Both the position numbers and the translations under genes were made by a program. 64,000 nt of DNA from Spirochaetota bacterium. GTDB lineage: Bacteria > Spirochaetota > Spirochaetia > Treponematales > UBA12059. The DNA is taken from positions 1 to 64,000 of the forward strand of contig JAHIWG010000143.1 in assembly GCA_018816345.1 (NCBI GenBank). Reading direction: 5' to 3'. Position 1 is the stretch's first letter, and each line of letters opens with the position of its first letter. Positions 1-64,000 of the stretch are shown here, piece after piece. The notes below the pieces were generated by a model. That model worked only from the letters and a program-made list of their open reading frames with translations. It was not told the origin of the DNA and made no database searches.

Positions 1-1
1 G

Positions 2-985
2 GCCGGTCCAGCGGCGGCGGCCTCTCCTTCCGCCGCCAACTGGTTCGCGGCCGCGCCCGCCGCGCCGAAGGACGGCGCCAAGCCGGCCATAGCCCCGTCC
101 AAGGGCAACGATACCCGCGAGAAGTTCCGCGCGATGCTCCGCGACGGCCTCCTCGAGGACAAGGAAGTCGAGGTCCAGGTCTCCGCCCAGGCGGCCCCGA
201 GCGTGGAGATGTTCGCGGGGCAGCAGATGGAGGACCTAGAGTCCGCCTTCTCCGGCATCGCGAGCATCTTCGGGGGCAAGAAGAAGAAGAAGGTCGTGTC
301 CATCAAGGACGCCAGGCGCATAATCCTCGAGGAGGAGTCAGAGCGCCTGGTCGACAAGGACCGGGCCTCCGCGGAAGCCCGGGAGCGCGTCGAGCAGTCC
401 GGCATCGTGTTCATAGACGAGATAGACAAGATAGCGACGCGCGAGGGCCGCTCCGGCGGCATGGACGTGTCGCGCGAGGGCGTGCAGCGGGATATCCTGC
501 CCATCGTGGAAGGCTCCAAGGTCAATACGAAGTACGGCGTCGTCGATACGACGCACGTGCTTTTCATAGCGGCCGGGGCCTTCAACGTCAGCAAGCCTTC
601 CGACCTGATCCCGGAGCTCCAGGGCCGCTTCCCCATACGCGTAGAGCTCGAGGCCCTGTCGGCGTCGGATTTCGTGCGCATTCTCACGGAGCCCGAGAAC
701 GCCCTCGTCACTCAATACTGCCAGCTGCTCAGCACCGAAGGAGTCGAGCTGGTCTTCGAGTCGGCCGCCGTGGAGCGGCTCGCGTCGATCGCCGAGAAGG
801 CCAACTCCAGGACCGAGAACATAGGCGCGAGGCGCCTCCATACCATCATGGAGCGCCTGCTCGAGGACGTCTCCTTCGACGCGCCGGAGATGTCGGGCCA
901 GAGGGTCGATATCACGCCCGATTTCGTCGAGGGCCGCTTCAAGGGCATATTCGAGTCCGAGGACCTCGCCAAGTTCATTCTATAG
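2..985 (+). CDS. hslU: ATP-dependent protease ATPase subunit HslU (5' truncated by window)
   Basis: AAA+ unfoldase of the HslVU (ClpYQ) protease, which unfolds cytoplasmic proteins and feeds them to HslV. The frame is open from the window edge, so the N-terminal part with Walker A lies upstream. Visible parts are the end of the I-domain (NDTREKFR, then LEDKEVEVQV), Walker B (IVFIDEID), the SREGVQRD segment, the KPSDLIPELQGRFPIRVEL region, the sensor-2 motif GARRLHT and the C-terminal FIL that docks into HslV. The I-domain has an Ala/Pro-rich stretch before NDTREKF. hslU immediately upstream of flgB is also the Borrelia arrangement. Identification is firm. Confidence 0.97.
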   Translation, partial: AGPAAAASPSAANWFAAAPAAPKDGAKPAIAPSKGNDTREKFRAMLRDGLLEDKEVEVQVSAQAAPSVEMFAGQQMEDLESAFSGIASIFGGKKKKKVVSIKDARRIILEEESERLVDKDRASAEARERVEQSGIVFIDEIDKIATREGRSGGMDVSREGVQRDILPIVEGSKVNTKYGVVDTTHVLFIAAGAFNVSKPSDLIPELQGRFPIRVELEALSASDFVRILTEPENALVTQYCQLLSTEGVELVFESAAVERLASIAEKANSRTENIGARRLHTIMERLLEDVSFDAPEMSGQRVDITPDFVEGRFKGIFESEDLAKFIL

Positions 986-987
986 GG

Positions 988-1107
988 AATTCTAACGCAG
1001 AGACGCCGGGAAGATGAGAAGGAGGATGTTTGATGATGAATACGGGGCATGAAATAGCGTTCGCGTCCTATGCGCTACCTCGTCTTCTCTATGTCTCCGT
1101 GCAAATA
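988..1107. repeat. Palindromic intergenic repeat, copy 1
   Basis: Two imperfect inverted arms bound a stretch of about 45 nt. The left arm is about 994-1027 (core CGCAGAGACGCCGGGAAGA) and the right arm about 1075-1106, which read on the minus strand gives GCACGGAGACATAGAGAAGA. The arms resemble those of a second copy after flgB. The core recalls the widespread CACAGAGACACAGAGA-type intergenic repeats of bacteria. There is no coding potential, and the right arm ends just upstream of the putative flgB promoter. Confidence 0.65.
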
Positions 1108-1118
1108 AAAAAAACGTA

Positions 1119-1146
1119 TAACAGCCCTGTCAGTATAGGCCGATAA
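1119..1146 (+). promoter_or_regulatory. Putative sigma-28 promoter of the flagellar cluster
   Basis: A perfect sigma-28 -10 element, GCCGATAA, lies at 1139-1146. A partial -35 (TAAC, consensus TAAA) lies 16 nt upstream at 1119-1122. Transcription would begin near 1153, giving a short leader before the flgB Shine-Dalgarno at 1184-1189. A weaker sigma-70 -10 candidate (TATAAC, 1117-1122) without a good -35 overlaps it. A FliA-type sigma factor is encoded at 25644-26432, so autoregulation is possible (inference). Confidence 0.5.
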
Positions 1147-1196
1147 GAAAAGGTGAGGGGCGCGCCGGGGAACGGCGGCCCTTGGGAGGTGGATCG

Positions 1197-1616
1197 ATGC
1201 TCGAGGGAACGACCTTCGGTAAGACTGTAGAGCTCTTGCAGCGTAGCATGGACGTCTCCGTGATGCGCTACGGGGTCATCGCAAATAACGTCGCCAACGC
1301 CGACGTGCCCAACTTCAAGCGATCGGAGATCAACTTCGAGGCGTCGCTCAAGCGCGCCCTCGATACGGAGAAGAGCGAGCCCCGGCTCCAGCTCGCTACG
1401 AGCGAGGAGGGGCATATCGCGTCGTGGAAGCGGAGCGATTGGCGGGACGTGAGCCCCAGGCGCGTGCTCGATTACCTCTCGACCTCCAAGAACAACGGCA
1501 ATAACGTCGACGCGGAGCAGGAATTCATGGACTCGATGCAGAACCAGCTACGCTATACGCTGATGACGCAGGCGATGGCCTTCGAGTTCAACCAGGTCAA
1601 CCAGGTCCTTAAATAA
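1197..1616 (+). CDS. flgB: Flagellar basal-body rod protein FlgB
   Basis: Proximal rod subunit of the flagellar basal body, 139 residues, of usual family length. The N-terminus carries the rod-protein pattern (VIANNVANADVPNFKR, about residues 22-37) shared by FlgB, FlgC and FlgE, and the C-terminus is the matching coiled-coil helix (QNQLRYTLMTQAMAFEFNQ). The ATG at 1197 is chosen because GGGAGG sits 7 nt upstream; a TTG at 1182 would overlap that ribosome site. First gene of the flagellar run, flanked on both sides by copies of the same palindromic repeat. Confidence 0.96.
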   Translation: MLEGTTFGKTVELLQRSMDVSVMRYGVIANNVANADVPNFKRSEINFEASLKRALDTEKSEPRLQLATSEEGHIASWKRSDWRDVSPRRVLDYLSTSKNNGNNVDAEQEFMDSMQNQLRYTLMTQAMAFEFNQVNQVLK

Positions 1617-1625
1617 TATAAGGAT

Positions 1626-1775
1626 TTCCTCGCACAGAGACACGGAGAAGATGAGGTAGGATGAAGATGGAACTGGAAACCAATAACAGTGGGATGGGAG
1701 ACCGGATGAGACGTGTTTTCTATCTATTTACCGGTTTCTCTTCTCGTCCTCTCTGCGGCTCTGTGTTTAATTCCT
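1626..1775. repeat. Palindromic intergenic repeat, copy 2
   Basis: Same family as the copy at 988-1107. The left arm is about 1631-1660 (core CACAGAGACACGGAGAAGA). The right arm is about 1735-1770 and reads CACAGAGCCGCAGAGAGGA on the minus strand. The central part is longer (about 75 nt) and not obviously related to copy 1. It fills most of the flgB-flgC gap and ends just before the flgC ribosome site, so it must be transcribed with the operon and could fold as a long imperfect hairpin. Confidence 0.65.
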
Positions 1776-1791
1776 CTAAGGAGGTAGCGTA

Positions 1792-2250
1792 ATGGGAATG
1801 TTCACGAGCATCAACATAGCGGCGACGGGGATGACGGCGGAGAGGCTCCGCCAGGACGTCATCGCCGATAATATCGCCAACCAGTCGACGACCCGCACGC
1901 CCGAGGGCGGCGCCTTCCGCCGTAGCCGGGTCGTGCTCCGTCCCGTGACCGAGACTCCGTACTTCCGCCTTCCGTTCCTTCCCGACCAGTGGGACGGCGG
2001 CGCCGGGAACGGCGTGCGGGTATCTGAGATACAGAAGGACACGGCCTCCGAGACCCGGCTCGTCTACGACCCGACCCATCCCGACGCCATCAAGAACGGG
2101 CCTCGGGCCGGCTACGTCGAGTACCCTAACGTCAACGTCGTCACGGAGATGGTGGACCTGATCTCGGCGTCGCGGGCCTACGAGGCCAACGCGGCGATAG
2201 CCAACGGCGCCAAGGCCATGTTCATGAAGGCCCTCGAGATAGGCAGGTAG
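1792..2250 (+). CDS. flgC: Flagellar basal-body rod protein FlgC
   Basis: Proximal rod subunit that polymerises with FlgB, FlgF and FlgG. 152 residues, slightly longer than the enteric protein (about 134). The N-terminal rod signature (MTAERLRQDVIADNIANQST) and the C-terminal helix (NVNVVTEMVDLISASRAYE) are clear. The ATG is preceded by TAAGGAGG with good spacing. fliE follows after 3 nt, so translation is probably coupled. Confidence 0.97.
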   Translation: MGMFTSINIAATGMTAERLRQDVIADNIANQSTTRTPEGGAFRRSRVVLRPVTETPYFRLPFLPDQWDGGAGNGVRVSEIQKDTASETRLVYDPTHPDAIKNGPRAGYVEYPNVNVVTEMVDLISASRAYEANAAIANGAKAMFMKALEIGR

Positions 2251-2253
2251 GCG

Positions 2254-2646
2254 ATGTCGACGCTATTCGGTATCCCTAACGTCGCGAGCGCGATAGGCGT
2301 CCAATCGGTAGCCGGCTCGATGACCGGCCAGGCGCCGGTAGGCGGGGATAGGCTCAGGCTGTCCCGCCTCGACCCGAGGCATTTCGCTACCGGGGGCGGG
2401 ACGCCCGCCCTCGGCCAGGAGCGGCCCGCGAGCTTCGAGGACGCGATGCTCAAGGCGATGGACGGCGTGAACGCGGCGCAGGCCGAAAGCTCCAACGCCA
2501 TGGAGGCGATGCTCACGGACCCCGATTCCGTGGACGCCCACGACGTGACCATAGCGATGGCCAAGGCCAACATGTCCTTGAACATCACCCGTACGGTGCT
2601 CGACCGAGTGGTCAGGGCATGGAAGGATATTATCAATACGAGATGA
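2254..2646 (+). CDS. fliE: Flagellar hook-basal body complex protein FliE
   Basis: Adapter between the MS ring (FliF) and the rod, assembled early through the export apparatus. 130 residues. The conserved C-terminal half is recognisable (SFEDAMLKAMDGVNAAQ, then DVTIAMAKANMSLNITRTVLD), while the N-terminal 60 residues are poorly conserved and Gly/Pro-rich. It starts 3 nt after flgC and is followed by a 50-nt gap carrying the fliF ribosome site. Confidence 0.95.
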   Translation: MSTLFGIPNVASAIGVQSVAGSMTGQAPVGGDRLRLSRLDPRHFATGGGTPALGQERPASFEDAMLKAMDGVNAAQAESSNAMEAMLTDPDSVDAHDVTIAMAKANMSLNITRTVLDRVVRAWKDIINTR

Positions 2647-2696
2647 CGTCTCGGCCCTGACGGTCCGGCGTCGTTCGTTCTTCTGGGAGGGGGAAC

Positions 2697-4403
2697 ATGA
2701 ACGAATGGCTTAAGAAGACTTTCGACAGGCTCAAGGCCCTCTGGGGCTCGTGGGGCCTCGTGCAGAAGCTCGTGCTCGCCGGCGTCGTCGTCGCCGCCAT
2801 CGCGGGCATCGTGGTGCTGGTATCGGTGTCGGGCGCCCCGACGCAGATACGCCTCATAAACACGCCTATCAAGAGCGACGACGAACTGCGCCTCATCACC
2901 ACCAGGCTCGACCAGGAGGGCGTTCCCTTCTCCATAGGCGAGGGCAACGTGCTCTACGTCAAGGACGAGGCCACGCGCTCGCGGGCCAACGCGATACTGA
3001 TCCGGGAGGACCTCATACCCAAGGGGACAGACCCCTGGGCCGTGTTCTCCATCGACCGGTTCACCGTGACCGACTTCGAGCGCAACGTAAACCTCCGCAA
3101 GGCGATAATCCAGGAGGTCACGAAGCATATCGAGTCCATAGCCGACGTCGACAAGGTTAACGTCGTCATAGAGATCCCGGCCGACAAGCTGTTCGCCGAG
3201 GACCAGAAGCCGGTCACCGCGAGCATCATCCTCTACCCGAAGCCCGGTTCCGACATCTCGACGAACCGCAAGAAGCTCGAGGGCATACAGAAGATCATCC
3301 GCTTCGCGGTATCCGGCCTGACCGACGAGAATATTGTCATCACCGACCAGAACGGCCTCGTGCTCAACGATTTCGCCGGCCTCGAGGACTTCGACCGCAT
3401 AGAGCGCACCAAGCGCGAGCAGCAGCTCGTCCAGCGGCAGGAGGCCTATTACCGCGCCGCCGTGCTCAAGGCCCTCCAGCAGATATACACCCCCGAGCGC
3501 GTGCGCGACCTCAACATCAAGATAGACATGGACATGAGCAAGAAGAGCGTGTCCACCGAGGAGCACTTCCCGTTCACGCTCAAGCCCGATAACCCGGTGA
3601 CTCCGTACGACGACTCGGTGATACAGCCGTCGGTGACGCTCTCGACCGAGAAGACGAGCTACGAGTACCAGGGCACGGGGTTCAACCCCGAGGGGCCCGC
3701 GGGCATGGAAGGCCAGACGGCCCCGGCCTACAAGGACCTCCAGAACATGGTGGGCAAGGCCACCCAGACGCACGAGATCCAGAACGAGGCGCTCAACAAG
3801 CGCCAGAGCGTCGAGGAACGGTCCCCGACGATCGACCGCATGACCGTATCGGTAAATATCGACGGAGTGTGGAAGTGGAAGTATAATGACAAGGGCCTCC
3901 CCGTAGTGAGGGCGGAGGGCGGCATAGAGCGGGAGTACGTCCCCGTAGAGCAGGCCGACCTCGATTCCGCGGCGGCGCTCGTCCGCGACGCGATAGGCTA
4001 CGATAGGGCGCGCGGCGACTCGGTCACCGTCCGCAATATCCAGTTCGATAGGAGCGCCCAGTTCAGGCTGGAGGACGAAGCCTTCCTGAGGCGGCAGCAG
4101 ACTAACAGGATAGTGCTGTACTCGCTCATTGGAGTGGCCTTCCTGCTCGTCGCGTTCATAGTGTTCAGGCTCGCCTCGAGGGAGCTGGAGCGCCGACGGA
4201 GGATCTCGGAGGAGAAGCGGGCCCTGGAGCAGCAGATGCTCAGGGAGAACGCGATACGGCAGGCGGAAGAGCAGAACATCGAGGTGTCTATGTCCGTGGA
4301 GGAGCGCAAGCGGCTGGATCTCCAGGAGCACGCCATAAACATGGCCAAGGAGCACCCCGAGGACGTAGCCCAGCTCATCCGGACCTGGCTCAGGGAGGAG
4401 TGA
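2697..4403 (+). CDS. fliF: Flagellar MS-ring protein FliF
   Basis: Inner-membrane ring that nucleates basal-body assembly and carries the FliG rotor ring. 568 residues. The first membrane segment is at about residues 24-45, the periplasmic ring-building domains follow (for example LDQEGVPFSIGEGNVLYV), and the second membrane segment is at about 472-492. A charged cytoplasmic tail ends in the FliG-binding helix (EHPEDVAQLIRTWLREE). GGGAGGGGG sits just upstream of the ATG. fliG begins 3 nt after the stop. Confidence 0.97.
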   Translation: MNEWLKKTFDRLKALWGSWGLVQKLVLAGVVVAAIAGIVVLVSVSGAPTQIRLINTPIKSDDELRLITTRLDQEGVPFSIGEGNVLYVKDEATRSRANAILIREDLIPKGTDPWAVFSIDRFTVTDFERNVNLRKAIIQEVTKHIESIADVDKVNVVIEIPADKLFAEDQKPVTASIILYPKPGSDISTNRKKLEGIQKIIRFAVSGLTDENIVITDQNGLVLNDFAGLEDFDRIERTKREQQLVQRQEAYYRAAVLKALQQIYTPERVRDLNIKIDMDMSKKSVSTEEHFPFTLKPDNPVTPYDDSVIQPSVTLSTEKTSYEYQGTGFNPEGPAGMEGQTAPAYKDLQNMVGKATQTHEIQNEALNKRQSVEERSPTIDRMTVSVNIDGVWKWKYNDKGLPVVRAEGGIEREYVPVEQADLDSAAALVRDAIGYDRARGDSVTVRNIQFDRSAQFRLEDEAFLRRQQTNRIVLYSLIGVAFLLVAFIVFRLASRELERRRRISEEKRALEQQMLRENAIRQAEEQNIEVSMSVEERKRLDLQEHAINMAKEHPEDVAQLIRTWLREE

Positions 4404-4406
4404 TCG

Positions 4407-5486
4407 ATGCCTCAAGCCGCACCCGCGAAGGGAAAGCAGGCCGGAGCGGGGCCCTCGGGCTCGCAGGGCAAGAAGCCTAAGAGCGCCAAGGACCTTAACG
4501 GCCGGCAGAAAGCCGCCATCTTCCTCATAACCCTCGGGAGCGAGATATCCTCCGAGATATTCAAGCACCTGAGAGAGGACGAGATAGAGACGCTGACCTT
4601 CGAGATAGCGCGGCTCGAGAACGTGGAGCCCGAGCTCAAGGACGCCATCCTGATGGAGTTCCAGGAGCTGATGATGGCCAGCGAGTTCATCAGCTCGGGC
4701 GGCATCGACTACGCCCGCGAGCTCCTGGAGAAGGCCCTCGGGTCCCAGAAGGCGATAGACGTCATCAACCGCCTGACCAGTTCCCTCCAGGTCAGGCCCT
4801 TCGACTTCATTCGCCGTACCGACCCGGCCAACCTCCTCAACTTCATACAGACCGAGCACCCTCAGACCATAGCGCTCATACTGGCGTACCTGGAGCCCAA
4901 CAAGGCCAGCTACATCCTGACGAAGCTGCCTAAGGAGCATCAGTCGGACGTCGCCAAGCGCATCGCGACCATGGACCGCACCTCGCCCGAGGTGCTACGC
5001 GAGGTCGAGCGGGTGCTCGAGAAGAAGCTGTCCACGCTGTCCAGCGAGGACTACACGGCCGCGGGAGGCGTCGACGCCATCGTCGAGATACTCAACCTCG
5101 CTGACCGCACGACGGAGAAGGGCATCCTCGAGGCGCTCGAGGAGGAGAATCCCGAGCTGGCCGAGGAGATCAAGAAGAAGATGTTCGTGTTCGAGGACAT
5201 CGTCATGCTGGACAACCGCTCCATCCAGAAGGTCATCCGCGAGGTCGATACGCAGGACCTCACCCGGGCCCTCAAGGGCGTGGATACGGAGGTCCAGGAG
5301 AAGGTGTTCCAGAACGTGTCCAAGCGCGCCGCGCAGGCGCTCAAGGAGGACATGGAGTATATGGGGCCGGTCCGCATCAAGGACGTCGAGGAAGCCCAGC
5401 AGAAGATAGTCGCGGTAATCCGCCACCTCGAGGACACGGGCGAGATAATAATCGCCCGCGGCGAGGACGACCAGCTCATTCAGTAA
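4407..5486 (+). CDS. fliG: Flagellar motor switch protein FliG
   Basis: Rotor protein that transmits torque from MotA and reverses direction with FliM and FliY. 359 residues, with an extra N-terminal Ala/Gly/Lys-rich stretch (residues 1-30) before the usual NGRQKAAIFLITLG start of the FliF-binding domain. The middle-domain EHPQTIALILAYL motif and the C-terminal charged torque helix (RAAQALKEDMEYMGPVRIKDVEEAQ) are present. Spirochaetes often have a second fliG elsewhere; this operon copy corresponds by position to the one required for rotation. Confidence 0.97.
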   Translation: MPQAAPAKGKQAGAGPSGSQGKKPKSAKDLNGRQKAAIFLITLGSEISSEIFKHLREDEIETLTFEIARLENVEPELKDAILMEFQELMMASEFISSGGIDYARELLEKALGSQKAIDVINRLTSSLQVRPFDFIRRTDPANLLNFIQTEHPQTIALILAYLEPNKASYILTKLPKEHQSDVAKRIATMDRTSPEVLREVERVLEKKLSTLSSEDYTAAGGVDAIVEILNLADRTTEKGILEALEEENPELAEEIKKKMFVFEDIVMLDNRSIQKVIREVDTQDLTRALKGVDTEVQEKVFQNVSKRAAQALKEDMEYMGPVRIKDVEEAQQKIVAVIRHLEDTGEIIIARGEDDQLIQ

Positions 5487-5495
5487 AGGTAGCGT

Positions 5496-6413
5496 ATGGC
5501 CAAGACCGTATTCAGGCCCCAGGAGACAGTTCGCCTCGCAAGCGCCTTCGTGCTCAGCACGCCGGGGGGCGAGGCCGTAGTCGAGGAGCTCGAGGACGCC
5601 GCGCCCACCATGGAGTACGAGGGCCCGACCGCCGACGACCTCCGCCGCGAGGCCGAGCTCTATAAGCAGAACTGGGAGCGCGAGAAGGAGGCCATGATAG
5701 CCGCCGCCCGCGCGGAGGCCCAGGACATCGTCGCCAAGGCGGAGGCCGCGGCCTTCGAGGAAGTGAAGCGCAAGAACGACCAGGCGCTCAAGATACGGCG
5801 CGAGGCCGAGTCCGCCGCCGAGAAGGCCCTGCGCGAGGCCGAGGCCAAGATCCAGGCCTTCGAGGCCCAGGCGAAGGCCAGGGTCGACGAGGTGACCAAG
5901 GAGGCCCACAAGGAGGGCTTCGACCAGGGGCGGGAGGAGGGCTTCAAGGAAGGCAAGCTCGAGGTCGAGCGGCTCGTGGACAGGCTCCACGTGATACTCG
6001 ACCGAGCGATGGACAAGCGCGCCGAGATACTCGAGCAGACCGAGGCCCAGGTGGTGGAGCTCGTGCTCCTCATCGCCCGCAAGGTCGTCAAGACGATATC
6101 CGAGAACCAGAAGAACGTCGTGCTGTCCAATATCGCCCAGGCCCTGCGTAAGCTCAAGACGAGGAGCGACGTGATCGTGCGCGTCAACATCGCCGACCTG
6201 CAGCTGACCACGGAGCACGCCAAGGATTTCATAGAGGCCGCGGAGAACGCCAAGAAGCTCGCGATAGTGGAGGATTCCGGCGTAGACAGGGGCGGATGCA
6301 TAATCGAGACGGATTTCGGCGAGATAGACGCGCGCATCCAGAGCCAGCTCCACGAGCTCGAGGAGAAGATCCTCGACATCTCGCCCATAAAGGCGCGGGG
6401 AAAGGCGCAGTAG
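5496..6413 (+). CDS. fliH: Flagellar export stator protein FliH
   Basis: Peripheral stalk and regulator of the FliI ATPase in the export apparatus. 305 residues, longer than enteric FliH. An N-terminal spirochaete-type segment (MAKTVFRPQETVRLASAFVL) precedes a long Ala/Glu/Lys-rich coiled coil (about residues 50-150) with Gly-spaced helices (EGFDQGREEGFKEGKLE). The C-terminal FliI-binding domain follows (KVVKTISENQKNVVLSNIAQ). It lies between fliG and fliI with gaps of 9 and 4 nt. Confidence 0.93.
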   Translation: MAKTVFRPQETVRLASAFVLSTPGGEAVVEELEDAAPTMEYEGPTADDLRREAELYKQNWEREKEAMIAAARAEAQDIVAKAEAAAFEEVKRKNDQALKIRREAESAAEKALREAEAKIQAFEAQAKARVDEVTKEAHKEGFDQGREEGFKEGKLEVERLVDRLHVILDRAMDKRAEILEQTEAQVVELVLLIARKVVKTISENQKNVVLSNIAQALRKLKTRSDVIVRVNIADLQLTTEHAKDFIEAAENAKKLAIVEDSGVDRGGCIIETDFGEIDARIQSQLHELEEKILDISPIKARGKAQ

Positions 6414-6417
6414 GGCC

Positions 6418-7821
6418 GTGGACCTCATCGGTAAATACCTGGACGTCGTGGAGCGATCCGACCCCATCAAGTATACGGGCCGCGTCGTCAAGGTGCAGGG
6501 CCTCCTCGTGGAGAGCCACGGCCCGCAGGCGGTCGTGGGAGAGCTGTGCCAGATCCTGATCCCCAGGCTCGGCGCGGTGGCCTGGGCCGAGGTCGCCGGG
6601 CTCCGCGGCGAGACCGTGCAGCTGATGGCCTATTCCGGGCTGGACGGCATAGAGGTGGGCTGTACCGTCATAGCGACCGGCGAAATGCTCCGGGTGCCCG
6701 TCTCCGACAAGCTGCTCGGTAGGGTGCTCGACAGCATGGGCCGGCCTAGCGACGGCAAGGGGGACGTCGCGTCCCCCGACTACTATCCGGCCGTGGCGAC
6801 GCCTCCCGACGCCATGACGCGCAAGCGCATCAAGACGCGCATAAGCTCCGGCGTGCGCTCCCTCGACGGCCTCCTCCCGCTCGGGAGGGGCCAGCGCATA
6901 GGCATCTTCGCCGGGTCGGGCGTGGGCAAGTCTACCCTGCTAGGGATGATGGCGCGCAACACAAACGCCGACGTCAACGTGATCGCCCTCATCGGGGAGC
7001 GCGGCCGCGAGGTCCGCGAATTCATCGAGAACGACCTCGGCGAGGAGGGGCTCGCCCGCTCCGTGCTGATCGTCTCGACCTCCGACACGCCTCCTCTGGC
7101 CCGCCTCCGAGGCGCCTACGTCGCGACCGCCGTCGCGGAGTATTTCAGGGACCTCGGCCTGGACGTGCTGCTGCTCTTCGACTCGGTGACGCGCTTCGCG
7201 CGCGCCCAGCGCGAGATAGGCCTGGCCATCGGCGAGCCGCCCACGACGCGGGGCTATACGCCGAGCGTCTTCGATTCGCTGCCTAAGCTCCTCGAGCGCT
7301 CGGGCACGTCCAAGACGGGGTCGATTACCGGCGTCTATACGATACTCGTCGACGGGGACGACATGGACGAGCCTATCGCCGACACGGTGAGGGGTATCCT
7401 CGACGGCCACGTCGTGCTGACGCGTAAGCTCGCGGAACGCTATCACTATCCCGCGGTCGACGTACTCAAGTCAATCTCGAGGCTCTCCCAAGCCGTCACG
7501 GGGCCTATCACGCAGAAGGCCATGGGCATAGTGCGGCGGCTCATGGCTACGTACGAGGAATCCGAGGACATGATCAACATCGGCGCCTACGTCAAGGGAA
7601 CGAACCCCGGTATCGACGAGGCCATAGCCAAGCGCCAGGCCATCGAGGCCTTCCTCGTCCAGGCCGTCGACGAGAAGGCTCCCCTGGCCGATACCATGAG
7701 GCTCCTAGGCGAGATAGCCGGCTTGACCATCCCGCACGCCGAGCTCGCCGCGTTCGCGGAGCCCGAGCATAGGCCGGTACCGTCCAAGGCGGGCTCCGCC
7801 CAGGCGGAGGGCGGGGCATGA
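6418..7821 (+). CDS. fliI: Flagellum-specific ATPase FliI
   Basis: Hexameric export ATPase related to the F1 beta subunit. 467 residues with a GTG start 4 nt after fliH. Walker A is AGSGVGKS at residues 165-172, followed by LIGERGREVREF and Walker B (DVLLLFDSVTRFARAQREI). The catalytic region continues with GEPPTTRGYTPSVFDSLPKL. The C-terminus overlaps fliJ by 4 nt (ATGA), indicating translational coupling with its coiled-coil partner. Confidence 0.97.
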   Translation: MDLIGKYLDVVERSDPIKYTGRVVKVQGLLVESHGPQAVVGELCQILIPRLGAVAWAEVAGLRGETVQLMAYSGLDGIEVGCTVIATGEMLRVPVSDKLLGRVLDSMGRPSDGKGDVASPDYYPAVATPPDAMTRKRIKTRISSGVRSLDGLLPLGRGQRIGIFAGSGVGKSTLLGMMARNTNADVNVIALIGERGREVREFIENDLGEEGLARSVLIVSTSDTPPLARLRGAYVATAVAEYFRDLGLDVLLLFDSVTRFARAQREIGLAIGEPPTTRGYTPSVFDSLPKLLERSGTSKTGSITGVYTILVDGDDMDEPIADTVRGILDGHVVLTRKLAERYHYPAVDVLKSISRLSQAVTGPITQKAMGIVRRLMATYEESEDMINIGAYVKGTNPGIDEAIAKRQAIEAFLVQAVDEKAPLADTMRLLGEIAGLTIPHAELAAFAEPEHRPVPSKAGSAQAEGGA

Positions 7822-8303
7822 AGCGCTTCTCGTTCGGCCTGGAGAAGGTGCTCGAGCTGAGGGACTACGCTAAGCGGGTCGCGGAGGCCAGGCTGGCCGA
7901 GAAATCCGCGGCCTGCGAGCGTCTCGCCCTGTCGCTCGAGGCGAACGCCGGAGCCACGCTCGCGGCCTCGCGCGAGCGTTTCAGGCCCGGTACGGGAGCC
8001 GCCGACCATCGCGCGAGCGAGCTGTACGCGGTCCGACTCTCCCAGGAGCGCGATAGGCTGATGAAGGCGGCCGCCATGGCCGAGGCCCAGCGCGAGACCT
8101 CTAGGCTAGCGTACGTGGAGGCCAGCAAGTCGAGGGAAATCGTGTCGAAGCTCCGCGAGCGCGAGGAGGCGGCCTACTACAAGGCCGTCGGGCGCGAGGA
8201 GACGAAGAGCATGGACGACCTGGCGTCCGGCGCGCATTCTCGCGCCATGGGCGCCATCCACACAGAGAAGAACGTAGAGGGGTACCATGGCATCGTTCGG
8301 TAA
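7818..8303 (+). CDS. fliJ: Flagellar export chaperone-like protein FliJ
   Basis: Stalk of the export ATPase that links FliI to the FlhA gate. 161 residues, nearly all predicted coiled coil with Ala/Glu/Arg-rich heptads. The N-terminus (MKRFSFGLEKVLELRDY) matches the FliJ pattern. It overlaps fliI by 4 nt and flbB by 17 nt, so all three are probably translated together. Sequence conservation in this family is low, and the position between fliI and flbB supports the call (Borrelia order). Confidence 0.88.
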   Translation: MKRFSFGLEKVLELRDYAKRVAEARLAEKSAACERLALSLEANAGATLAASRERFRPGTGAADHRASELYAVRLSQERDRLMKAAAMAEAQRETSRLAYVEASKSREIVSKLREREEAAYYKAVGREETKSMDDLASGAHSRAMGAIHTEKNVEGYHGIVR

Positions 8304-8919
8304 GCGGCGCGTATTCGGCAGGGTTGTCGTCATGCTCATCATGATCCTCGCGCTCGTCATCGGCGGGCTGTTCTGGTTCGACTACCTAGGAGTCGTCGAC
8401 GCTAAGTCGTTCTTCGCGCCGGCCCTCAGGCTAGCCGGCATAAAGACCCGTTCCGAGGGGGCCTTGCCGGCGGATTCCCCGACCCTTTTGGACGACGAGC
8501 GCTTCGAGAAGCAGCTGGCGGCCGTGGAGGCGATGCGGCAGGAACTGTCGGCGCGCGAGAAAGCCGCCGCCGAGAGGCAGTCGGCCGTCGAGGCCATGGC
8601 CCAGGAAATAGACGATAGGGCCAAGACTCTCGACGAAAGAGAGAATTCGTTCAAACAAATGGCGGAACGGTACGAGAATAGAAGAGCGAACGTCGAGCAA
8701 AACGCCCGATACCTGACCGGCATGCCCCCGGCGGACGCCGTGAAGATCCTGGCGGCCTCGGACGATCAGACGATCATCGACGTGTTGCGAGCCGTCGAGG
8801 AGATCGCTGCTCGGACCGGAGAGGCGTCCGTCGTCTCGTATTGGCTATCGCTGCTGCCCGCGGAGCGTTCGGCTACGCTGCAGCGCAAGATGAACGCGAA
8901 ACCTGCGTCGTTAGACTAG
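8287..8919 (+). CDS. flbB: Periplasmic flagellar collar protein FlbB
   Basis: Spirochaete-specific collar protein needed for collar and stator assembly in Borrelia. 210 residues. One membrane segment (about residues 12-31, VVVMLIMILALVIGGLFWF) anchors a periplasmic part: a coiled coil (about 70-140) and a MotE/MgtE-N-like C-terminal domain (TGMPPADAVKILAASDDQT). The gene overlaps fliJ by 17 nt, and the start is supported by GAGGGG upstream. It is followed by a strong hairpin that covers the fliK ribosome site. Confidence 0.9.
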   Translation: MASFGKRRVFGRVVVMLIMILALVIGGLFWFDYLGVVDAKSFFAPALRLAGIKTRSEGALPADSPTLLDDERFEKQLAAVEAMRQELSAREKAAAERQSAVEAMAQEIDDRAKTLDERENSFKQMAERYENRRANVEQNARYLTGMPPADAVKILAASDDQTIIDVLRAVEEIAARTGEASVVSYWLSLLPAERSATLQRKMNAKPASLD

Positions 8920-8928
8920 CGCCTGATC

Positions 8929-8973
8929 GGCTCCTTTTAGGGCCGTCCGGCGCGGCCGGACGCGAAAGGAGCC
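8929..8973 (+). promoter_or_regulatory. Hairpin masking the fliK Shine-Dalgarno
   Basis: Outer stem GGCTCCTTT (8929-8937) pairs perfectly with AAAGGAGCC (8965-8973). An inner stem, CGTCCGG (8944-8950) with CCGGACG (8956-8962), closes a 5-nt loop. The fliK ribosome site AAAGGAG (8965-8971) lies wholly inside the outer stem, and the ATG is at 8981. No T-run follows, so this is more likely a translational control element than a terminator. Confidence 0.75.
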
Positions 8974-8980
8974 TGCATAG

Positions 8981-10255
8981 ATGCTGGCGCTACCACGTAT
9001 CGTCGCCCCAGAAGGCGGTCTAGGGGCGGCTCATCGCTCCCCGCGCGCCTCGAAGTCGACTCTTCCCGTAGAGAGCCCGTTCCTTAAGCTGCTAGCCGGC
9101 CTACGATCGGGCAAGGCCGATCGCCCCGCCGGCGCGAACGCCGCCCCCGAGGCGAAGCTCGCTACCCGGTCGGTCTCGGCCGATACGCGCGCGGCCGGAT
9201 CCGCCGCGGCGAGGGCGAACGGCGGGGCGGCCCTCGCCGAACGGAATCCTAACGGCGCCGCCAAGGCGGCGGGATCCGTCCGCGAGGCCCGCGAGGCCCG
9301 CGAGGCCGGTTCCAGGCTAGTCCCCAAGGCGGGCGCCGTCGACGGGGATCTCGCTCGGCACGCTACGCGTCGAACGGGGACTGAAAAATCGAATAAAGGC
9401 GCCTCCGACGGCATCGAAGCCTCTATGGCGGCGGGGGCGTCCCTCGCGGCCGCGCCTATGCCCAAGGGAACCGAGAAGGCGAACGCCCAGGCCTGGCGAT
9501 CCTCCGCCGACGCCGACGCGAACCGGTCCGGGATCGAGACGCTAGGCGCCCATACGGAGCGCGGCAAGGACGGCGCCAAGGTCACCGTCATGGATATGCG
9601 GCTCAAGGCATCCCGTGAGCTCGCCTCCAAGCGGAACGAGACTAAGGCCGGCGCTCAGGGAGAGAGCCAGCAGGAGGCGACGAAGAGCGAGGTCCGAGGC
9701 GCGAGCCAGGATCCCTCGGCCCTAGCCGGCCGCGTTTTCTCCAGGGAAGACGGCCCCTCCGGCTCGCCAGCCCAGGCCCCCGCCGAGGCCGCGCCCGCCG
9801 CGCCCAAGAGCTTCGCCGAATCGCTCGCCACGCGCCTGCGCGACGGGGCCGCCGACATCGTGCGCTCGGCCCAGGTCGTGCTCCGGGACGGGGACTCCGG
9901 GATAATCCGCCTGCGCCTGGAGCCCGAATCGCTCGGAGGCGTCAAGATCGAGCTCAAAATGACCGAAAAGCAAATAAGCGGCAAGATAGTCGTAGAGTCC
10001 GACATAGCGGGCGACGCGTTCCGGGCGTCGATAGACGCGCTCAAGGACGCGTTCGCCGAGAGCGGGTTCGAGACGACGGCGCTCGAGGTAGAGGTCAGGA
10101 ACGGCATGGCCTCGGGATCGGGGGAGGGCAGGGGCCGTAGGGAGGGCGACGAGAGCGCGGGGGCCTATCGGAGCCGCTCGCTCAGGGAGCTCTCCGAGGC
10201 GGTCCCCTCGCTATCGCAGCCCGGGCGCGAAGGCGCGCTCAACGTAATCGTGTAA
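8981..10255 (+). CDS. fliK: Flagellar hook-length control protein FliK
   Basis: Secreted molecular ruler that sets hook length and switches export specificity through FlhB. 424 residues. The first about 280 residues are low-complexity, rich in Ala, Gly, Lys and Glu, as expected of the ruler part. The conserved C-terminal hook-length domain (about 285-385) includes DGDSGIIRLRLEPESLGGVK and GKIVVESDIAGDAFRASIDA. The ATG at 8981 follows AAAGGAG by 9 nt, and that site is buried in a hairpin. Position between flbB and flgD matches the Borrelia ruler gene. Confidence 0.9.
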   Translation: MLALPRIVAPEGGLGAAHRSPRASKSTLPVESPFLKLLAGLRSGKADRPAGANAAPEAKLATRSVSADTRAAGSAAARANGGAALAERNPNGAAKAAGSVREAREAREAGSRLVPKAGAVDGDLARHATRRTGTEKSNKGASDGIEASMAAGASLAAAPMPKGTEKANAQAWRSSADADANRSGIETLGAHTERGKDGAKVTVMDMRLKASRELASKRNETKAGAQGESQQEATKSEVRGASQDPSALAGRVFSREDGPSGSPAQAPAEAAPAAPKSFAESLATRLRDGAADIVRSAQVVLRDGDSGIIRLRLEPESLGGVKIELKMTEKQISGKIVVESDIAGDAFRASIDALKDAFAESGFETTALEVEVRNGMASGSGEGRGRREGDESAGAYRSRSLRELSEAVPSLSQPGREGALNVIV

Positions 10256-10270
10256 GGTAAGGAGCGATCC

Positions 10271-10705
10271 ATGGATATAGACCTAAGGATGAGCCAGGCG
10301 GACGCGGCGAGGACGAGGCTCCAGGTCGATACGCTCAATAAGGAGCTAGGCGGGGGCAAGGCCTTCAAGCCGGACCTGGATAAAGACGATTTCCTCAAGA
10401 TCCTCATAACCCAGCTCCAGCATCAGGACCCGACGAACCCGATGCAGGATAAGGAATTCATAGCCCAGATGGCGCAGTTCTCGTCGCTCGAGCAGATGAC
10501 CAATATGGCCACGAGCTTCGGGAAGCTGTCCAGCGTCCTGAATTCCAGCGAGGCCCAGTCCCTGCTAGGCAGGAACGTCGAGGTGCTCGAGGGCGACAAG
10601 GCGATCTACGGCAAGGTGTCGCAGGTCGTCCGCGGCGAATTCCCGCTCGTCATGGTCAACGGATCGTTCTATGACCTCGAGCAGGTCAGCAAAGTCGAAG
10701 AGTAA
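10271..10705 (+). CDS. flgD: Flagellar hook assembly scaffold FlgD
   Basis: Hook-cap protein that permits FlgE polymerisation. 144 residues, shorter than enteric FlgD (about 230) because the C-terminal Ig/tudor-like part is reduced. The signature DDFLKILITQLQHQDPTNPM is followed by KEFIAQMAQFSSLEQMTNM. It begins 15 nt after fliK and is followed by flgE with a strong AAGGAGG site. The short form is common in spirochaetes. Confidence 0.96.
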   Translation: MDIDLRMSQADAARTRLQVDTLNKELGGGKAFKPDLDKDDFLKILITQLQHQDPTNPMQDKEFIAQMAQFSSLEQMTNMATSFGKLSSVLNSSEAQSLLGRNVEVLEGDKAIYGKVSQVVRGEFPLVMVNGSFYDLEQVSKVEE

Positions 10706-10717
10706 GGAGGCGCCGTT

Positions 10718-12109
10718 ATGATGCGCTCGTTGTATTCAGGCGTAGCCGGCCTCCAGAACCACCAGGTCCGCATGGACGTGCTCGGCAACAACATCGCCAA
10801 CGTGAACACCACCGGCTTCAAGAAGGGCCGGGCCAACTTCCAGGACCTTCTGTACCAACAGATGTCCGGCGCCGCCAGGCCGACCGACGAGGTCGGCGGC
10901 GTTAACCCAAAGGAAATAGGACTCGGTATGTCGATAGCATCGATAGACACGATCCATACGCAGGGCTCGCTCCAGACCACCGGGGTCATGACCGACCTCG
11001 CAATCCAGGGCAACGGATTCTTCGTGCTGGCCAAGGGCGAGCAGACCATGTTCACCCGCGCCGGAGCCTTCGGCCTCGACGCCGACGGCCGCCTGGTCAA
11101 TCCGGGCAACGGCCTGCGCGTGCAGGGCTGGAACGCCCAGGTCGTCAACGGCGTCGAGGTCCTCAACACCTCGGGCGCCCTCGACGACCTCGTCATCCCG
11201 GTCGGCTCCAAGGATCCGGCCCGCGCCACCGAGCAGGTCTTCCTGGCCTGCAACCTAGACAAGCGCCTGCCGGAGATCCCCGAGGGCGCGGCCCTCGAGA
11301 CGATCAGGCAGGGTACCTGGCGCGTCGAGGAGAAGGTCTACGATTCCTTCGGCAAGCAGCATATCCTGCGCGTCGAGTTCACCCGCGTGCCCGGCCAGCC
11401 CAATCAGTGGCAGGCTACCGTCAACGTGGATCCCGAGGCGGCCGCGCAGACTAACGCCGCGGTCGGGCTCAATCCCGAGGGGCTCCAGGGCAATACCTTC
11501 ACCGTGGAATTCGACAACCTCGGTACGCTCCGCCGGATTACCGACGGGCAGGGCAACCCCTCCGCCGAGACCGGCCTGCTGTCGATGAACGTGGCGTTCG
11601 ACGTGGCCGACGCGACCGCGGGAGAGGGCGGCGCCCCGACGAGGCAGACCTTCGCGCTGAACCTCGGGACGGCCGGCAGCGTGAGGAGCACCGTGACCCA
11701 GTTCGCCGAGGCGTCGAGCACCAAGGTCTTCGATCAGGACGGCTACGGCATGGGCTACCTCGAGAATTTCAAGATCGACCAGTCCGGCATGATCACCGCC
11801 GTCTACTCCAACGGGTCGACGAGGACGCTCGGTCAGGTAGCCCTGGCCAGCTTCACCAACCCCAACGGCCTCGAGAAGACCGGGGAGACCAACTTCGTCG
11901 CGTCGAACAACTCGGGCATGGCAAATATCGGGCCCTCGGGCATCGCGGGCAAGGGCAAGCTCATAGCAGGCGCCCTCGAGATGTCCAACGTGGACCTGGC
12001 CGAGCAGTTCACCGATATGATAGTGACTCAGCGCGGCTTCCAGGCCAACTCGAAGACCATACAGACGTCCGACCAGCTCCTTCAGGAGCTCCTGACGCTC
12101 AAGCGATAA
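10718..12109 (+). CDS. flgE: Flagellar hook protein FlgE
   Basis: Structural subunit of the hook. 463 residues with the N-terminal rod/hook signature ([20 protein letters not shown]) and the C-terminal helix ([20 protein letters not shown]). In the D2-type insertion, residues K165, C178 and N179 occur in the contexts [10 protein letters not shown] and LACNLDKR. These are the positions of the lysinoalanine cross-link pair reported for Treponema denticola FlgE, so subunits are probably covalently joined. Either of two adjacent ATGs (10718, 10721) could start it; GGAGG spacing favours 10718. Confidence 0.97.
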
Positions 12110-12140
12110 GCGCGGGCGATCCTAGCGCACGGAGGCGACG

Positions 12141-12338
12141 ATGATAACGCTGACTAGGCTGTCCGGCGACGAGTTCTGGCTCAACCCGCATCAGATCGAG
12201 TATATTGAGCGGGCGCACGATACGTCGATCGCGATGCTGTCCGGGAAGCGCGTCATCGTCCGGGAGACGGTGCCCGTCGTCATAGAGAAGATAGTCGAGT
12301 ACCGTCGCCTCATTGGCGCGTTCAAGAACGAGGAGTAG
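12141..12338 (+). CDS. flbD: Flagellar protein FlbD
   Basis: Small conserved protein (65 residues) usually found between flgE and motA in spirochaetes and Gram-positives. It has the family pattern MITLTRLSGDEFWLNPHQIE and a basic/hydrophobic C-terminus. Its molecular role is not settled. The ATG has GGAGGCG upstream. motA starts 3 nt after its stop, so it is part of the same transcript. Confidence 0.92.
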   Translation: MITLTRLSGDEFWLNPHQIEYIERAHDTSIAMLSGKRVIVRETVPVVIEKIVEYRRLIGAFKNEE

Positions 12339-12341
12339 GGG

Positions 12342-13124
12342 ATGGATCTCGCTACTATTATTGGATTAGGCGCCGGATTCTTCTGTATAGTCGCGTCTAT
12401 GTACGCCTCGGGCGGCGTGGTCACGACCTATCTCGACCCGGCCAGCGCCCTCATGACGATAGGCGGATCGTTCTTCGCCCTCCTCATGAACTACTCCATC
12501 AAGGACATGCTGGCGATATTCAAGATCATCGGCATGGCCTTCAAGGTGCCTGATTTCGGCGAGATGAAGATAGCCGAGTCCCTCCTGTCCCTCTCGGAAC
12601 GCGCCAGGCGCGAGGGCATACTATCCCTGGAAGAGGAGATAGAGGGCGTGGAGAGCGCCTTCATGAAGCGCGGCCTGCGCATGGTGGTCGACTCGACCGA
12701 TCCCGAGGTGATAAAGAACATCCTCGAGAACGAGCTTTCGCAGATGAACGACCGCCACGGCAAGTGGCTCAAGATGCTCGACCAGTGGGCCAAGCTGGCC
12801 CCGGGCATGGGCATGCTCGGCACCGTCCAGGGCCTCATAGCCATGATGAAGAACCTCGAGGACAAGAGCCGCATCGGCCCCAACATGGCCGTGGCCCTGA
12901 TCACCACCTACTACGGCGCCATGATGGCGAACTTCCTCATCATGCCCCTCATGGGAAAGCTCGCGGGGCACGACGCCGCGGAGACTAAGGTCAGGGAGAT
13001 GATCATCGAGGGCGTGCTTTCGATCCAGCAGGGCGATAACCCGCACATACTCCAGATGAAGCTCTCCTCGTACCTGTCGCCCGAGAGCCAGCGGAAGCTC
13101 GAAGAGCTTCACCCCGCCGCGTAA
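12342..13124 (+). CDS. motA: Flagellar motor stator protein MotA
   Basis: Ion-channel stator subunit that pushes on FliG. 260 residues with four membrane segments, two near the N-terminus (about 4-24 and 33-50) and two after the cytoplasmic loop (about 148-205). The loop contains the acidic/basic torque region, and the segment WAKLAPGMGMLGTVQGLIAM is typical of the family. motB follows after 11 nt. Whether the ion is H+ or Na+ cannot be read from the sequence with confidence. Confidence 0.97.
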   Translation: MDLATIIGLGAGFFCIVASMYASGGVVTTYLDPASALMTIGGSFFALLMNYSIKDMLAIFKIIGMAFKVPDFGEMKIAESLLSLSERARREGILSLEEEIEGVESAFMKRGLRMVVDSTDPEVIKNILENELSQMNDRHGKWLKMLDQWAKLAPGMGMLGTVQGLIAMMKNLEDKSRIGPNMAVALITTYYGAMMANFLIMPLMGKLAGHDAAETKVREMIIEGVLSIQQGDNPHILQMKLSSYLSPESQRKLEELHPAA

Positions 13125-13135
13125 AGGATAGATGC

Positions 13136-13867
13136 ATGGCGCGACAGAAGAAGAAACAGGAACTAGGCGGCCTCGCCGAATGGATAGTCACCTACGGAGA
13201 CATGGTGACGCTCTTGCTGTGCTTCTTCGTCGCCCTCTTCGATATCACCGAGGTGGAGCCTGGGCAGATGACTCAGATGATATCGAGCCTCGCCAATATC
13301 GGCATGGGCTCCTCCACCGGAGGCAACTCCCTGTCCGTAGGCAAGCTCGCGGAGCTAGGCAACTCCATCAACAGCCTTCCCTCCATGGAGAAGGGCAAGA
13401 TGCTCGCCACCGCCAAGAAGAAGGCCGTTTCATTGTTCCAGCCGGAGATCAAGTCGAACAAGGTGCGCATCAGCTCCGACGAGAGGGGCCTCGTCATATC
13501 GCTGGCGTCAGACGCGTTCTTCAGGCCGGCGAGCGCCGATATCAATATCGAAGAGACGAGGACCATGCTGGTGCGCATCTCGGAGCTCCTCAAGTCCGAG
13601 GAGCTCCGCGGCCGGAAATTCAGGATCGAGGGCCATACCGACTCGTCCTCGACCGACCCGGCCGGCCCGTGGCTGTCTAACTGGGAGCTCTCGACGGCCC
13701 GGGCCCTCGGCGTGCTCCATTACCTGAGCGATTTCGGCGTACCGGAGGATCGCTTCCAAGTCTCCGGGCTCGCGGCGACCGTGCCAGTCGCCGACGATTC
13801 GACCGAGGAAGGCCGCGCCTATAATAGGCGCGTCGATATAATCATCCTAGACGAAGGCCACCTGTGA
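13136..13867 (+). CDS. motB: Flagellar motor stator protein MotB
   Basis: Peptidoglycan-anchored stator partner of MotA. 243 residues. A short basic N-terminus (ARQKKKQ) is followed by one membrane helix (WIVTYGDMVTLLLCFFVALF) with the ion-binding Asp at residue 22. The OmpA-like domain (about residues 120-240) binds peptidoglycan and includes RKFRIEGHTDSSSTD and SNWELSTARALGVLHYL. The gene directly follows motA and precedes fliL by 19 nt. Confidence 0.97.
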   Translation: MARQKKKQELGGLAEWIVTYGDMVTLLLCFFVALFDITEVEPGQMTQMISSLANIGMGSSTGGNSLSVGKLAELGNSINSLPSMEKGKMLATAKKKAVSLFQPEIKSNKVRISSDERGLVISLASDAFFRPASADINIEETRTMLVRISELLKSEELRGRKFRIEGHTDSSSTDPAGPWLSNWELSTARALGVLHYLSDFGVPEDRFQVSGLAATVPVADDSTEEGRAYNRRVDIIILDEGHL

Positions 13868-13886
13868 TGGCCGGAGGTAGCCTGCT

Positions 13887-14438
13887 ATGAGCGACGATTT
13901 CGATAAGGGCGGACCCGATTTCTCCGATACGCCGGACGTCATAGAGAAGCCGAAGTCCAAAGGCGGCGGCAAGGCCATCCTCGGGCTCCTCAAGTGGATA
14001 GCCATAGGCCTCGGGGCGGTGATATTCATCATCGTCATAGTCGTCGTGACGGTGAGCCTCCTCAACCGCCAGGCTAAGCCGATGACTACCGTCCCGACCT
14101 CGGAGGAGTACCAGCGGGCTACGCCTATATGGGCCACCTTCACTTCCATCGACCAGATCACGACGAGCACCGTCGACAAGGAGCCCTGGTCGGTGATGGT
14201 AAAGCTCAACCTGGCCTACGACACGGCGGACAAGGATATCCAGAACGAGCTTACCGCCAGGAAGTACCAGATCCAGGACGCCCTGCGCAATTTCTTCAGC
14301 GCGAAGAAGATAGAAGCCCTCCTGCCCGAGCGGGAACGCGAGCTCAAGGAGGAGCTGCGGGAGATGCTAAACCGCATGCTTTCCAAGCCGGCCATAAAGG
14401 ACGTGTATTTCCAGACGTTCGCGCGCAACCAGATGTAA
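13887..14438 (+). CDS. fliL: Flagellar basal-body-associated protein FliL
   Basis: Single-pass membrane protein that surrounds and supports the stator. 183 residues: a cytoplasmic N-terminus of about 28 residues, a membrane helix at about 34-57 (LLKWIAIGLGAVIFIIVIVV), then a periplasmic SPFH/stomatin-like domain with the conserved C-terminal KPAIKDVYFQTFARNQM. A GC-rich hairpin lies between this gene and fliM. Confidence 0.94.
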   Translation: MSDDFDKGGPDFSDTPDVIEKPKSKGGGKAILGLLKWIAIGLGAVIFIIVIVVVTVSLLNRQAKPMTTVPTSEEYQRATPIWATFTSIDQITTSTVDKEPWSVMVKLNLAYDTADKDIQNELTARKYQIQDALRNFFSAKKIEALLPERERELKEELREMLNRMLSKPAIKDVYFQTFARNQM

Positions 14439-14445
14439 TTACCGC

Positions 14446-14467
14446 CGCCGCGCCCGATGACGCGGCG
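14446..14467 (+). other. GC hairpin between fliL and fliM
   Basis: CGCCGCG (14446-14452) and CGCGGCG (14461-14467) form a perfect 7-bp stem with an 8-nt loop. A run of five T (14483-14487) lies 15 nt further on, too far for a canonical intrinsic terminator. It could stabilise or process the transcript, or act as a weak attenuator that lowers fliM relative to the stator genes. Function is unproven. Confidence 0.4.
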
Positions 14468-14517
14468 ACGTTGCTAAAAGCGTTTTTCTATGCAATTATG
14501 TAAGGCGGAGTGAATAG

Positions 14518-15552
14518 ATGACCGAAGTCCTTTCGCAGGACGAGATAGACCAGCTCCTCACCGCCATCAACGCCGGCGATACGTCATTGGAGACGGTCCA
14601 GTCGGCGACCGATTCCCGTAAGATAAAGATATACGACTTCAGGCGCCCGGATAAATTCTCCAAGGAGCAGATGCGTACCGTGCAGAACATGCACGAGACG
14701 TTCGCGCGCCTGACGACGACGAGCCTGTCCGCGTCGCTGCGTATCCTCGTGAACGTCCACGTCGCGTCCGTGGACCAGCTGACGTACGAGGAGTTCATCA
14801 GGTCCATCCCGACCACGACCACGCTCGCCGTCGTCAGCATGGACCCCCTGAAGGGCCAGATTATCCTCGAGATAGACCCGGCGGTCACGTTCACGATAAT
14901 CGACCGGCTGTTCGGCGGGGCCGGCGAGGGCTCGAAGCTGACCCGAGAGCTGACCGATATAGAGCACTCGGTCATGGAAGGCATCATAGTAAAGATACTG
15001 GGCAACCTCCGCGAGGCCTGGACGCAGGTGATAGACCTCCGCCCGCGCCTGTCTCAGATAGAGGTCAACCCGCAGTTCGCGCAGATCGTGCCCCCTACCG
15101 AGATGGTCGTGCTCGTGACCCTCGAGACCAAGATAGGCGACGTGGAGGGCATGATGAACCTCTGCATCCCCTACCTGACCATCGAGCCGATCATCTCCAA
15201 GCTGTCCGCCCAGTACTGGTACTCGTCGGTACGCCGCGGGGCCACGACCGAGAACCTCAATATACTCAAGGAGAAGCTGTCCACGATCGACGTGCCGGTA
15301 ATAGCGGAGATAGGCCGCATACAGGTTACCGTGAGGGACGTGCTCAACCTGAACCTAGGCGATATCATCAGGCTCTATAACGTCAAGGTAGACGATCCCA
15401 TGGTGCTCAACGTTGGCAATAAGAAGAAATTCCTGTGCCGCCCGGGAGTCATCGGCAAGAAGATGGCTGTCCAGATCAGCAAGAAGCTCGAGGAGCTCGG
15501 CCAGGAAGAATACGAGGAACTGGCCGCGGAAGGTGAGGATTCATATGAGTGA
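14518..15552 (+). CDS. fliM: Flagellar motor switch protein FliM
   Basis: C-ring protein that binds phosphorylated CheY. 344 residues. The N-terminal CheY-binding motif (VLSQDEIDQLLTAI, residues 4-17) is intact. The middle domain includes LSASLRILVNVHVASVDQLT and FTIIDRLFGGAGEGSK. The C-terminal SpoA-type domain ends with a short acidic tail. It overlaps fliY by 8 nt. The ATG follows AAGGCGGAG. Confidence 0.97.
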   Translation: MTEVLSQDEIDQLLTAINAGDTSLETVQSATDSRKIKIYDFRRPDKFSKEQMRTVQNMHETFARLTTTSLSASLRILVNVHVASVDQLTYEEFIRSIPTTTTLAVVSMDPLKGQIILEIDPAVTFTIIDRLFGGAGEGSKLTRELTDIEHSVMEGIIVKILGNLREAWTQVIDLRPRLSQIEVNPQFAQIVPPTEMVVLVTLETKIGDVEGMMNLCIPYLTIEPIISKLSAQYWYSSVRRGATTENLNILKEKLSTIDVPVIAEIGRIQVTVRDVLNLNLGDIIRLYNVKVDDPMVLNVGNKKKFLCRPGVIGKKMAVQISKKLEELGQEEYEELAAEGEDSYE

Positions 15553-16699
15553 CGGCGCTCTCTCCCAGGACGAGATAGATTCCCTGCTAGCGGGACTCGA
15601 TCCTAGCGCGGGCGGCTCTCCGTCCCCGAAGTCTTCCCCGGCCGGGCTGTCGGAGCCTGAGCTGCAGTCGTTCGGCGGCATACTGGCCGGCCTCTCCGAT
15701 ACGCACGCCCAGACGGTATCCATGATGACGGGGAAGGACGCGACCTTCTCGTCGGCCCGGACGGATTCCACGACGAGGGACGGCATGCTGCCGTCCCTGC
15801 CCGACGAGGTCCTGGCGGTCAAGATAGACATGGTCGGCGGCATCCCCGGCGATCACCTGTTCCTCGTGCCTAAGGATACGGCCGTCAAGATAGCCTCGCT
15901 GGCGAACCAGGACGAGAGCCTGGCCGACCTCGACGACATGGCCATCTCCGTCGTCTCGGAATGCATCTCGAGCCTCACGGGCTCGGCTATTAACGCGTTC
16001 ACCGAGAAGTCCGGCAACCGTTCCATACAGTCCGACGTCGCCGACGGGGCCTTCGGCCCCAAGGCCATCGCCCGGCTCCCCGCCGGAGACTTCGTCCGCG
16101 TATCCTACGAGCTGACCATCGACGGATCGCCCTATAAACTCTGGGAGATTTATTCCCAGACGTTCGTCAAGGATATAGTCGTCGCGTCGGGAGGCGGAGC
16201 CCCCGCGCAGCAGCCCAGGGGCGGCGGCGGGATGCAGATGGGCGGCGGGATGCAGATGGGTAACCAGATGCCCCAGGGCGGAGGAGCGATGGGTATGCCT
16301 CAGATGGGGTATCAGCAGCCTATGTACCAGCAGCAGATGATGGGCCAGCAGGGCATGTATCCTTCCCCGGTCATGTCCCAGCCTAACGTCCAGCCGGTCC
16401 AGTTCGCTAACCTGGGCATGGGGCATCCCGGCCAGGAATCCGGCAATATCGGGCTCATCATGGACGTCTACATGGAGCTCACCGTGGAGCTCGGTAGGAC
16501 GAAGAAGCTTATCAAGGATATCCTCGGTATCGGCGAGGGAACGATCATAGAGCTCGATAAGCTAGCGGGCGAGCCCGTAGATATATTAGTTAACCACAAG
16601 CTCATCGCCAAGGGCGAGGTCGTGGTGATCGACGAGAACTTCGGCGTGCGCGTTACCGAGATCGTCTCTCCCATGGAACGCATGGCGGACTTGAGCTAG
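15545..16699 (+). CDS. fliY: Flagellar motor switch protein FliY/FliN
   Basis: C-ring protein combining a FliM-like N-terminal peptide (ALSQDEIDSLLAGLD), a CheC-like middle domain (about 45-215) and a C-terminal FliN/SpoA domain (about 305-384, VELGRTKKLIKDILGIGEG). 384 residues from the ATG at 15545, which overlaps fliM by 8 nt and follows AGGTGAGG. The domains are joined by an unusual linker (about 220-290) of Met, Gln, Gly, Tyr and Pro. In the CheC-like domain the first ExxN phosphatase motif reads ExxS (SVVSECIS), so that site may be inactive. Confidence 0.95.
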   Translation: MSDGALSQDEIDSLLAGLDPSAGGSPSPKSSPAGLSEPELQSFGGILAGLSDTHAQTVSMMTGKDATFSSARTDSTTRDGMLPSLPDEVLAVKIDMVGGIPGDHLFLVPKDTAVKIASLANQDESLADLDDMAISVVSECISSLTGSAINAFTEKSGNRSIQSDVADGAFGPKAIARLPAGDFVRVSYELTIDGSPYKLWEIYSQTFVKDIVVASGGGAPAQQPRGGGGMQMGGGMQMGNQMPQGGGAMGMPQMGYQQPMYQQQMMGQQGMYPSPVMSQPNVQPVQFANLGMGHPGQESGNIGLIMDVYMELTVELGRTKKLIKDILGIGEGTIIELDKLAGEPVDILVNHKLIAKGEVVVIDENFGVRVTEIVSPMERMADLS

Positions 16700-16713
16700 G
16701 CGTCCGGGATTAT

Positions 16714-16781
16714 CCGCCGCTTGGCGGTATTTCCTAATTCTCCATAGACTTGTTGCCTTTCCGGCCGCGGCAATGTACAAT
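16714..16781 (+). promoter_or_regulatory. Weak hairpin and internal promoter before fliO
   Basis: CCGCC-GCTT-GGCGG (16714-16727) followed by TATTT is a weak attenuator candidate. Downstream, TTGCCT (16753-16758), a 17-nt spacer and TACAAT (16776-16781) resemble a sigma-70 promoter. A further perfect 8-bp stem, CCGGCCGC (16761-16768) with GCGGCCGG (16783-16790), overlaps the promoter and ends at the fliO ribosome site AGGGGAA. Together they suggest a sub-operon boundary between switch and export genes. Confidence 0.4.
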
Positions 16782-16797
16782 GGCGGCCGGAGGGGAA

Positions 16798-17415
16798 ATG
16801 GACAAGGTCATCAGGCTCACGCTCGCCGCGTTCCTCGCAGCGGCAATCGCCGGAGCGGCGTTCGCTCAGCAGGCGCCGTCCGGCGGCCCCGCTTCCGGCT
16901 CTCCCGCAGTCGCGGCGACGACGGCATCCGCGGTCGACGAGACGACCCTCCCCTTGGCGGAGGGGCCCGCGGCCGCGCCGTCTTCCGGCGGCTCTTCCAT
17001 CCTGCCTTATTTCTTCCGTATGGTACTGGTCCTCGCCCTGGTCATAGCCGCCATATACGGGCTGTACGCCTTGCTCAAGCGTTCGGCGAAGCCGGCCGCG
17101 AGCCAGGATTCGTACCTGCGGGTGCTCGCCTCGACTAACCTCGCCGTCGGGAGGACCCTCCACGTCGTATCGCTGGGCGATAAGGCCTGGCTCGTCGGCT
17201 CGACGGACTCGGCCGTCGGGCTCATTTCGGAGATCCAGGATAAGGAACTGATAGACGCCCTCGCGCTCCGCGCCGCCGAGGCCCCGGAGTCTCCGCGCAA
17301 GGATTTCGGCTCCATGCTAGGGGAGCTGCTCGGGAACAAAGGGAGGCGCAAGCCCAAGGCGCCCGACGCGATCGATTTTTTCAGCCGGCAGAAGGATCGC
17401 CTCAAGAAGTTCTAA
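16798..17415 (+). CDS. fliO: Flagellar export protein FliO/FliZ
   Basis: Assembly factor for the FliP export-gate ring. 205 residues from the ATG at 16798 (GGAGGGGAA upstream). A signal peptide (about 1-24, ending AAFAQ) and a Pro/Ala/Ser-rich periplasmic stretch precede one membrane helix (about 73-95, FFRMVLVLALVIAAIYGLYA). The cytoplasmic FliO domain (SYLRVLASTNLAVGRTLHVV) and a basic tail follow. Low sequence conservation is normal for FliO; position before fliP supports it. Confidence 0.88.
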   Translation: MDKVIRLTLAAFLAAAIAGAAFAQQAPSGGPASGSPAVAATTASAVDETTLPLAEGPAAAPSSGGSSILPYFFRMVLVLALVIAAIYGLYALLKRSAKPAASQDSYLRVLASTNLAVGRTLHVVSLGDKAWLVGSTDSAVGLISEIQDKELIDALALRAAEAPESPRKDFGSMLGELLGNKGRRKPKAPDAIDFFSRQKDRLKKF

Positions 17416-17458
17416 GGGTCTCGCCGGCCTGGCGAGGTCCGTCGTCGTGGAGGAACGC

Positions 17459-18349
17459 GTGCGAAGAGCAATCTGCATACTAATAATGATAGCATCCGCG
17501 ACCGGCGCATGGGCCCAGGCCTCGAGCGCGGGTACGTTCCCGGCTACCCCCGCGGATACCGCGAGGAGCGTGCCGATACCGCGCGCGACGCCTCCCCAGG
17601 GCGACTTCCCCGGCGGGGCCGCCTCTCCGACGACGGCGATACCTCGGAACCTTCCGGTCGTGCCCTTCGTCGACCTCTCGGTCCGCCAGCCGCAATCGGG
17701 TCGGGAAGTGGCCTTCAGCCTTCAGCTCCTCCTCCTGTTAACGGTCCTGTCGCTGGCGCCCAGCCTCATCATCCTCGTGACGAGCTTCCTGCGCGTATCC
17801 ATAGTCCTCGATTTCGTTAAGCGGGCCCTCGCCCTGCAGCAGGTGCCCCCTAGCCAGGTCCTGATGGGAATCGCGCTCTTCCTGACCGTCTTCATCATGT
17901 GGCCTACCTTCGACGAGGTCTATACGCAGGCGGTGAAGCCGCTCGCCGACGGCCAGATAGGCATCGAGGAGGCGTATAGGGCCGCCGAGAAGCCGTTCCG
18001 GCTATTCATGTACTCGCAGATGCGGAGCGACCCGGAGAACATCAGGCTGTTCATGAGCATGCGGGGCCTTCCTAAGCCGAACTCGCTCGCCGACGTGCCG
18101 ACCTACGTGCTCGTGCCATCGTTCATACTATCAGAGTTGACTATCGCCTTTAAGATTGGAATTCTCCTATACATCCCGTTCATCATCATCGATATGGTCG
18201 TGGCTTCGGTATTGATGTCGATGGGCATGATAATGCTGCCGCCTGTAATGATATCGACGCCGTTCAAGCTCATCCTCTTCGTGCTCGTGGACGGATGGAA
18301 CCTCATGGCCAGGCAGCTTATCGAGTCGTTCATGAGGACTAGCTCGTGA
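17459..18349 (+). CDS. fliP: Flagellar export gate protein FliP
   Basis: Core of the FliPQR export channel. 296 residues from the GTG at 17459, chosen because GGAGG lies 5 nt upstream and the protein then begins directly with a signal peptide (RRAICILIMIASATGAWAQ); a GTG at 17447 is the alternative. A Pro-rich segment is followed by four membrane helices, with family motifs SLAPSLIILVTSFLRVSIVL, VPPSQVLMGIALFLT and MSMGMIMLPPVMISTPFKL. It overlaps fliQ by 4 nt. Confidence 0.96.
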   Translation: MRRAICILIMIASATGAWAQASSAGTFPATPADTARSVPIPRATPPQGDFPGGAASPTTAIPRNLPVVPFVDLSVRQPQSGREVAFSLQLLLLLTVLSLAPSLIILVTSFLRVSIVLDFVKRALALQQVPPSQVLMGIALFLTVFIMWPTFDEVYTQAVKPLADGQIGIEEAYRAAEKPFRLFMYSQMRSDPENIRLFMSMRGLPKPNSLADVPTYVLVPSFILSELTIAFKIGILLYIPFIIIDMVVASVLMSMGMIMLPPVMISTPFKLILFVLVDGWNLMARQLIESFMRTSS

Positions 18350-18615
18350 ACGTATCCCAAGCCGCCGCCCTCATGACCGACGCGGTCCTCCAGATAGTCA
18401 TGCTGGCGGCGCCCGTCCTTTTGACGGCCCTGGTCGTCGGCCTTATAGTCAGCATCCTGCAGGCCACGACGAGCATCCAGGAGCAGACCCTCACCTTCGT
18501 GCCTAAGATCGCCGCAATCATGCTCGTGCTATCGCTGCTCGGTGGGTGGATGTTCACCAGCCTCGCCGAGTACACCAAGCGCCTCTTCGACATGATACCG
18601 GGCATGGCCGGATGA
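18346..18615 (+). CDS. fliQ: Flagellar export gate protein FliQ
   Basis: Small subunit of the export gate, 89 residues with two membrane helices (about 16-38 and 52-74) and the motif SILQATTSIQEQTLTFVPKI. A GTG start overlaps the fliP stop (GTGA). The size and position between fliP and fliR are standard. Confidence 0.96.
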   Translation: MNVSQAAALMTDAVLQIVMLAAPVLLTALVVGLIVSILQATTSIQEQTLTFVPKIAAIMLVLSLLGGWMFTSLAEYTKRLFDMIPGMAG

Positions 18616-18628
18616 AGGGCCCGCGCGC

Positions 18629-19423
18629 GTGCTGAACGAGATAGTCGCGAACGCCGACCTATTCTTCGTTATCGCCGTCCGCGTGCTGGCCATGATAGAG
18701 ACGGCGCCCCTTCTGTCGGGCGACGGAGTCCCGCAGGTAGCCAAGGTCGGGCTCGCGGGCTTCGCCGCGGCCGCGGTGTTCCCGTGGGTTCAGGAGGCCG
18801 GCTACGCCATGCCGGCGAACGCCGGAGCCTACGTGGCCATAGTCGCGGGCGAGGCCATGATCGGCATAATCATAGGCTTCTTCCTGACCATGGTATTCAA
18901 CGCGTTCACGACGGCGGGGCAGTTCTTCTCCCTCCAGATGGGCTTCGGCGCGTCGGAGACCTACGATCCCCTGGCCCAGATCGAGATCCCGGTCGTAGGG
19001 CAGTTCCTTAACCTGATCGCTATGTTCGTATTCGTCTCCACGAGCGGCTTCCAGCGGCTCTTCATCATAGGCGTCAGGGGGAGCTTCCAGGCCATCCGGG
19101 CCGTCGACCTGCTCGCCAGGCGGGCCGATTTCATGGCCTACGTCGTAGGATCGCTCGGCGCCCTGTTCCAGAACGCGCTTATCCTGGCCTTCCCCATATT
19201 CGGGACGCTCCTGCTCGTCTCCGTAACGACCGGCCTCCTGTCGAAGGCGGCCCCGCAGATAAACCTTCTCACGGAAGGCTTCCCCATCTCTATCCTGGTC
19301 GCCTTCTTCCTGATGGCCACCGCCATGCCGTTCATGATCGAGGCCTTCTCGGGGCTAATCGATACGGGCTTCGAGAACGTGGCCGGCATACTCCAAGGCG
19401 GCGTCCGGGGAGCGGCGCCGTGA
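18629..19423 (+). CDS. fliR: Flagellar export gate protein FliR
   Basis: Export-gate subunit, 264 residues with about six hydrophobic segments and family motifs RVLAMIETAPLLSGDGVPQV and the C-terminal hydrophobic GLLSKAAPQINLLTEGFPIS. A GTG start follows fliQ by 13 nt with only a weak ribosome site, consistent with coupling. It overlaps flhB by 4 nt (GTGA). Confidence 0.95.
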   Translation: MLNEIVANADLFFVIAVRVLAMIETAPLLSGDGVPQVAKVGLAGFAAAAVFPWVQEAGYAMPANAGAYVAIVAGEAMIGIIIGFFLTMVFNAFTTAGQFFSLQMGFGASETYDPLAQIEIPVVGQFLNLIAMFVFVSTSGFQRLFIIGVRGSFQAIRAVDLLARRADFMAYVVGSLGALFQNALILAFPIFGTLLLVSVTTGLLSKAAPQINLLTEGFPISILVAFFLMATAMPFMIEAFSGLIDTGFENVAGILQGGVRGAAP

Positions 19424-20559
19424 CGCGCGGCTACGGGGATATCGCGCGAATCCACCTGCAGTGGTTCGCCCCCGAGGACGAGGGCAAGACCGAGGACCCG
19501 ACCGAGTATAGGCTCAAGAAGGAGCGCGAGGAGGGCCGCGTCGCCAAGAGCCCCGACCTGGTGGCGGCCATAGGGCTCCTCTTGGCGGCGGTGGCCCTCG
19601 CTATCGTCGGGCCCTGGATGTTCGTCACGCTCAGGGACATGACTCGATGGTTCCTCACCGTCTCCATAGAGATAGATCCGACTACTGACGCCGCCCCGCT
19701 AGCCAGGGCCTTCCTGTCGTACTTCTCCAGGCTCGTCATCCCGATAGCCGCGGTCGCGATGGTCGCCGGCGTGTTCGGGAACGTGCTGCAAACGGGCTTC
19801 CTCTTCACGACCAAGCCCCTAAGGCCCGATTTCAAGAAGGTCGTGCCGAAATTCGGCCAGTACTTCAAGCGGACGCTCTTCTCGGGCGAGGCGGTATTCA
19901 ATCTAGCCAAGTCGCTCTTCAAGATAGGCGTCATAGGAGTCGTCGCGTACCTGAACATCACCGCGGAGCTGCCTAGGCTGACGAGGCTGTATTCGTCGAC
20001 GGTATGGAACTCCGCGGTATTCTTAGCCGGGGTCGTCATACGCATCATCATCGAGGCGGCCATACTCATGCTCGTCCTGGCCGTCCCCGATTACATATTC
20101 CAGCGCCAGCAGTTCAAGAAACGCCTCAAGATGACCAAGCAGGAGGTCAAGGAAGAGCGAAAGATGTTCGAGGGCGACCCCCTGGTGAAGGGGCGGCTCA
20201 AGGAGCGCATGCGGGAGATAATGTCCAAGAACATCGCGGTCAACGTGCCCAAGGCCGACGTCGTCGTCACGAACCCGACTCACTTCGCCATCGCGATCGA
20301 GTTCGACCCGCTCACGATGGCCGTGCCCACGGTGACGGCGAAGGGGGCCGACGAGATGGCCTTCAGGATACGCTCCATCGCCAAGGAAGCCGGCGTCCCG
20401 GTCATCGAGAATCGCCCGCTGGCTCGGGCCCTGTACGCGGAGGCCGAGGTCGGGGACGCGATCCCGGAAGCCTATTACGACGCCATATCCAAGGTGCTCG
20501 CCCACGTCGCGAGGATCGACAAGCGGGTCGCGGCCAAGTACGCCTCGATGGGCACCTGA
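19420..20559 (+). CDS. flhB: Flagellar export switch protein FlhB
   Basis: Substrate-specificity switch of the export apparatus that responds to FliK. 379 residues with four membrane helices (about 48-70, 103-128, 155-180 and 200-225). A cytoplasmic domain contains the autocleavage tetrapeptide NPTH at residues 285-288. The N-terminal EGKTEDPTEYRLKKEREEGR is typical. A GTG start overlaps fliR. A 64-nt gap with a possible promoter follows. Confidence 0.97.
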   Translation: MTRGYGDIARIHLQWFAPEDEGKTEDPTEYRLKKEREEGRVAKSPDLVAAIGLLLAAVALAIVGPWMFVTLRDMTRWFLTVSIEIDPTTDAAPLARAFLSYFSRLVIPIAAVAMVAGVFGNVLQTGFLFTTKPLRPDFKKVVPKFGQYFKRTLFSGEAVFNLAKSLFKIGVIGVVAYLNITAELPRLTRLYSSTVWNSAVFLAGVVIRIIIEAAILMLVLAVPDYIFQRQQFKKRLKMTKQEVKEERKMFEGDPLVKGRLKERMREIMSKNIAVNVPKADVVVTNPTHFAIAIEFDPLTMAVPTVTAKGADEMAFRIRSIAKEAGVPVIENRPLARALYAEAEVGDAIPEAYYDAISKVLAHVARIDKRVAAKYASMGT

Positions 20560-20583
20560 GCCTCGGACGAGTCCCTCTACTCA

Positions 20584-20612
20584 TTGTTGAATCGGCCTTT
20601 TTAGGGTAGGAT
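20584..20612 (+). promoter_or_regulatory. Possible internal promoter before flhA
   Basis: TTGTTG (20584-20589), a 17-nt spacer and TAGGAT (20607-20612) match the sigma-70 consensus at four positions each. It sits in one of the larger gaps of the export-gate gene block. Spacing to the flhA ATG at 20624 leaves a very short leader with GGAG at 20616-20619, so support is modest. Confidence 0.3.
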
Positions 20613-20623
20613 AACGGAGCACC

Positions 20624-22717
20624 ATGTCGGATAACAGGCGAGTACTCAAGGAAACGTTCACCACAAACCTCTCCGATTATACGGTATCGATAGCCGCCGT
20701 GGCCGTCGTGATGATGATCATCATCCCCCTGCCGACGGTCCTCCTCGACGTGCTCATGTCGCTTAACCTGGCCCTTGCCCTGCTGATCCTGCTCCTCGTC
20801 CTGTCGGCGAGGCGGGCCGTGGACTTCTCCATATTCCCGACGATGCTGCTCGTCACCACCATCTTCGGGCTGGCCCTCAATATCTCCTCGACGAGGCTGA
20901 TCCTTAACAAGGGATCGACCTTCGACGGGCGGATCGTCCGCGCCTTCAGCACCTTCGTCGTGGGCTCTGGCGGTACCGAGGGCCTCGTCGTGGGCTTCAT
21001 CATCTTCATAATCATCATCGCGGTCCAGGCCATCGTGATTACCAAGGGCGCGACGCGCATCGCCGAGGTCGCCGCCCGGTTCACCCTCGACGGCATGCCC
21101 GTCAAGCAGATGGCCATAGAGTCGGAATACAACTCGGGCGCCATAAGCGAGGAAGAGGCCCGCAAGCGCAAGGACGACGTCCAGCGCGAGGTCGATTTCT
21201 ACGGGCAGATGGACGGCGCCAGCAAGTTCGTGTCCGGCAACGTGACGGTCGGCATATTCATAAGCGTCATCAACCTGATAGGCGGCTTCATCGTCGGCAT
21301 GGTGCTCCATTCCGAGTCCTTCAATACCGCGCTCACGACGTACACGGCCCTGACGATAGGCGACGGCCTCGTGTCGCAGCTGCCCTCGCTCCTCATATCG
21401 ATGGCGACGGGCATCATAGTCACGAGGGCCAACAGCCAGGGCACCTTCGGCTCCGAGGTCGCGTCGCAGTTCACGCAGAACGCCCGCATCTACTGGATAG
21501 GAGCCGCCGTGATGGTCGCGCTGGCCCTCCTGCCGGGCTTCCCGTGGTACGTCCTCATCCCACTGGCCGCGGCGATGGCGTACCTGGCCTGGAACCTCTC
21601 CAAGAAATCGGTCCTCGAGACTGATAAGGCCAAGCTCAGGGCTAGCGAGGGCTCCGCCAAGAAGCCGGAATCGCCGCAGGAGCTGTCGCCGGTCGTACCG
21701 CTCGACCCTATAAGCCTCGAGCTGGGCTACGGCCTCATACCGCTCGTCGACAAGGACAAGGGCGCCGAGCTCCTGGAGCGGGTAACGCGCATCCGCAAGG
21801 AGAGCGCCATAGACATGGGGCTCGTCGTGCCCCGCATACGCATAATCGACAACATGCGCCTCGAGCCGTCGGAGTATTGCTTCAAGATACGCGGAGTGGA
21901 GATAGGCCGCGGCATAATCCGCCTCGGCTACTACATGGCTATCAATCCCGGCGGCGTATCGGAGGAGATCCAGGGGGAGCGCGCCAAGGACCCGGCCTTC
22001 GGGTTGCCGGCGGTATGGATCTCGGAGGATATCAGGGACAAGGCCGAGCGGGCCGGCTATACGGTGGTAGACGCCCCGAGCATCGTGGCGACTCACCTCA
22101 CGGAGATCCTGAAGCGCTACGCGGCCGAGATCCTGGGGCGCCAGGAGATCCAAGGCATGCTGGATACCCTCAAGAAGGACTATCCGGCCGTGGTGGAGGA
22201 CGCCACGAAGCATCTGTCCCTCGGCGAGATACAGAAGGTGCTCCAGGGCCTCCTCCGGGAGCAGGTGTCGATCAGGAACCTCGTCGCCATCCTGGAGACG
22301 CTCGCGGACTACTCCGGCATCACCAAGGACCCGGGCTTCCTCGTGGAGAAGGCCAGGCAGTCGCTCGGCCGGCAGATATGCCTCCAGTACGCCGACCAGG
22401 ACAAGGCTATAAGGGTGCTGACCATAGAGCCGGCCCTGGAGCAGAAGATCATCGACGCGAGGGTCGATACCCCCGGCGGGGCGATGTCGGCCCTGGAGCC
22501 GGCGGTGCAGAGGCAATGGATAAAGGCCTTGACGCTGGCCGTGGCGGCGGTGCAGAAGCAAGGGCACTTCCCGGTAGTGCTGTGCTCGGAGGCCGCCCGG
22601 GCCCTCGTCAAGTCGAGCACGGAACGGGAGATCCCCGACCTCGTCGTACTCTCCGTGCCGGAGATAGTGGCCGACGTCCAGGTAGAGGCCATTGGCGAGA
22701 TTCGGATAGAAGGATAA
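20624..22717 (+). CDS. flhA: Flagellar export protein FlhA
   Basis: Largest export-gate subunit, a nonameric ring that receives substrates. 697 residues: eight N-terminal membrane helices (about residues 18-320) including the FHIPEP family region (DFSIFPTMLLVTTIFGLALN and GFIVGMVLHS), then a linker and a large cytoplasmic domain (from about 350). The sequence ESEYNSGAISEEEARKRKDD lies in the conserved cytoplasmic loop. flhF follows after 3 nt. Confidence 0.97.
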   Translation: MSDNRRVLKETFTTNLSDYTVSIAAVAVVMMIIIPLPTVLLDVLMSLNLALALLILLLVLSARRAVDFSIFPTMLLVTTIFGLALNISSTRLILNKGSTFDGRIVRAFSTFVVGSGGTEGLVVGFIIFIIIIAVQAIVITKGATRIAEVAARFTLDGMPVKQMAIESEYNSGAISEEEARKRKDDVQREVDFYGQMDGASKFVSGNVTVGIFISVINLIGGFIVGMVLHSESFNTALTTYTALTIGDGLVSQLPSLLISMATGIIVTRANSQGTFGSEVASQFTQNARIYWIGAAVMVALALLPGFPWYVLIPLAAAMAYLAWNLSKKSVLETDKAKLRASEGSAKKPESPQELSPVVPLDPISLELGYGLIPLVDKDKGAELLERVTRIRKESAIDMGLVVPRIRIIDNMRLEPSEYCFKIRGVEIGRGIIRLGYYMAINPGGVSEEIQGERAKDPAFGLPAVWISEDIRDKAERAGYTVVDAPSIVATHLTEILKRYAAEILGRQEIQGMLDTLKKDYPAVVEDATKHLSLGEIQKVLQGLLREQVSIRNLVAILETLADYSGITKDPGFLVEKARQSLGRQICLQYADQDKAIRVLTIEPALEQKIIDARVDTPGGAMSALEPAVQRQWIKALTLAVAAVQKQGHFPVVLCSEAARALVKSSTEREIPDLVVLSVPEIVADVQVEAIGEIRIEG

Positions 22718-22720
22718 AAG

Positions 22721-23899
22721 ATGCAATACCTGGTAGAGCAAGGATCGAGCCATAGGGAGGTCCTGGAGAAGGTGCGCGCGCGCTACGGAGAGGCGGCCCA
22801 GGTCCTCAGCCATAGGACCGTGCGCTCCGGCGGCTTCCTGGGCCTGTTCGCGCGCGAGGGCGTCGAGATCACCTTCTACCTGAAGGACGACGCCGTCCGC
22901 GAGGGCGAGAAGAAGAAGGCCGATATCGAGGAGGAGAAGCGCAGGCTGCTCGATAGGGTGAGCCAGGAGCGGGCCATCCAGGAGGTCCTCTCCGAGGTAC
23001 GCTCGCTCAAGGATACCATAGCCGAATCCGCCTCGAGGCCCGCGTCCCCCGAGGCGGACCACCCGACGCTCGAGGCCATAGACGAGATGCTCGCGGACAA
23101 CGATTTCTCACCGTGGTATCGCTCGGAGCTCCTCTCCCGGGCCCGCGCCGAGTTCAGCCTCGACGCCCTGGACGAGCGCGACGCCGTGGAGCAGGCGGTC
23201 CTCGAATGGATAGGTGATACCGTCAAGATCCCGCCGGCGCCAAGGCCGGTGAAGCCCCGTGTGCTCGTGCTCGTCGGCCCGACAGGCGTAGGCAAGACGA
23301 CGACGATAGCCAAGCTGGCCGCCCTGCACAGCCTGGGCATAGGCGGCCTGCCCGCGGGCACGGTGCGCATGATAACGATAGACAGCTATAGGATAGGCGC
23401 CGTAGAGCAGATAGAGAAGTACGCCGGCATCATGCGCGTCCCGGTATCGGTGGTCGAGACGGCCGGGGACCTCAGGCAGACGATAGCGATGTACCGCGAG
23501 ACTGACCTGATCCTCGTAGACACCATAGGCAAGAGCCCGAGGGACGCGGTACGGCTCGCCGAGATGCAGCAGATACTCGACGCCTGCGGGCCTTCCGCCG
23601 AGGTCTACCTCGCCGTCGCGGCGACTACGAAGACCCAGGACATGCTCGATATCCTCAGGCAGTTCGAGCCGTTCCGGTACCGCGGCGTCGTCGTGACCAA
23701 GATGGACGAGACGGGCAGGGTAGGCAACGTGCTCTCCGTGCTCGCCGAGACCGATAAGGCGGTCGCCTGGATCACCGACGGCCAGAAAGTGCCCCAGGAT
23801 ATATCCCAGGCTAATCCGCTGCGATTCCTCATGAATCTCGAAGGTTTTAGGCCGAATCGACCGAAACTAGAAGAGAGATACGGGATGCGTTCGCGCTAG
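22721..23899 (+). CDS. flhF: Flagellar SRP-type GTPase FlhF
   Basis: GTPase that determines where flagella are built, of the Ffh/FtsY family. 392 residues: an N-terminal B-type domain (QYLVEQGSSHREVLEKVRAR), a Glu/Lys-rich coiled region, then the NG domain with P-loop GPTGVGKT at 186-193, DSYRIGAVEQ, the G3-like DTIGKS (usually DTAGRS) and TKMDE. It begins 3 nt after flhA and is followed by its partner flhG. In spirochaetes it governs polar placement and number of periplasmic flagella. Confidence 0.96.
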   Translation: MQYLVEQGSSHREVLEKVRARYGEAAQVLSHRTVRSGGFLGLFAREGVEITFYLKDDAVREGEKKKADIEEEKRRLLDRVSQERAIQEVLSEVRSLKDTIAESASRPASPEADHPTLEAIDEMLADNDFSPWYRSELLSRARAEFSLDALDERDAVEQAVLEWIGDTVKIPPAPRPVKPRVLVLVGPTGVGKTTTIAKLAALHSLGIGGLPAGTVRMITIDSYRIGAVEQIEKYAGIMRVPVSVVETAGDLRQTIAMYRETDLILVDTIGKSPRDAVRLAEMQQILDACGPSAEVYLAVAATTKTQDMLDILRQFEPFRYRGVVVTKMDETGRVGNVLSVLAETDKAVAWITDGQKVPQDISQANPLRFLMNLEGFRPNRPKLEERYGMRSR

Positions 23900-23974
23900 G
23901 CCGAGGGCGTCCCGAGTACCGCACGAATCCAGAACCTATGGGAGCCCGAGATAAGGCCCCGATGGAGAGACCCA

Positions 23975-24841
23975 ATGGAAGACCAGGCGCAGAAGCTTCG
24001 CGAGTTGATGAGCACTAAGTCGCAGGGGCAGCAATCCGCTAAGAAGACCCGCGTCATCACCGTCGCTAGCGGCAAGGGCGGCGTCGGCAAGACGAACCTC
24101 TCAGTCAACCTCGCCATCGCCTACGCGCGAACCGGCAAGCGCGTCATGGTCATGGACGCCGACCTAGGCCTCGCCAACGTCAACATCATGCTCAATATGA
24201 TACCCAAGTACAACCTGTACCACGTGATACGCAAGCAGAAGACCATGAAGGAGATAATCCTGGATACCGAGTACGGCATCCAGATCCTGGCCGGCGCCTC
24301 GGGCTTCTCGAAGATCGCCAATCTCGGCGAGGAGGAGCGTCAGAACTTCATCACCGACCTCTACGCGCTGACAAACGTCGATATAATTATAATAGACACG
24401 AGCGCGGGCGTATCGAACAACGTGCTCTCGTTCATAGCGGCGGCCGACGACGCCATAATCATCACTACGCCGGAGCCTACGGCCATTACCGACGCCTACG
24501 GCATAATCAAGATAATCGCTACCGAGGTCGAGAACCTTAACATCGGGCTGAAACTGGTGGTCAACCGCGTCAAGAACGTCACCGAGGGCCGGAAGGTAGC
24601 CGAGCGCATCATCAACATCTCCGGGCAGTTCCTCAACCTCAAGGTGGAGTACCTCGGCTGCATATACGAGGATCCAATCGTTCCGGCCTCGGTGCTCAAG
24701 CAGAAGCCGTTCATCGTCCAGGACCCGAAGTCGAAGGCCGCCATCTCGGTCCAGCACCTGGTAAGCCGGATAGAGAAGACGGAATTCGTCGACGACCGCG
24801 GAATAGGGCGCTTAATAAAGAAACTATTCGCCAAAGAGTAG
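23975..24841 (+). CDS. flhG: MinD/ParA-type ATPase FlhG
   Basis: Negative regulator of flagellar number that stimulates FlhF. 288 residues. The N-terminal DQAQKLREL (residues 3-11) matches the FlhF-activating helix of FlhG. The deviant Walker A is GKGGVGKT (33-40), followed by VMDADLGLANVNIMLN and the DTSAGVSNNV switch region. The C-terminal basic/hydrophobic helix (GRLIKKLFAKE) is a likely membrane-targeting sequence. A 75-nt gap separates it from flhF. Confidence 0.96.
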   Translation: MEDQAQKLRELMSTKSQGQQSAKKTRVITVASGKGGVGKTNLSVNLAIAYARTGKRVMVMDADLGLANVNIMLNMIPKYNLYHVIRKQKTMKEIILDTEYGIQILAGASGFSKIANLGEEERQNFITDLYALTNVDIIIIDTSAGVSNNVLSFIAAADDAIIITTPEPTAITDAYGIIKIIATEVENLNIGLKLVVNRVKNVTEGRKVAERIINISGQFLNLKVEYLGCIYEDPIVPASVLKQKPFIVQDPKSKAAISVQHLVSRIEKTEFVDDRGIGRLIKKLFAKE

Positions 24842-24869
24842 CCCCGACCCCTCGGTACGAAGCCAAAGC

Positions 24870-24897
24870 TTGACGAGACAAGGGCTTATGCCTTAAT
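24870..24897 (+). promoter_or_regulatory. Possible promoter for the sigma-28 gene group
   Basis: TTGACG (24870-24875) followed after 16 nt by CTTAAT (24892-24897) gives 5/6 and 4/6 matches to sigma-70 consensus. It lies in the 85-nt gap between flhG and the gene at 24927. If real, it would allow fliA and downstream genes to be expressed independently of the flgB promoter. Confidence 0.4.
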
Positions 24898-24926
24898 CTT
24901 GCTGGCTATGGGAGGGTACTAAGACG

Positions 24927-25640
24927 GTGGACTCGAGTATTCGCGCGTCCGCCTTTGCGGGGCTCGGCGCGTTCGCCCTGTCGATAATAGTCGCCATGTT
25001 CTCTCGAGTCCCTCTCGGCGCGCTACTCGTGCGCGCCTTGCTGTCGGGTATAGGCTTCGCCGGCCTTATTTTCGGCGCTCAATGGATATTACGTCGATTC
25101 CTCCCGGAACTATTCGACGATCCGGCCCGTTCGCCCGCGCCCTCGACGGACGCGTTGTCGGGGACGATGGTCGATATAGTGCTGCCCGGCGGCGAGGAGG
25201 AGAGGCTAGAGCCGTCGTCCTCCGCCGCGGGCCCCAGGCCCGGCGACGCCGAGGCGCCGCGCCTAGACGCGATAGGAGCCGAGCCCCGGCCGACGGTCGA
25301 TTCGGGCGACCTGCAGCGCGAGGTCGACGACCTCCGCTCTGACGCCCTGATAGCGAGCGATCCCATGGAGGCCGTTCGTTCGGGAAGCGTCGCGCCGCGG
25401 CCTTCCATAGCCCTTGACGAGTTAGATACCTTGCCCGACTTGGACGGATTCAGCGATTCGTTCACAGAAGGCCAGCCCGGCGAGATCGATACGTCGGGCT
25501 CACCCGGCGGAGGCTCCTCCCGGTTCGCGGGCGTCTCCGATACCATGCCGACGGCCGGCGATCCCGACCCAGGACGCGATCCGGTAGTACTGGCCAAGGC
25601 CGTGCAGACCTTACTGCGTAGAGACCAGAAAGGGCAATAA
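24927..25640 (+). CDS. Membrane protein of unknown function between flhG and fliA
   Basis: 237 residues, not matched to a named family. Two N-terminal hydrophobic segments (about 8-27 and 30-52) are followed by a long acidic, Pro/Ser/Gly-rich, probably disordered region. A short basic C-terminal helix closes the protein (DPVVLAKAVQTLLRRDQKGQ). The GTG start has GGGAGG upstream. Because it sits between flhG and fliA and only 3 nt before fliA, a flagellar role is likely (inference). The ordered C-terminal helix could be a docking peptide. Confidence 0.8.
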   Translation: MDSSIRASAFAGLGAFALSIIVAMFSRVPLGALLVRALLSGIGFAGLIFGAQWILRRFLPELFDDPARSPAPSTDALSGTMVDIVLPGGEEERLEPSSSAAGPRPGDAEAPRLDAIGAEPRPTVDSGDLQREVDDLRSDALIASDPMEAVRSGSVAPRPSIALDELDTLPDLDGFSDSFTEGQPGEIDTSGSPGGGSSRFAGVSDTMPTAGDPDPGRDPVVLAKAVQTLLRRDQKGQ

Positions 25641-25643
25641 TAA

Positions 25644-26432
25644 ATGAATAATTCCCTGCTGGAGCACCACAGCGAAGAAGAGCTATGGGCTGCCTATAAG
25701 CAGCGCAAGGATCCGCTCATTCGCGAGTCGTTCATCAAGCAATACGCTCCATTAGTGAAATACGTCGCGGGCAAGGTAGCGGCCAACATGCCCGCTTCGG
25801 TAGAATTCGACGACCTGGTCGGGTTCGGGGTTTTCGGCCTCATCGACGCCATCGATAAATTCGATCCCGACAAGAACGTAAAATTCAAGACCTACGCCGT
25901 GACCCGCATCCGCGGGGCCATCTTCGACGAGCTCCGGAGCATCGACTGGGTGCCCCGCTCGGTCAGGCAGAAGACGAAGGAGATCGAGGAGGCCATCCTC
26001 GGCACCGAGGCCAAGCTAGGCAGGCCCGCGACCGATCAGGAGGTCGCGGAGACCCTTGGCCTCTCCGAGGACGAATTCGCCAAGACGATGCTCAAGATAT
26101 CGAGCACCTCGGTCCTGTCCCTCAACGATATCTGGTATAGCGCCGACGACGCCGAGCATATGACCATAGGCGACAGCATCGAGAGCCCGACGAGCCTGAG
26201 CCCGGACTCCATGATAGAGCGGGACGAGATAAGGCGGGTAGTCGTAGAGGCCATCCAAGAGCTTCCCGACAAGGAGAAGAAGGTGCTCGTGCTGTACTAC
26301 TACGAGGAGCTTACGCTCAAGGAGATAGGCAAGGTCCTCGAGGTCACCGAGTCCCGCATCAGCCAGCTGCATACCAAGGCCATACTGAGGCTCCGCGCCA
26401 AGCTAACCCATTACCGCAGGGGCATCGTCTAG
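25644..26432 (+). CDS. fliA: Flagellar sigma factor sigma-28 (FliA/WhiG)
   Basis: Alternative sigma factor for late flagellar genes. 262 residues. Region 2 includes VEFDDLVGFGVFGLIDAIDK and FKTYAVTRIRGAIFDELRSI. Region 3 includes GRPATDQEVAETLGLSEDEF. Region 4 has the helix-turn-helix LTLKEIGKVLEVTESRISQL. It lies 3 nt after the preceding gene and its stop is immediately followed by the ATG of the FapA-like gene. No anti-sigma factor FlgM is visible in this window. Confidence 0.97.
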   Translation: MNNSLLEHHSEEELWAAYKQRKDPLIRESFIKQYAPLVKYVAGKVAANMPASVEFDDLVGFGVFGLIDAIDKFDPDKNVKFKTYAVTRIRGAIFDELRSIDWVPRSVRQKTKEIEEAILGTEAKLGRPATDQEVAETLGLSEDEFAKTMLKISSTSVLSLNDIWYSADDAEHMTIGDSIESPTSLSPDSMIERDEIRRVVVEAIQELPDKEKKVLVLYYYEELTLKEIGKVLEVTESRISQLHTKAILRLRAKLTHYRRGIV

Positions 26433-28421
26433 ATGGACGCGCGCATAGGCTTCGAGGCGGTACGAGAGCTGATGCGCCGCTACATGGACGAGGACGGCGA
26501 TAAGCGCTCCGTGGTGGCCGAGGGCGCGACCGTGGAGGAGGCCCTCAAGAGCGCCGCCGTCCAGCTCGACTGCCCCGTCGCCCGCATCGAGTACGACGTA
26601 CTCGAGAAGGGCATGCAGGGATTCATAGGCATAGGCAGCAAGCGGTGGAAGATAAGCGCCTACGAGGCGGCGGTCAAGAAGAAAGTCGAGGCGGAATTCG
26701 ACGACTCCTTCGACGCAGGCTTCGACCTGCCGGTAGAGCTGAAGCCCCTGCAGCGCGACGTCGACGGCCAGGCCTTCGTGAGGCTCGCGTCCGACGGGGC
26801 CCTCCTCAAGGTCACCCCGCCCGTCGGCAAGGGGAAGAAGGCCAGCGAGAAGCTAGCCGTCGATAAGCTGCACGCCCGAGCCATCCGAGACTTCGACGAG
26901 GCTCTCGTAAAGGAGACTATCAAGGCCGCGAGTTCCGAGTGGGTCCACGTCGGCTCCTTCATCGCCAACCCCGCCGCCGACGCGCTTCTGACCGTGGAGC
27001 TGGGCTCTCAGGAGATGGAAGCCCGCGTCGTCATAACGCCGCCGCAGCCGGGCGGGTGCGACCTCTCCAAGGACGTGATACTGGCGTACCTGCGGAATAA
27101 TAAAGTCGTCTTCGGCGTCATCGAGGAAGCGCTACAGGCGCTCGAGGACGCCCCCCGCTTCAAGGAGCCGATACTCGTCGCGCAGGGCCAGAAGCCGGTC
27201 AACGGCGAGGACGGGCGGATCCAGTTCATGTTCGAGACGGATAGGACGAAGCTGAACCTCGAGGAGAAGAACGGCAAGGTCGACTATAAGGAGCTCCACC
27301 TCGTCCAGAACGTCGTGGAGGGCCAGGCCCTCGCCCGAAAGATCCAGGCCCAGCAGGGCGTCCCGGGGAGGACCGTTACCGGGAAGCTCCTCCCGGCGAA
27401 GAACGGCAAGGATCTGCCGCTCCCCCTCGGGAAGAACGTCCACGCGAGCGACGACGGCCTCACGATCATCGCCGACGTGAACGGTGAGGCGACGTACATA
27501 AACAGCAAGATAAACGTGGAGACCGTATACACCATCGCCGGCGACGTGGACCTGAAGTCCGGCAACCAGTTCTTCCTGGGCACCATCGTGGTGGTGGGCA
27601 ACGTCGAGGACGGCTTCTCCGTCAAGGCGACCGGCAATATCGAGGTGAGGGGAAACGTCGGCAAGGCGGAGATAAGCGCCGAGGGCGACGTCATCGTGCA
27701 CCAGGGAATAACCGGCAAGGGAGCGGGGTCGGTGACGGCGGGCAAGAACGTATGGGCCAAGTTCATAGAGAACGCCAACGTGACCGCCGGCGAGAACGTC
27801 ATCGTCCAGACGAGCATCATCAACTCCGAGGTCACGGCCGAGAAGCGCATCGTCTGCTCCGGGCAGAAGCACGCTTCCATCATCGGCGGCCGCTACCGGG
27901 CCTGCGAGGAGATCAACGCCAAGTCGATCGGCTCCCCCTCGGGCGGAGCGGAGACTATCCTCGAGGTCGGTAGCGATCCTAAGAGCAAGGCGAAGATGGA
28001 CGAGATCGACTCGAAGCAGAAGGTCCTCCAGCGCCAGCTCGACGAGCTCGACAAGAACATCTACACGATGAACGAGACCAAGCGCCAGCGGAAGTCGCTT
28101 CCCGACGATAAGCAGGCCGTCCTGGACGAGCTCGTCCATAAGCGCGACGAGATCGGGGCGGAGGCCTCCGCCCTGAAGGCCGAGTACGATACCATCCAGG
28201 CCTACCTGAATAACCTCAAGGTCAGGGGCAAGGTCAGCGTCTCGGGTCGCATCTACCCGGGCACCGAGATAGTGATCAGGGATATCAGGGAGAAGATAAA
28301 GAACGAGTATAAGGGCCTGACGTTCTACCTTGAGAACATGATGGTCAAAACTACGCGCTACGAGGAATTCGACGACGAGATCCTCAAGAAAGGGCCTCCC
28401 GATGCCCATAAAGCCGATTGA
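26433..28421 (+). CDS. FapA-family (DUF342) protein with N-terminal Jag-like domain
   Basis: 662 residues. An N-terminal Jag-N-type module (about 20-70, KRSVVAEGATVEEALKSAAV and GMQGFIGIGSKRWKI) precedes a FapA/DUF342 region (about 200-480) with its beta-helical, Gly/Val/Asn-rich repeats (for example GDVIVHQGITGKGAGSVTAG). A coiled coil (about 520-600) and a conserved tail follow. DUF342 proteins are polymer-like scaffolds, and FapA of Vibrio affects polar localisation. Its stop-to-start contact with fliA (0 nt) places it in the flagellar transcript. Exact role unknown. Confidence 0.9.
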   Translation: MDARIGFEAVRELMRRYMDEDGDKRSVVAEGATVEEALKSAAVQLDCPVARIEYDVLEKGMQGFIGIGSKRWKISAYEAAVKKKVEAEFDDSFDAGFDLPVELKPLQRDVDGQAFVRLASDGALLKVTPPVGKGKKASEKLAVDKLHARAIRDFDEALVKETIKAASSEWVHVGSFIANPAADALLTVELGSQEMEARVVITPPQPGGCDLSKDVILAYLRNNKVVFGVIEEALQALEDAPRFKEPILVAQGQKPVNGEDGRIQFMFETDRTKLNLEEKNGKVDYKELHLVQNVVEGQALARKIQAQQGVPGRTVTGKLLPAKNGKDLPLPLGKNVHASDDGLTIIADVNGEATYINSKINVETVYTIAGDVDLKSGNQFFLGTIVVVGNVEDGFSVKATGNIEVRGNVGKAEISAEGDVIVHQGITGKGAGSVTAGKNVWAKFIENANVTAGENVIVQTSIINSEVTAEKRIVCSGQKHASIIGGRYRACEEINAKSIGSPSGGAETILEVGSDPKSKAKMDEIDSKQKVLQRQLDELDKNIYTMNETKRQRKSLPDDKQAVLDELVHKRDEIGAEASALKAEYDTIQAYLNNLKVRGKVSVSGRIYPGTEIVIRDIREKIKNEYKGLTFYLENMMVKTTRYEEFDDEILKKGPPDAHKAD

Positions 28422-28725
28422 CCTCCAGACGCTGTTCCTGCAGCTAGGGCAGGTAGGCAAGCAGCAGGCCGCGGAGAAGGACGGCGCCCTCCTGCACGCC
28501 AACCTGCACGGCGCCGCGGCGAAGCGGATCGAGGACGAAGCCGCGAAGGCCGTACATCGCCCCGAGGACGCGCAGACCGCCACGGAATCGGTCAAGGACG
28601 ACGGCGGCAAGCCTCCGGGCTACCAGGGCGACGAGAAGAAGCGAGACGACGGCAAGGCTCCCGAGGACGACGTCGAGACTATCAGCGACCCGGCGCTCGG
28701 CGGCAACGTCGACATATCCGGATAG
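28402..28725 (+). CDS. Small hydrophilic protein, unknown function
   Basis: 107 residues; family not recognised. The N-terminus (MPIKPIDLQTLFLQLGQVGK) is helical and amphipathic; the rest is very hydrophilic, rich in Lys, Asp, Glu and Gly, and likely disordered. It overlaps the FapA-like gene by 20 nt and its stop abuts the next ATG, so it is translated within the flagellar run. Frame usage (G/C at third positions) agrees with a real gene. Confidence 0.8.
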   Translation: MPIKPIDLQTLFLQLGQVGKQQAAEKDGALLHANLHGAAAKRIEDEAAKAVHRPEDAQTATESVKDDGGKPPGYQGDEKKRDDGKAPEDDVETISDPALGGNVDISG

Positions 28726-29442
28726 ATGATGACGCCCGCGCTGATAGCCATAGCCGTACAGGTAATAGTTTCCGCCCTCCTCATAGCATGGACCCGGATC
28801 AAGGTGAGGCGCTTCCTTGGATCCGAGGACGAGATTGACAAGATAAGGCGCGAGATCGGGGCCCTGATAGTGGAGCTGGACGCGAGCGCCGACCGGAACG
28901 TCACGGTCCTTGAGGACCGGCTTACGGCCCTCAAGGAGCTCCTCGTAGAGGCTGACAGGCGGATATCCCTCCTCGGGCAGGAACGCGCGAGGCCGAGGGC
29001 GGACGGAGCCGGGTACGATAGGCTCGGTAGGCCCGCCGAGCCCTCCCGCGCGGCTCCCGCCGTCGCGTACGGGTCGGGCGAGGAGCTTCCGCCCGTGCCC
29101 GGCGTCTCCGTACCCGCCGCGCAAGTATCCTCGGCGCCAGCCTCGCCGGGCTCCTCGAGAGCCGCGCCCGTACCCGCCGCGCCAGCCGCGCCAGCCGAGC
29201 CTGGCGCCGGGAGCGCCGCCTATACCGAGGCGCCCCGCTCGCGCGAACCTGACGTTCCCTTCATACGATTTTCTGAGAAGCCCGTATCGATAGAGGAGCC
29301 TTTCGTCGATAAGGTAATATCGCTCTCTCGCCGGGGATTCTCGAGCGACATCATCGCCGCCCGACTCGGCGCGACAATGGCCGAAGTCGACATCGTACTC
29401 TCAATGGAAAACGAGCGGGACGGCCGAACCGAGGAACACTAG
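28726..29442 (+). CDS. SwrB-like membrane-anchored protein
   Basis: 238 residues. An N-terminal membrane helix (about 4-21, ALIAIAVQVIVSALLIAW) is followed by a coiled coil (about 35-85) and a Pro/Ala-rich linker. The C-terminal module (about 190-230) reads DKVISLSRRGFSSDIIAARL then MAEVDIVLSM. This helix-turn-helix-like tail, the anchor and the position close after the sigma-28 gene match the layout of Bacillus SwrB/YlxL (DUF6115), which promotes basal-body maturation. The match is by architecture, so the call is an inference. Confidence 0.7.
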   Translation: MMTPALIAIAVQVIVSALLIAWTRIKVRRFLGSEDEIDKIRREIGALIVELDASADRNVTVLEDRLTALKELLVEADRRISLLGQERARPRADGAGYDRLGRPAEPSRAAPAVAYGSGEELPPVPGVSVPAAQVSSAPASPGSSRAAPVPAAPAAPAEPGAGSAAYTEAPRSREPDVPFIRFSEKPVSIEEPFVDKVISLSRRGFSSDIIAARLGATMAEVDIVLSMENERDGRTEEH

Positions 29443-29443
29443 C

Positions 29444-31159
29444 GTGCGCGGCATTATCGGCCTCGATTTCGGTACGACCAACACCCTCTGCGCATGGATG
29501 GACGGCGACTCTCCTATCATCGTCCCGAACGACAGGGGCGAGAGGGCGACGCCCTCCGTCATAGCGCGGACCGACTCGGGCGAGCTCATCGTAGGATCGT
29601 CGGCGAGGAACCAGGCCCTCGCCGATCCCAGGTCGGCGCTATTCGGTGTCAAGCGGCTGCTAGGCTCCTCGGGGCCAGTAGAATTCGGCGGCCGGAGCTT
29701 CGCTCCGGAGGACGCCGCGGCCGAGATAATCGCGAAGGCCAAGCGGGACGCGGAGCGCTTCCTCGGATTCGAGATAGACCGGGCGGTTATAACCGTGCCG
29801 GCGCGCTACGGCGATCCTCAACGCAGGGCCGTGCGCGAGGCCGCGCGTCGGGCCGGCCTCAAGGCCGAGCGCGTGATGAACGAGCCGAGCGCCGCCGCCC
29901 TCGCCAGGGCCTGGATGTCCGCCAGGGACGACCAGGAGCGAGTAGTGCTCGTCTACGACTTCGGCGGCGGGACCTTCGACGCCACCGTGCTCAAGGCCAG
30001 GGGCGGATCGTGCACGGTCCTGTCGAGCGAGGGCGACGACGCGCTCGGCGGGATGGACCTCGACCGCGCCCTCTACAGCGACGCCGCGGAGCGCTTCAAG
30101 GCCGAATTCGATATCGATCCCGACGCGGACCCCTACCTGTCGCGCATGCTCGTCGACCTCTGCGAGAAGGCGAAGATAGAGCTGTCGTCGCGGGACGAGG
30201 CCACCATAGCCGTGCCCTTCCTGCGAGGGCCGGGCGGGCTCGTGCACCCGAGCGTAAAGATCGACAGGGCCCGATTCGACCGAATAGCCGCTCCCTTCGT
30301 CGATCGTAGCCTCGCCCTCGTTCGGCGGGTCCTCTCCTCGGCGCGCATGGAGGCCTCTGATATAGGCGCGCTCGTCCTCTCCGGGGGGTCGAGCCGCATA
30401 CCGCTCGTCCGTTCCAGCCTCGCCGGGGAAGTGGGGCGGGAGGCGGACCCCCGCGTCAATCCCGAGGAGATAGTGGCGCTCGGCGCGGCGGTGGAGGCCG
30501 CAAGGCTCGAGGGCAGGCTCGAGGGGCTGTCGTTCACCGACGTCTGCTCGAGGACCTTCGGCCTGGAGATAGACGGCGGGGCGTTCGTGCCGCTCATAAA
30601 GAAGAACGAGCCCCTGCCCGCCCTCGGCAAGAGGATCTTCACGACGGTCGAGGATTTCCAGCGGTCTGTAGAGCTGCACGTGCTCCAGCGGGAAGAGCAC
30701 GAAGCGGCCGCCGGGACCTCCGTCGGGCGCTTCCTCCTGCCCGGCATCAGGAAGGCCAGGAAGGGCGAGCCGAGGATAGCGGTGGAGTTCGCGATAGACG
30801 AGGGCGATATGCTCATAGTACGGGCCCGCGACCTGGATACCGGCGCCGAGCAGTCCATAGCCGTCTTCGACGGGGCGCTCGACCGCCGCTCGCCCGGGGA
30901 CAGGGCGCTAGCCCTCGCGCAGATAGCCAGGCGCGAGGCGGCGGGGCTGACGCTGGACTCGGCGCTAACCTCCGAGCTCGAGGAAGTGCTCGCGATGGCG
31001 GCGGATTGCGGCGCCGACGAGGAGAAGGCCGCGATGGCCGCGACCCTGCTCGAGGGCCTGCTCTCGGAGCTGTCGGCCAGGGCGGCCCTAGCGGGCAAGG
31101 GGCGCGCGGCGTCCTCCGAGCTTCGCTTCCCCGGGCGCCGGCTCGAGGCGGGCCTATGA
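29444..31159 (+). CDS. Hsp70-family chaperone (DnaK-like, short C-terminus)
   Basis: 571 residues, about 60 shorter than housekeeping DnaK. The nucleotide-binding domain has GLDFGTTNTLCAW (phosphate 1), DFGGGTFDATVL (phosphate 2) and LSGGSSRIPLVRSSL (adenosine). The beta substrate domain follows (about 375-500), with only a short helical lid and without the EEVD-type or acidic tail. The GTG start lies 1 nt after the SwrB-like gene, and the stop overlaps the J-protein ATG by 4 nt. It is probably a specialised Hsp70 rather than the cell's main DnaK. Confidence 0.92.
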   Translation: MRGIIGLDFGTTNTLCAWMDGDSPIIVPNDRGERATPSVIARTDSGELIVGSSARNQALADPRSALFGVKRLLGSSGPVEFGGRSFAPEDAAAEIIAKAKRDAERFLGFEIDRAVITVPARYGDPQRRAVREAARRAGLKAERVMNEPSAAALARAWMSARDDQERVVLVYDFGGGTFDATVLKARGGSCTVLSSEGDDALGGMDLDRALYSDAAERFKAEFDIDPDADPYLSRMLVDLCEKAKIELSSRDEATIAVPFLRGPGGLVHPSVKIDRARFDRIAAPFVDRSLALVRRVLSSARMEASDIGALVLSGGSSRIPLVRSSLAGEVGREADPRVNPEEIVALGAAVEAARLEGRLEGLSFTDVCSRTFGLEIDGGAFVPLIKKNEPLPALGKRIFTTVEDFQRSVELHVLQREEHEAAAGTSVGRFLLPGIRKARKGEPRIAVEFAIDEGDMLIVRARDLDTGAEQSIAVFDGALDRRSPGDRALALAQIARREAAGLTLDSALTSELEEVLAMAADCGADEEKAAMAATLLEGLLSELSARAALAGKGRAASSELRFPGRRLEAGL

Positions 31160-31797
31160 GCGAGCGGGCCATGTATATTGCGCTCGGGCTCGAGCCGGGC
31201 GCGCCCTCGGCCGAGCTGAAGCGCGCCTATAGGAACCTCAGCCTCAAGCTGCATCCTGACGCCTCGGGCGACCCGAGGACGGCCAGGCGCTTCGCCGTCG
31301 TCGCCAAGGCCTACGAGACGCTATCGGTCAAGGCGCGCGAGCGCTCGGGGCCGGCGCCGAGGCCGCTGGCCGATACGGAAAGCGTCGACCTATTCGCCCT
31401 CGGCTCAGAGCTCGCGACCGACCCCGATCCCGATCGCCGCCGGGCCGCCGCGAGGCGGCTCGGGCTGTCGGGCAAGAGGAGCGCGTGGGTGTTCCTCCGT
31501 AAAGGCCTGTACGACGCCGATCCCGAGGTGGCCGCCGCTTGCGTCCGGGCCGCCGCCGTGCTAGGCCTGGCCCAAGGCTCGGGCGAGATCGCCGGGGCCT
31601 ACGAGCGGGCAGGCCCGGCGCTCCGCGACTCTATACTGGAATCGGCTAAGGCTACGCGCGACGCGCTCTTCCTGGCCGCGCTCGAGGCGGCGAAATCGGA
31701 CGACGACCCGCGCCGCAGGGCCACGGCCTGCTCACTGCTATCCGAGCTTCGCTCCGCCTCGGCCGGCGACGGCCTGAGCCGCGCCGAGGTCTCCTGA
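31156..31797 (+). CDS. J-domain protein with HEAT-like repeats
   Basis: 213 residues from an ATG overlapping the Hsp70 stop (ATGA). Residues 5-60 form a J-domain with HPD at 33-35 (RNLSLKLHPDASGD). Residues about 90-205 are Ala/Arg/Leu-rich helical repeats of about 30 residues (for example DPDPDRRRAAARRLGLSGK, DPEVAAACVRAAAVLGLAQG, DDDPRRRATACSLLSELRSA) resembling HEAT/PBS repeats. No Gly/Phe or zinc-finger region is present, so it is not DnaJ proper. It most likely recruits the adjacent Hsp70 to a particular client. Confidence 0.88.
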   Translation: MSERAMYIALGLEPGAPSAELKRAYRNLSLKLHPDASGDPRTARRFAVVAKAYETLSVKARERSGPAPRPLADTESVDLFALGSELATDPDPDRRRAAARRLGLSGKRSAWVFLRKGLYDADPEVAAACVRAAAVLGLAQGSGEIAGAYERAGPALRDSILESAKATRDALFLAALEAAKSDDDPRRRATACSLLSELRSASAGDGLSRAEVS

Positions 31798-31808
31798 CCG
31801 TCTCCCGG

Positions 31809-31840
31809 CTAGCCCGCGGGGCCTTGGCCTAGCCCGCGGG
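31809..31840. repeat. 12-bp direct repeat at a convergent gene junction
   Basis: CTAGCCCGCGGG occurs at 31809-31820 and again at 31829-31840 (period 20). The second copy contains the stop codon of the minus-strand regulator (31829-31831). It also lies in a larger palindrome, with GGCCTAG (31826-31832) pairing CTAGGCC (31843-31849). No T-run follows on either strand, so a canonical terminator is not evident. Confidence 0.5.
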
Positions 31841-33184
31841 CTCTAGGCCGTAATCCTGTATCTTCTGGTAGAGCGTCTTGCGGCCTATGCCGAGGATCTC
31901 GGCGGTACGGCTCTTGTTGCCTCCCTGGGCCGCGAGCGTCTCCCGAATAAGGATGCGCTCGGCGTCGGCGAGGCTTGAACCCGGCGGTACCCTGATCACG
32001 CTCTCCTCCTCGCCCGGGCGGACGCTCGGGGGAAGGTCGTCCATGGTCACCAGGCCGCCGGAGGCCATCACCACGGCGCTCTCTATGCAGTTGCGCAGCT
32101 CGCGCACGTTCCCCGGCCACGAGTAGGCGAAGAGGGCGGCGCGGGCCTTAGGGTCGAAGCCCTCGATGGGCTTGCCGTTGTCGTCGGCGAACTCCTTTAG
32201 GAAGGCCCCTGCCAGGAGGGGTATGTCGTCCTTTCGCTCCCGGAGCGGCGGCACGTGTATATTGACGACGTTAAGCCGGTAGTACAGGTCCTCGCGGAAG
32301 GCGCCGGAGGCGATCTCCTCCTTGAGGTCCTTGTTTGTCGCGGCGACGACGCGGACGTCGGTCTCTATCGTGCTCTCGCCCCCGACGCGCTCGAAGCGCT
32401 TGTCCTGGAGCACCCGGAGTATCTTGATCTGTACGTTCTGGTTTATCTCGCCTATCTCGTCGAGGAACAGCGTGCCCTCGTTGGCCAGCTCGAAGCGCCC
32501 CTTCTTCCGGGCCTGGGCCCCGGTGAACGAGCCCTTCTCGTGCCCGAACAGCTCGCTCTCCAGGAGGGATTCCGCGAGGGCCGCGCAGTGCACCTTGATG
32601 AAGGGCTTGTCGGAGCGAGGCGACAGGTTGTGTATCGCGTCGGCGACGAGCTCCTTGCCCACGCCGGACTCCCCGGTGATGAGCACGCTGGCCTTGGTCG
32701 GCGCGACGCGGCGGACCAGGTCGAAGATGCGCCTGATGGAAGGGCTCTTGCCCACTATCGTGGAGGTTCGGCGCTGGGTCTCCACCTCCTCCATGAGCTC
32801 CTCGTTGCGCCTCGCCAGCTCGCGGCGCTCCAGGGCGCGCTTGACGAGTATCGAGAGGTGGTCGAGGTTGACGGGCTTGGTTATGAAGTCGTACGCGCCG
32901 TTGCGCATCGCGCTGACGGCGTCCTCCACCGTGCCGTGGCCCGTAAGGACGATGACGGGGACCGACGGGTACCGCGAGGCGACGTGCTTGAGCAGGTCGC
33001 CGCCCGAGAGGCCGGGCATGCGGAGGTCGGTGATAACGAGGTCTACGTCGCCGCGGTCGACGGCCGCCACGCCCTCCCTGCCGTCGGCGGCGAGCGATAT
33101 GTCGTAGCCGTCGAGCCGCAGGTATTCCCCAAGGCCCTCGCGTATGTTCTTCTCGTCGTCTACGACGAGTATCGTGAATCTCAT
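31829..33184 (-). CDS. atoC: NtrC-type sigma-54 response regulator
   Basis: 451 residues. Receiver domain with phospho-acceptor D53 (VITDLRMPG). The AAA+ domain has Walker A GESGVGKE (171-178), the sigma-54 contact loop GSFTGA (218-223; canonical GAFTGA) and Walker [12 protein letters not shown] Fis-type helix-turn-helix lies at the C-terminus ([20 protein letters not shown]). Its ATG overlaps the sensor kinase stop by 4 nt, so the two form a pair. It presumably activates sigma-54 promoters; the target genes cannot be read here. The name atoC follows treponemal usage. Confidence 0.93.
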
Positions 33185-34386
33185 CTGGCCTCCTCCGGCG
33201 ACCCGGAGGGCCGCGTCCCGCAGTCGTTTCCGTCGGGGCAGGCGCCGGTAATCATGCGCCTCTCCCGCTGCGGTATCGGCAGCGTTATAACGAACGAGGA
33301 GCCCTGGCCCGGCTTCGAGGTGACCGAGATATCGCCGCCGTGCTCCTTTATGATCTTATAGGTGAGCGTGAGGCCGAGGCCCGTGCCGTTCTCCTTGGTC
33401 GTGAAGTACGGCTCGAATATCTTGCCTAGCTTGTCCTCGGGGATGCCGGCGCCGGAATCCTCCACCGCTATCTTGAGCTCGTCCCCGGTCGCGGCGGTCG
33501 AGAGCCTGAGCTCGCCGCCGTCGGGCATAGCCGCGGTCGCGTTCTTCACCAGGTTAAGGAGCGCCTGCTTGAGGTAGCGCCTGTCGAACGGGACAGGCGG
33601 CGCGTCCTTGGCGTACTCGACGGAGAGCGAGATGCCCGCGCTCTCCACCTCGAGCCTCATGAACTCGGCTAGCTCGCGGAGGAGGGCGTTGGCGTCGTCG
33701 TTGATCGGCGTTATGTCCATGGGCCTGACGGCGAACAGGAAGTCGACGACTATCTTATTGAGCCTGTCTATCTCCTCGGTGACTATGTCGAGGTATCGCG
33801 TCAGCGGCTCCTCGGCCTTGCCCTTGAGCGCCTTGCGCATCAACTGGACGTGGATGCTTATGGAACCGAGCGGGTTCTTTATCTCGTGGGCTACCCCGGC
33901 CGCGAGGGTCGTCAAGGAGGCGAGGCTCTCGGCCCTGCGCAGCCTGGCCTCCCTGCGGCGCTTGTCGGTAGTCTCCTCCACGTGTATGAGCGTGCCCCGG
34001 ATGCGCCTGTCCCTGACGAGGGGCGTCACGCTGACCGCTATGATGCGCGTCCCCGCCTTCGTGTCGAGTGCGAATTCCCTGTCGATTATCGACTCTTCGC
34101 CGTTCAGCGCCTTGTCGAAGAAATCCGAAAGCTCGTCGTCGCGCACGCTCTCCCAGAGCGGCGCGTCGAACAGCTCCACCTGCGAGACGGGGAGGAGCCG
34201 CTCGGCCGCCTTGTTCACGAGTATGGGCGCGTGGTCCTCGTCGCAGACTACTATCCCGTCCATCATGGAGTCGAGCACGGCGTCGAGCCGCTCGTTCTCG
34301 TCGGCCAGCACCCTGAGGAGGCCCCGGATCGAATCCTCGTTCATCCGGGAGACCTTCTCCATGGCGCGCTCCAGGAACTTCCTCAT
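33181..34386 (-). CDS. atoS: Cytosolic PAS sensor histidine kinase
   Basis: 401 residues with no membrane segment, so a soluble NtrB-type kinase. A PAS domain (about 30-140) is followed by HisKA with the H-box VAHEIKNPLGS (phospho-His 167). The HATPase domain has N-box NLVKNATAA, G1 DSGAGIPEDKLGKIFEP and G2 GTGLGLTL. The C-terminal about 25 residues form an extension with two Cys. The stop overlaps the regulator ATG, and the start overlaps the holB stop. The signal it senses is unknown. Confidence 0.93.
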   Translation of the reverse strand: MRKFLERAMEKVSRMNEDSIRGLLRVLADENERLDAVLDSMMDGIVVCDEDHAPILVNKAAERLLPVSQVELFDAPLWESVRDDELSDFFDKALNGEESIIDREFALDTKAGTRIIAVSVTPLVRDRRIRGTLIHVEETTDKRRREARLRRAESLASLTTLAAGVAHEIKNPLGSISIHVQLMRKALKGKAEEPLTRYLDIVTEEIDRLNKIVVDFLFAVRPMDITPINDDANALLRELAEFMRLEVESAGISLSVEYAKDAPPVPFDRRYLKQALLNLVKNATAAMPDGGELRLSTAATGDELKIAVEDSGAGIPEDKLGKIFEPYFTTKENGTGLGLTLTYKIIKEHGGDISVTSKPGQGSSFVITLPIPQRERRMITGACPDGNDCGTRPSGSPEEAR

Positions 34387-35714
34387 GCGGTCGTCCGTCC
34401 CGGGCCGCCGGCGAAGGCGTCGGCGAAGGCGTCGGCGAGGCGCTCGGCGAGCGCGGCCGGCTGGAGGTTATACGACGAGTAGCGCGTCATCGCGTCGCGG
34501 GCCAGCGCGGCGTAGCGCTCCGCGGCCCGCTGAGTCTCCAGGCCCGAGCCCGGCTCGCGGAGGAGCGAGGCGAAGACCTTGCCCGCCTCGTCGAGGAAGG
34601 CGGGGAACGTCCAGGCGAACGCCTCGTCCCCCGCGCCGAACTTGCCGGTAGCGGCGGCCGCGCCGGCGATCGCCGCCGGCACCCCGGGTCCCTTCGAGGC
34701 CAGGGCCGCTAGCGGCGCGTCGTGGAACGGCCCCCTCCGGCGCTCGGCCTCCGCCGCGATGGCCGCGGCGTAGTCCCTCGCGAGCGACTCTAGGGCGCTC
34801 GACGAGGAGCCCCGGTAGCGCGAAACGTAGTCGCCCAGGGACTCGCAGTCGGGCGCCGGCTCCTTGAAGATCCGGCCGATGACCGCCTTTGCCTCCTCGC
34901 CGTTCCGCTGGACGAAGCGGTAGCGCCTGACCCTCGAGAGTATAGTCGGGATCATCGCCTGCCTGCGGCTCGTCGTCAGCACGAAGACGGCGTGCTCCGG
35001 CGGCTCCTCGAGGATCTTAAGGAGGGCGTTGCGCGACCCGTCGAGCATCCGGTCGGCGTGCTCGACTATTATTGTCTTCTTCCTGCCGTACGGCGCCAGC
35101 CTCGCCCAGAACTCCATGGCCCGGACCTGGAAAACGGGCGTCGCGGAGGGGAGCATGTCCTCGAGCTTGGCGCAGGTCGCCAGCAGCTTGGCGGCTTCCT
35201 TGGCCGCGGCGGCGTCGTCAAGCGCCGAGCCCGCGAGAGCGCCCGCGGGAGCACCTAGCGGCGCGGTCCCCGGGGCGCAGGCGTCTATCCCCTCGAGCGC
35301 CGAGCGTACGAGCGGCATCGCCTTCGATAGCCTGCCCTCCTCGCCCTCGTAGAGTTCCCTGTCGAACCTCCGCACGAGCTTCCTCGCGGCCCGTATGAAG
35401 AAATACCGCGAGGCCGTGCCGGGCGCGCGCTCCATCATCGCGGCGCCTATGGCCAGCTCCTCGCGGAACGACTTCGGGCCCATGAGGAGAATGTCCTGAT
35501 GGACGAGCGTCCTATGCCTGGCGCATTGGGGGCAGGGGCAGTTCCACGAGGCGTCCCTCTCGCACGACAGGGCCCGTGACAGCTCGAGTGCCGAGCTCAG
35601 TTTCGCCGAGAGCGGCGGCCCCTCGAACATGATGGAGCCCGGGAGTTCCCCGCGGCCCATATCGGCGCGGAGCGAGGAGACGGCCTCTACTTGGCCCAGT
35701 ACGTTCTCGAACAC
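34383..35714 (-). CDS. holB: DNA polymerase III delta-prime subunit-like protein
   Basis: 443 residues, longer than usual (about 330). Clamp-loader architecture: VLGQVEAVSSLRADM, a degenerate P-loop (FEGPPLSAKL), zinc-finger cysteines (CPCPQCARH) and the region KTIIVEHADRMLDGSRNALL followed by KILEEPPEHAVFVLTTS and ILSRVRRYRF, where the family SRC reads SRV. A degenerate Walker A is normal for delta-prime. An Ala/Gly-rich insertion lies at about 140-170. It overlaps the kinase gene by 4 nt and begins 4 nt after cvpA. Confidence 0.88.
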   Translation of the reverse strand: MFENVLGQVEAVSSLRADMGRGELPGSIMFEGPPLSAKLSSALELSRALSCERDASWNCPCPQCARHRTLVHQDILLMGPKSFREELAIGAAMMERAPGTASRYFFIRAARKLVRRFDRELYEGEEGRLSKAMPLVRSALEGIDACAPGTAPLGAPAGALAGSALDDAAAAKEAAKLLATCAKLEDMLPSATPVFQVRAMEFWARLAPYGRKKTIIVEHADRMLDGSRNALLKILEEPPEHAVFVLTTSRRQAMIPTILSRVRRYRFVQRNGEEAKAVIGRIFKEPAPDCESLGDYVSRYRGSSSSALESLARDYAAAIAAEAERRRGPFHDAPLAALASKGPGVPAAIAGAAAATGKFGAGDEAFAWTFPAFLDEAGKVFASLLREPGSGLETQRAAERYAALARDAMTRYSSYNLQPAALAERLADAFADAFAGGPGRTTA

Positions 35715-35718
35715 CGGC

Positions 35719-36228
35719 TTAGGCCGTTCCCAGAGCCGATACGGCCGCCGCGGCCGACTCCGCGGCCTCGGGCGCCGGGAAGCTGGCCGCGACGATAGGC
35801 AGGAGCAGCCTGGAGACGAAGCTTCCCTCGAGCAGGGAAGCGGAGTCGAAGACTGGCTGGTACCTGAGCGCCAGGACGACGATGGCCGAGACTACGACGC
35901 CCTCGAGGGCGCCGAAGGCGAGCCCGAGCGCCTTATCGAGGATGTCCAGGTTCAAATTCTCGAGGACGCTCCGCAGGGATCGCTCGACTATCTTGACGAC
36001 TATGAATACTACGGCGAACGCCGCGACGAAGCCCGCGACGACCTCGAACCCGCCGAGGGGCTTCAGCGTCGATAGCCACGCCCCTATCGGCCGATAGAAG
36101 AAGATGCCCGAGAGGAGGCCTCCGACGACCGCGGCCATGGAAAGCACCTCGCCTATGATGCCCCTGAACCAGCAACGGAGGGCCGCGAGCGCGATAATCG
36201 CGAAGAGCACGTAATCGAGAGCGTTCAT
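35719..36228 (-). CDS. cvpA: CvpA family membrane protein
   Basis: 169 residues with about four membrane helices. The N-terminal motif NALDYVLFAIIALAALRCWF followed by GIIGEVLSMAAVVGG is typical of CvpA. Proposed roles in other bacteria include envelope homeostasis and biofilm formation. The ATG overlaps the murG stop by 4 nt, in the same minus-strand run as pgi, murG and holB. Confidence 0.88.
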   Translation of the reverse strand: MNALDYVLFAIIALAALRCWFRGIIGEVLSMAAVVGGLLSGIFFYRPIGAWLSTLKPLGGFEVVAGFVAAFAVVFIVVKIVERSLRSVLENLNLDILDKALGLAFGALEGVVVSAIVVLALRYQPVFDSASLLEGSFVSRLLLPIVAASFPAPEAAESAAAAVSALGTA

Positions 36229-37325
36229 GTCTTTTGTCCCTTCCGAATCCGTTCTAGTATCATGTCGGCGATGGCGGCGGCGGCGTCCGGCCTCGCCGTC
36301 TCCCTTGCCGCCTCCGCCATGCGCCCCCGTAGCTCGGCCGAGCCGAGGAGCGGCAGGAGAGCGGCGACGAGCGAGTCGGCGTTCGCGTCCTCGCCCGTGA
36401 GGCAGACAGCCGCGCCGGCGCCCGCGAGGAGGCGGGCGTTCTCTACCTGGTCCCCGCGGCTGCCGCCGTCGAGAGGCACGAAAACCATGGGCTTGCCCGC
36501 GGCCGCCCCCTCCCAGAGCGTGCCGGCCCCGGCCCTGCCCACGATGACGTCGGCGGCGGCGAGGAGGTCGGGCATCTCGGCCGAGACGTATTCGAAGCCC
36601 TTATAGTCGGGGTCGGCGGGACGGCACGGCGCGTTGCCGGGGCCGGCCTGGTGGGCGACGCGGGCCAGGCCCCGCAAGGCGGGGAGCGCCGCCTCCACGA
36701 GCTCGTTGACCTGCCTGGCGCCTTGGCTGCCTCCCAGGACCAGCACGATTGGCAGGTCGTCGCCGAAGCCCAGCCACGCGCGCCCCGCGGCGGCGTCGCC
36801 CTTGCCGATAGCCGCCCTGACCGGGTTGCCCGTGACGGCCGCGCGCGGCCGCTGCGCCTCGGGCAGGTATCCGAGGGTCCGTTCCCAGCTGACGAGGATG
36901 CGCTCGGCCCGCCCGGCGTTGAGCCGCGTGGCCAGCCCCGGGGACAGGTCCGACTCGTGGGTGAAGACCGGGATGCCCAGGGACGCGGCCGCCATGCACG
37001 GCGGGACGCTGACGTATCCGCCCTTGGAGAAGAGGATGGCGGGCGAGAGCCGCTTCAGTAGGCGCCTCGCGGCGAAGTACCCCGCGACCACCCTGAACGC
37101 GTCCGTCAGGTTCCTCGCCGATAGGGACCTGCGGAGCTTGCCCGACGGCACGGAGAAGAATTCGACGCCGGCCGCCTCGACGGCGGTCCGCTCGACCTCC
37201 TTCCCCGAGCCTATCCAGACGATGCGTCCGTCCCAGCGCTCGCGGAGGCGCTCGACGACGGCCAGGCCCGGGTAGACGTGCCCGCCCGTGCCTCCGCCCG
37301 TGAAAGCGACGCACCGCCCGCTCAT
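36225..37325 (-). CDS. murG: UDP-GlcNAc-lipid II transferase MurG
   Basis: Adds GlcNAc to lipid I on the inner face of the cytoplasmic membrane, the last cytosolic step of peptidoglycan synthesis. 366 residues from the ATG at 37325, which overlaps the pgi stop (ATGA); longer upstream starts would lie inside pgi. The donor/acceptor motif FTGGGTGGHVYPGLAVVERL is at the N-terminus, and the C-terminal UDP-GlcNAc site includes VLGGSQGARQVNEL and VGRAGAGTLWEGAAAGKP. Confidence 0.96.
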   Translation of the reverse strand: MSGRCVAFTGGGTGGHVYPGLAVVERLRERWDGRIVWIGSGKEVERTAVEAAGVEFFSVPSGKLRRSLSARNLTDAFRVVAGYFAARRLLKRLSPAILFSKGGYVSVPPCMAAASLGIPVFTHESDLSPGLATRLNAGRAERILVSWERTLGYLPEAQRPRAAVTGNPVRAAIGKGDAAAGRAWLGFGDDLPIVLVLGGSQGARQVNELVEAALPALRGLARVAHQAGPGNAPCRPADPDYKGFEYVSAEMPDLLAAADVIVGRAGAGTLWEGAAAGKPMVFVPLDGGSRGDQVENARLLAGAGAAVCLTGEDANADSLVAALLPLLGSAELRGRMAEAARETARPDAAAAIADMILERIRKGQKT

Positions 37326-38902
37326 AGGGCTCCGAGCAGGCGGACGTACGCGGCGAGGGCGGGATCGGACGGCCCACCCGCCGCGAGGGCGGCGGCGGTC
37401 AGCTTCTTCCCGAGCTGGACGCCCTCCTGGTCGAACGAGTTGAGGTTCCACGCGAAGCCCTGGAACATCACCTTGTTCTCGTAGTGGGCGAGGAGGGCGC
37501 CTAGGGCGCGGGGATCGAGCTCGTCCCCGACCAATAGGCTGGAGGGCCTTCCTCCGGGGAAGCGCTTGTTAGGATCGGCGTCGTCCTTGCCTACTGCGAA
37601 GGCGACGATCTGCGCCGCGAGGTTGGCGTTGAGCTTGCGGCGGGCGGTCGAGCCCTCGAAGGCCGGGTCGAAGCCGGACTGGTTCTTCCTGAAGCCGATG
37701 AACTGGATAGGCACGACGTCCGTGCCTTGATGGAGCAGCTGATAGAACGAGTGCTGGCCGTTCGTCCCCGGCTCCCCGAATACGGCGGGGCCCGAGGGGA
37801 TCGCGACAGGCCGCCCGGCCCTGTCCACGCGCTTGCCGTTCGATTCCATATCGAGCTGCTGCAGGTGGGCGGGGAATCGCGAGAGGGCCTGCGAGTAGGG
37901 CAGGACCGCGACGCCGGGTCGCCCCAGCACGTCTCGCTCGAATATCCCGAGCATCGCGTCCATCATCGCCGCGTTCCGGCGCAGGTCGGGCTCGAGAGCC
38001 AGCCGGTCCGCCTCGGCGGCTCCTCCGAGCATGGCCTCGAAGGTCTCGGGACCCAACGCCACCGACAGCACGACGCCGCCGACCGCGCTCGTGGCGCTAT
38101 AGCGGCCGCCTATGAAGTCGTCGATGTAGAAAGAGTCGAGGTAGGCGGGGTTCCTCGCGAGGGGGCTCGTCTCGCTCGTTACCGCGACGAGGTGCCTCGA
38201 CGGGTCGACCTTCCCGGACGACGCCAGCCATGCCTTCACGAGGGCCTCGTTCGCGAGCGTCTCCTGCGTCGTGCCGCTCTTCGATACCAGCACGAAGAGG
38301 CTCGTCTCGGGGTCGAGCCCAGAAAGGACGCCGTTGGCGTCGTCAGGGTCGACGTTGCTGATGAACGACGCCTCTAGCCCGAGGAGCCCTCGCTCCCGAG
38401 CCCATCGCTCCAGCGCCAAGTACAGGGCTCGCGGGCCTAGGTCCGATCCGCCTATGCCTATCTGCACGACCCGCTCGAAGCGCTTGCCGGTTGAGCCGAG
38501 CGTCGCGCCCGAGCGTACGCCTCGGGCGAATTCGGCCGCGCGCAGCCTCTCGGCCTCGTAGAACGCCCTGTAGTCCCTCCCGTCCTTGACGACGGGCCCG
38601 CAGGGAGTGCCGCGCGCTATATGGTGGAGCACCATGCGGCCCTCGCCCGGGTTCATTAGCTCGCCGGTCGCGACGGCCTCGTATTGGCCTAGCAGGTCGA
38701 GCTCGGCGGCGGCCCCGGCGAGCAGCGAGACCGTATCGTCGTCGGCGTCCATCGCGGCGTAGGAGTAATCGAGACCGCCGCCGGCGGCGATGACCCTCTC
38801 CCCGATACGTTCGGGCGTCAGGGCCGACGATAGCGGCGCGGCCTTTCTGCTAAGCAGCGTAGGCCAGGAAGAAAGCTCGTCTATGCGTTTCCATCGTTTC
38901 AT
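37322..38902 (-). CDS. pgi: Glucose-6-phosphate isomerase
   Basis: Interconverts glucose-6-phosphate and fructose-6-phosphate in glycolysis. 526 residues. Signatures are IDDFIGGRYSATSAVGG, VSKSGTTQETLANEALVKAW and GQHSFYQLLHQGTDVVPIQF, plus the C-terminal DQEGVQLGKKLT. The ATG is preceded by GGAAGG. It is the first gene of a minus-strand run that continues through murG, cvpA, holB and the two-component pair, all with 4-nt overlaps or tiny gaps. Confidence 0.97.
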   Translation of the reverse strand: MKRWKRIDELSSWPTLLSRKAAPLSSALTPERIGERVIAAGGGLDYSYAAMDADDDTVSLLAGAAAELDLLGQYEAVATGELMNPGEGRMVLHHIARGTPCGPVVKDGRDYRAFYEAERLRAAEFARGVRSGATLGSTGKRFERVVQIGIGGSDLGPRALYLALERWARERGLLGLEASFISNVDPDDANGVLSGLDPETSLFVLVSKSGTTQETLANEALVKAWLASSGKVDPSRHLVAVTSETSPLARNPAYLDSFYIDDFIGGRYSATSAVGGVVLSVALGPETFEAMLGGAAEADRLALEPDLRRNAAMMDAMLGIFERDVLGRPGVAVLPYSQALSRFPAHLQQLDMESNGKRVDRAGRPVAIPSGPAVFGEPGTNGQHSFYQLLHQGTDVVPIQFIGFRKNQSGFDPAFEGSTARRKLNANLAAQIVAFAVGKDDADPNKRFPGGRPSSLLVGDELDPRALGALLAHYENKVMFQGFAWNLNSFDQEGVQLGKKLTAAALAAGGPSDPALAAYVRLLGAL

Positions 38903-38966
38903 CGGTCATATCCTTCCATTAGCGAGGCTAGCGCAATCGCGATGAGTGTTTCGTTTCGATACGCTT

Positions 38967-38995
38967 ATACTATGCCTCCGATACCTTTTTTTCAA
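38967..38995 (-). promoter_or_regulatory. Putative pgi operon promoter
   Basis: On the minus strand, TTGAAA (38995-38990) is followed after 17 nt by TAGTAT (38972-38967), 5/6 and 4/6 matches to sigma-70 consensus. It lies in an A+T-richer stretch of the divergent pgi/PilZ intergenic region, about 65 nt before the pgi ATG. Confidence 0.45.
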
Positions 38996-39016
38996 TACGG
39001 GAACCAGCCCGGGGTG

Positions 39017-39050
39017 ATTCGTATACGAATGGGGGGTAATCTGGTATACT
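39017..39050 (+). promoter_or_regulatory. Extended -10 promoter with palindromic operator for the PilZ gene
   Basis: An extended -10, TGGTATACT (39042-39050), lies about 54 nt before the PilZ-gene ATG. The place of the -35 is taken by a perfect 14-bp palindrome, ATTCGTATACGAAT (39017-39030). An extended -10 often compensates for a poor -35, and a palindrome here suggests a dimeric regulator binding site. Confidence 0.55.
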
Positions 39051-39103
39051 GTAGGCGCCTAAGCGATGCCGGTCGCAGAAGAGTCGCCTCGTAGGGGAAC
39101 CGT

Positions 39104-40342
39104 ATGCCAAAACTCGTGACCTTCATTGAGAAAGAATTCATACTCAACCAGGTGAAGAAGAACGCCAGCAGGATCGTCGTGTTCGGCTCGGGCAAGAGCA
39201 TCGACGGCACGCTTAAATCGTTCGACAAGGAGACGCTCATCCTGAGCGCTACGGCCAAGGCCGCGGACTCCTTTAAGCCATGGGATCCGGTGTCGGTGTT
39301 CCTATCGTACCAGAGCCAGCGCGTGACCTTCCCCGGCAAGGTAAAGAAGATATGCGGGGGCGAGCTCGTCATAGGCCTGCCCGAGAACCTGATCAAGGCG
39401 CCTCAGCGCAAGGCCGTCCGCGTCCCGCCTCCCAAGGACCTCAAGCTGGAATTCCTCCTTCAGAACGAGAGGATACGGATCGACTGTCCCGAGTCGGGCG
39501 AGTACTCGGAGCTCCAGATGCCGGCCCTGAGCGTTGGATTCGATACCGGTACCATACACTCGCTCCTCGAGAGCTTCAGGGAGAAGACGTCGACGATGTA
39601 CTCGAAGAGCGGCATCGTCATGTTCAATAAGGGGCGGAAGCCCGAGACGGTCGAGGAGCGGCTCATCTCCGACATCGGCCGGACGCTCCTCGTTCCGAGC
39701 ACCCACAGCCCCCTGCCCTCGGCCGACCCCTACCCCGAGGGGCGCATAATAACGCAAGCCATGGCGGAGGCCTTCGAGGGGCCGTCGGTCTTCCTCGAAG
39801 GCTCCGCCCTCGAGAGGAGCCGCGCCGAGAAGACCGCGTCCGGCGTCGTCTCGGAGCTGTATTGCCCCATCCTGTATTACCAGTACGTCGTAGGGTACAT
39901 CTACCTGATGAACGACGAGACCAGGAAGACCTGCCTCGATTACCGGGCCGTCGACTTCTCGTGGGAATTCTCTCGTATACTCGCCTATAGCCTCAAGGCC
40001 AATAATTATTTCAGGCTCGACGAGGAGTACGCTCCGAATCCTTATAAGCCCCAGGTCGTCGACCTGTCGGCGGGCGGCTGCCTGCTCCTCATGCCCAAGG
40101 CGGCGTTCAAGGTCAAGCTCAAGAACGGGTCCGTGCTCGATATCGCCATATCGCGCGGGGATACCGGCGAGAGCGTCGCGATGAAGGGCCGCGTGGCGCG
40201 CCGCTTCGACGACAAGGAGAACGATTACTACGGCGTCGCCTTCATGAACGCGGATCAGGACGCGCTCGTGGAACTGCGGAAGTCCCTCTACGCCGATGAT
40301 TCGAGCCGCTTCGCCTGCGACGAAGCCACGCTCGAGCTCTGA
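39104..40342 (+). CDS. PilZ-domain protein with split c-di-GMP motifs
   Basis: 412 residues. An N-terminal YcgR/PilZN-like beta domain (about 15-98) is followed by the c-di-GMP motif RxxxR (R102-R106 in QRKAVRV). The second PilZ motif, DxSxxG (D320-G325 in VVDLSAGG), lies over 210 residues later instead of the usual few tens. The region between (about 130-300) includes YCPILYYQYVVGYIYLMND, which recalls a GAF-type fold. It is probably a c-di-GMP receptor, perhaps acting on motility. The promoter has a palindromic operator; the small membrane protein gene follows after 12 nt. Confidence 0.8.
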   Translation: MPKLVTFIEKEFILNQVKKNASRIVVFGSGKSIDGTLKSFDKETLILSATAKAADSFKPWDPVSVFLSYQSQRVTFPGKVKKICGGELVIGLPENLIKAPQRKAVRVPPPKDLKLEFLLQNERIRIDCPESGEYSELQMPALSVGFDTGTIHSLLESFREKTSTMYSKSGIVMFNKGRKPETVEERLISDIGRTLLVPSTHSPLPSADPYPEGRIITQAMAEAFEGPSVFLEGSALERSRAEKTASGVVSELYCPILYYQYVVGYIYLMNDETRKTCLDYRAVDFSWEFSRILAYSLKANNYFRLDEEYAPNPYKPQVVDLSAGGCLLLMPKAAFKVKLKNGSVLDIAISRGDTGESVAMKGRVARRFDDKENDYYGVAFMNADQDALVELRKSLYADDSSRFACDEATLEL

Positions 40343-40354
40343 ACGGAGATGCCT

Positions 40355-40597
40355 ATGGCAGGGGATTTTTCTATCATCGGCAGGATACGGCTGGCCTTCG
40401 AGGTCATGGCCCGGTGGGAGACGCTCGTGACCCTCGGCGCCTTCGTAGCGCTCTGGCTCCTGGCCCGTTACGTGGCCGATCCGTGGCGGAACGAGGGCCG
40501 GAGGACCGCCGCCCGCTCCTTTAAGTCGGCTAAGAAACCGGAGAAGGCCCCGGAAGCCGCCGACGCGATAGACGAGGACGACGAGCTTCCCGACTAA
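40355..40597 (+). CDS. Small single-pass membrane protein
   Basis: 80 residues from the ATG at 40355, chosen over 40349 because GGAG (40345-40348) is then at 6 nt. One membrane helix (about 22-40, WETLVTLGAFVALWLLARYV) is followed by a basic then acidic hydrophilic tail. No family is recognised. It directly follows the PilZ gene and is likely co-transcribed. Its 3' end overlaps the recQ 3' end on the opposite strand by 68 nt. Confidence 0.7.
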   Translation: MAGDFSIIGRIRLAFEVMARWETLVTLGAFVALWLLARYVADPWRNEGRRTAARSFKSAKKPEKAPEAADAIDEDDELPD

Positions 40598-42170
40598 GCG
40601 TCAGTCGGCCCTTCCAGGGGAATCGCCGCCCGGAGGCTAGGAGCCCAAGCTCTACGGCCCCCCTGATGGCTTCCTCCGCCTCGTCGAGCCGCCACTGCTT
40701 TAGCTCCCCAAGGCGCGCCGCCGTCGGGGAGCCGTGAGCCCCTATAAGGAACCCCGCCGCCTCCCTCGCCGTGAAACGCCTCGCGTGCCTCCTCGCGACC
40801 CCGATGATTTCCTCGGAACCCGGCGCGCGCCTCCCGTCGGAGCCTTCGCAACGGTCGCACGCGTCGCAGGCGACGGCCTCCGCGCCGTCCGCCCCTAGCG
40901 CCTTAAGGAGGAACGTCCTCCTGCAGCCGTAATCGCCCTCGGCGTACTCCTTCATCCTCGCGGCTCGGCTGGCGGACAGCGCGGAGGAAGGCGGCTCGGT
41001 CGATCCGTCCGCTTTTTTGCCGAGCCCGCCGGGCGCGTTCTCGGCCTCCGGCGGAACGGGTAGTCCCAAGGTGCCCGGGAGGCCCGCGAGTCCGTAGTCC
41101 CCGCGCGTCGCCTTCCTGATCAGGATAGCGTCGCAGGGCGCCCCGTCCCTTCCGGCCCTTCCCGATTCCTGCATATAGGCCTCGACGGAGCCGGGCTGCC
41201 CGAAGTGTATCACCGTCCTTACGTTAGGCTTATCCATCCCCATGCCGTAGGCGCACGTCGAGCATAGTATCCCCTCGTTCGAGGCCATGAACCACTCCTC
41301 GAGGGCTGATCGCTCCGGCTTATCGAGGCCGGCGTGGTAGAAACGCGCGTCGATGCCGGGGAAGGCTCCCCGTAGGTCCTCGGCCAGGATCTGTACGCCC
41401 GGCCTAGAGGCGGCGAACACGATAGCCGGCCTGGCGGCCGTCGCGACCGCCTCCCGCAGCGATCGCGTCATCGATAGCGAAGGCCTGACCTCGTACCGTA
41501 TATTCGGCCTGTCGGGCCCCCCGGATACGAGCTTGTAGGGGAGGCCGCCGAAGAGGACGCGGGTCATCCGCTCGAGTATAGGAGGCGAGGCCGTGGCGGT
41601 GAACGCGGTCACGACGCCGGGGGCGATGGCGCGTATCGCGTCTCCCAGGCCCAGGTAGGCCGGCCTGAACGTATCGCCCCACTCCGCGACGCAATGCGCC
41701 TCGTCGATGACGAAGTGGGATACCTTGGCGTTAGCCAGCCGCGCGCTCACTCCCGGAGCCGACAGGGATTCCGGATTGACAATGATTATCCTGGCCGACC
41801 CGTCGGCGATGGAGCCGAAGACCGTTTCCCGCTCTCCAGCCGTCATGCCGCCCTTGAGCACCGCCGCGCCGACGCCGGAGGCGGATAGCCGCCGGGCCTG
41901 ATCCGCCATGAGGCCTAGTAGGGGGTAGACGACGACGGTGGGCCCCGGGCACAAGGCCGCCGGCAACTGGAAGCAGAGGCTCTTCCCGGCGCCCGTAGGC
42001 AATATGACGACCTGGTTGCGCGGGGCTTCCCCACCGCCCTCCGCCCCGCTCCCGGCCTCGGCGCCGACGGCGTCCAGTATGTTCGACACGACGAGCCTCT
42101 GATACGGGAAGAGGTACCGTATGCCGAAGGCCTCCATCGCGTAATCGCCTATCGGATCCGAATAATCCAT
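40530..42170 (-). CDS. recQ: RecQ family ATP-dependent DNA helicase
   Basis: 546 residues. Helicase motifs: Q-motif region (FPYQRLVVSNIL), Walker A LPTGAGKSLCFQLPA, DEAH box (VIDEAHCVAEWG), TAFTATASP and motif VI QESGRAGRDG. Zinc-binding cysteines follow (YGCRRTFLL, then CDACDRC), with a winged-helix-like C-terminus and no obvious HRDC domain. It unwinds DNA 3'-5' in recombination and repair. There is no good ribosome site before the ATG, and nth lies 49 nt upstream on the same strand. Confidence 0.93.
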   Translation of the reverse strand: MDYSDPIGDYAMEAFGIRYLFPYQRLVVSNILDAVGAEAGSGAEGGGEAPRNQVVILPTGAGKSLCFQLPAALCPGPTVVVYPLLGLMADQARRLSASGVGAAVLKGGMTAGERETVFGSIADGSARIIIVNPESLSAPGVSARLANAKVSHFVIDEAHCVAEWGDTFRPAYLGLGDAIRAIAPGVVTAFTATASPPILERMTRVLFGGLPYKLVSGGPDRPNIRYEVRPSLSMTRSLREAVATAARPAIVFAASRPGVQILAEDLRGAFPGIDARFYHAGLDKPERSALEEWFMASNEGILCSTCAYGMGMDKPNVRTVIHFGQPGSVEAYMQESGRAGRDGAPCDAILIRKATRGDYGLAGLPGTLGLPVPPEAENAPGGLGKKADGSTEPPSSALSASRAARMKEYAEGDYGCRRTFLLKALGADGAEAVACDACDRCEGSDGRRAPGSEEIIGVARRHARRFTAREAAGFLIGAHGSPTAARLGELKQWRLDEAEEAIRGAVELGLLASGRRFPWKGRLTLSREARRPRLSRRRLPGPSPVS

Positions 42171-42219
42171 GCGGGGCTTACGGGCCTGCGAGCAGGGGCG
42201 CTTGAGGCTAAGGACCTCC

Positions 42220-42894
42220 CTAGCGAGCCTGATTAGTCTTTCGGCCCGCCGAGGCGGCGAGGCCGGGCGCCGACGGGCAGATCGACGCTAGCGGGCAGCC
42301 GTCGCAGGCAGGTTTCCGGGCGGTGCATACGAATTTGCCGTGGCGGTTGAGCGCATAGGAGAAGGCGGTCCATCGCTCCGGAGGGAGGGAGGCGCCGAGC
42401 AGCCTCTCGCTCTTCGCGGGATCGTCGGTCGGGGCCAGGCCTAGCCTGCGCGCCGTCCTCAGGACGTGGGTATCGACGACGATTCCCGGTTTCCCGTAGC
42501 AGACGCTGACTATCAGGTTAGCTGTTTTCCTCCCGACGCCGGGAAGCCTCGTTAATCGCTCTATCGTGTCGGGCACGACCGAACCGTACTCGGCTACGAG
42601 CATCTGAGCCGTGGCGACTATATGCGCCGCCTTGGCCCGGAAGAAGCCCGTGGTCCTCACGAGCGCCTCGACGTCGGCGACGTCGGCGGCGGCGAGGCTC
42701 TCCGGGTCGGGATAGGCGGCGAAGAGGCCGGGAGTGACCTTGTTCACCTGCTCGTCGGTGCATTGGGCGGATAGGATTACGGCTATGAGCAGCTCGAAGC
42801 AGCCATGGTAGTTCAACGCCGAGCCCGAGTCCGGCCAGATCGGTACGAGAGCCGAGTAGACGGCCTGGGCGAGGGCTGAGGATCGAGTTTCCAT
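42220..42894 (-). CDS. nth: Endonuclease III
   Basis: DNA glycosylase/AP lyase for oxidised pyrimidines. 224 residues from the ATG at 42894. The helix-hairpin-helix is LPGVGRKTANLIV with catalytic Asp in VVDTHV; the 4Fe-4S ligands are C-x6-C-x2-C-x5-C (CTARKPACDGCPLASIC). There is no Shine-Dalgarno. Instead a promoter-like TTGAGG (42930-42925), an 18-nt spacer and GATACT (42906-42901) ends 6 nt before the ATG, so the mRNA may be leaderless. Confidence 0.95.
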   Translation of the reverse strand: METRSSALAQAVYSALVPIWPDSGSALNYHGCFELLIAVILSAQCTDEQVNKVTPGLFAAYPDPESLAAADVADVEALVRTTGFFRAKAAHIVATAQMLVAEYGSVVPDTIERLTRLPGVGRKTANLIVSVCYGKPGIVVDTHVLRTARRLGLAPTDDPAKSERLLGASLPPERWTAFSYALNRHGKFVCTARKPACDGCPLASICPSAPGLAASAGRKTNQAR

Positions 42895-42956
42895 CAGCGG
42901 AGTATCGCATCGAGGCGCTACTCTCCTCAAGTATCTCCCTCGCGATAAATAGCGCA

Positions 42957-42985
42957 TTGCGGATATGCGCGCCGCGACCTATAAT
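42957..42985 (+). promoter_or_regulatory. Sigma-70 promoter of the secreted-protein gene
   Basis: TTGCGG (42957-42962), a 17-nt spacer and a perfect TATAAT (42980-42985). Transcription would start near 42992 and yield a leader of about 75 nt containing a perfect hairpin before the start at 43067. Confidence 0.6.
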
Positions 42986-43004
42986 AAGAACGTAGGGCGA
43001 TGCC

Positions 43005-43028
43005 GAGACGGGCGCCGTCGCCCGTCTC
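43005..43028 (+). promoter_or_regulatory. 5'-leader hairpin
   Basis: GAGACGGGCG (43005-43014) and CGCCCGTCTC (43019-43028) form a perfect 10-bp stem with a 4-nt loop, soon after the predicted transcription start and about 30 nt before the ribosome site. It probably stabilises the message; early termination is unlikely because no T-run follows. Confidence 0.55.
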
Positions 43029-43066
43029 CGGGGATGGATTCCCGGAACGCCGACATGGAGGAACGC

Positions 43067-43513
43067 ATGAGAAGAACAGGAATAGCCATCGTAACGGTCA
43101 TACTGATAGCCTCGGCCTCGATGACCTTCGCGCAGGGAGCGCCGGCAGCCGGCGGTACCGGCCTCGATAAGTCGGGATCGATCCGGATGGAGTCGGATAT
43201 GTACCCGGTGCGCGTGGACGTGGCGCGCATCTTCGCCCACTCGCAGGGCTACAAGGTCGTATATAGGAAGGGCGAAGCGTCGTTCGCCGAGGCCTACATC
43301 CCCTCGAGCTGGTTCGTCGCCGGCGGCAAGGCCTCCATGATTCAGGGCCGCGGCCCGCAATTCCCGTACATGGTCGTGTATTACAAGGCCGACGGCAGCT
43401 TCAGCCATCTTAAGCTGTACGTTCTCCGCAATATGCGCGATTCGACCTGGGGCACCATAGAGGGCGATCCTGGCGACAGGTTCAAGGTCGAAGCCATTAA
43501 GCTGGAGTATTAA
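43067..43513 (+). CDS. Secreted protein of unknown function
   Basis: 148 residues from the ATG at 43067, with GGAGG 5 nt upstream; an in-frame ATG at 43055 would overlap that site. The signal peptide (about 1-22, RRTGIAIVTVILIASASMTF with AQ at the cleavage site) is followed by a Gly/Ala linker and a compact beta-rich domain (MYPVRVDVARIFAHSQGYKV, then GRGPQFPYMVVYYKADGSFS). No Cys, so not a lipoprotein. It has its own promoter and leader hairpin. The family is not recognised; it is exported, probably periplasmic. Confidence 0.8.
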   Translation: MRRTGIAIVTVILIASASMTFAQGAPAAGGTGLDKSGSIRMESDMYPVRVDVARIFAHSQGYKVVYRKGEASFAEAYIPSSWFVAGGKASMIQGRGPQFPYMVVYYKADGSFSHLKLYVLRNMRDSTWGTIEGDPGDRFKVEAIKLEY

Positions 43514-43554
43514 CGGGCTCCTAGAGGACATCGCGCTTTTTCGCTATACTTGAG

Positions 43555-43588
43555 CGATCCCCGGAGCCGAGCGCGGCTTCGGGGATCG
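43555..43588 (+). terminator. Strong hairpin, terminator or leader structure
   Basis: A 15-bp stem (43555-43569 with 43574-43588, one G-U pair) closes an AGCG loop. The 3' tail (TTCGTTACTGT) is only moderately T-rich. It lies 42 nt after the secreted-protein gene and most likely ends its transcript. A possible -10 (TATACT, 43545-43550) without a -35 lies just before it. Confidence 0.5.
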
Positions 43589-43606
43589 TTCGTTACTGTA
43601 ACGGAC
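43588..43606. promoter_or_regulatory. 19-bp operator-like inverted repeat
   Basis: GTTCGTTAC and GTAACGGAC flank a single T, with eight of nine pairs exact. It starts at the last base of the preceding hairpin and lies about 25 nt before the DHH-phosphodiesterase ATG, as an operator would. The regulator is unknown. Confidence 0.4.
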
Positions 43607-43631
43607 GAAGGACTAAACGATCGGATCGTAC

Positions 43632-44630
43632 ATGCACATGACGCGGCTTATAGAAGAATCTGGCGTGGTAGCCTTCCTGGAACGTTATTCTACTTTTATC
43701 ATAGTAGGGCATAAGGAACCTGACGGCGATTGCGTCGGGAGCCAGCTAGCCCTGGCGTCCTTTCTTGAGCGTAGGGGGAAGCGCGTCGCGCTCCTCTCCT
43801 CCGGTCCTTTCACCAGGATAGAGATAGCCGCGTACGGGCCGCGTTTCGCGTCTTCGCTAGAGCCGGGGATCGCCGACGCGGACTCGAGCGCGCTGATCGT
43901 CGTCGACTGCTCCTCGCTTTCGCGCATAGGGGCGGTGCGGGACAGCCTGCCGGAGGGCCTGCCCGTCGCGTTCATCGACCACCACGCGTCGGGAGAGGCC
44001 TCCGGCGAGGTTCGCCTCGTGGACCCCGGCGCTCCGGCAGTCACCTATCTAGTCCAGGGCGTAATCGAGGCGATCGGAGGCGCCCCGACCAAGGAGGAGG
44101 CGGAGTTCCTGCTCTTCGGGCTCTGTACCGACACCGGTTTCTTCAGGCATCTGGACGAGCGCTCCGGGCAAGTCTTCGCGTCGGTAGGCCGGCTCGCCGC
44201 CGCGGGCGCCTCGCCCAAGCGCGCCTTCGACATGATGAACGGCGGCAAGCCGTTCGCCTCGAGGAAGCTCCTGGGCGAGCTCCTGACGAGGGCTGAGACG
44301 CGGTACGGGGGTAAGCTTATCGTCACGAGCATGGACCTCGACGACCAGGAGCGCTACGGACTCGTCGGCCGGGATTCTGACATGCTGTATCAACTGCTCC
44401 TTACCGTCTCAGGCATGGAAGTAGCCGTCGTCGTGCGCCAGGAAAGCCCTACGGACTGTACCGTCGGGTTCCGTTCGAGGGAGAGCGTCGACGTGGCGGC
44501 GATAGCCGCGTCGTTCGGCGGCGGGGGGCATAGGCTTGCCGCGGGGCTCCATATTCCCGGCCAGGTCAAGGATATCGTCCAGCGAGTCTCGCTCGCCTTC
44601 GCGCCAATATTCACAGAGGATCCCATGTAA
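43632..44630 (+). CDS. nrnA: DHH-DHHA1 family phosphodiesterase (NrnA-like)
   Basis: Likely oligoribonuclease and/or pAp phosphatase, finishing RNA or cyclic-dinucleotide turnover. 332 residues. DHH domain motifs: HKEPDGDCVGSQLAL, VVDCSS and DHHASGE. The DHHA1 domain carries FGGGGHRLAAG near the C-terminus. Two near-adjacent ATGs (43632 and 43638) exist, neither with a good ribosome site. A strong intrinsic terminator follows. Activity on pAp, nanoRNA or c-di-AMP products cannot be told apart by sequence. Confidence 0.92.
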   Translation: MHMTRLIEESGVVAFLERYSTFIIVGHKEPDGDCVGSQLALASFLERRGKRVALLSSGPFTRIEIAAYGPRFASSLEPGIADADSSALIVVDCSSLSRIGAVRDSLPEGLPVAFIDHHASGEASGEVRLVDPGAPAVTYLVQGVIEAIGGAPTKEEAEFLLFGLCTDTGFFRHLDERSGQVFASVGRLAAAGASPKRAFDMMNGGKPFASRKLLGELLTRAETRYGGKLIVTSMDLDDQERYGLVGRDSDMLYQLLLTVSGMEVAVVVRQESPTDCTVGFRSRESVDVAAIAASFGGGGHRLAAGLHIPGQVKDIVQRVSLAFAPIFTEDPM

Positions 44631-44655
44631 CGCAGTGTAACGAATGCCTTGCGCG

Positions 44656-44688
44656 CGCCCGGAGCTTCGGTTCTGGGCGTTTTTTTTT
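44656..44688 (+). terminator. Intrinsic terminator after the DHH phosphodiesterase
   Basis: A 10-bp stem (CGCCCGGAGC, 44656-44665, with GTTCTGGGCG, 44670-44679; two G-U pairs) closes a UUCG tetraloop and is followed by nine T residues (44680-44688). This is a textbook Rho-independent terminator. Confidence 0.92.
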
Positions 44689-44861
44689 CCGTTCGCGGTA
44701 GCTAGGTATTTAATCTCCCCGTATACGTTTACCGCTCGAAAGCCGATCGGCGGGCCTCGCGGGCGGGCCTCTATGTGCCTGCCGGGCGTTTCTAGGCATG
44801 GATATTGCTGATTAGCGGTGGCGACGGCGCGACTTATTTATTGATAATCAGGGGGACCGAT

Positions 44862-45740
44862 ATGGAGGGAAACGATTTAGATGAACTGGTCGGACGGAAA
44901 AAACGCGGCGAGAAAGGGCTGGAAGGCAAGATCCTCGAGCGGATAGCCGCCGACGTATATCGACGGCCTAGGCTTTACGGATTCGACTCCGAGGACGATG
45001 TCGGCGAGGTATTCGAGCGGTACTGGACCAGGATAGGCGGCTTGGCGGATCGCTACGAGGATATCGGGTACAGCTTCCACGCCTTCCTGGTCTCATCCCT
45101 GCGGTATATGGCCATGTCGATACGTAGGACCAAGGCTTGGAACCTCGATAGGGAGAACGCGCTCCAGGATGAGATCAAGGCCGAGACGCGCGCGGCGCTA
45201 GCGTCCTATCCGTTCGGGCGATCCGGTACGCGGCCGACCGGGACCTTGAAGGGCTTCCCGAGACCCGACGATACGAGCCTGACCGCCGTCGCCTTCAGGC
45301 GCCGCATCTTCTACTTATGCGTGAAGTGCGCGAATATCATCGGCGACGACGAGGCGATAGCCGTCGCCGATATCGTCGGCATAAACGTCGCCGAGCTATT
45401 GCACGTCCTAACGCTCGCGAGGTCGAGGGGCCTCGGATTGAGGTCCCGCACGGTCTCCAGGAGACGCGGACGTGACGCGGCTTGGCTCCGGATGCGCTCC
45501 TGCGGGAGGCGCCTCGCGCGGGAGCCTGACCAGGATAGGCGGCGCTACCTCGCCGACCGGATAGAGAAGGATAGGGGCCTCTATTCGAGGGCGACCAGGC
45601 TCATCTCGAGGTCATGCCCGATCCTGTCGAATAAGACGGTCGCGGAGCTGCTAGGAATTCCAAAGGGGACGGTGGATTGCGGCGTCGGGCGGGTAATGAA
45701 GCTATGCTCGACACTTACCACCGATGGCGCAGATCGGTAG
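44862..45740 (+). CDS. Divergent sigma-factor-like protein
   Basis: 292 residues from the ATG at 44862 (GGGGG 6 nt upstream). The N-terminal half resembles sigma-70 region 2: DVGEVFERYWTRIGGLADRY, then YSFHAFLVSSLRYMAMSIRR. A basic middle part of about 110 residues is followed by a region-4-like helix-turn-helix (SNKTVAELLGIPKGTVDCG then VGRVMKL). It is longer than extracytoplasmic-function sigma factors and diverges strongly, so it may be a sigma factor or a DNA-binding relative. The 5' region contains the inverted repeat CTGATTA (44808-44814)/TAATCAG (44845-44851). rdgB follows 20 nt later. Confidence 0.65.
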   Translation: MEGNDLDELVGRKKRGEKGLEGKILERIAADVYRRPRLYGFDSEDDVGEVFERYWTRIGGLADRYEDIGYSFHAFLVSSLRYMAMSIRRTKAWNLDRENALQDEIKAETRAALASYPFGRSGTRPTGTLKGFPRPDDTSLTAVAFRRRIFYLCVKCANIIGDDEAIAVADIVGINVAELLHVLTLARSRGLGLRSRTVSRRRGRDAAWLRMRSCGRRLAREPDQDRRRYLADRIEKDRGLYSRATRLISRSCPILSNKTVAELLGIPKGTVDCGVGRVMKLCSTLTTDGADR

Positions 45741-45760
45741 AATACCCCTCGGAGGATACC

Positions 45761-46360
45761 ATGATACTCTATATGGCCACGAATAACGCGCATAAGCTCG
45801 ACGAGATCCGGCTCGCCATGCCTGGCGTCGATATACGGATTCCGAGCGATGCCGGGATCGATTTCGATTTTCCCGAGAACGAGGACAGCTTCCTCGGCAA
45901 CTCGACCGGGAAGGCTCTCGCCCTATGGCGCCTCGTGCGGGCCCCCGTGCTCGCGGACGATTCTGGGCTCTGCGTGGACGCCCTCGGCGGGCGCCCGGGC
46001 GTCCTGTCCGCCCGGTACGGCTCTCTCGACGGCGTAACGCCGCTCGGAGCCGTAGAGCGCAACGATCTGCTCCTGTCCGAGATGGCCGGGGTCGGGGAGC
46101 GCTCGTGCCGATTCGTATGCTGCATGAGCCTCGTCATGTCGCCCGACAGGATATTCGTCGCCCAGGAGACCTGCGAGGGCGAGCTCCTTAAGGCCCCCCG
46201 AGGATCGGGCGGCTTCGGTTACGATCCCGTCGTCTTCCTTCCGGGCCTAGGAAAGAGCGTGGCAGAGCTCGGCGCGCGGGAGAAGAACGCCGTATCGCAT
46301 CGGGGCAGGGCGATAGCGAGGATGGCGGCCGTCATCGATAGCCTGGAGCGGATGGGCTGA
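45761..46360 (+). CDS. rdgB: Non-canonical purine NTP pyrophosphatase (RdgB/HAM1)
   Basis: Hydrolyses ITP, dITP and XTP to keep them out of nucleic acids. 199 residues from the ATG at 45761 (GGAGG 5 nt upstream). Family motifs are TNNAHKLDEI, FPENEDSFLGNSTGKA, ADDSGLCVDALGGRPGVLSA, GSGGFGYDPVVF and NAVSHRGRA. It begins 20 nt after the sigma-like gene and converges with rpmE. Confidence 0.95.
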   Translation: MILYMATNNAHKLDEIRLAMPGVDIRIPSDAGIDFDFPENEDSFLGNSTGKALALWRLVRAPVLADDSGLCVDALGGRPGVLSARYGSLDGVTPLGAVERNDLLLSEMAGVGERSCRFVCCMSLVMSPDRIFVAQETCEGELLKAPRGSGGFGYDPVVFLPGLGKSVAELGAREKNAVSHRGRAIARMAAVIDSLERMG

Positions 46361-46366
46361 GGGGAT

Positions 46367-46400
46367 AAAAAAACCGGCGAGCCCCTAAGGGATCGCCGGT
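46367..46400 (-). terminator. Intrinsic terminator of rho-rpmE
   Basis: On the minus strand, a stem of CCGGCGA (46374-46380) with TCGCCGG (46393-46399), plus an inner CCC/GGG, is followed by seven T (complement of the A-run 46367-46373). It ends rpmE transcription. On the plus strand no T-run follows, so it would serve rdgB poorly. Confidence 0.85.
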
Positions 46401-46447
46401 CTCCGTCGGCACGGATCCGCCTTACGCGACGGCCGAGCCTATCGGCA

Positions 46448-46651
46448 TCATTCCTTGATGCCGTACTTCTTGCGGAAGCGATCGATGCGTCCTGCGGTGT
46501 CTATGAGTTTCTGCTTGCCGGTAAAGAAAGGGTGGCAGGCGGAGCAAATTTCCACCTGAATGTTCTTTACCGTCGAACGGGTCTCAATGACATTGCCGCA
46601 CGCGCACGTGATCGTCGTGAGCTCGTACTTAGGATGTATGCCGCTCTTCAT
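46448..46651 (-). CDS. rpmE: 50S ribosomal protein L31
   Basis: 67 residues, zinc-containing type A form: the cysteines lie in [12 protein letters not shown] and [12 protein letters not shown]. The conserved C-terminus [11 protein letters not shown] is present. The ATG has AGGAGA upstream. It follows rho by 76 nt on the same strand and ends before an intrinsic terminator. Zinc-free paralogues, if any, lie outside the window. Confidence 0.96.
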
Positions 46652-46727
46652 CGTGATCTCCTTGCGCGCCGGTCATGCATGCCAGAATACCGGCTGTATG
46701 ACGGCTCTCGTTTCTTGCCTGGACGAC

Positions 46728-48443
46728 TCAGGAATCGCCCATGGGCGTATTCATGGATCTTAGGAAGGCCTCATTATTCTTAGTTTTGGTCATCTTGTCA
46801 ATCAGCAGCTCGGTCGCCTCCAGGTCGTCCATCGGGCTTAAAGCCTTGCGCAGTATCCATATCTTCTGGAGCTCGTCCGAGGCCAGGAGCAGTTCCTCCT
46901 TGCGCGTGCTGGACTTCTTAACGTTAATGGCCGGGAAGAGCCTGCGGTCGGACATGCGCCTGTCGAGGTTTATCTCCATGTTGCCGGTGCCCTTGAATTC
47001 CTCGAAGATCACCTCGTCCATCCTCGACCCGGTGTCGACGAGAGCCGTAGCGATGATGGTCAGCGAACCGCCGCCCTCGATGTTGCGGGCGGCCCCGAAG
47101 AAGCGCTTCGGCTTGTGGAGGGCGTTGGAGTCCACGCCGCCCGACAGTATCTTCCCCGAGGTCGGCACCGTCTGGTTATAGGCGCGGGCGAGGCGGGTGA
47201 TGGAGTCGAGGAGGATGACGACGTCCTTGCCGTGCTCGACCAGCCGCTTGGCCTTGTCCAGCACCATCTCCGAGACCTGCACGTGACGCGTCGCCTGCTC
47301 GTCGAACGTCGACGAGATGACCTCGGCCTTTACCGTCCGCTCCATATCGGTGACTTCCTCGGGCCGCTCGTCGATGAGGAGCACGATGAGGTAGACCTCG
47401 GGGTGGTTGGCCGTGATGGCGTTGGCTATCTTCTGGAGCAGGATGGTCTTTCCGGTCTTGGGCGGCGATACGATGAGCGCTCGCTGGCCCTTGCCGATGG
47501 GGCAGAAGAGGTTGATTATCCTCGTCGAGGTCTCCGCGGTCGTGGTCTCGAGGTTGAGCCTCTCGTTGGGGTAGAGCGGGGTAAGGTTCTCGAACGGGAT
47601 GCGGTTCTGCGCTACCGCGGGCTCGTCGAAGTTGACCTGCTCGACGCGCAGCATCGCGAAGAATCGCTCGCCTTCCTTGGGGCTCCGGATCTGGCCGTAC
47701 ACGGTATCGCCCGTCTTGAGGTTGAAGAGCCTGATTTGCGACGGGCTAATGTAGATGTCGTCAGAGCCGGGCAGGTAGCTATTCTGAGGGGAACGGAGGA
47801 ACCCGTAGCCGTCGGGCAGAATCTCCAGGGAGCCGTACGCGTAGATAATCCCGCCGCGCTCGGTGTGGGACTTGAGTATCTGGAAGATGAGTTCCTGCTT
47901 CTTGAGGACCATCATCTCTTCGTGGTTGAGGCCGGTGTTGCCTCCGAGCTCCCTAAGCTCTTTGAAGCCCATGCTCGTGAGCTCGTTGATCGATAGCCTG
48001 GATCGGGAATCGCCCTGCTCGGGCTTGACGAAATCGTCCTTGGCCTTCTCGAAGGCCTCCTGCTTGCGGACGAAGCCCGGTACGACGCCGCTTCGCCCCT
48101 CGAACCTGCCTTCGTCCTCATGGTCGCGCCTCGAGGCCTGGGCGAAGCCGGCGTGCCCGCCGTTCTGGCCGTTCTGGCCGGGATAGGCGCTCGCCGAGGA
48201 ATGCTGGCCTTGCGCCGGCTGCGGGGGCTGGGCCTGAGGAGCCTCGGCCGAGGAGGCGCCTTCCTCCTGGCGGGCGACGGGCCTGCGTACGACGCGCTTC
48301 CTCGGCGCGGGCTTCTCGCCCTCGCCCTCGCTCGAGCGGTCGTCGGTCGGCGTGCCGGCCTCGTCGAGGCCTAGTTCCCCTTGGGGTTTCGCTTCGGGCG
48401 CTCCGGACGTGTCGTCCGACTGGCTCTTGCGTATTATTGCCAT
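46728..48443 (-). CDS. rho: Transcription termination factor Rho
   Basis: 571 residues, extended relative to the enteric protein (419). The first about 150 residues are a low-complexity Gln/Pro/Gly/Ala-rich insertion domain. Then come the N-terminal helical bundle ([18 protein letters not shown]) and cold-shock RNA-binding fold ([20 protein letters not shown]), and the ATPase with P-loop [15 protein letters not shown] and [14 protein letters not shown]. The ATG at 48443 is preceded by GGAGAA. A leader of about 200 nt separates it from a good promoter, as in Rho genes that control themselves. Confidence 0.96.
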
Positions 48444-48656
48444 CGGTATTCTCCAATACATGATATGGACCGGCCGCATACGGGCATTCGGCGATATACG
48501 CCGGCTGTCATACGGTCGATAAAGGCTTGGGAGGCTTGCTTACGAGCGTCCCTGGTACTGTATATGTTTTCCGTTTCCGGTCGGAAGATACGCGGCGAAC
48601 GACTGTTGGCCGCATCGCCGACGCGCTGAAAAGCGCGATCTAATTACCTTGCAGAA

Positions 48657-48686
48657 ACGATACTCCCGCCTCGCGTGGATTGTCAA
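48657..48686 (-). promoter_or_regulatory. Putative rho promoter
   Basis: On the minus strand, a perfect TTGACA (48686-48681) is followed after 18 nt by TATCGT (48662-48657). The -35 overlaps the stop codon of the cinA-like gene. The predicted transcript start near 48650 leaves a leader of about 205 nt before the rho ATG. The leader contains a short hairpin (GCGC-TTTTCA-GCGC on the minus strand, near 48630). Confidence 0.55.
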
Positions 48687-49174
48687 GCGCGATTGCGCTC
48701 CGCGGCGAAATCGATCATTCGCCTAATCGCGAACTCCGCGGCCGCCTCCCTGACCGCTAGCCTATCGCCCTCGAAATGAATTCGCTCGGTCGTTACGGAG
48801 TCCCGAGCGAAGAATCCGAACCATACCGTTCCTACCGGCTTCTCGTCGCTGCCGCCGCCTGGGCCGGCGACGCCGGTGATGGAGAACGCGCTCTCGGCCC
48901 GGAAGGCCTTGGCGGCCCCTCTCGCCATCTCCGCGGCCGTCTCGGAGGAAACGGCCCCGTAGCTCGATATGGTCCCGGGGAGTACGCCGAGCAGGCGCTC
49001 CTTGGCCTCGTTCGAGTAGCTGACGATCCCGCCTAGGAAGTATTCCGACGAGCCCGGTATCGAAGTGATAGCCGCCGAGGCGAGGCCTCCCGTGCACGAC
49101 TCCGCGCAGGCGAGAGAAGGGCCCCGGGAGCCGAAGGCCGCGGGCAAGCCCGCCGCGGCCTCCTGGGGCGTCAC
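48683..49174 (-). CDS. pncC: CinA C-terminal-type nicotinamide-nucleotide amidase
   Basis: 163 residues comprising only the CinA C-terminal amidase domain, which deamidates NMN for NAD recycling. Motifs: ACAESCTGGLASAAITSIPG, GGIVSYSNEAKERLLGV and SITGVAGPGGGSDEKPVGTV. The GTG at 49174 is chosen because it overlaps the bactofilin stop (GTGA) with AAGGA upstream; a longer frame would run back into bactofilin. It is the last gene of the response regulator-bactofilin group. Confidence 0.9.
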   Translation of the reverse strand: MTPQEAAAGLPAAFGSRGPSLACAESCTGGLASAAITSIPGSSEYFLGGIVSYSNEAKERLLGVLPGTISSYGAVSSETAAEMARGAAKAFRAESAFSITGVAGPGGGSDEKPVGTVWFGFFARDSVTTERIHFEGDRLAVREAAAEFAIRRMIDFAAERNRA

Positions 49175-49569
49175 GACGCCGATTCCTTCTTCGAGGCGAA
49201 CGGGTCGAAGGAAGCCTCGTCCCGGACCATCTCGCAACGACCCTCGAACAGCACCCCGTCGGAGATCCTCAGCTTGGCGGTCTTCACGTTGCCCCGGACC
49301 TGGGCGCTGGAGCGGAATTCCACCCTGTCGACGGCCTCCAGGTCGCCGCGCACGGATCCGGCGACGACTATGCTCATGGCCCGTATCCGGCCGGCGTTTA
49401 TGACCGCGCCCTCGTCGATGTACAGCTCGCCCTTGGCGTCGATGTCGCCGTCGAACTTGCCTCGTATCATGAGGCTGGAATCGAACCTCAGCGTGCCGGA
49501 GAAGCTCGTCGACGCTCCGAGCACTGTGGTTATGTCTGCGCCGTTCTTTATTGAGGGTGACCTCGGCAT
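49171..49569 (-). CDS. Bactofilin
   Basis: Self-polymerising cytoskeletal protein with a beta-helical core. 132 residues. The core (about 12-112) shows the regular bactofilin pattern (FDSSLMIRGKFDGDIDAKGE, then GELYIDEGAVINAGRI and VVAGSVRGDLEA). The N-terminus is short and the C-terminus ends in a charged tail. In spirochaetes bactofilins affect cell shape and may meet the periplasmic flagella. It overlaps pncC by 4 nt and starts 13 nt after the small gene at 49583. Confidence 0.93.
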   Translation of the reverse strand: MPRSPSIKNGADITTVLGASTSFSGTLRFDSSLMIRGKFDGDIDAKGELYIDEGAVINAGRIRAMSIVVAGSVRGDLEAVDRVEFRSSAQVRGNVKTAKLRISDGVLFEGRCEMVRDEASFDPFASKKESAS

Positions 49570-49582
49570 TGCTCGTTATTTC

Positions 49583-49804
49583 CTATTTGTGCTTCATGAC
49601 GAACACGCCATCCCAATCCTCGTCGGGAGGGTCGATGGCGTAATGGTCGCAGCGGTCCAGGTATACCTTCGACGGGCCGTCGGAGGGGTCGATGGCGAGG
49701 GCCTCGGCGAAGCGCTCGGACGCGTCGGAGAACCGCAAGAGCTTGTACAGCTTCCTGCCCTCCGCGAACAGCTCTAGGACCCGTTTCTTCTCCTCGCTGA
49801 TCAT
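49583..49804 (-). CDS. Small TPR-like protein resembling the tail of class III adenylate cyclases
   Basis: 73 residues. It reads as one TPR-like helical hairpin (LFAEGRKLYKLLRFSDASER) followed by DPSDGPSKVYLDRCDHYAID and PPDEDWDGVFVMKHK. The order DGPSxxYLxRC-PPxxDWDG is familiar from the C-terminal tails of spirochaetal adenylate/guanylate cyclases, but no cyclase domain is encoded next to it. It may be a stand-alone tail with an adapter function. It lies between the response regulator and bactofilin. Confidence 0.8.
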   Translation of the reverse strand: MISEEKKRVLELFAEGRKLYKLLRFSDASERFAEALAIDPSDGPSKVYLDRCDHYAIDPPDEDWDGVFVMKHK

Positions 49805-49839
49805 AGGGGCTCCTTCCGTACGGCGCGCGCCGAGCCGGC

Positions 49840-50505
49840 TTACCTGGCCTCGGTGCGCGGCTTGCGTCTCATGGTAGAGATATCCTGCGACTCCCGCCGG
49901 AGGCCGGACGATTCGGTCGCGAGCGGATCGATGCGGCGGGCGAGGGCTTCGAGAGCCCTCGCCGCCTCCGCGGCCAGAGCGCGGGCCTCGTCTATGCCCG
50001 TAGCCTCGGCGATAAGCCCCAGGGCCTTCTCCGTCTCGGCGATGGCGCTCGACATCTCGGCCACGGTCGCGTCTCCGAGAGCTATTCGCTTCTCCCTATT
50101 CTCGATCTGCCGTAATAGCTCGTGCGACCGGAGTACGGCCCTGATCCTGGCCAGCACCTCGGCGAAGTTGAAGGGCTTCGTGATATAGTCGTCCGCGCCC
50201 AGCTCCAACCCCTCGACCTTATCCTTGACGTCGTCGAGGGCCGAGAACATGATAATAGGGGTATCGGCGAATTCGGAATACTCGGGGGACGTCTTCAATA
50301 TGCGCGTGACTTCCCACCCGCTCAGCTTAGGCATGATGTTATCGAGGATGACGAGATCCGGGCGCAGCCGCCTTATCGATTCGAGGGCCTCCTGGCCGTT
50401 CTCCGCCTTGCGGACGTCGAATCCCAGCTTCGAGAGCATGACTTCGAAGAACTCCAGATTTATCTGCTCGTCGTCGACGACCAGTATTCGCTTCTTCGTG
50501 ACCAC
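49840..50505 (-). CDS. Response regulator with C-terminal coiled coil
   Basis: 221 residues from the GTG at 50505 (GGAGA 6-7 nt upstream; a TTG three bases earlier is possible). Receiver domain residues 1-125 with phosphorylation site D55 (LVILDNIMP) and conserved Lys in DDYITKPFNF. The C-terminal about 90 residues are an Ala/Glu-rich coiled coil with no DNA-binding or enzymatic domain. It may act by protein contact, perhaps with the bactofilin group downstream. A possible -10 (TATGAT) lies just upstream of the ribosome site, without a clear -35. Confidence 0.88.
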   Translation of the reverse strand: MVTKKRILVVDDEQINLEFFEVMLSKLGFDVRKAENGQEALESIRRLRPDLVILDNIMPKLSGWEVTRILKTSPEYSEFADTPIIMFSALDDVKDKVEGLELGADDYITKPFNFAEVLARIRAVLRSHELLRQIENREKRIALGDATVAEMSSAIAETEKALGLIAEATGIDEARALAAEAARALEALARRIDPLATESSGLRRESQDISTMRRKPRTEAR

Positions 50506-50588
50506 CAAGGTTCTCCGATCATAGGTGCGAGTGGTTTGTTAAAGATCGATCCGGGCTCCGGATAGCCGTGAACCGACATGGTATTTTC

Positions 50589-52298
50589 CTACAGGCTACC
50601 GTTCTTGTCAATGCGCAAGCTTCGCCTGCGATCCGCGGCGCAGAGCGCGACTAGGATAAGGCCTACGGCTAGCGTAGCTATGTCGCTTGCCTTGCCTATG
50701 GACTCGTAGGGCGTGGTAATCGCGCGGCCGAGTGGGACGTCCACGACCAAGGCTCCTCGCTCGAACGGCGGTAGCGCGGCCGCGACGGCGCCGTTGGACG
50801 CGATCGCCACGGTCGCCCCCGTATCGGCGGCCCGGAGCACCATCGCCCCCGTCTCGGCGGCCCGGAAGCGCGACATCGCGAGGTGCTGCTCCTGCATGCC
50901 CGCTGAGCGCGCCCACGAGTCGTTCGTCAGCACGACGAAGAAGTCGGGGGCGTCGAAAGAAGCGAAATAACGGCCGAAGGAGTCCTCGAAGCAGATGGGG
51001 GCAGCGAACGAGGCCGGGCTCGCCGTGAAGAGCTTAGGGCCGGAGCCGGGGCTCCAGAAGTTGCCGAACCGCGAGACTATCCAGCGCCTCAACGCCGGAA
51101 GGCCTGCCCAGGAGGGTAGGTACTCCGAGAACGGGACGAGGTTGACCTTGTCGTAGCGGTCCCGTATCGATCCGCCGGAGTATAGGAGCGCCGAGTTATG
51201 CTCCACGGCGCGGCGGACGTCGCCGGGGACCGCGTAGCCGTTCCCGGCGACTACGGGAGAGGGGTAGCGGCGTAAGTATTCGTCGGCCTCGGCGACGACG
51301 TCGTAGGTCGACCTGTCCGGCCGGTGCCGTAGGTGCCACTCGATAGGGGGTACGACGGCGGTCTCATGCCAGGCGACGAGGTCCGGTCCGTAGGCGAGGG
51401 CCTCGTCGCTCAGCGCCATGAGCCGCTCGAGGGCCGCGGCGTACTCGGCCGGGTTCTTCTGGCTCCGGACGCAGGGCTGCAAGAGGGCGACTCGGTACCA
51501 GCCTTCCGCGGGGGGCGCGCCCGGGGTCGCCGCCGTAGGCGCGGCCACTGACGGGCCGCCGATGCCCGAATCGGGACGGCCGGCGACGACGACAGCGAGC
51601 GCGCACGCGATCCCGAAAGCCGCCCTGAGGGCGGCTCCGGAGGCGCGGCCGGATACGGGGCCGCGGAGCCTCCGAAGGGCAGCGTACAGCGTGACGTTCG
51701 AGCCCGCGGTAGCCAAGCCTACGAGCGCGACGCCGCCTACCGAGGCTAGCCCGAGAGCGGCCGCGCTATCGGCCAGCGCGTAGGGGAGGGTGGCGTACGG
51801 GAACGCTATAAGGATAGTAGAGCGGCCTAATTCGGCCGCCGCCCAGATGAAGGCGGCGGCGGGAACGGAGAACCGGCTCTTGGCGCGTAGGACGGCGGAT
51901 ATGGCCGCAAGGGCGATGGAGAACCAGAACGCCCCGAGCGCGATGGCCAGGACTATGGCTCCCGGATGGTACGAGGCGAGCCATCGGCAGACGATCGCGA
52001 GGACCGCGGCGCCTACGGAAGCGCCCGCCAGGGCGCTTATTCGGGGGCGGAACCGCTCCGCGAAGGCGAGCATCGGAACGAGCGCTACGAAGGCCGAGAG
52101 CGAGAACGCTCGGCTCGAGCCCAGGAATGCGAGCGAGTAGAGCGCGATCGATGCCGCGACGAGCGCGGCGCCGACGACGCGCCTATCGGGACTAGTCGTC
52201 AGAAGCGGCGCCCTCGGCGCTCGAGGAGGCTCCTTCGGCGCCGATCTTCCAAGCTTCCTGCTTAAGCTCCCGGCCAGGGCGGAACACGGCCACGCCAT
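50589..52298 (-). CDS. lnt: Apolipoprotein N-acyltransferase
   Basis: Adds the third acyl chain to lipoproteins in the inner membrane. About 540-570 residues. An N-terminal multi-helix membrane part is followed by a nitrilase domain with the catalytic triad Glu (AWHETAVVPP), Lys (DKVNLVPFSEYLP) and Cys (APICFEDSFG), then a C-terminal membrane helix. The start is uncertain: the nearest ATG (52298) overlaps the HU gene by 107 nt, and a CTG at 52202 would avoid most of that. Coupled translation with HU is likely. Confidence 0.88.
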   Translation of the reverse strand: MAWPCSALAGSLSRKLGRSAPKEPPRAPRAPLLTTSPDRRVVGAALVAASIALYSLAFLGSSRAFSLSAFVALVPMLAFAERFRPRISALAGASVGAAVLAIVCRWLASYHPGAIVLAIALGAFWFSIALAAISAVLRAKSRFSVPAAAFIWAAAELGRSTILIAFPYATLPYALADSAAALGLASVGGVALVGLATAGSNVTLYAALRRLRGPVSGRASGAALRAAFGIACALAVVVAGRPDSGIGGPSVAAPTAATPGAPPAEGWYRVALLQPCVRSQKNPAEYAAALERLMALSDEALAYGPDLVAWHETAVVPPIEWHLRHRPDRSTYDVVAEADEYLRRYPSPVVAGNGYAVPGDVRRAVEHNSALLYSGGSIRDRYDKVNLVPFSEYLPSWAGLPALRRWIVSRFGNFWSPGSGPKLFTASPASFAAPICFEDSFGRYFASFDAPDFFVVLTNDSWARSAGMQEQHLAMSRFRAAETGAMVLRAADTGATVAIASNGAVAAALPPFERGALVVDVPLGRAITTPYESIGKASDIATLAVGLILVALCAADRRRSLRIDKNGSL

Positions 52299-52533
52299 GA
52301 TCGGATACCGAGACCGGCTCGCCCGTCTTGGGGTTGCGAGCGCGTTTCCGGCCCTTCCGGATGCGTACCTCGAAGGTCCCGAAGCCGCGTAGCTCCACGG
52401 CCTTCTCATCGAGAATCGCCTTCTTTATTTCCTCGAATAGCCCGTCGATGAGAACGTGTATGTCTTTTCGGCCTAGCGTCGATCTCTCGTGGAGAGCGTC
52501 GATCAATTCGGCCTTCGTGACTTTTCTAGCCAT
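52192..52533 (-). CDS. hup: HU-family DNA-binding protein
   Basis: 113 residues. Histone-like fold: KVTKAELIDALHERSTLGRK, VELRGFGTFEVRIRKGRKRA and the arm RNPKTGEPVSVSDHGVAVFR. About 20 residues longer than typical HU because of an acidic Ser/Ala/Gly tail. The ATG has CAGGAG upstream. It lies 109 nt after rpsT and overlaps lnt. Confidence 0.95.
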   Translation of the reverse strand: MARKVTKAELIDALHERSTLGRKDIHVLIDGLFEEIKKAILDEKAVELRGFGTFEVRIRKGRKRARNPKTGEPVSVSDHGVAVFRPGRELKQEAWKIGAEGASSSAEGAASDD

Positions 52534-52577
52534 GCCGCAACTCCTGAATACCGAGCCGCCACCGACCGTTCGACCGC

Positions 52578-52594
52578 GGAGCCTTAGGGGCTCC
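52578..52594 (-). other. Hairpin between rpsT and HU
   Basis: GGAGCC (52578-52583) and GGCTCC (52589-52594) form a 6-bp stem with a 5-nt loop in the 109-nt gap between rpsT and HU. No T-run follows on the minus strand, so it may process or partly attenuate the message. Nothing else recognisable is in this gap. Confidence 0.35.
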
Positions 52595-52642
52595 TCCCGA
52601 TATCGTTATCGAAGCGAACGGCGAGCGAAAGGTTGGATGGGC

Positions 52643-52912
52643 TTACGCGCCGAGGACGTTGACGAGCCGCTGCATCCTGGACTTCTTCCGGGCGGCGGTG
52701 TTTTTCTTAATGATGCCCTTGCGAGCGGCCGTGTCGATCTGCTTGATCATGTCCTTGAGCGTCGCCTCGGCTAGATCCTTGTCCTTGCCGTGAGCCGCCG
52801 CGACGACGCGCTTGGCCGCGGTGCGGACGCTGCTCTTTACCTTCTTGTTTTGGACGCGTCGCTTCTCGTCCTGCTTATGCCGTTTCTCGGCGGATGAAAA
52901 TTTGGTAGCCAA
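52643..52912 (-). CDS. rpsT: 30S ribosomal protein S20
   Basis: 89 residues. The N-terminus SSAEKRHKQDEKRRVQNKKV and the C-terminal KGIIKKNTAARKKSRMQRLV are typical. The TTG at 52912 is chosen: GGAGG lies 5 nt upstream, while the in-frame ATG at 52924 overlaps that site and has no ribosome site of its own. Escherichia coli rpsT also uses TTG, which matters for its autoregulation. A good promoter lies at 52976-53004. Confidence 0.94.
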   Translation of the reverse strand: MATKFSSAEKRHKQDEKRRVQNKKVKSSVRTAAKRVVAAAHGKDKDLAEATLKDMIKQIDTAARKGIIKKNTAARKKSRMQRLVNVLGA

Positions 52913-52975
52913 GCTATCCTCCATTCGGATTGTCGCAACTAATGTCTGTTCGACAGGAATTAACGTCGGTAGAAG

Positions 52976-53004
52976 AAATTACCAGAACGCTACGAGTATG
53001 TCAA
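52976..53004 (-). promoter_or_regulatory. rpsT promoter
   Basis: Minus strand: a perfect TTGACA (53004-52999), a 17-nt spacer and TAATTT (52981-52976) preceded by an extended -10 TGG. The transcript would start near 52969, about 57 nt before the TTG start codon. Confidence 0.65.
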
Positions 53005-53047
53005 GGATGCATTAGCCTACTATCGGGCCTTTACGGACCCTCTCGTC

Positions 53048-53076
53048 TTGTCCGGCGGCTGTCGGAACGCTATAGT
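53048..53076 (+). promoter_or_regulatory. Acyltransferase promoter, apparently giving a leaderless mRNA
   Basis: TTGTCC (53048-53053), a 17-nt spacer and TATAGT (53071-53076). The last base of the -10 is 7 nt before the ATG at 53084, so transcription should begin at or next to the start codon. Confidence 0.55.
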
Positions 53077-53083
53077 CGGCGCC

Positions 53084-53839
53084 ATGGGAACCTTCATCTT
53101 CGCTATCGCGACGCTCGCGTTAGCCGTGCTGTACGAAGCGCCGGCCTACCTTTGCAGGTTCCTGCCCCCCGGGGAGCGCAGGGGGCAGGTGGCGGATATA
53201 GCTCTACGCGCGATGGAGCGATTCATACGATGCGCGAAGTGCTATAGCGGACTCGGCCTTCTCTATGAACGGCCGGATTTCGAGCTGCCGGAGCGCTGTA
53301 TCGTCGTCTCGAACCATCAGAGCCTGTTCGATATTCCAATACTGATGCATTATTTCAAGGACGATCGGCGCCTGCTATTCGTCGCCAAGAAGGAACTAGG
53401 GTACGGGATACCCCTCATCTCGAGCGTACTAAAGATCGGCGGGCATGCGCTCATAGATAGGGGCGGGCGTTCAGCCCAGTCTATGAAGGCGCTCGGCTCC
53501 TTCGCGAGGCGTTGTTCCCGGGCCGGCTTCTGGCCGTCGATTTTTCCCGAGGGCACTCGCTCCAAGGACGGGATACTCGGCAAATTCCACTCGGCCGGTT
53601 TACGGCGCATCATGGAAACAATCCCTGGCCCCCTGCTCGTCGTCGCCGTGGACGGCGGCTGGAAGGCCGCGGGGCTGGGCATGTTCCTCGCTAAGCGGCC
53701 GAGCATAGAGTATAGGGTCAAGGCTATCGCGCTCATCGAGGCGGGCCCGGATAAGACAAGCGTCGCCGACGCCTTGGACGCCTCGAGGGCCGTAATTGGG
53801 CGACAGCTGGAGGCCTGGCATGCCGAGGCGCCTCTATAG
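53084..53839 (+). CDS. plsC: 1-acyl-sn-glycerol-3-phosphate acyltransferase
   Basis: Makes phosphatidic acid from lysophosphatidic acid at the inner membrane. 251 residues from the ATG at 53084. An N-terminal membrane helix (FIFAIATLALAVLYEAPAYL) is followed by the catalytic HX4D motif (SNHQSLFD) and the acceptor-binding motif FPEGTRSKDG. No ribosome site is visible, and the promoter abuts the ATG. A TTG at 53048 is a less likely start because it lies in the -35. It converges with the small zinc-protein gene. Confidence 0.88.
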   Translation: MGTFIFAIATLALAVLYEAPAYLCRFLPPGERRGQVADIALRAMERFIRCAKCYSGLGLLYERPDFELPERCIVVSNHQSLFDIPILMHYFKDDRRLLFVAKKELGYGIPLISSVLKIGGHALIDRGGRSAQSMKALGSFARRCSRAGFWPSIFPEGTRSKDGILGKFHSAGLRRIMETIPGPLLVVAVDGGWKAAGLGMFLAKRPSIEYRVKAIALIEAGPDKTSVADALDASRAVIGRQLEAWHAEAPL

Positions 53840-53857
53840 CGCTCCCCCGACGCGGAT

Positions 53858-53884
53858 AAAAAAAACCGCCCCTACGAGGGGCGG
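53858..53884 (-). terminator. Intrinsic terminator of the small zinc-protein gene
   Basis: Minus strand: a perfect 7-bp stem (CCGCCCC 53866-53872 with GGGGCGG 53878-53884) followed by eight T (complement of the A-run 53858-53865). It lies 25 nt after the stop of the gene at 53910. Confidence 0.9.
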
Positions 53885-53909
53885 CTTAACGCGAGCCGAT
53901 CGCAGGGCC

Positions 53910-54080
53910 TTAGCTGAAGTCGCTGGGCCTGCGCTCGGTGCGCTTGCATTTCTCGCACTCGGCGACGTTCTTGACGCGACCGTCATCGAATAGAGTCTTC
54001 ATCTTCACTTCGCCGCCGCACGGGCAATAGAAATGATGCGTGGTACTCGACGTACGAGAGTTCTTACTTACCTGTCCCAT
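53910..54080 (-). CDS. Small zinc-ribbon protein
   Basis: 56 residues from the ATG at 54080 (AAGGAG 6 nt upstream). Two Cys pairs (YCPCGG and CEKCKR), separated by KTLFDDGRVKNVAE, form a probable zinc ribbon. The N-terminus is Ser/Thr/Lys-rich and the C-terminus ends RRPSDFS. It has its own promoter and terminator. The family was not recognised; the size and charge resemble ribosome-associated small proteins, but that is a guess. Confidence 0.8.
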   Translation of the reverse strand: MGQVSKNSRTSSTTHHFYCPCGGEVKMKTLFDDGRVKNVAECEKCKRTERRPSDFS

Positions 54081-54191
54081 GACGAACTCCTTGGGGATAT
54101 TGCCGGCCGTTTGGCGGATCCGGCCGCGCCGAAAAGCGCCCCGATATTGGATGGAGGACGGCGCCGAAGCCGGCACCCTTGCCTAGAGCAC

Positions 54192-54221
54192 AAAATAACG
54201 CGAAATCCGATCAAGTGTCAA
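54192..54221 (-). promoter_or_regulatory. Promoter of the small zinc-protein gene
   Basis: Minus strand: a perfect TTGACA (54221-54216), an 18-nt spacer and TATTTT (54197-54192). The leader of about 105 nt before the ATG contains a 7-bp hairpin (GGTGCCG-GCTT-CGGCGCC) near 54160-54180. Confidence 0.55.
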
Positions 54222-54251
54222 TCGCGGAGGACCGCCCGGCCGCTCGTTCCA

Positions 54252-54287
54252 TTATAAGACCCCCGGGTCGAGTAGCCGACCCGGGGG
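54252..54287 (-). terminator. Hairpin, probable terminator of the TPR-Mrr-like gene
   Basis: A perfect 11-bp stem, CCCCCGGGTCG (54260-54270) with CGACCCGGGGG (54277-54287), and a 6-nt loop. On the minus strand it is followed by TCTTATAATGG, a partly T-rich tail. It lies about 90 nt after the stop at 54379. The plus strand has no T-run. The rest of the 54288-54378 gap shows nothing recognisable. Confidence 0.6.
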
Positions 54288-54378
54288 CGTACCACGGAAA
54301 GGAGGAACAACCCTCGATCGACGACCGAGCGATGTCGATTATGTAACAATCGGCCCCGTCCCCGGTTACACTGGAAAA

Positions 54379-55749
54379 TCAAGTTTTTTGATTGGCCGAC
54401 TGCAGCAATTCCTGGAGCTGTTCCTTGTGGTAGAGCTCTACAGAGCGGTTCTCGGCGAATTCCATAGCCGCCCTGTTGAAGCTGGAACTCGTGATGATGA
54501 CGCCGCGAATAATACCCAGCTTCTTCATATTGTCCAGCAAGGAGCGGACTGCGGAGTCGTCGAGCGCCTCGGAGACCCTGAGGAAGCGGACGAGCTGGGG
54601 CTTCTTCTTCGTTCCGAGCCATTTCTCCGACTCGTTCTCCACGGTGATGAAGTCGACCCCGTTCATGGTGCCGATGACGTCCCTGACGGCGAGGTTGAGG
54701 CCCTGGGCGGCCACGAGCTTGCATAACTCGACGAATTCCTCCTGGCTACAGGTAAGGTAATCCTTCATACGGTCGTCGGTCCGGTACTCATGGTACTGGG
54801 TCAGTTTCTCGGATACGTCCCGGAATTGCGGCTTCTTCGAGTATATCTTCTCCCACTGCTCGATCGCCTTGTCGATGTTCTTTTGCTTCTCGTAGCATAG
54901 GGATAGGAAATACCTGCCGTAGAGCGTCTCCGACGCCGACTCGTCCTTGGAGAGCTTCACGGCCCGCTCGAGCTCTATGACCGCGTTGTCGTACGAGCCT
55001 TGGCTCATATACGTGCCGCCCCTCTCGACGAGGGCCTTGATCTTGAGAGCCGGGCTCTTCTGGGCCCGCTCGAACGCGAGGAGGGCCCCGGTATAGTCGT
55101 TGGATTCCTTAAGGAGCTTGCCTAGATAGTAATAGCTATCGTAGTTAGACGGGTCGGTCTTAAGGCTGGCCTCGAATTCCGCCCTCGCCTCGAGGGGGTG
55201 CTTCGTCTTATAGAGGATGACGCCTAGCATATAGTGGGCCTTGCCGTGCCGCTGATCCAGCTCGACGGCCTTCCTGGCGTACTTCACGGCTACTTCGGCC
55301 TTGCCCCGCTCGTCGAATATCCGAGCGCACTGATAGTAGTACTCGGCGTTGCGCGGATCGCCCTTGACGAGGAGAATGTACTCCTTAAGCGCCTCTTCGA
55401 GCTGGCCGAAGCGTTCGTACAGGTCCGCTATTACCCTCCTGAACTCCGGCTCCGGAATATCGCGGTCGAACTGCCCTATATCGCCTACGGTCTTCAGCTC
55501 CATGAGCGCCAGCTCGGATTTGCCTTCCGACAGATATATCTTGCCGAGATAGTAATGCGCCGCGGCGTTTCGGGGTTCCTTGGCCAGGATGGCCTTCACG
55601 ATCTTGGCCGCGGCCGGGCTCCGGCCCTGCTTGATGAGATCGGCGACCGCGGAAAGGCGCTTAGGCAGCGCTATCATCCTGATGAGGAAAACGCTTAGGA
55701 TGCCCACCGCTATGCCGAAGAATACTATGAGGATCACGACGAATGACAT
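54379..55749 (-). CDS. Membrane-anchored TPR protein with degenerate Mrr-like domain
   Basis: 456 residues. One N-terminal membrane helix (about 3-26) is followed by about seven TPR units (about 45-335; for example AAHYYLGKIYLSEGKSELAL). The C-terminal about 100 residues resemble the Mrr-type restriction-endonuclease fold: GVDFITVENESEKW, then IIRGVIITSSSFNRAAMEF and a LYHKEQLQELL end. The usual catalytic D..(E/Q)xK is not intact (QLVRF where QxK is expected), so the domain is probably a non-catalytic binding module. The helix likely exposes the rest to the cytoplasm. Confidence 0.85.
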   Translation of the reverse strand: MSFVVILIVFFGIAVGILSVFLIRMIALPKRLSAVADLIKQGRSPAAAKIVKAILAKEPRNAAAHYYLGKIYLSEGKSELALMELKTVGDIGQFDRDIPEPEFRRVIADLYERFGQLEEALKEYILLVKGDPRNAEYYYQCARIFDERGKAEVAVKYARKAVELDQRHGKAHYMLGVILYKTKHPLEARAEFEASLKTDPSNYDSYYYLGKLLKESNDYTGALLAFERAQKSPALKIKALVERGGTYMSQGSYDNAVIELERAVKLSKDESASETLYGRYFLSLCYEKQKNIDKAIEQWEKIYSKKPQFRDVSEKLTQYHEYRTDDRMKDYLTCSQEEFVELCKLVAAQGLNLAVRDVIGTMNGVDFITVENESEKWLGTKKKPQLVRFLRVSEALDDSAVRSLLDNMKKLGIIRGVIITSSSFNRAAMEFAENRSVELYHKEQLQELLQSANQKT

Positions 55750-55933
55750 CGGCCCGCCTTAAGTTCGGTATCGAGGATGGCCCGGACGCGCTTTAAACGA
55801 GGCGCCTCTCGTGGTATCCTTGTCTATGTTAAACGAGATTTCAATGAATTTCCAGGCTGTCGCGGGGCATTACCCGCAATATCCGCGAATCGACCGCAGA
55901 GCAAAAGGCCGAACGTAACGCCGAGGAGGAACG

Positions 55934-56665
55934 ATGCCGTCACGACCTGGCCTGAATCGGGGCGCTATGAGGCGGATAGCGTTTTTCCTCGCCGTATCGG
56001 GGGCCGTAGCCGCATCCTTCGCCTCCGAGTTCTCCGATCGCGGGATAAAGCTGTTCATGGAGAATAAGCCGCTTGAGGCCGCTCCCGTCCTCGAGGCGGC
56101 CTCCAAGGAAGCGGGAGCCGACGAGAGGGTTTTCCTATACCTAGGCATAGCGTACCAACAGCTAGGACGCTGGGACGAGGCCGTCGCGTCGTTCCGCAAG
56201 GGCCTGGCTTCCTCCGTCCTGTATAGGCATCAGTTCCTATTCAATATCGCCAACTCGTTCTACGCCCAGGGACGGAACGCCTTCGCCGTGGAGTATTACG
56301 ACCAGGCGCTCGCCGCGAAGCCCGAGTACGCGCAGGCCTACCTCAATCGGGCGAACGCCAAGATGAGGCTCGGCGACCACGGCGGGGCGGTTTCGGATTA
56401 TTCGCTTTTCCTGAGCCTCGAGCCGGCCTCGCCGCAGGGCTCGGAGATCAGGCGCCTCATCGACCTGCTCGGGTCTAAGGCGGCCGAGGCCGATCGCGTT
56501 AAGGCCGAGGCCGAGGCGCGCCTGCTGGCCGAGGAACGAGCCAAGCAGGCCATGCTCGACGAGGTCGCGCGCTCCCTTATGGAAGCGGCCGAGGCTACGA
56601 CGAACCTCTCGGCCGGTTCAGGCGATACGCAGGGCTACGACTCTGACCTGTCTCTCGACGACTGA
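55934..56665 (+). CDS. Exported TPR protein
   Basis: 243 residues. A signal peptide with a long n-region (about 1-31, core IAFFLAVSGAVAASFAS) is followed by about four TPR units (about 35-170) and a Glu/Ala/Arg-rich coiled coil ending in an acidic tail. GAGGAACG precedes the ATG; an internal ATG at 55967 is possible. The 184-nt divergent gap upstream holds a palindrome-like ACGAGGCGCCTCTCGT near 55797 and a 9-bp direct repeat TTAAACGAG, but no clear promoter. The large TPR gene follows after 32 nt. Confidence 0.85.
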   Translation: MPSRPGLNRGAMRRIAFFLAVSGAVAASFASEFSDRGIKLFMENKPLEAAPVLEAASKEAGADERVFLYLGIAYQQLGRWDEAVASFRKGLASSVLYRHQFLFNIANSFYAQGRNAFAVEYYDQALAAKPEYAQAYLNRANAKMRLGDHGGAVSDYSLFLSLEPASPQGSEIRRLIDLLGSKAAEADRVKAEAEARLLAEERAKQAMLDEVARSLMEAAEATTNLSAGSGDTQGYDSDLSLDD

Positions 56666-56697
56666 TAGTCGGAACGTCTTTCCGGAGGGCACTACAC

Positions 56698-58698
56698 GTG
56701 ATAGAACAGAAGAAGAAGACCTTAACGTACGCCGCTATCGCCATAGGCGCCGTACTAGTGATCGCCCTCGTCGCGGCCCTGGCCATAGGCGGCGGCTCGC
56801 GCGCCAAGGGCCGCGAGCGGACCAATATGCTGTCCCTCGCTCGGGAGTATATAGATCGCGGGGACTACGATCGAGCGCTCGACATACTGGATAGCCTCAT
56901 CATCAAGGACTCTGGCGACTCCGACGCCAGGGCCCTGCGCGACGACGCCCTAGGCAAGAAGACTTCGGCTAAGGCGGCGGCCGAGGAAGCCGCCGCGCGC
57001 GCCGCCAAGGCCGGTACCGACGACGCGGGAGCCCTCGCCCAGAGCCTCGGCGAGCTCGGCAAGACGCTCGAGAGGACGGCGTCGACGGTCGCCCAGGGCG
57101 CGTCGCAGAAGACCCAGCCCGCCCAGTCGGCGGCGAGTTCCGAGGCCGCGGCCGCGGCCGCTCGGAAGGCGGATGACGACGCCCGCGCCAAGGCGGAGGC
57201 CGAGGCCGAGGCGGCGCGGAGGAGGGCGGCCGAGGATGAACTGGCGCGCAAGAGCCAGGAGACGCGCGCCAGGATGGAGGCCGTGAACGCCCTCGTGAAG
57301 GCCGGGCGCGCCTCGATATCGTCCGGCGACTACGGGTCGGCGAAGTCGTCGTTCGACGACGCGGTGGGCTCGCTCCCTCCCGGAGAGGCCAAGTTCGCGG
57401 CCCAGACCTTCGCCGACATAGCGGAAGGCTACTACGACGGCTACAAGCGCTCTCCTGCCAGCGCGGAGGGGCTCGAGGCGGTCAAGCAGGCCCAGCGCAC
57501 GGCTCAGGAGGCGATTAGGAGCGACTCGTCGGACGCTCGCCCCCACTATACGCTCAGCAAGATCTATAACGATTTCCAGAAGCCCGACCTCGCCCAGAGC
57601 GAGCTCGAACAGGCCGTGAAGCTCGATCCCAATAACTACCTCTACGCCTACGAGCTCGGAAAGGCCTATTTCAGGGTCAAGAAGTACCCGGAGGCGCAGC
57701 GCGCCTTCGAGTCGATAACGGTAAAGCTAAATCCTAAGTACGAGCCGGCGTTCTTCAACCTGGGAATGACGTACCGCGCGATGCGCAACGATCAGGCTGC
57801 GCTCGGAGCCTTCGGCGGGGCCTTGAGGCTCAAGCCCGATTACGTCCGGGCCCATGTCGAGACGGCGCGCATCCTCGCCTCCAAGGGGGATTCGGCGGGC
57901 GGCGTCAAGTCGTACCTGGCGGCGCTGTCGTTCGAGCCCGACAACGCCTCGGCCCTCCGAGAGCTCGGCGTGGTATACGACTCGGCGGGCAAGAGCGCCG
58001 AGGCGGAGAAGGTCTTCGAGAAGGCCTTCTCCCTGGCCCCCGACGCGTTGACGAGCTATAACCTCGCCAAGGTCAAGTACGACCTCGGCAAGGCCGCGGA
58101 GGCGCTCTCGTTCGCGCGCAAGGCGGTCGATATGGCTCCGTCCGTCGCCCTCTACCACTACCTCGTGGGATTGACGGCCGAGAAGGCCGGCGACGTCGAC
58201 GCCGCCTTGCTCGCGTACGCGAAATCCGCCGAGCTCGACAAGAAGGCCGTCGACGCGCGCGTCAACCTGGGCCGCCTGTACCTGGAATCGGGCTTCGCCG
58301 ATAAGGCGCTCGCGGTGCTCGAGGAGGCGTACAGGATAGAGCCCAAGTCGCTCGAGGCTAACAATAACCTGGCCAACGCCTACGGCACTAAGGCGCTGTT
58401 CGAGAAGAGCGTGTTCCATTACGAGGCGGCCCTGGCCCTATCGCCGCGCGACGCGACGATTCGGATGAACCTGGCCCGGGCGTACGTGCAATCGGGAGCG
58501 CTGCCCAAGGCTCGGGACGCCTACGTCGAGCTATTAAAGCTCGCCCCGGCTAACTGGGAGGCTATGTACGAGCTGGGCAAGGTGCACCTATCCTCCGGCG
58601 ACGCGGCGGCCGCCAAGAAGACGCTGTCGGAGCTGCTCGCCAAGAAGCCCGACTTCAGGGCCCGGGCGGAGGTCGAGACGATACTGGCCGGTCTCTAG
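56698..58698 (+). CDS. Large membrane-anchored TPR protein
   Basis: 666 residues. The N-terminal membrane helix (about 10-31) is followed by one TPR-like hairpin (LAREYIDRGDYDRALDILDS). An Ala/Glu/Lys-rich coiled coil (about 85-185) precedes an array of about ten TPR units to the end (for example RPHYTLSKIYNDFQKPDLAQ). A GTG start has GGAGG at 10 nt. It is likely a periplasmic or envelope scaffold of multiprotein complexes, and pairs with the exported TPR protein before it. The stop lies in a 21-bp tandem duplication shared with mutL. Confidence 0.85.
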   Translation: MIEQKKKTLTYAAIAIGAVLVIALVAALAIGGGSRAKGRERTNMLSLAREYIDRGDYDRALDILDSLIIKDSGDSDARALRDDALGKKTSAKAAAEEAAARAAKAGTDDAGALAQSLGELGKTLERTASTVAQGASQKTQPAQSAASSEAAAAAARKADDDARAKAEAEAEAARRRAAEDELARKSQETRARMEAVNALVKAGRASISSGDYGSAKSSFDDAVGSLPPGEAKFAAQTFADIAEGYYDGYKRSPASAEGLEAVKQAQRTAQEAIRSDSSDARPHYTLSKIYNDFQKPDLAQSELEQAVKLDPNNYLYAYELGKAYFRVKKYPEAQRAFESITVKLNPKYEPAFFNLGMTYRAMRNDQAALGAFGGALRLKPDYVRAHVETARILASKGDSAGGVKSYLAALSFEPDNASALRELGVVYDSAGKSAEAEKVFEKAFSLAPDALTSYNLAKVKYDLGKAAEALSFARKAVDMAPSVALYHYLVGLTAEKAGDVDAALLAYAKSAELDKKAVDARVNLGRLYLESGFADKALAVLEEAYRIEPKSLEANNNLANAYGTKALFEKSVFHYEAALALSPRDATIRMNLARAYVQSGALPKARDAYVELLKLAPANWEAMYELGKVHLSSGDAAAAKKTLSELLAKKPDFRARAEVETILAGL

Positions 58699-58718
58699 AC
58701 GATACTGGCCGGTCTCTA
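58677..58718. repeat. Exact 21-bp tandem duplication at the TPR/mutL junction
   Basis: Two identical 21-bp units (58677-58697 and 58698-58718) begin GACGATACTGG and end GGTCTCTA; a partial third copy (GACGAT) follows. The first unit carries the stop of the plus-strand TPR gene (58696-58698). The second carries the stop of minus-strand mutL (58716-58718). Without one unit the two stops would overlap at CTAG. Confidence 0.9.
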
Positions 58719-60521
58719 GACGATGCGCCTGACGGCGCGGAACAGGTCCTCTCGGCTCATCCTGTGCCATATTGGCCTGCCGTGGGGGCAGCGAGGCTCC
58801 GGGAGGCGGAGCGCGGCCTCGATCAGGGCGACCGCGCCCGTCTCGTCGAGCTCGTCGCCGTCCTTGATCGCAGCCTTGCACGCGGCCTGGGCCGCTGTCT
58901 CCCGCAATAGCTCGGAGGGATCGGGCCTCGAGCGCAGGAGCTCGAAGACCGCGCCCGTCATGGCTTCCGGCATCATGGCGGGCGCCGCCTCGAGCATCCA
59001 CGAGCGGCCTTCCCTGACCAGGCGGAATCCAGCGGCGGCGAGCGCCGGCACCGAGGCGGCGATGTAGGCGTCCTCGGCGTCCGACTCAGGCTCGAAGACT
59101 ACCGGTACCAGGAGCTCCTGGGACACGGCGCGGCCGGCCATGATCTCGTCGTACAGATAGCGCTCGTGGGCCGCGTGCTGGTCGAGGAGCACGAGCTCGT
59201 CGCCCTGCTCGAAGGCGAGGAACACCCCGAGCGCCCTTCCGAGGTAGCGGAAGCCGTCGCCTCGCGGACTAGCGGCCTCGCGTCCCTCCGCCTCGCTTCC
59301 CTCCGCCTCGCGGCCGTACCTTCGCGGGGCTTCCCTGGCCTTCGCGGCCGCCTCGGCCATGGCCGGCCATGAGGAGCGATCGGCGATCCCGCCTATATAA
59401 GGGCGTTCCCGAGCCTCGGCGTAACCTGGGCCGCCGGTTAGCACAGCCGCCTCCAGGCCGGGAAGCTCGGAGCCGTAGGCCGGGCCGGATCCAGGGCTTC
59501 GGAGGGCGGCGAGCGGGCTGGCCATCCTATCCCGATTTCCTAGGTAATCCCGAACGGCCCTAATGAGGCCTGAGCGTATTTCGTCGATATTCTTGAGCCT
59601 GACTTCTTTCTTGGCCGGATGGATGTTGAAGTCGGCGAATTCCGGGTCCACGTCGACGAAGGCGTACGCGAAGGGCCAGGCTCCGCCAGGCAAGGCGCCC
59701 CTATACGAGTATTCGAGGGCCTGGGCTATGCCGTACTCCTGGACTCTCCTGCCGTTGACGAATACCTGTACGCCGCGCCTGTCGGGCCTGTAGACCTCGG
59801 GCAGGCCGGCGACTATCCTGGCCTTGAAGCCGGTCCCGGAGGCTGAAAGCTCCCTGAAGAACTCGGGCGGCTGGTCGGGAGCGCTCGCCGCCAAGGTCCT
59901 TTCCACCAGGCCCGAGGGCCGTAGTACCAAGAGCGGCTTAGCCGCCGAGGATAGGCGGAACGCGACCTCGGGGAAGGCCATGGCCTTGTCGACGAGCACG
60001 GCTCGGCACGCGGCGGCCTCGGCGGCGGGGCGTTTCAGGAATTTCTTCCTGGCCGGGAATGAGGCGAACAGGTCTCGAACCGTCACGGCCGTGCCCCTGG
60101 AGCCCTTGGAGGGGACGATGGAAGCGCGGCCGCCCGGCTCCGACTCGAGCCTCCACGCCGCATCGTCGCGAACGGCGCTGACTATCTCGAGGCGAGCCAC
60201 GGCGGCTATCGACGACAGCGCCTCGCCGCGGAATCCCAGCGTCGACAGGGACAGCAGGTCGTCGAGCTCCCGGATCTTCGAGGTGGCGTGGGGCAGGACG
60301 GAAAGGGCCAGGTCGGCCTCGCCCATGCCCGAGCCGTCGTCCACGACCCTGAGCCTGTCGGCGCCTCCGCCGTCCATCTCCACGGCGATGGAGCGGGCGC
60401 CGGAATCGAGGGCGTTGTCCAGGAGCTCGCGAAGGGCCGCGGCCGGCCTGTCGATTACCTCGCCCGCGGCTATGCGCTTGGCCACCTCGGGCTCGAGCAC
60501 CCGTATCACTGAAGCATCCAT
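58716..60521 (-). CDS. mutL: DNA mismatch repair protein MutL
   Basis: 601 residues from the ATG at 60521. The GHKL ATPase is intact: IAAGEVIDRPAAALRELLDN, DDGSGMGEADL, TLGFRGEALSSIAAV and PARKKFLKR. The C-terminal dimerisation/endonuclease part has LLDQHAAHERYLYDE, where the final Glu of DQHAxxExxxxE is Asp, and CPHGRP. The linker is rich in Glu, Ala, Gly and Ser. No ribosome site is visible; a promoter with TATACC 7 nt before the ATG suggests a leaderless mRNA. Confidence 0.95.
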   Translation of the reverse strand: MDASVIRVLEPEVAKRIAAGEVIDRPAAALRELLDNALDSGARSIAVEMDGGGADRLRVVDDGSGMGEADLALSVLPHATSKIRELDDLLSLSTLGFRGEALSSIAAVARLEIVSAVRDDAAWRLESEPGGRASIVPSKGSRGTAVTVRDLFASFPARKKFLKRPAAEAAACRAVLVDKAMAFPEVAFRLSSAAKPLLVLRPSGLVERTLAASAPDQPPEFFRELSASGTGFKARIVAGLPEVYRPDRRGVQVFVNGRRVQEYGIAQALEYSYRGALPGGAWPFAYAFVDVDPEFADFNIHPAKKEVRLKNIDEIRSGLIRAVRDYLGNRDRMASPLAALRSPGSGPAYGSELPGLEAAVLTGGPGYAEARERPYIGGIADRSSWPAMAEAAAKAREAPRRYGREAEGSEAEGREAASPRGDGFRYLGRALGVFLAFEQGDELVLLDQHAAHERYLYDEIMAGRAVSQELLVPVVFEPESDAEDAYIAASVPALAAAGFRLVREGRSWMLEAAPAMMPEAMTGAVFELLRSRPDPSELLRETAAQAACKAAIKDGDELDETGAVALIEAALRLPEPRCPHGRPIWHRMSREDLFRAVRRIV

Positions 60522-60528
60522 AGGATAC

Positions 60529-60557
60529 GGTATACACCGCGAGGCCGGGATTGTCAC
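60529..60557 (-). promoter_or_regulatory. mutL promoter
   Basis: Minus strand: GTGACA (60557-60552), a 17-nt spacer and TATACC (60534-60529), 5/6 and 4/6 matches. The -10 ends 7 nt before the ATG at 60521, so transcription should begin at or within a base of the start codon. Confidence 0.5.
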
Positions 60558-60578
60558 GTCGGAGGGCGGAGGGCGGCG

Positions 60579-60607
60579 AAAAGAAAACCCGCCCCCGAGG
60601 GGGCGGG
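60579..60607 (-). terminator. Intrinsic terminator of the outer-membrane gene pair
   Basis: Minus strand: an 8-bp GC stem (CCCGCCCC 60588-60595 with GGGGCGGG 60600-60607) followed by TTTTCTTTT (complement of 60579-60587). It lies about 20 nt after the stop of the FecR-domain gene. Confidence 0.88.
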
Positions 60608-60629
60608 CCGGGCGCCTCTGCGAAGGCTC

Positions 60630-62852
60630 CTAGAAGTGGAGGCGGGTCTCTAGCGTGATAGTCGGCACGATAACCGGCTTCGTCTTCTCGGCGTCGCTAT
60701 ACTGCACGTTCCCGCCCGCGTCGCGCTCGACGGCCGTCGAGACGACGACGGCGAGGTCCAAGTTGGGAGCCCCGGGTATCGGTAGCGATAGTTCGCCCGA
60801 GAACGTGGTGTTCTCGTCGAACAGGGTAGCCCCTCCGGCCGCGATCGACCTTACGAAGCCCTTGCGCTCGTAGGCGATGGAGCCTGCGAGGTCGAAGACG
60901 GGGATAAGGCCCTTCTTGATGGCGAGGACCGCCTTGAAGTAGTCGTCGCTGGTAGAGAGGAGCTCGTCCAGGCTCGTGGCGTCTGCCGACCAGGGCCAGA
61001 AATATCCCAGCGTGAACGTCAGCTTGTCCTTGAGTATGGCCGCTCCGCCCTCGCCGTAGACTCCCATCATGCTCGGAGACTGGTCAATGGGGGTCGCGCC
61101 GGACAGGTAGCCGGCCCATTCCGCTACCAGCGCGGATCTCCTGCGCTCGTAGCCGGCGTCGAAGAACGCCGGGCTGAAGGCGCCGGTGAAATAGCGGTAC
61201 TCCAGGCGCCAGTCGATGAACAGCACGTTGCCTATGAATCCCGAGGCGGCGCCCCAGTTCTTCAGCTCGGAACCCGTCCATACCATGTCGTAGCGCAAGC
61301 CCGCGGCTCCGGCCCCGGTATCGCCCGCGCGCACGTACGGGACCATCGCGGCTCCGTCGGCGAATAGCCTGAGCCCGAAGGCGTCGCTCGTTACGATGGG
61401 CAGGTCGAGGTCTAGCCCGGCGCCTATGAATACCGGGTCTCCGTAGGATTCAGCCGTGGCGGCGTCCATGTCGGAGGCGGGAGCCAGGTCGGCGGCGCCC
61501 GAGAGGCCGATGGCCAGCTTGAAGTCGGGGATCGGCCGTACGAACAGCCTGCCGCCCACGACCTGATTGTCCGTCAGGTCGTTGGTCAGGGCCTCGAAGC
61601 CCCAGCCGCCGGCGTCGACGCCTAGGTTGAGGCCGATCCGCCTGATGGACGGGAAGTCCGAGTCGTTGGCGTAGTTCCTCATGATGAGGCCGTGGCCTAT
61701 CGTGAAGCTATTCAAGTTGCCTATCTTGAGGAAGAACGGATCGACGAGGGGCTCGCCGTATTCTATGAACTTGATCTTGAGGGCCAAGTCCGTGGCGGCG
61801 TCGGCCAGGGCGGCGCCCCAGGTATCGGCCGTCCAGCCCTTGTCGAAGCCGAAGGACCACTCGTCGTTGCCTTTGGGCCTATACCAGGTAGCGGGGTCGA
61901 ACAGGTCGCTCGAGTAGATTATTGGGATATAGAGGCCGGTCTTGAGCTTGCCTATGGCGAAATTCGGCTGCAGGACCGCCTTGGCCCAGGTATCGCCGTT
62001 TATGGTGACCGAGCCTATCTCCATGCCCAGGACGTCGCGTAGCCAGTCGAGCACGGCGTTCGCCGCCTTATCCTCGCGCGCGGCGGGTTCGGGCTTGGCC
62101 GGCTCCTCCGGTTCTGCCGCGGAGAAATCGGACGCGACGGCGTCGGACGGGCTGGCCGCGGCCGCCTCGGCGGGTTTTTCCTCAGCTACGGCGTCCTCCG
62201 CCTGGACGGGCAGGCGCTCCGCGGGAATATCCAGGTCGCCGTATTCCTCGGCCAGCTGCTCGGGCGTGAACGGCGAGGCGACGAGGCCCTTGAAGAAGTC
62301 GGCGAACTGGCCGGCGCCTACCATGATGGCCCCCGCTATGGAGTCGCCCTCGCCTCGGCCGCCGAACTCCACGGCGCCCTTGGCCACGAGGAGCATGGCC
62401 TTGGCGCCTTCCTCGAAGGACATGGAGAAGTCGGTGCCGCGGACGCCGGCCACGGTGCTCGAGGTGAATATCGAGTACTGCGAGCCCTTGGCGGCGACGG
62501 TGCGGAGCTTGCCCGCCACCAGGGTGAAGCCGTTCTGCTCCTTCTGCGGGGTGGCCAGGCCCTCGACCCTGAAGGTGGTCATCTTGGCGAGCTTGATGAC
62601 GGTGCCGTTGGGCTTGAGCGTAAGCTCGACGCTGGTGCCGGCGCCCGTCTTGACGGTCGATCCGACCGGTATCGCGTCGCCCTCCATGATGGAGCCGCTC
62701 TTATAGCTGAAGGCCGTGGAATCGGGATAGACGACGTCGAGGTTGTCGCCGTCGACGAACTCCAGGATCAGCGATTGCTGCGCCTGGGCGGCCGACATCG
62801 TAACGCCCGCGAGAGCTAGGGCCCCCGCTATCATCCATGTCTTGAAACGCAT
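60630..62852 (-). CDS. FecR-domain protein with C-terminal beta-barrel, outer-membrane candidate
   Basis: 740 residues. A signal peptide (about 1-25, ending SAAQAQ) is followed by a FecR domain (about 55-190) with VGSTVKTGAGTSVELTL and STVAGVRGTDFSM. A Pro/Ala/Glu-rich spacer (about 210-265) precedes a large region of amphipathic beta strands (about 285-740) ending in a terminal Phe (TRLHF), as in outer-membrane barrels. It is second in a two-gene unit, 20 nt after a paralogue that lacks a visible FecR part in this window. AGGAGGAG precedes the ATG. It may sense or bind an envelope ligand. Confidence 0.85.
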   Translation of the reverse strand: MRFKTWMIAGALALAGVTMSAAQAQQSLILEFVDGDNLDVVYPDSTAFSYKSGSIMEGDAIPVGSTVKTGAGTSVELTLKPNGTVIKLAKMTTFRVEGLATPQKEQNGFTLVAGKLRTVAAKGSQYSIFTSSTVAGVRGTDFSMSFEEGAKAMLLVAKGAVEFGGRGEGDSIAGAIMVGAGQFADFFKGLVASPFTPEQLAEEYGDLDIPAERLPVQAEDAVAEEKPAEAAAASPSDAVASDFSAAEPEEPAKPEPAAREDKAANAVLDWLRDVLGMEIGSVTINGDTWAKAVLQPNFAIGKLKTGLYIPIIYSSDLFDPATWYRPKGNDEWSFGFDKGWTADTWGAALADAATDLALKIKFIEYGEPLVDPFFLKIGNLNSFTIGHGLIMRNYANDSDFPSIRRIGLNLGVDAGGWGFEALTNDLTDNQVVGGRLFVRPIPDFKLAIGLSGAADLAPASDMDAATAESYGDPVFIGAGLDLDLPIVTSDAFGLRLFADGAAMVPYVRAGDTGAGAAGLRYDMVWTGSELKNWGAASGFIGNVLFIDWRLEYRYFTGAFSPAFFDAGYERRRSALVAEWAGYLSGATPIDQSPSMMGVYGEGGAAILKDKLTFTLGYFWPWSADATSLDELLSTSDDYFKAVLAIKKGLIPVFDLAGSIAYERKGFVRSIAAGGATLFDENTTFSGELSLPIPGAPNLDLAVVVSTAVERDAGGNVQYSDAEKTKPVIVPTITLETRLHF

Positions 62853-62872
62853 GCCGTCTCCTCCTCTTGGCG

Positions 62873-64000
62873 TCAGAATTTGATTGAGCTCTGCAGGCTC
62901 GACGTGACGTCGAAGCCGTTGCCGCTCGCGCTATCCGGGTTGTAGCGCAACGAATACAGGAGCGTGAACACCGCGGCTCCCGTCTTATAGTTGAAGGCGG
63001 CGGTGATGACCGCGTCGCTCGGGTCGACGAGGTCGGCGAAGAACCCGTTCTCCTTGCCTAGGAAGTACTTGTCGTACGAGCCCGTCACGAAGAAGCCGCC
63101 GAGCACGCCCTCGGCCATGCCTATGACGCCGCGTAGGTGGGGGTATTCGGCGGAACTGGCCGTCGCTATCGCGGGAGCCGCCTTGAAGGGGCCGTCTACC
63201 GAGACGCTGAAGTACAGCTTATCCTCGAGGAGGCTGGCGCCCGCCTTGGCGAGCCAGCCCGCGAAGCCTTCCCCCGTAGGGGCCGTATTCATGAGCGCGG
63301 CCTTCTCGACGCGGAACAGGTCGTAGTTGGCGTCGAAGTACACGGGAGAGAACCCGGCGCCCAGGAGCCTGAGCTGGACCCCGTAGGTGATGACGCTGAC
63401 GAGGCGTCCGCCGGCGCCCACCATGAAGCCCGTCCTCTGGTTAGGCTCGAAGGCCAGCTCCGAGAATACGGCGAGAGGGAAGGCCTTGCCGGTCAATACG
63501 GGGAGGAACAGGTCCGCGCCCATGACGGTCAGCGGATCGAAGGCGACGCTCGATGCGAGCCCCGCGACGCCGCGATCCATCGCTATCGTGCCGCCGACCT
63601 GGAGGTTCTCTAGTATAGGCAGGCCCGTCGTCACGAGCGGCCTTACGAAGAGCCTGCCGCCGAAGACGTCGAATTTGGCCAGGTTGCCGGTAAGGAGCTC
63701 TATTCCCACGTAGGGGAAATCGAACAAGGACCCGTCGAGCCCTACGTCGAGCCCGAAGACGCGCTGGGCGGGCAGGAACTTGGTATTGGAGTACTCGCCT
63801 ACGATGAAGCCGTTCCCCAGCGTCAGGTCGTCGATGGAGCCGAGCTTGACGTAGAGCGGCTCTCCCCTGAGCCCGTAGCGGAAATACATGATCTTGGGCA
63901 GGTAGAGGTCGAGGATGCTCTTGCCCGAGCCGTCGTAATCCGGGATCCAGTCGCCGGGGAATATCTCTATCGCCGTGTCGGCGTCCGGCATCAGCTTGAA
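62873..64000 (-). CDS. Outer-membrane beta-barrel paralogue (5' end beyond window)
   Basis: At least 375 residues are visible; the frame is open to the window edge, so the N-terminus is missing. Segments match the neighbour: KLGSIDDLTLGNGFIVGEYS against KIGNLNSFTIGHGLIMRNYA, GGRLFVRP in both, and SPVYFDANYDLFR against SPAFFDAGYERRR. Amphipathic strands dominate and the last residue is Phe (QSSIKF). It is probably a porin-like or adhesin-like barrel. Whether its missing N-terminus carries a FecR domain cannot be seen. Confidence 0.82.
   Translation of the reverse strand, partial: FKLMPDADTAIEIFPGDWIPDYDGSGKSILDLYLPKIMYFRYGLRGEPLYVKLGSIDDLTLGNGFIVGEYSNTKFLPAQRVFGLDVGLDGSLFDFPYVGIELLTGNLAKFDVFGGRLFVRPLVTTGLPILENLQVGGTIAMDRGVAGLASSVAFDPLTVMGADLFLPVLTGKAFPLAVFSELAFEPNQRTGFMVGAGGRLVSVITYGVQLRLLGAGFSPVYFDANYDLFRVEKAALMNTAPTGEGFAGWLAKAGASLLEDKLYFSVSVDGPFKAAPAIATASSAEYPHLRGVIGMAEGVLGGFFVTGSYDKYFLGKENGFFADLVDPSDAVITAAFNYKTGAAVFTLLYSLRYNPDSASGNGFDVTSSLQSSIKF

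Follow-up and report, generated by a model that had tools for sequence, protein, structure and literature searches.

The chaperone pair and its flagellar neighborhood

In the 64,000 nucleotides of spirochaete DNA analyzed here (the window), a run of flagellar genes on the forward strand ends in two chaperone genes. The first (29444..31159, +) opens with a GTG codon and encodes an Hsp70 of 571 aa with intact ATPase residues (Pfam HSP70, E = 1.3e-120), whose AlphaFold model (pLDDT 86) has the DnaK fold, comprising a DnaK-type nucleotide-binding domain (NBD), a beta-sandwich and a short three-helix lid. Aligned with Escherichia coli DnaK, the NBD (29444..30514, + strand, boundary approximate) is devoid of the segment corresponding to DnaK residues 76–101. 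The substrate-binding beta-sandwich (SBD; 30539..30868, +; model strands within residues 363–475) carries an acidic arch, with Asp at the position of DnaK M404 and Glu at that of T437, and is followed by the helical lid (30893..31108, +; model helices 484–555) and a low-confidence tail.

The second gene (31156..31797, +; ATG start) encodes a co-chaperone of 213 aa, referred to as J-HEAT, which contains a J domain (31156..31344, +) with the HPD motif at residues 33–35 and HEAT helical repeats at residues about 78–205 (31387..31770, +). The initial annotation had recognized a J-domain protein with HEAT-like repeats, and both profiles support this (Pfam DnaJ, E = 1.5e-14; HEAT_2, E = 3.6e-8), as does an AlphaFold model (pLDDT 90) in which a confident J domain precedes a stack of helices, the nearest solved folds being alphaRep/HEAT binders. 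DnaJ and HEAT are the only domains found, so that J-HEAT has the features of a class C J protein, with HPD and with no G/F or zinc domain. HPD is kept in all 36 J-HEAT sequences aligned, and conservation is equal in the HEAT part and the J domain. The coordinates also confirm the tight coupling noted at first sight: the preceding flagellar gene stops at 29442, one nucleotide before hsp70 begins at 29444, and hsp70 and J-HEAT overlap by 4 nt (ATGA, 31156–31159). Both genes evolve under purifying selection (dN 0.15–0.20, dS about 0.8–1.1 against relatives of the same genus).

Upstream, all on the + strand, lie flhG of MinD type (23975..24841; Pfam ParA/CbiA and synteny), a gene in the flgV position encoding a 2TM protein with a tail (24927..25640; assigned by position and synteny, with no match in Pfam or NCBIfam), the flagellar sigma-28 gene (25644..26432; NCBIfam FliA_WhiG, E = 3.9e-87), fapA (26433..28421; Pfam FapA, E = 2.4e-71), a small gene in the YjfB position (28402..28725; synteny, order given in PMC11607428) and, directly ahead of hsp70, a flagellar TM/HTH gene resembling DUF6115 (28726..29442; synteny, the Borrelia counterpart matching DUF6115). 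The same order has been published for the flagellar superoperons that include flgV (PMC11607428). Downstream and convergent with the pair, an NtrC-type regulator and a PAS kinase occupy 31829–34386 (−); the regulator is found again near the pair in several relatives, and flagellar sigma-54 control of the region is possible.

A second Hsp70 of a derived subfamily

The source genome (175 contigs, 96% complete) carries grpE, dnaK and dnaJ together and in normal order on another contig, C43. The absence of a housekeeping dnaK-dnaJ-grpE order, as first remarked, therefore holds within the window and fails for the genome as a whole. With a standard DnaK present elsewhere, the window Hsp70 is a second Hsp70, and its being simply the main DnaK is ruled out. 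It scores 421 bits against the prok_dnaK equivalog, below the cut-off of 822.55. Other Hsp70-like fragments in this genome all lie near contig ends (C74:249-539, C105:293-622 and C102:19120-19704).

Alignment of 40 flagellar Hsp70s reveals a consistent combination of retained and altered features. The catalytic residues (D8, K70, E171, D194, GGGT, D201) are kept in all 40, as is N170, and D393 is kept in 39, with Glu in the remaining one. DnaK residues 76–101 are deleted throughout, and the DnaK linker VLLL is replaced by a stretch of alternating hydrophobic and polar residues ahead of D393. M404 of the arch is Asp or Glu in 36 of the 40 and T437 is Glu in 37. As to the GrpE signature, the absence of which marks HscC, the 290–295 segment is altered, with H295 and F285 retained. 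The tail was rightly called short: in 37 of 40 relatives it comprises 70–99 residues beyond the beta-sandwich, compared with 132–147 in spirochaete DnaK. In trees, the flagellar Hsp70s, including the Borrelia copies, separate from spirochaete DnaK. Judged by these sequence characters, the flagellar Hsp70 is a derived subfamily with intact ATPase residues, a short lid, an altered linker and an acidic arch, and its acidic pocket would be expected to prefer basic segments. At L149 (11392–14822, +), away from flagellar genes, lies a second Hsp70 gene whose product has about 580 aa (longest frame 636–648), and a J protein is encoded two genes further along.

Distribution across the class and beyond

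The pair was sought in 297 genomes of the class, with Hsp70 counted above 600 bits and motility read solely from the marker genes FliG and FlhA. The Hsp70 occurs in 44 of these genomes, and J-HEAT is also present in 42 of the 44; of the two others, one is explained by a contig end and one (f78) has cheW in the place of J-HEAT. Twelve further genomes have J-HEAT with an Hsp70 that is broken, missing, cut or weakly scoring. The Hsp70 search scored four candidates per genome and missed such eroded copies, which the J-HEAT profile recovered. Weak J matches in f3 and f13, which cover the J domain and no more than some of the HEAT region, were excluded. A scan with a J-HEAT profile built on a 10-row alignment matched uncultured MAGs only.

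The position of the pair within the class is constant. In the recurrent order flhG-flgV-sigma28-fapA-yjfB-TM/HTH-hsp70-J-HEAT, the two genes stand behind the same flagellar genes on every long-enough contig of 16 families (f1, f2, f4, f8, f9, f17, f56, f62, f65, f70, f71, f74, f79, f81, f83 and f84). The two reading frames share 4, 8 or 14 nt at 29 of 39 loci.

The pair or its remnant is found in 56 of the 297 genomes, all with FliG or, in two incomplete genomes, FlhA, and in none of the 53 class genomes lacking evidence of either marker. For the association with flagellar genes, Fisher p is 8e-6 with relatedness ignored; the families are related and unequally sampled. FliG is missing in a large part of f13, f57, f58 and f66. 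The co-occurrence with flagella that the initial annotation proposed to check thus stands in one direction, as every carrier in the class sample has a flagellar marker gene, and does not in the other: the pair was not found in many flagellated families, among them f3 (Treponema-like), f5, f6, f10–f12, f72 and others. The module is therefore linked to motility yet accessory, and answers no general need of flagella.

Outside the class, one genome (G051, locus L194) has fapA, TM/HTH, Hsp70 and J-HEAT in order. In another (G054, L193), a near-lidless Hsp70 and J-HEAT follow cheD-cheR-cheB with no flagellar neighbors. Occurrence in non-motile relatives in other contexts had been named at the outset as evidence against a flagellar role; nothing of the kind appears among the 53 class genomes without flagellar genes, and G054 may be a partial exception. 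The G054 operon (4168–12746, −) also contains a HEAT protein with a guanylate cyclase domain, and a GGDEF-EAL regulator lies just downstream. Such a setting would suit a client belonging to chemotaxis (CheA, CheW or the receptor arrays) instead of the flagellum, and in several families cheW or cheA directly follows the pair (L096, L098, L106). However, no che gene adjoins the pair in the window or its relatives, where the constant neighbors are flagellar, and we consider a chemotaxis client quite unlikely.

Loss of the ATPase with retention of the binding parts

Several lineages retain the pair in eroded form, and they constitute a natural experiment on which parts of an Hsp70 count. In family f60, the Hsp70 of G364 (529 bits) keeps its catalytic residues save for changes in the TTN loop. 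The G325 and G340 copies are missing K70, E171, the phosphate loop and the NBD segment that follows residue 36, and the only trace of the Hsp70 ahead of J-HEAT in G353 is a very diverged remnant. At L183 (6771–8282, −) and L184 (6874–8340, −), Hsp70s whose ATPase is inactivated by the loss of K70, E171 and the phosphate loop have an intact acidic SBD and J-HEAT still next to them. In f73 (G342, G414), the beta-sandwich and lid are all that is left of the Hsp70, the Pfam match extending over profile positions 380–492; NBD-less proteins of this form lie ahead of J-HEAT in the flagellar operon at L186 (6790–7479, −) and L187 (3768–4418, −). In f77, NBD and J domain both seem to be gone, leaving SBD and HEAT, with unknown bases in one locus. 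A HEAT-only relative without J domain stands beside an SBD-only Hsp70 at L189 (3963–4382, +) and L188 (2193–2927, −), and in L189 the SBD may be fused, over a stretch of unknown bases, with the TM/HTH gene. Family f67 has a lone J-HEAT with HPD retained. At L192 (9122–9670, +; G482), Hsp70 residues 1–42 are in frame with the HEAT part, either by real deletion or by misassembly.

The f60 pseudo-ATPases and the f73 proteins still have the acidic residues of the arch, D/E404 and E437. A comparison of G325 with G340 gives a dN of 0.35 for SBD plus lid and of 0.53 for the dead NBD; dS is saturated or nearly so. Decay of the J domain along with the NBD is ruled out, since HPD survives in f60 and f73 and only f77 seems to lose both. 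The series suggests that binding outweighs cycling in some lineages. One tentative hypothesis, which we hold to be possible though short of probable, is that the flagellar Hsp70 is evolving from a chaperone driven by ATP into a device that binds passively: the NBD has died (f60) or been deleted (f73, f77), and a free SBD beside J-HEAT or a HEAT-only protein would be selected for the same acidic pocket. If so, the useful part of the flagellar Hsp70 is the holding of a client, not cycling.

These remnants also bear on whether a general-purpose paralogue is merely riding in the operon without a motility client. Hsp70 paralogues are common, and the repeated loss of this one in motile lineages marks it as dispensable. 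Yet its place stays the same in many families and in two classes, it is confined to genomes with flagellar genes, and it has subfamily-specific substrate residues that outlive the ATPase, and mere riding is accordingly very improbable.

Proposed function of the pair

Our preferred reading is that the pair is an accessory, flagellum-dedicated Hsp70 machine of spirochaetes, with the client-binding half as its conserved core, to which we assign a probability of roughly 0.6. That it serves flagella or motility in some way is probable; whether it does so as a client chaperone in flagellar assembly or export is an evenly balanced call. In this mechanism, the HEAT part of J-HEAT would attach to one specific client from the flagellum, the J domain would then trigger ATP hydrolysis by the neighboring Hsp70, and the Hsp70 would clamp a segment of the client in the substrate groove with its acidic arch, so that the client might stay unassembled or folding-competent until use. 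Hsp70 and J-HEAT presumably work together, the client is presumably flagellar, and the HEAT part may select it.

This reading draws on the fixed superoperon position across families and the restriction to flagellar-gene genomes in the class sample, on the near-constant pairing and overlap of the two genes alongside a separate DnaK set, on the intact catalytic residues, HPD and acidic arch, with binding parts outliving the ATPase in f60 and f73, and on the support that general DnaK gives to flagella in other bacteria, e.g., DnaK-FliC (PMC11816700). On the other hand, flagella assemble without the pair in the motile families that do not have it, G054 places it among chemotaxis genes, and HPD is kept beside dead or missing Hsp70s (f60, f73, f67), so that J-HEAT there may recruit the main DnaK and act for it as well.

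That the binding parts stay conserved once the ATPase is gone would also fit sequestration, in which the pair holds a control protein (sigma-28, an anti-sigma factor, FlhF, FlhG or the TM/HTH protein) active or inactive, as DnaK/DnaJ do with sigma-32. In all families, sigma-28, flhG and the TM/HTH gene lie within 3–7 kb of the pair. These genes nevertheless persist in many lineages without it, and Borrelia, which has no sigma-28 (PMC11607428), retains the Hsp70, making a regulator of this type unlikely.

Under the preferred reading of a flagellum-dedicated chaperone, the biology of the group adds interest. In spirochaetes, the flagella lie within the periplasm and govern the shape of the cell, and a special chaperone could thus reveal an assembly step unseen in E. 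coli.

Relation to known Hsp70 systems and to Borrelia BB0264

To our knowledge, dedicated bacterial Hsp70/J pairs are few (HscA-HscB, HscC-DjlC), and none is tied to flagella; nor do we know of DjlB or DjlC as J-HEAT proteins, or of a J-HEAT partner for the Myxococcus xanthus paralogues SglK and StkA. HscA-HscB, whose client is iron-sulphur, resembles the flagellar pair in that the genes of this dedicated Hsp70 and its J protein adjoin those of the pathway they serve, but HscA retains the NBD segment and has a longer lid. There is also a likeness to HscC-DjlC/DjlB of E. coli, where a short Hsp70 (HscC, 556 aa) is paired with a class C J protein dedicated to it (PMC8215388). HscC shares the deletion of NBD residues 76–101, and the 571 aa of the window Hsp70 fit its length range of 550–580. 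However, the gene context is unrelated, and the insertion of 4–8 residues in loop L1,2 of the HscC SBD (PMC8215388) is absent from the window Hsp70 and the other aligned copies, which rules out a straight HscC. Trees place E. coli HscC within the flagellar clade or next to it (support 95, 87), on a very long branch of about 1.5; long-branch attraction is likely, and this placement is not trusted.

Involvement of Hsp70s in motility has precedents. In Pseudomonas aeruginosa, where DnaK interacts with FliC, an Hsp70 is needed to export flagellin and assemble the flagellum (PMC11816700), although the chaperone there is the housekeeping DnaK and not an operon-encoded, dedicated paralogue. In M. xanthus, the Hsp70 paralogues SglK and StkA are dedicated to functions in motility (PMC4319316, PMC8265645), but they serve the type IV pilus and exopolysaccharide, not flagella.

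The pair had been proposed as an undescribed module. As far as we could find, this applies to the J-HEAT partner, the subfamily and the decay series, and no paper on such an Hsp70/J-HEAT pair was found in the open PMC literature (subscription journals not covered); the Hsp70 half has already been described by its position, as bb0264 (PMC11607428). This gene closes the flgB superoperon of Borrelia burgdorferi and is transcribed together with bb0272-bb0264 (PMC11607428); no functional study of it was found in the open PMC literature. Borrelia-like genomes (f7) have the order flhB-flhA-flhF-flhG-flgV-fapA-small gene-TM/HTH-hsp70, and by position their flagellar-operon Hsp70 is BB0264 (DnaK-1). 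It shares with the window Hsp70 its place after flhG-flgV-fapA-yjfB-TM/HTH, its subfamily placement and the NBD deletion. For bb0264, the comparison supplies a family and a partner that has been lost, along with predictions open to test. The window and Borrelia Hsp70s differ in that J-HEAT does not follow hsp70 at the f7 loci and in that the Borrelia proteins, of 485–503 aa, have 15–32 residues beyond the beta-sandwich and hence essentially no lid, compared with the short lid and adjacent J-HEAT of the window.
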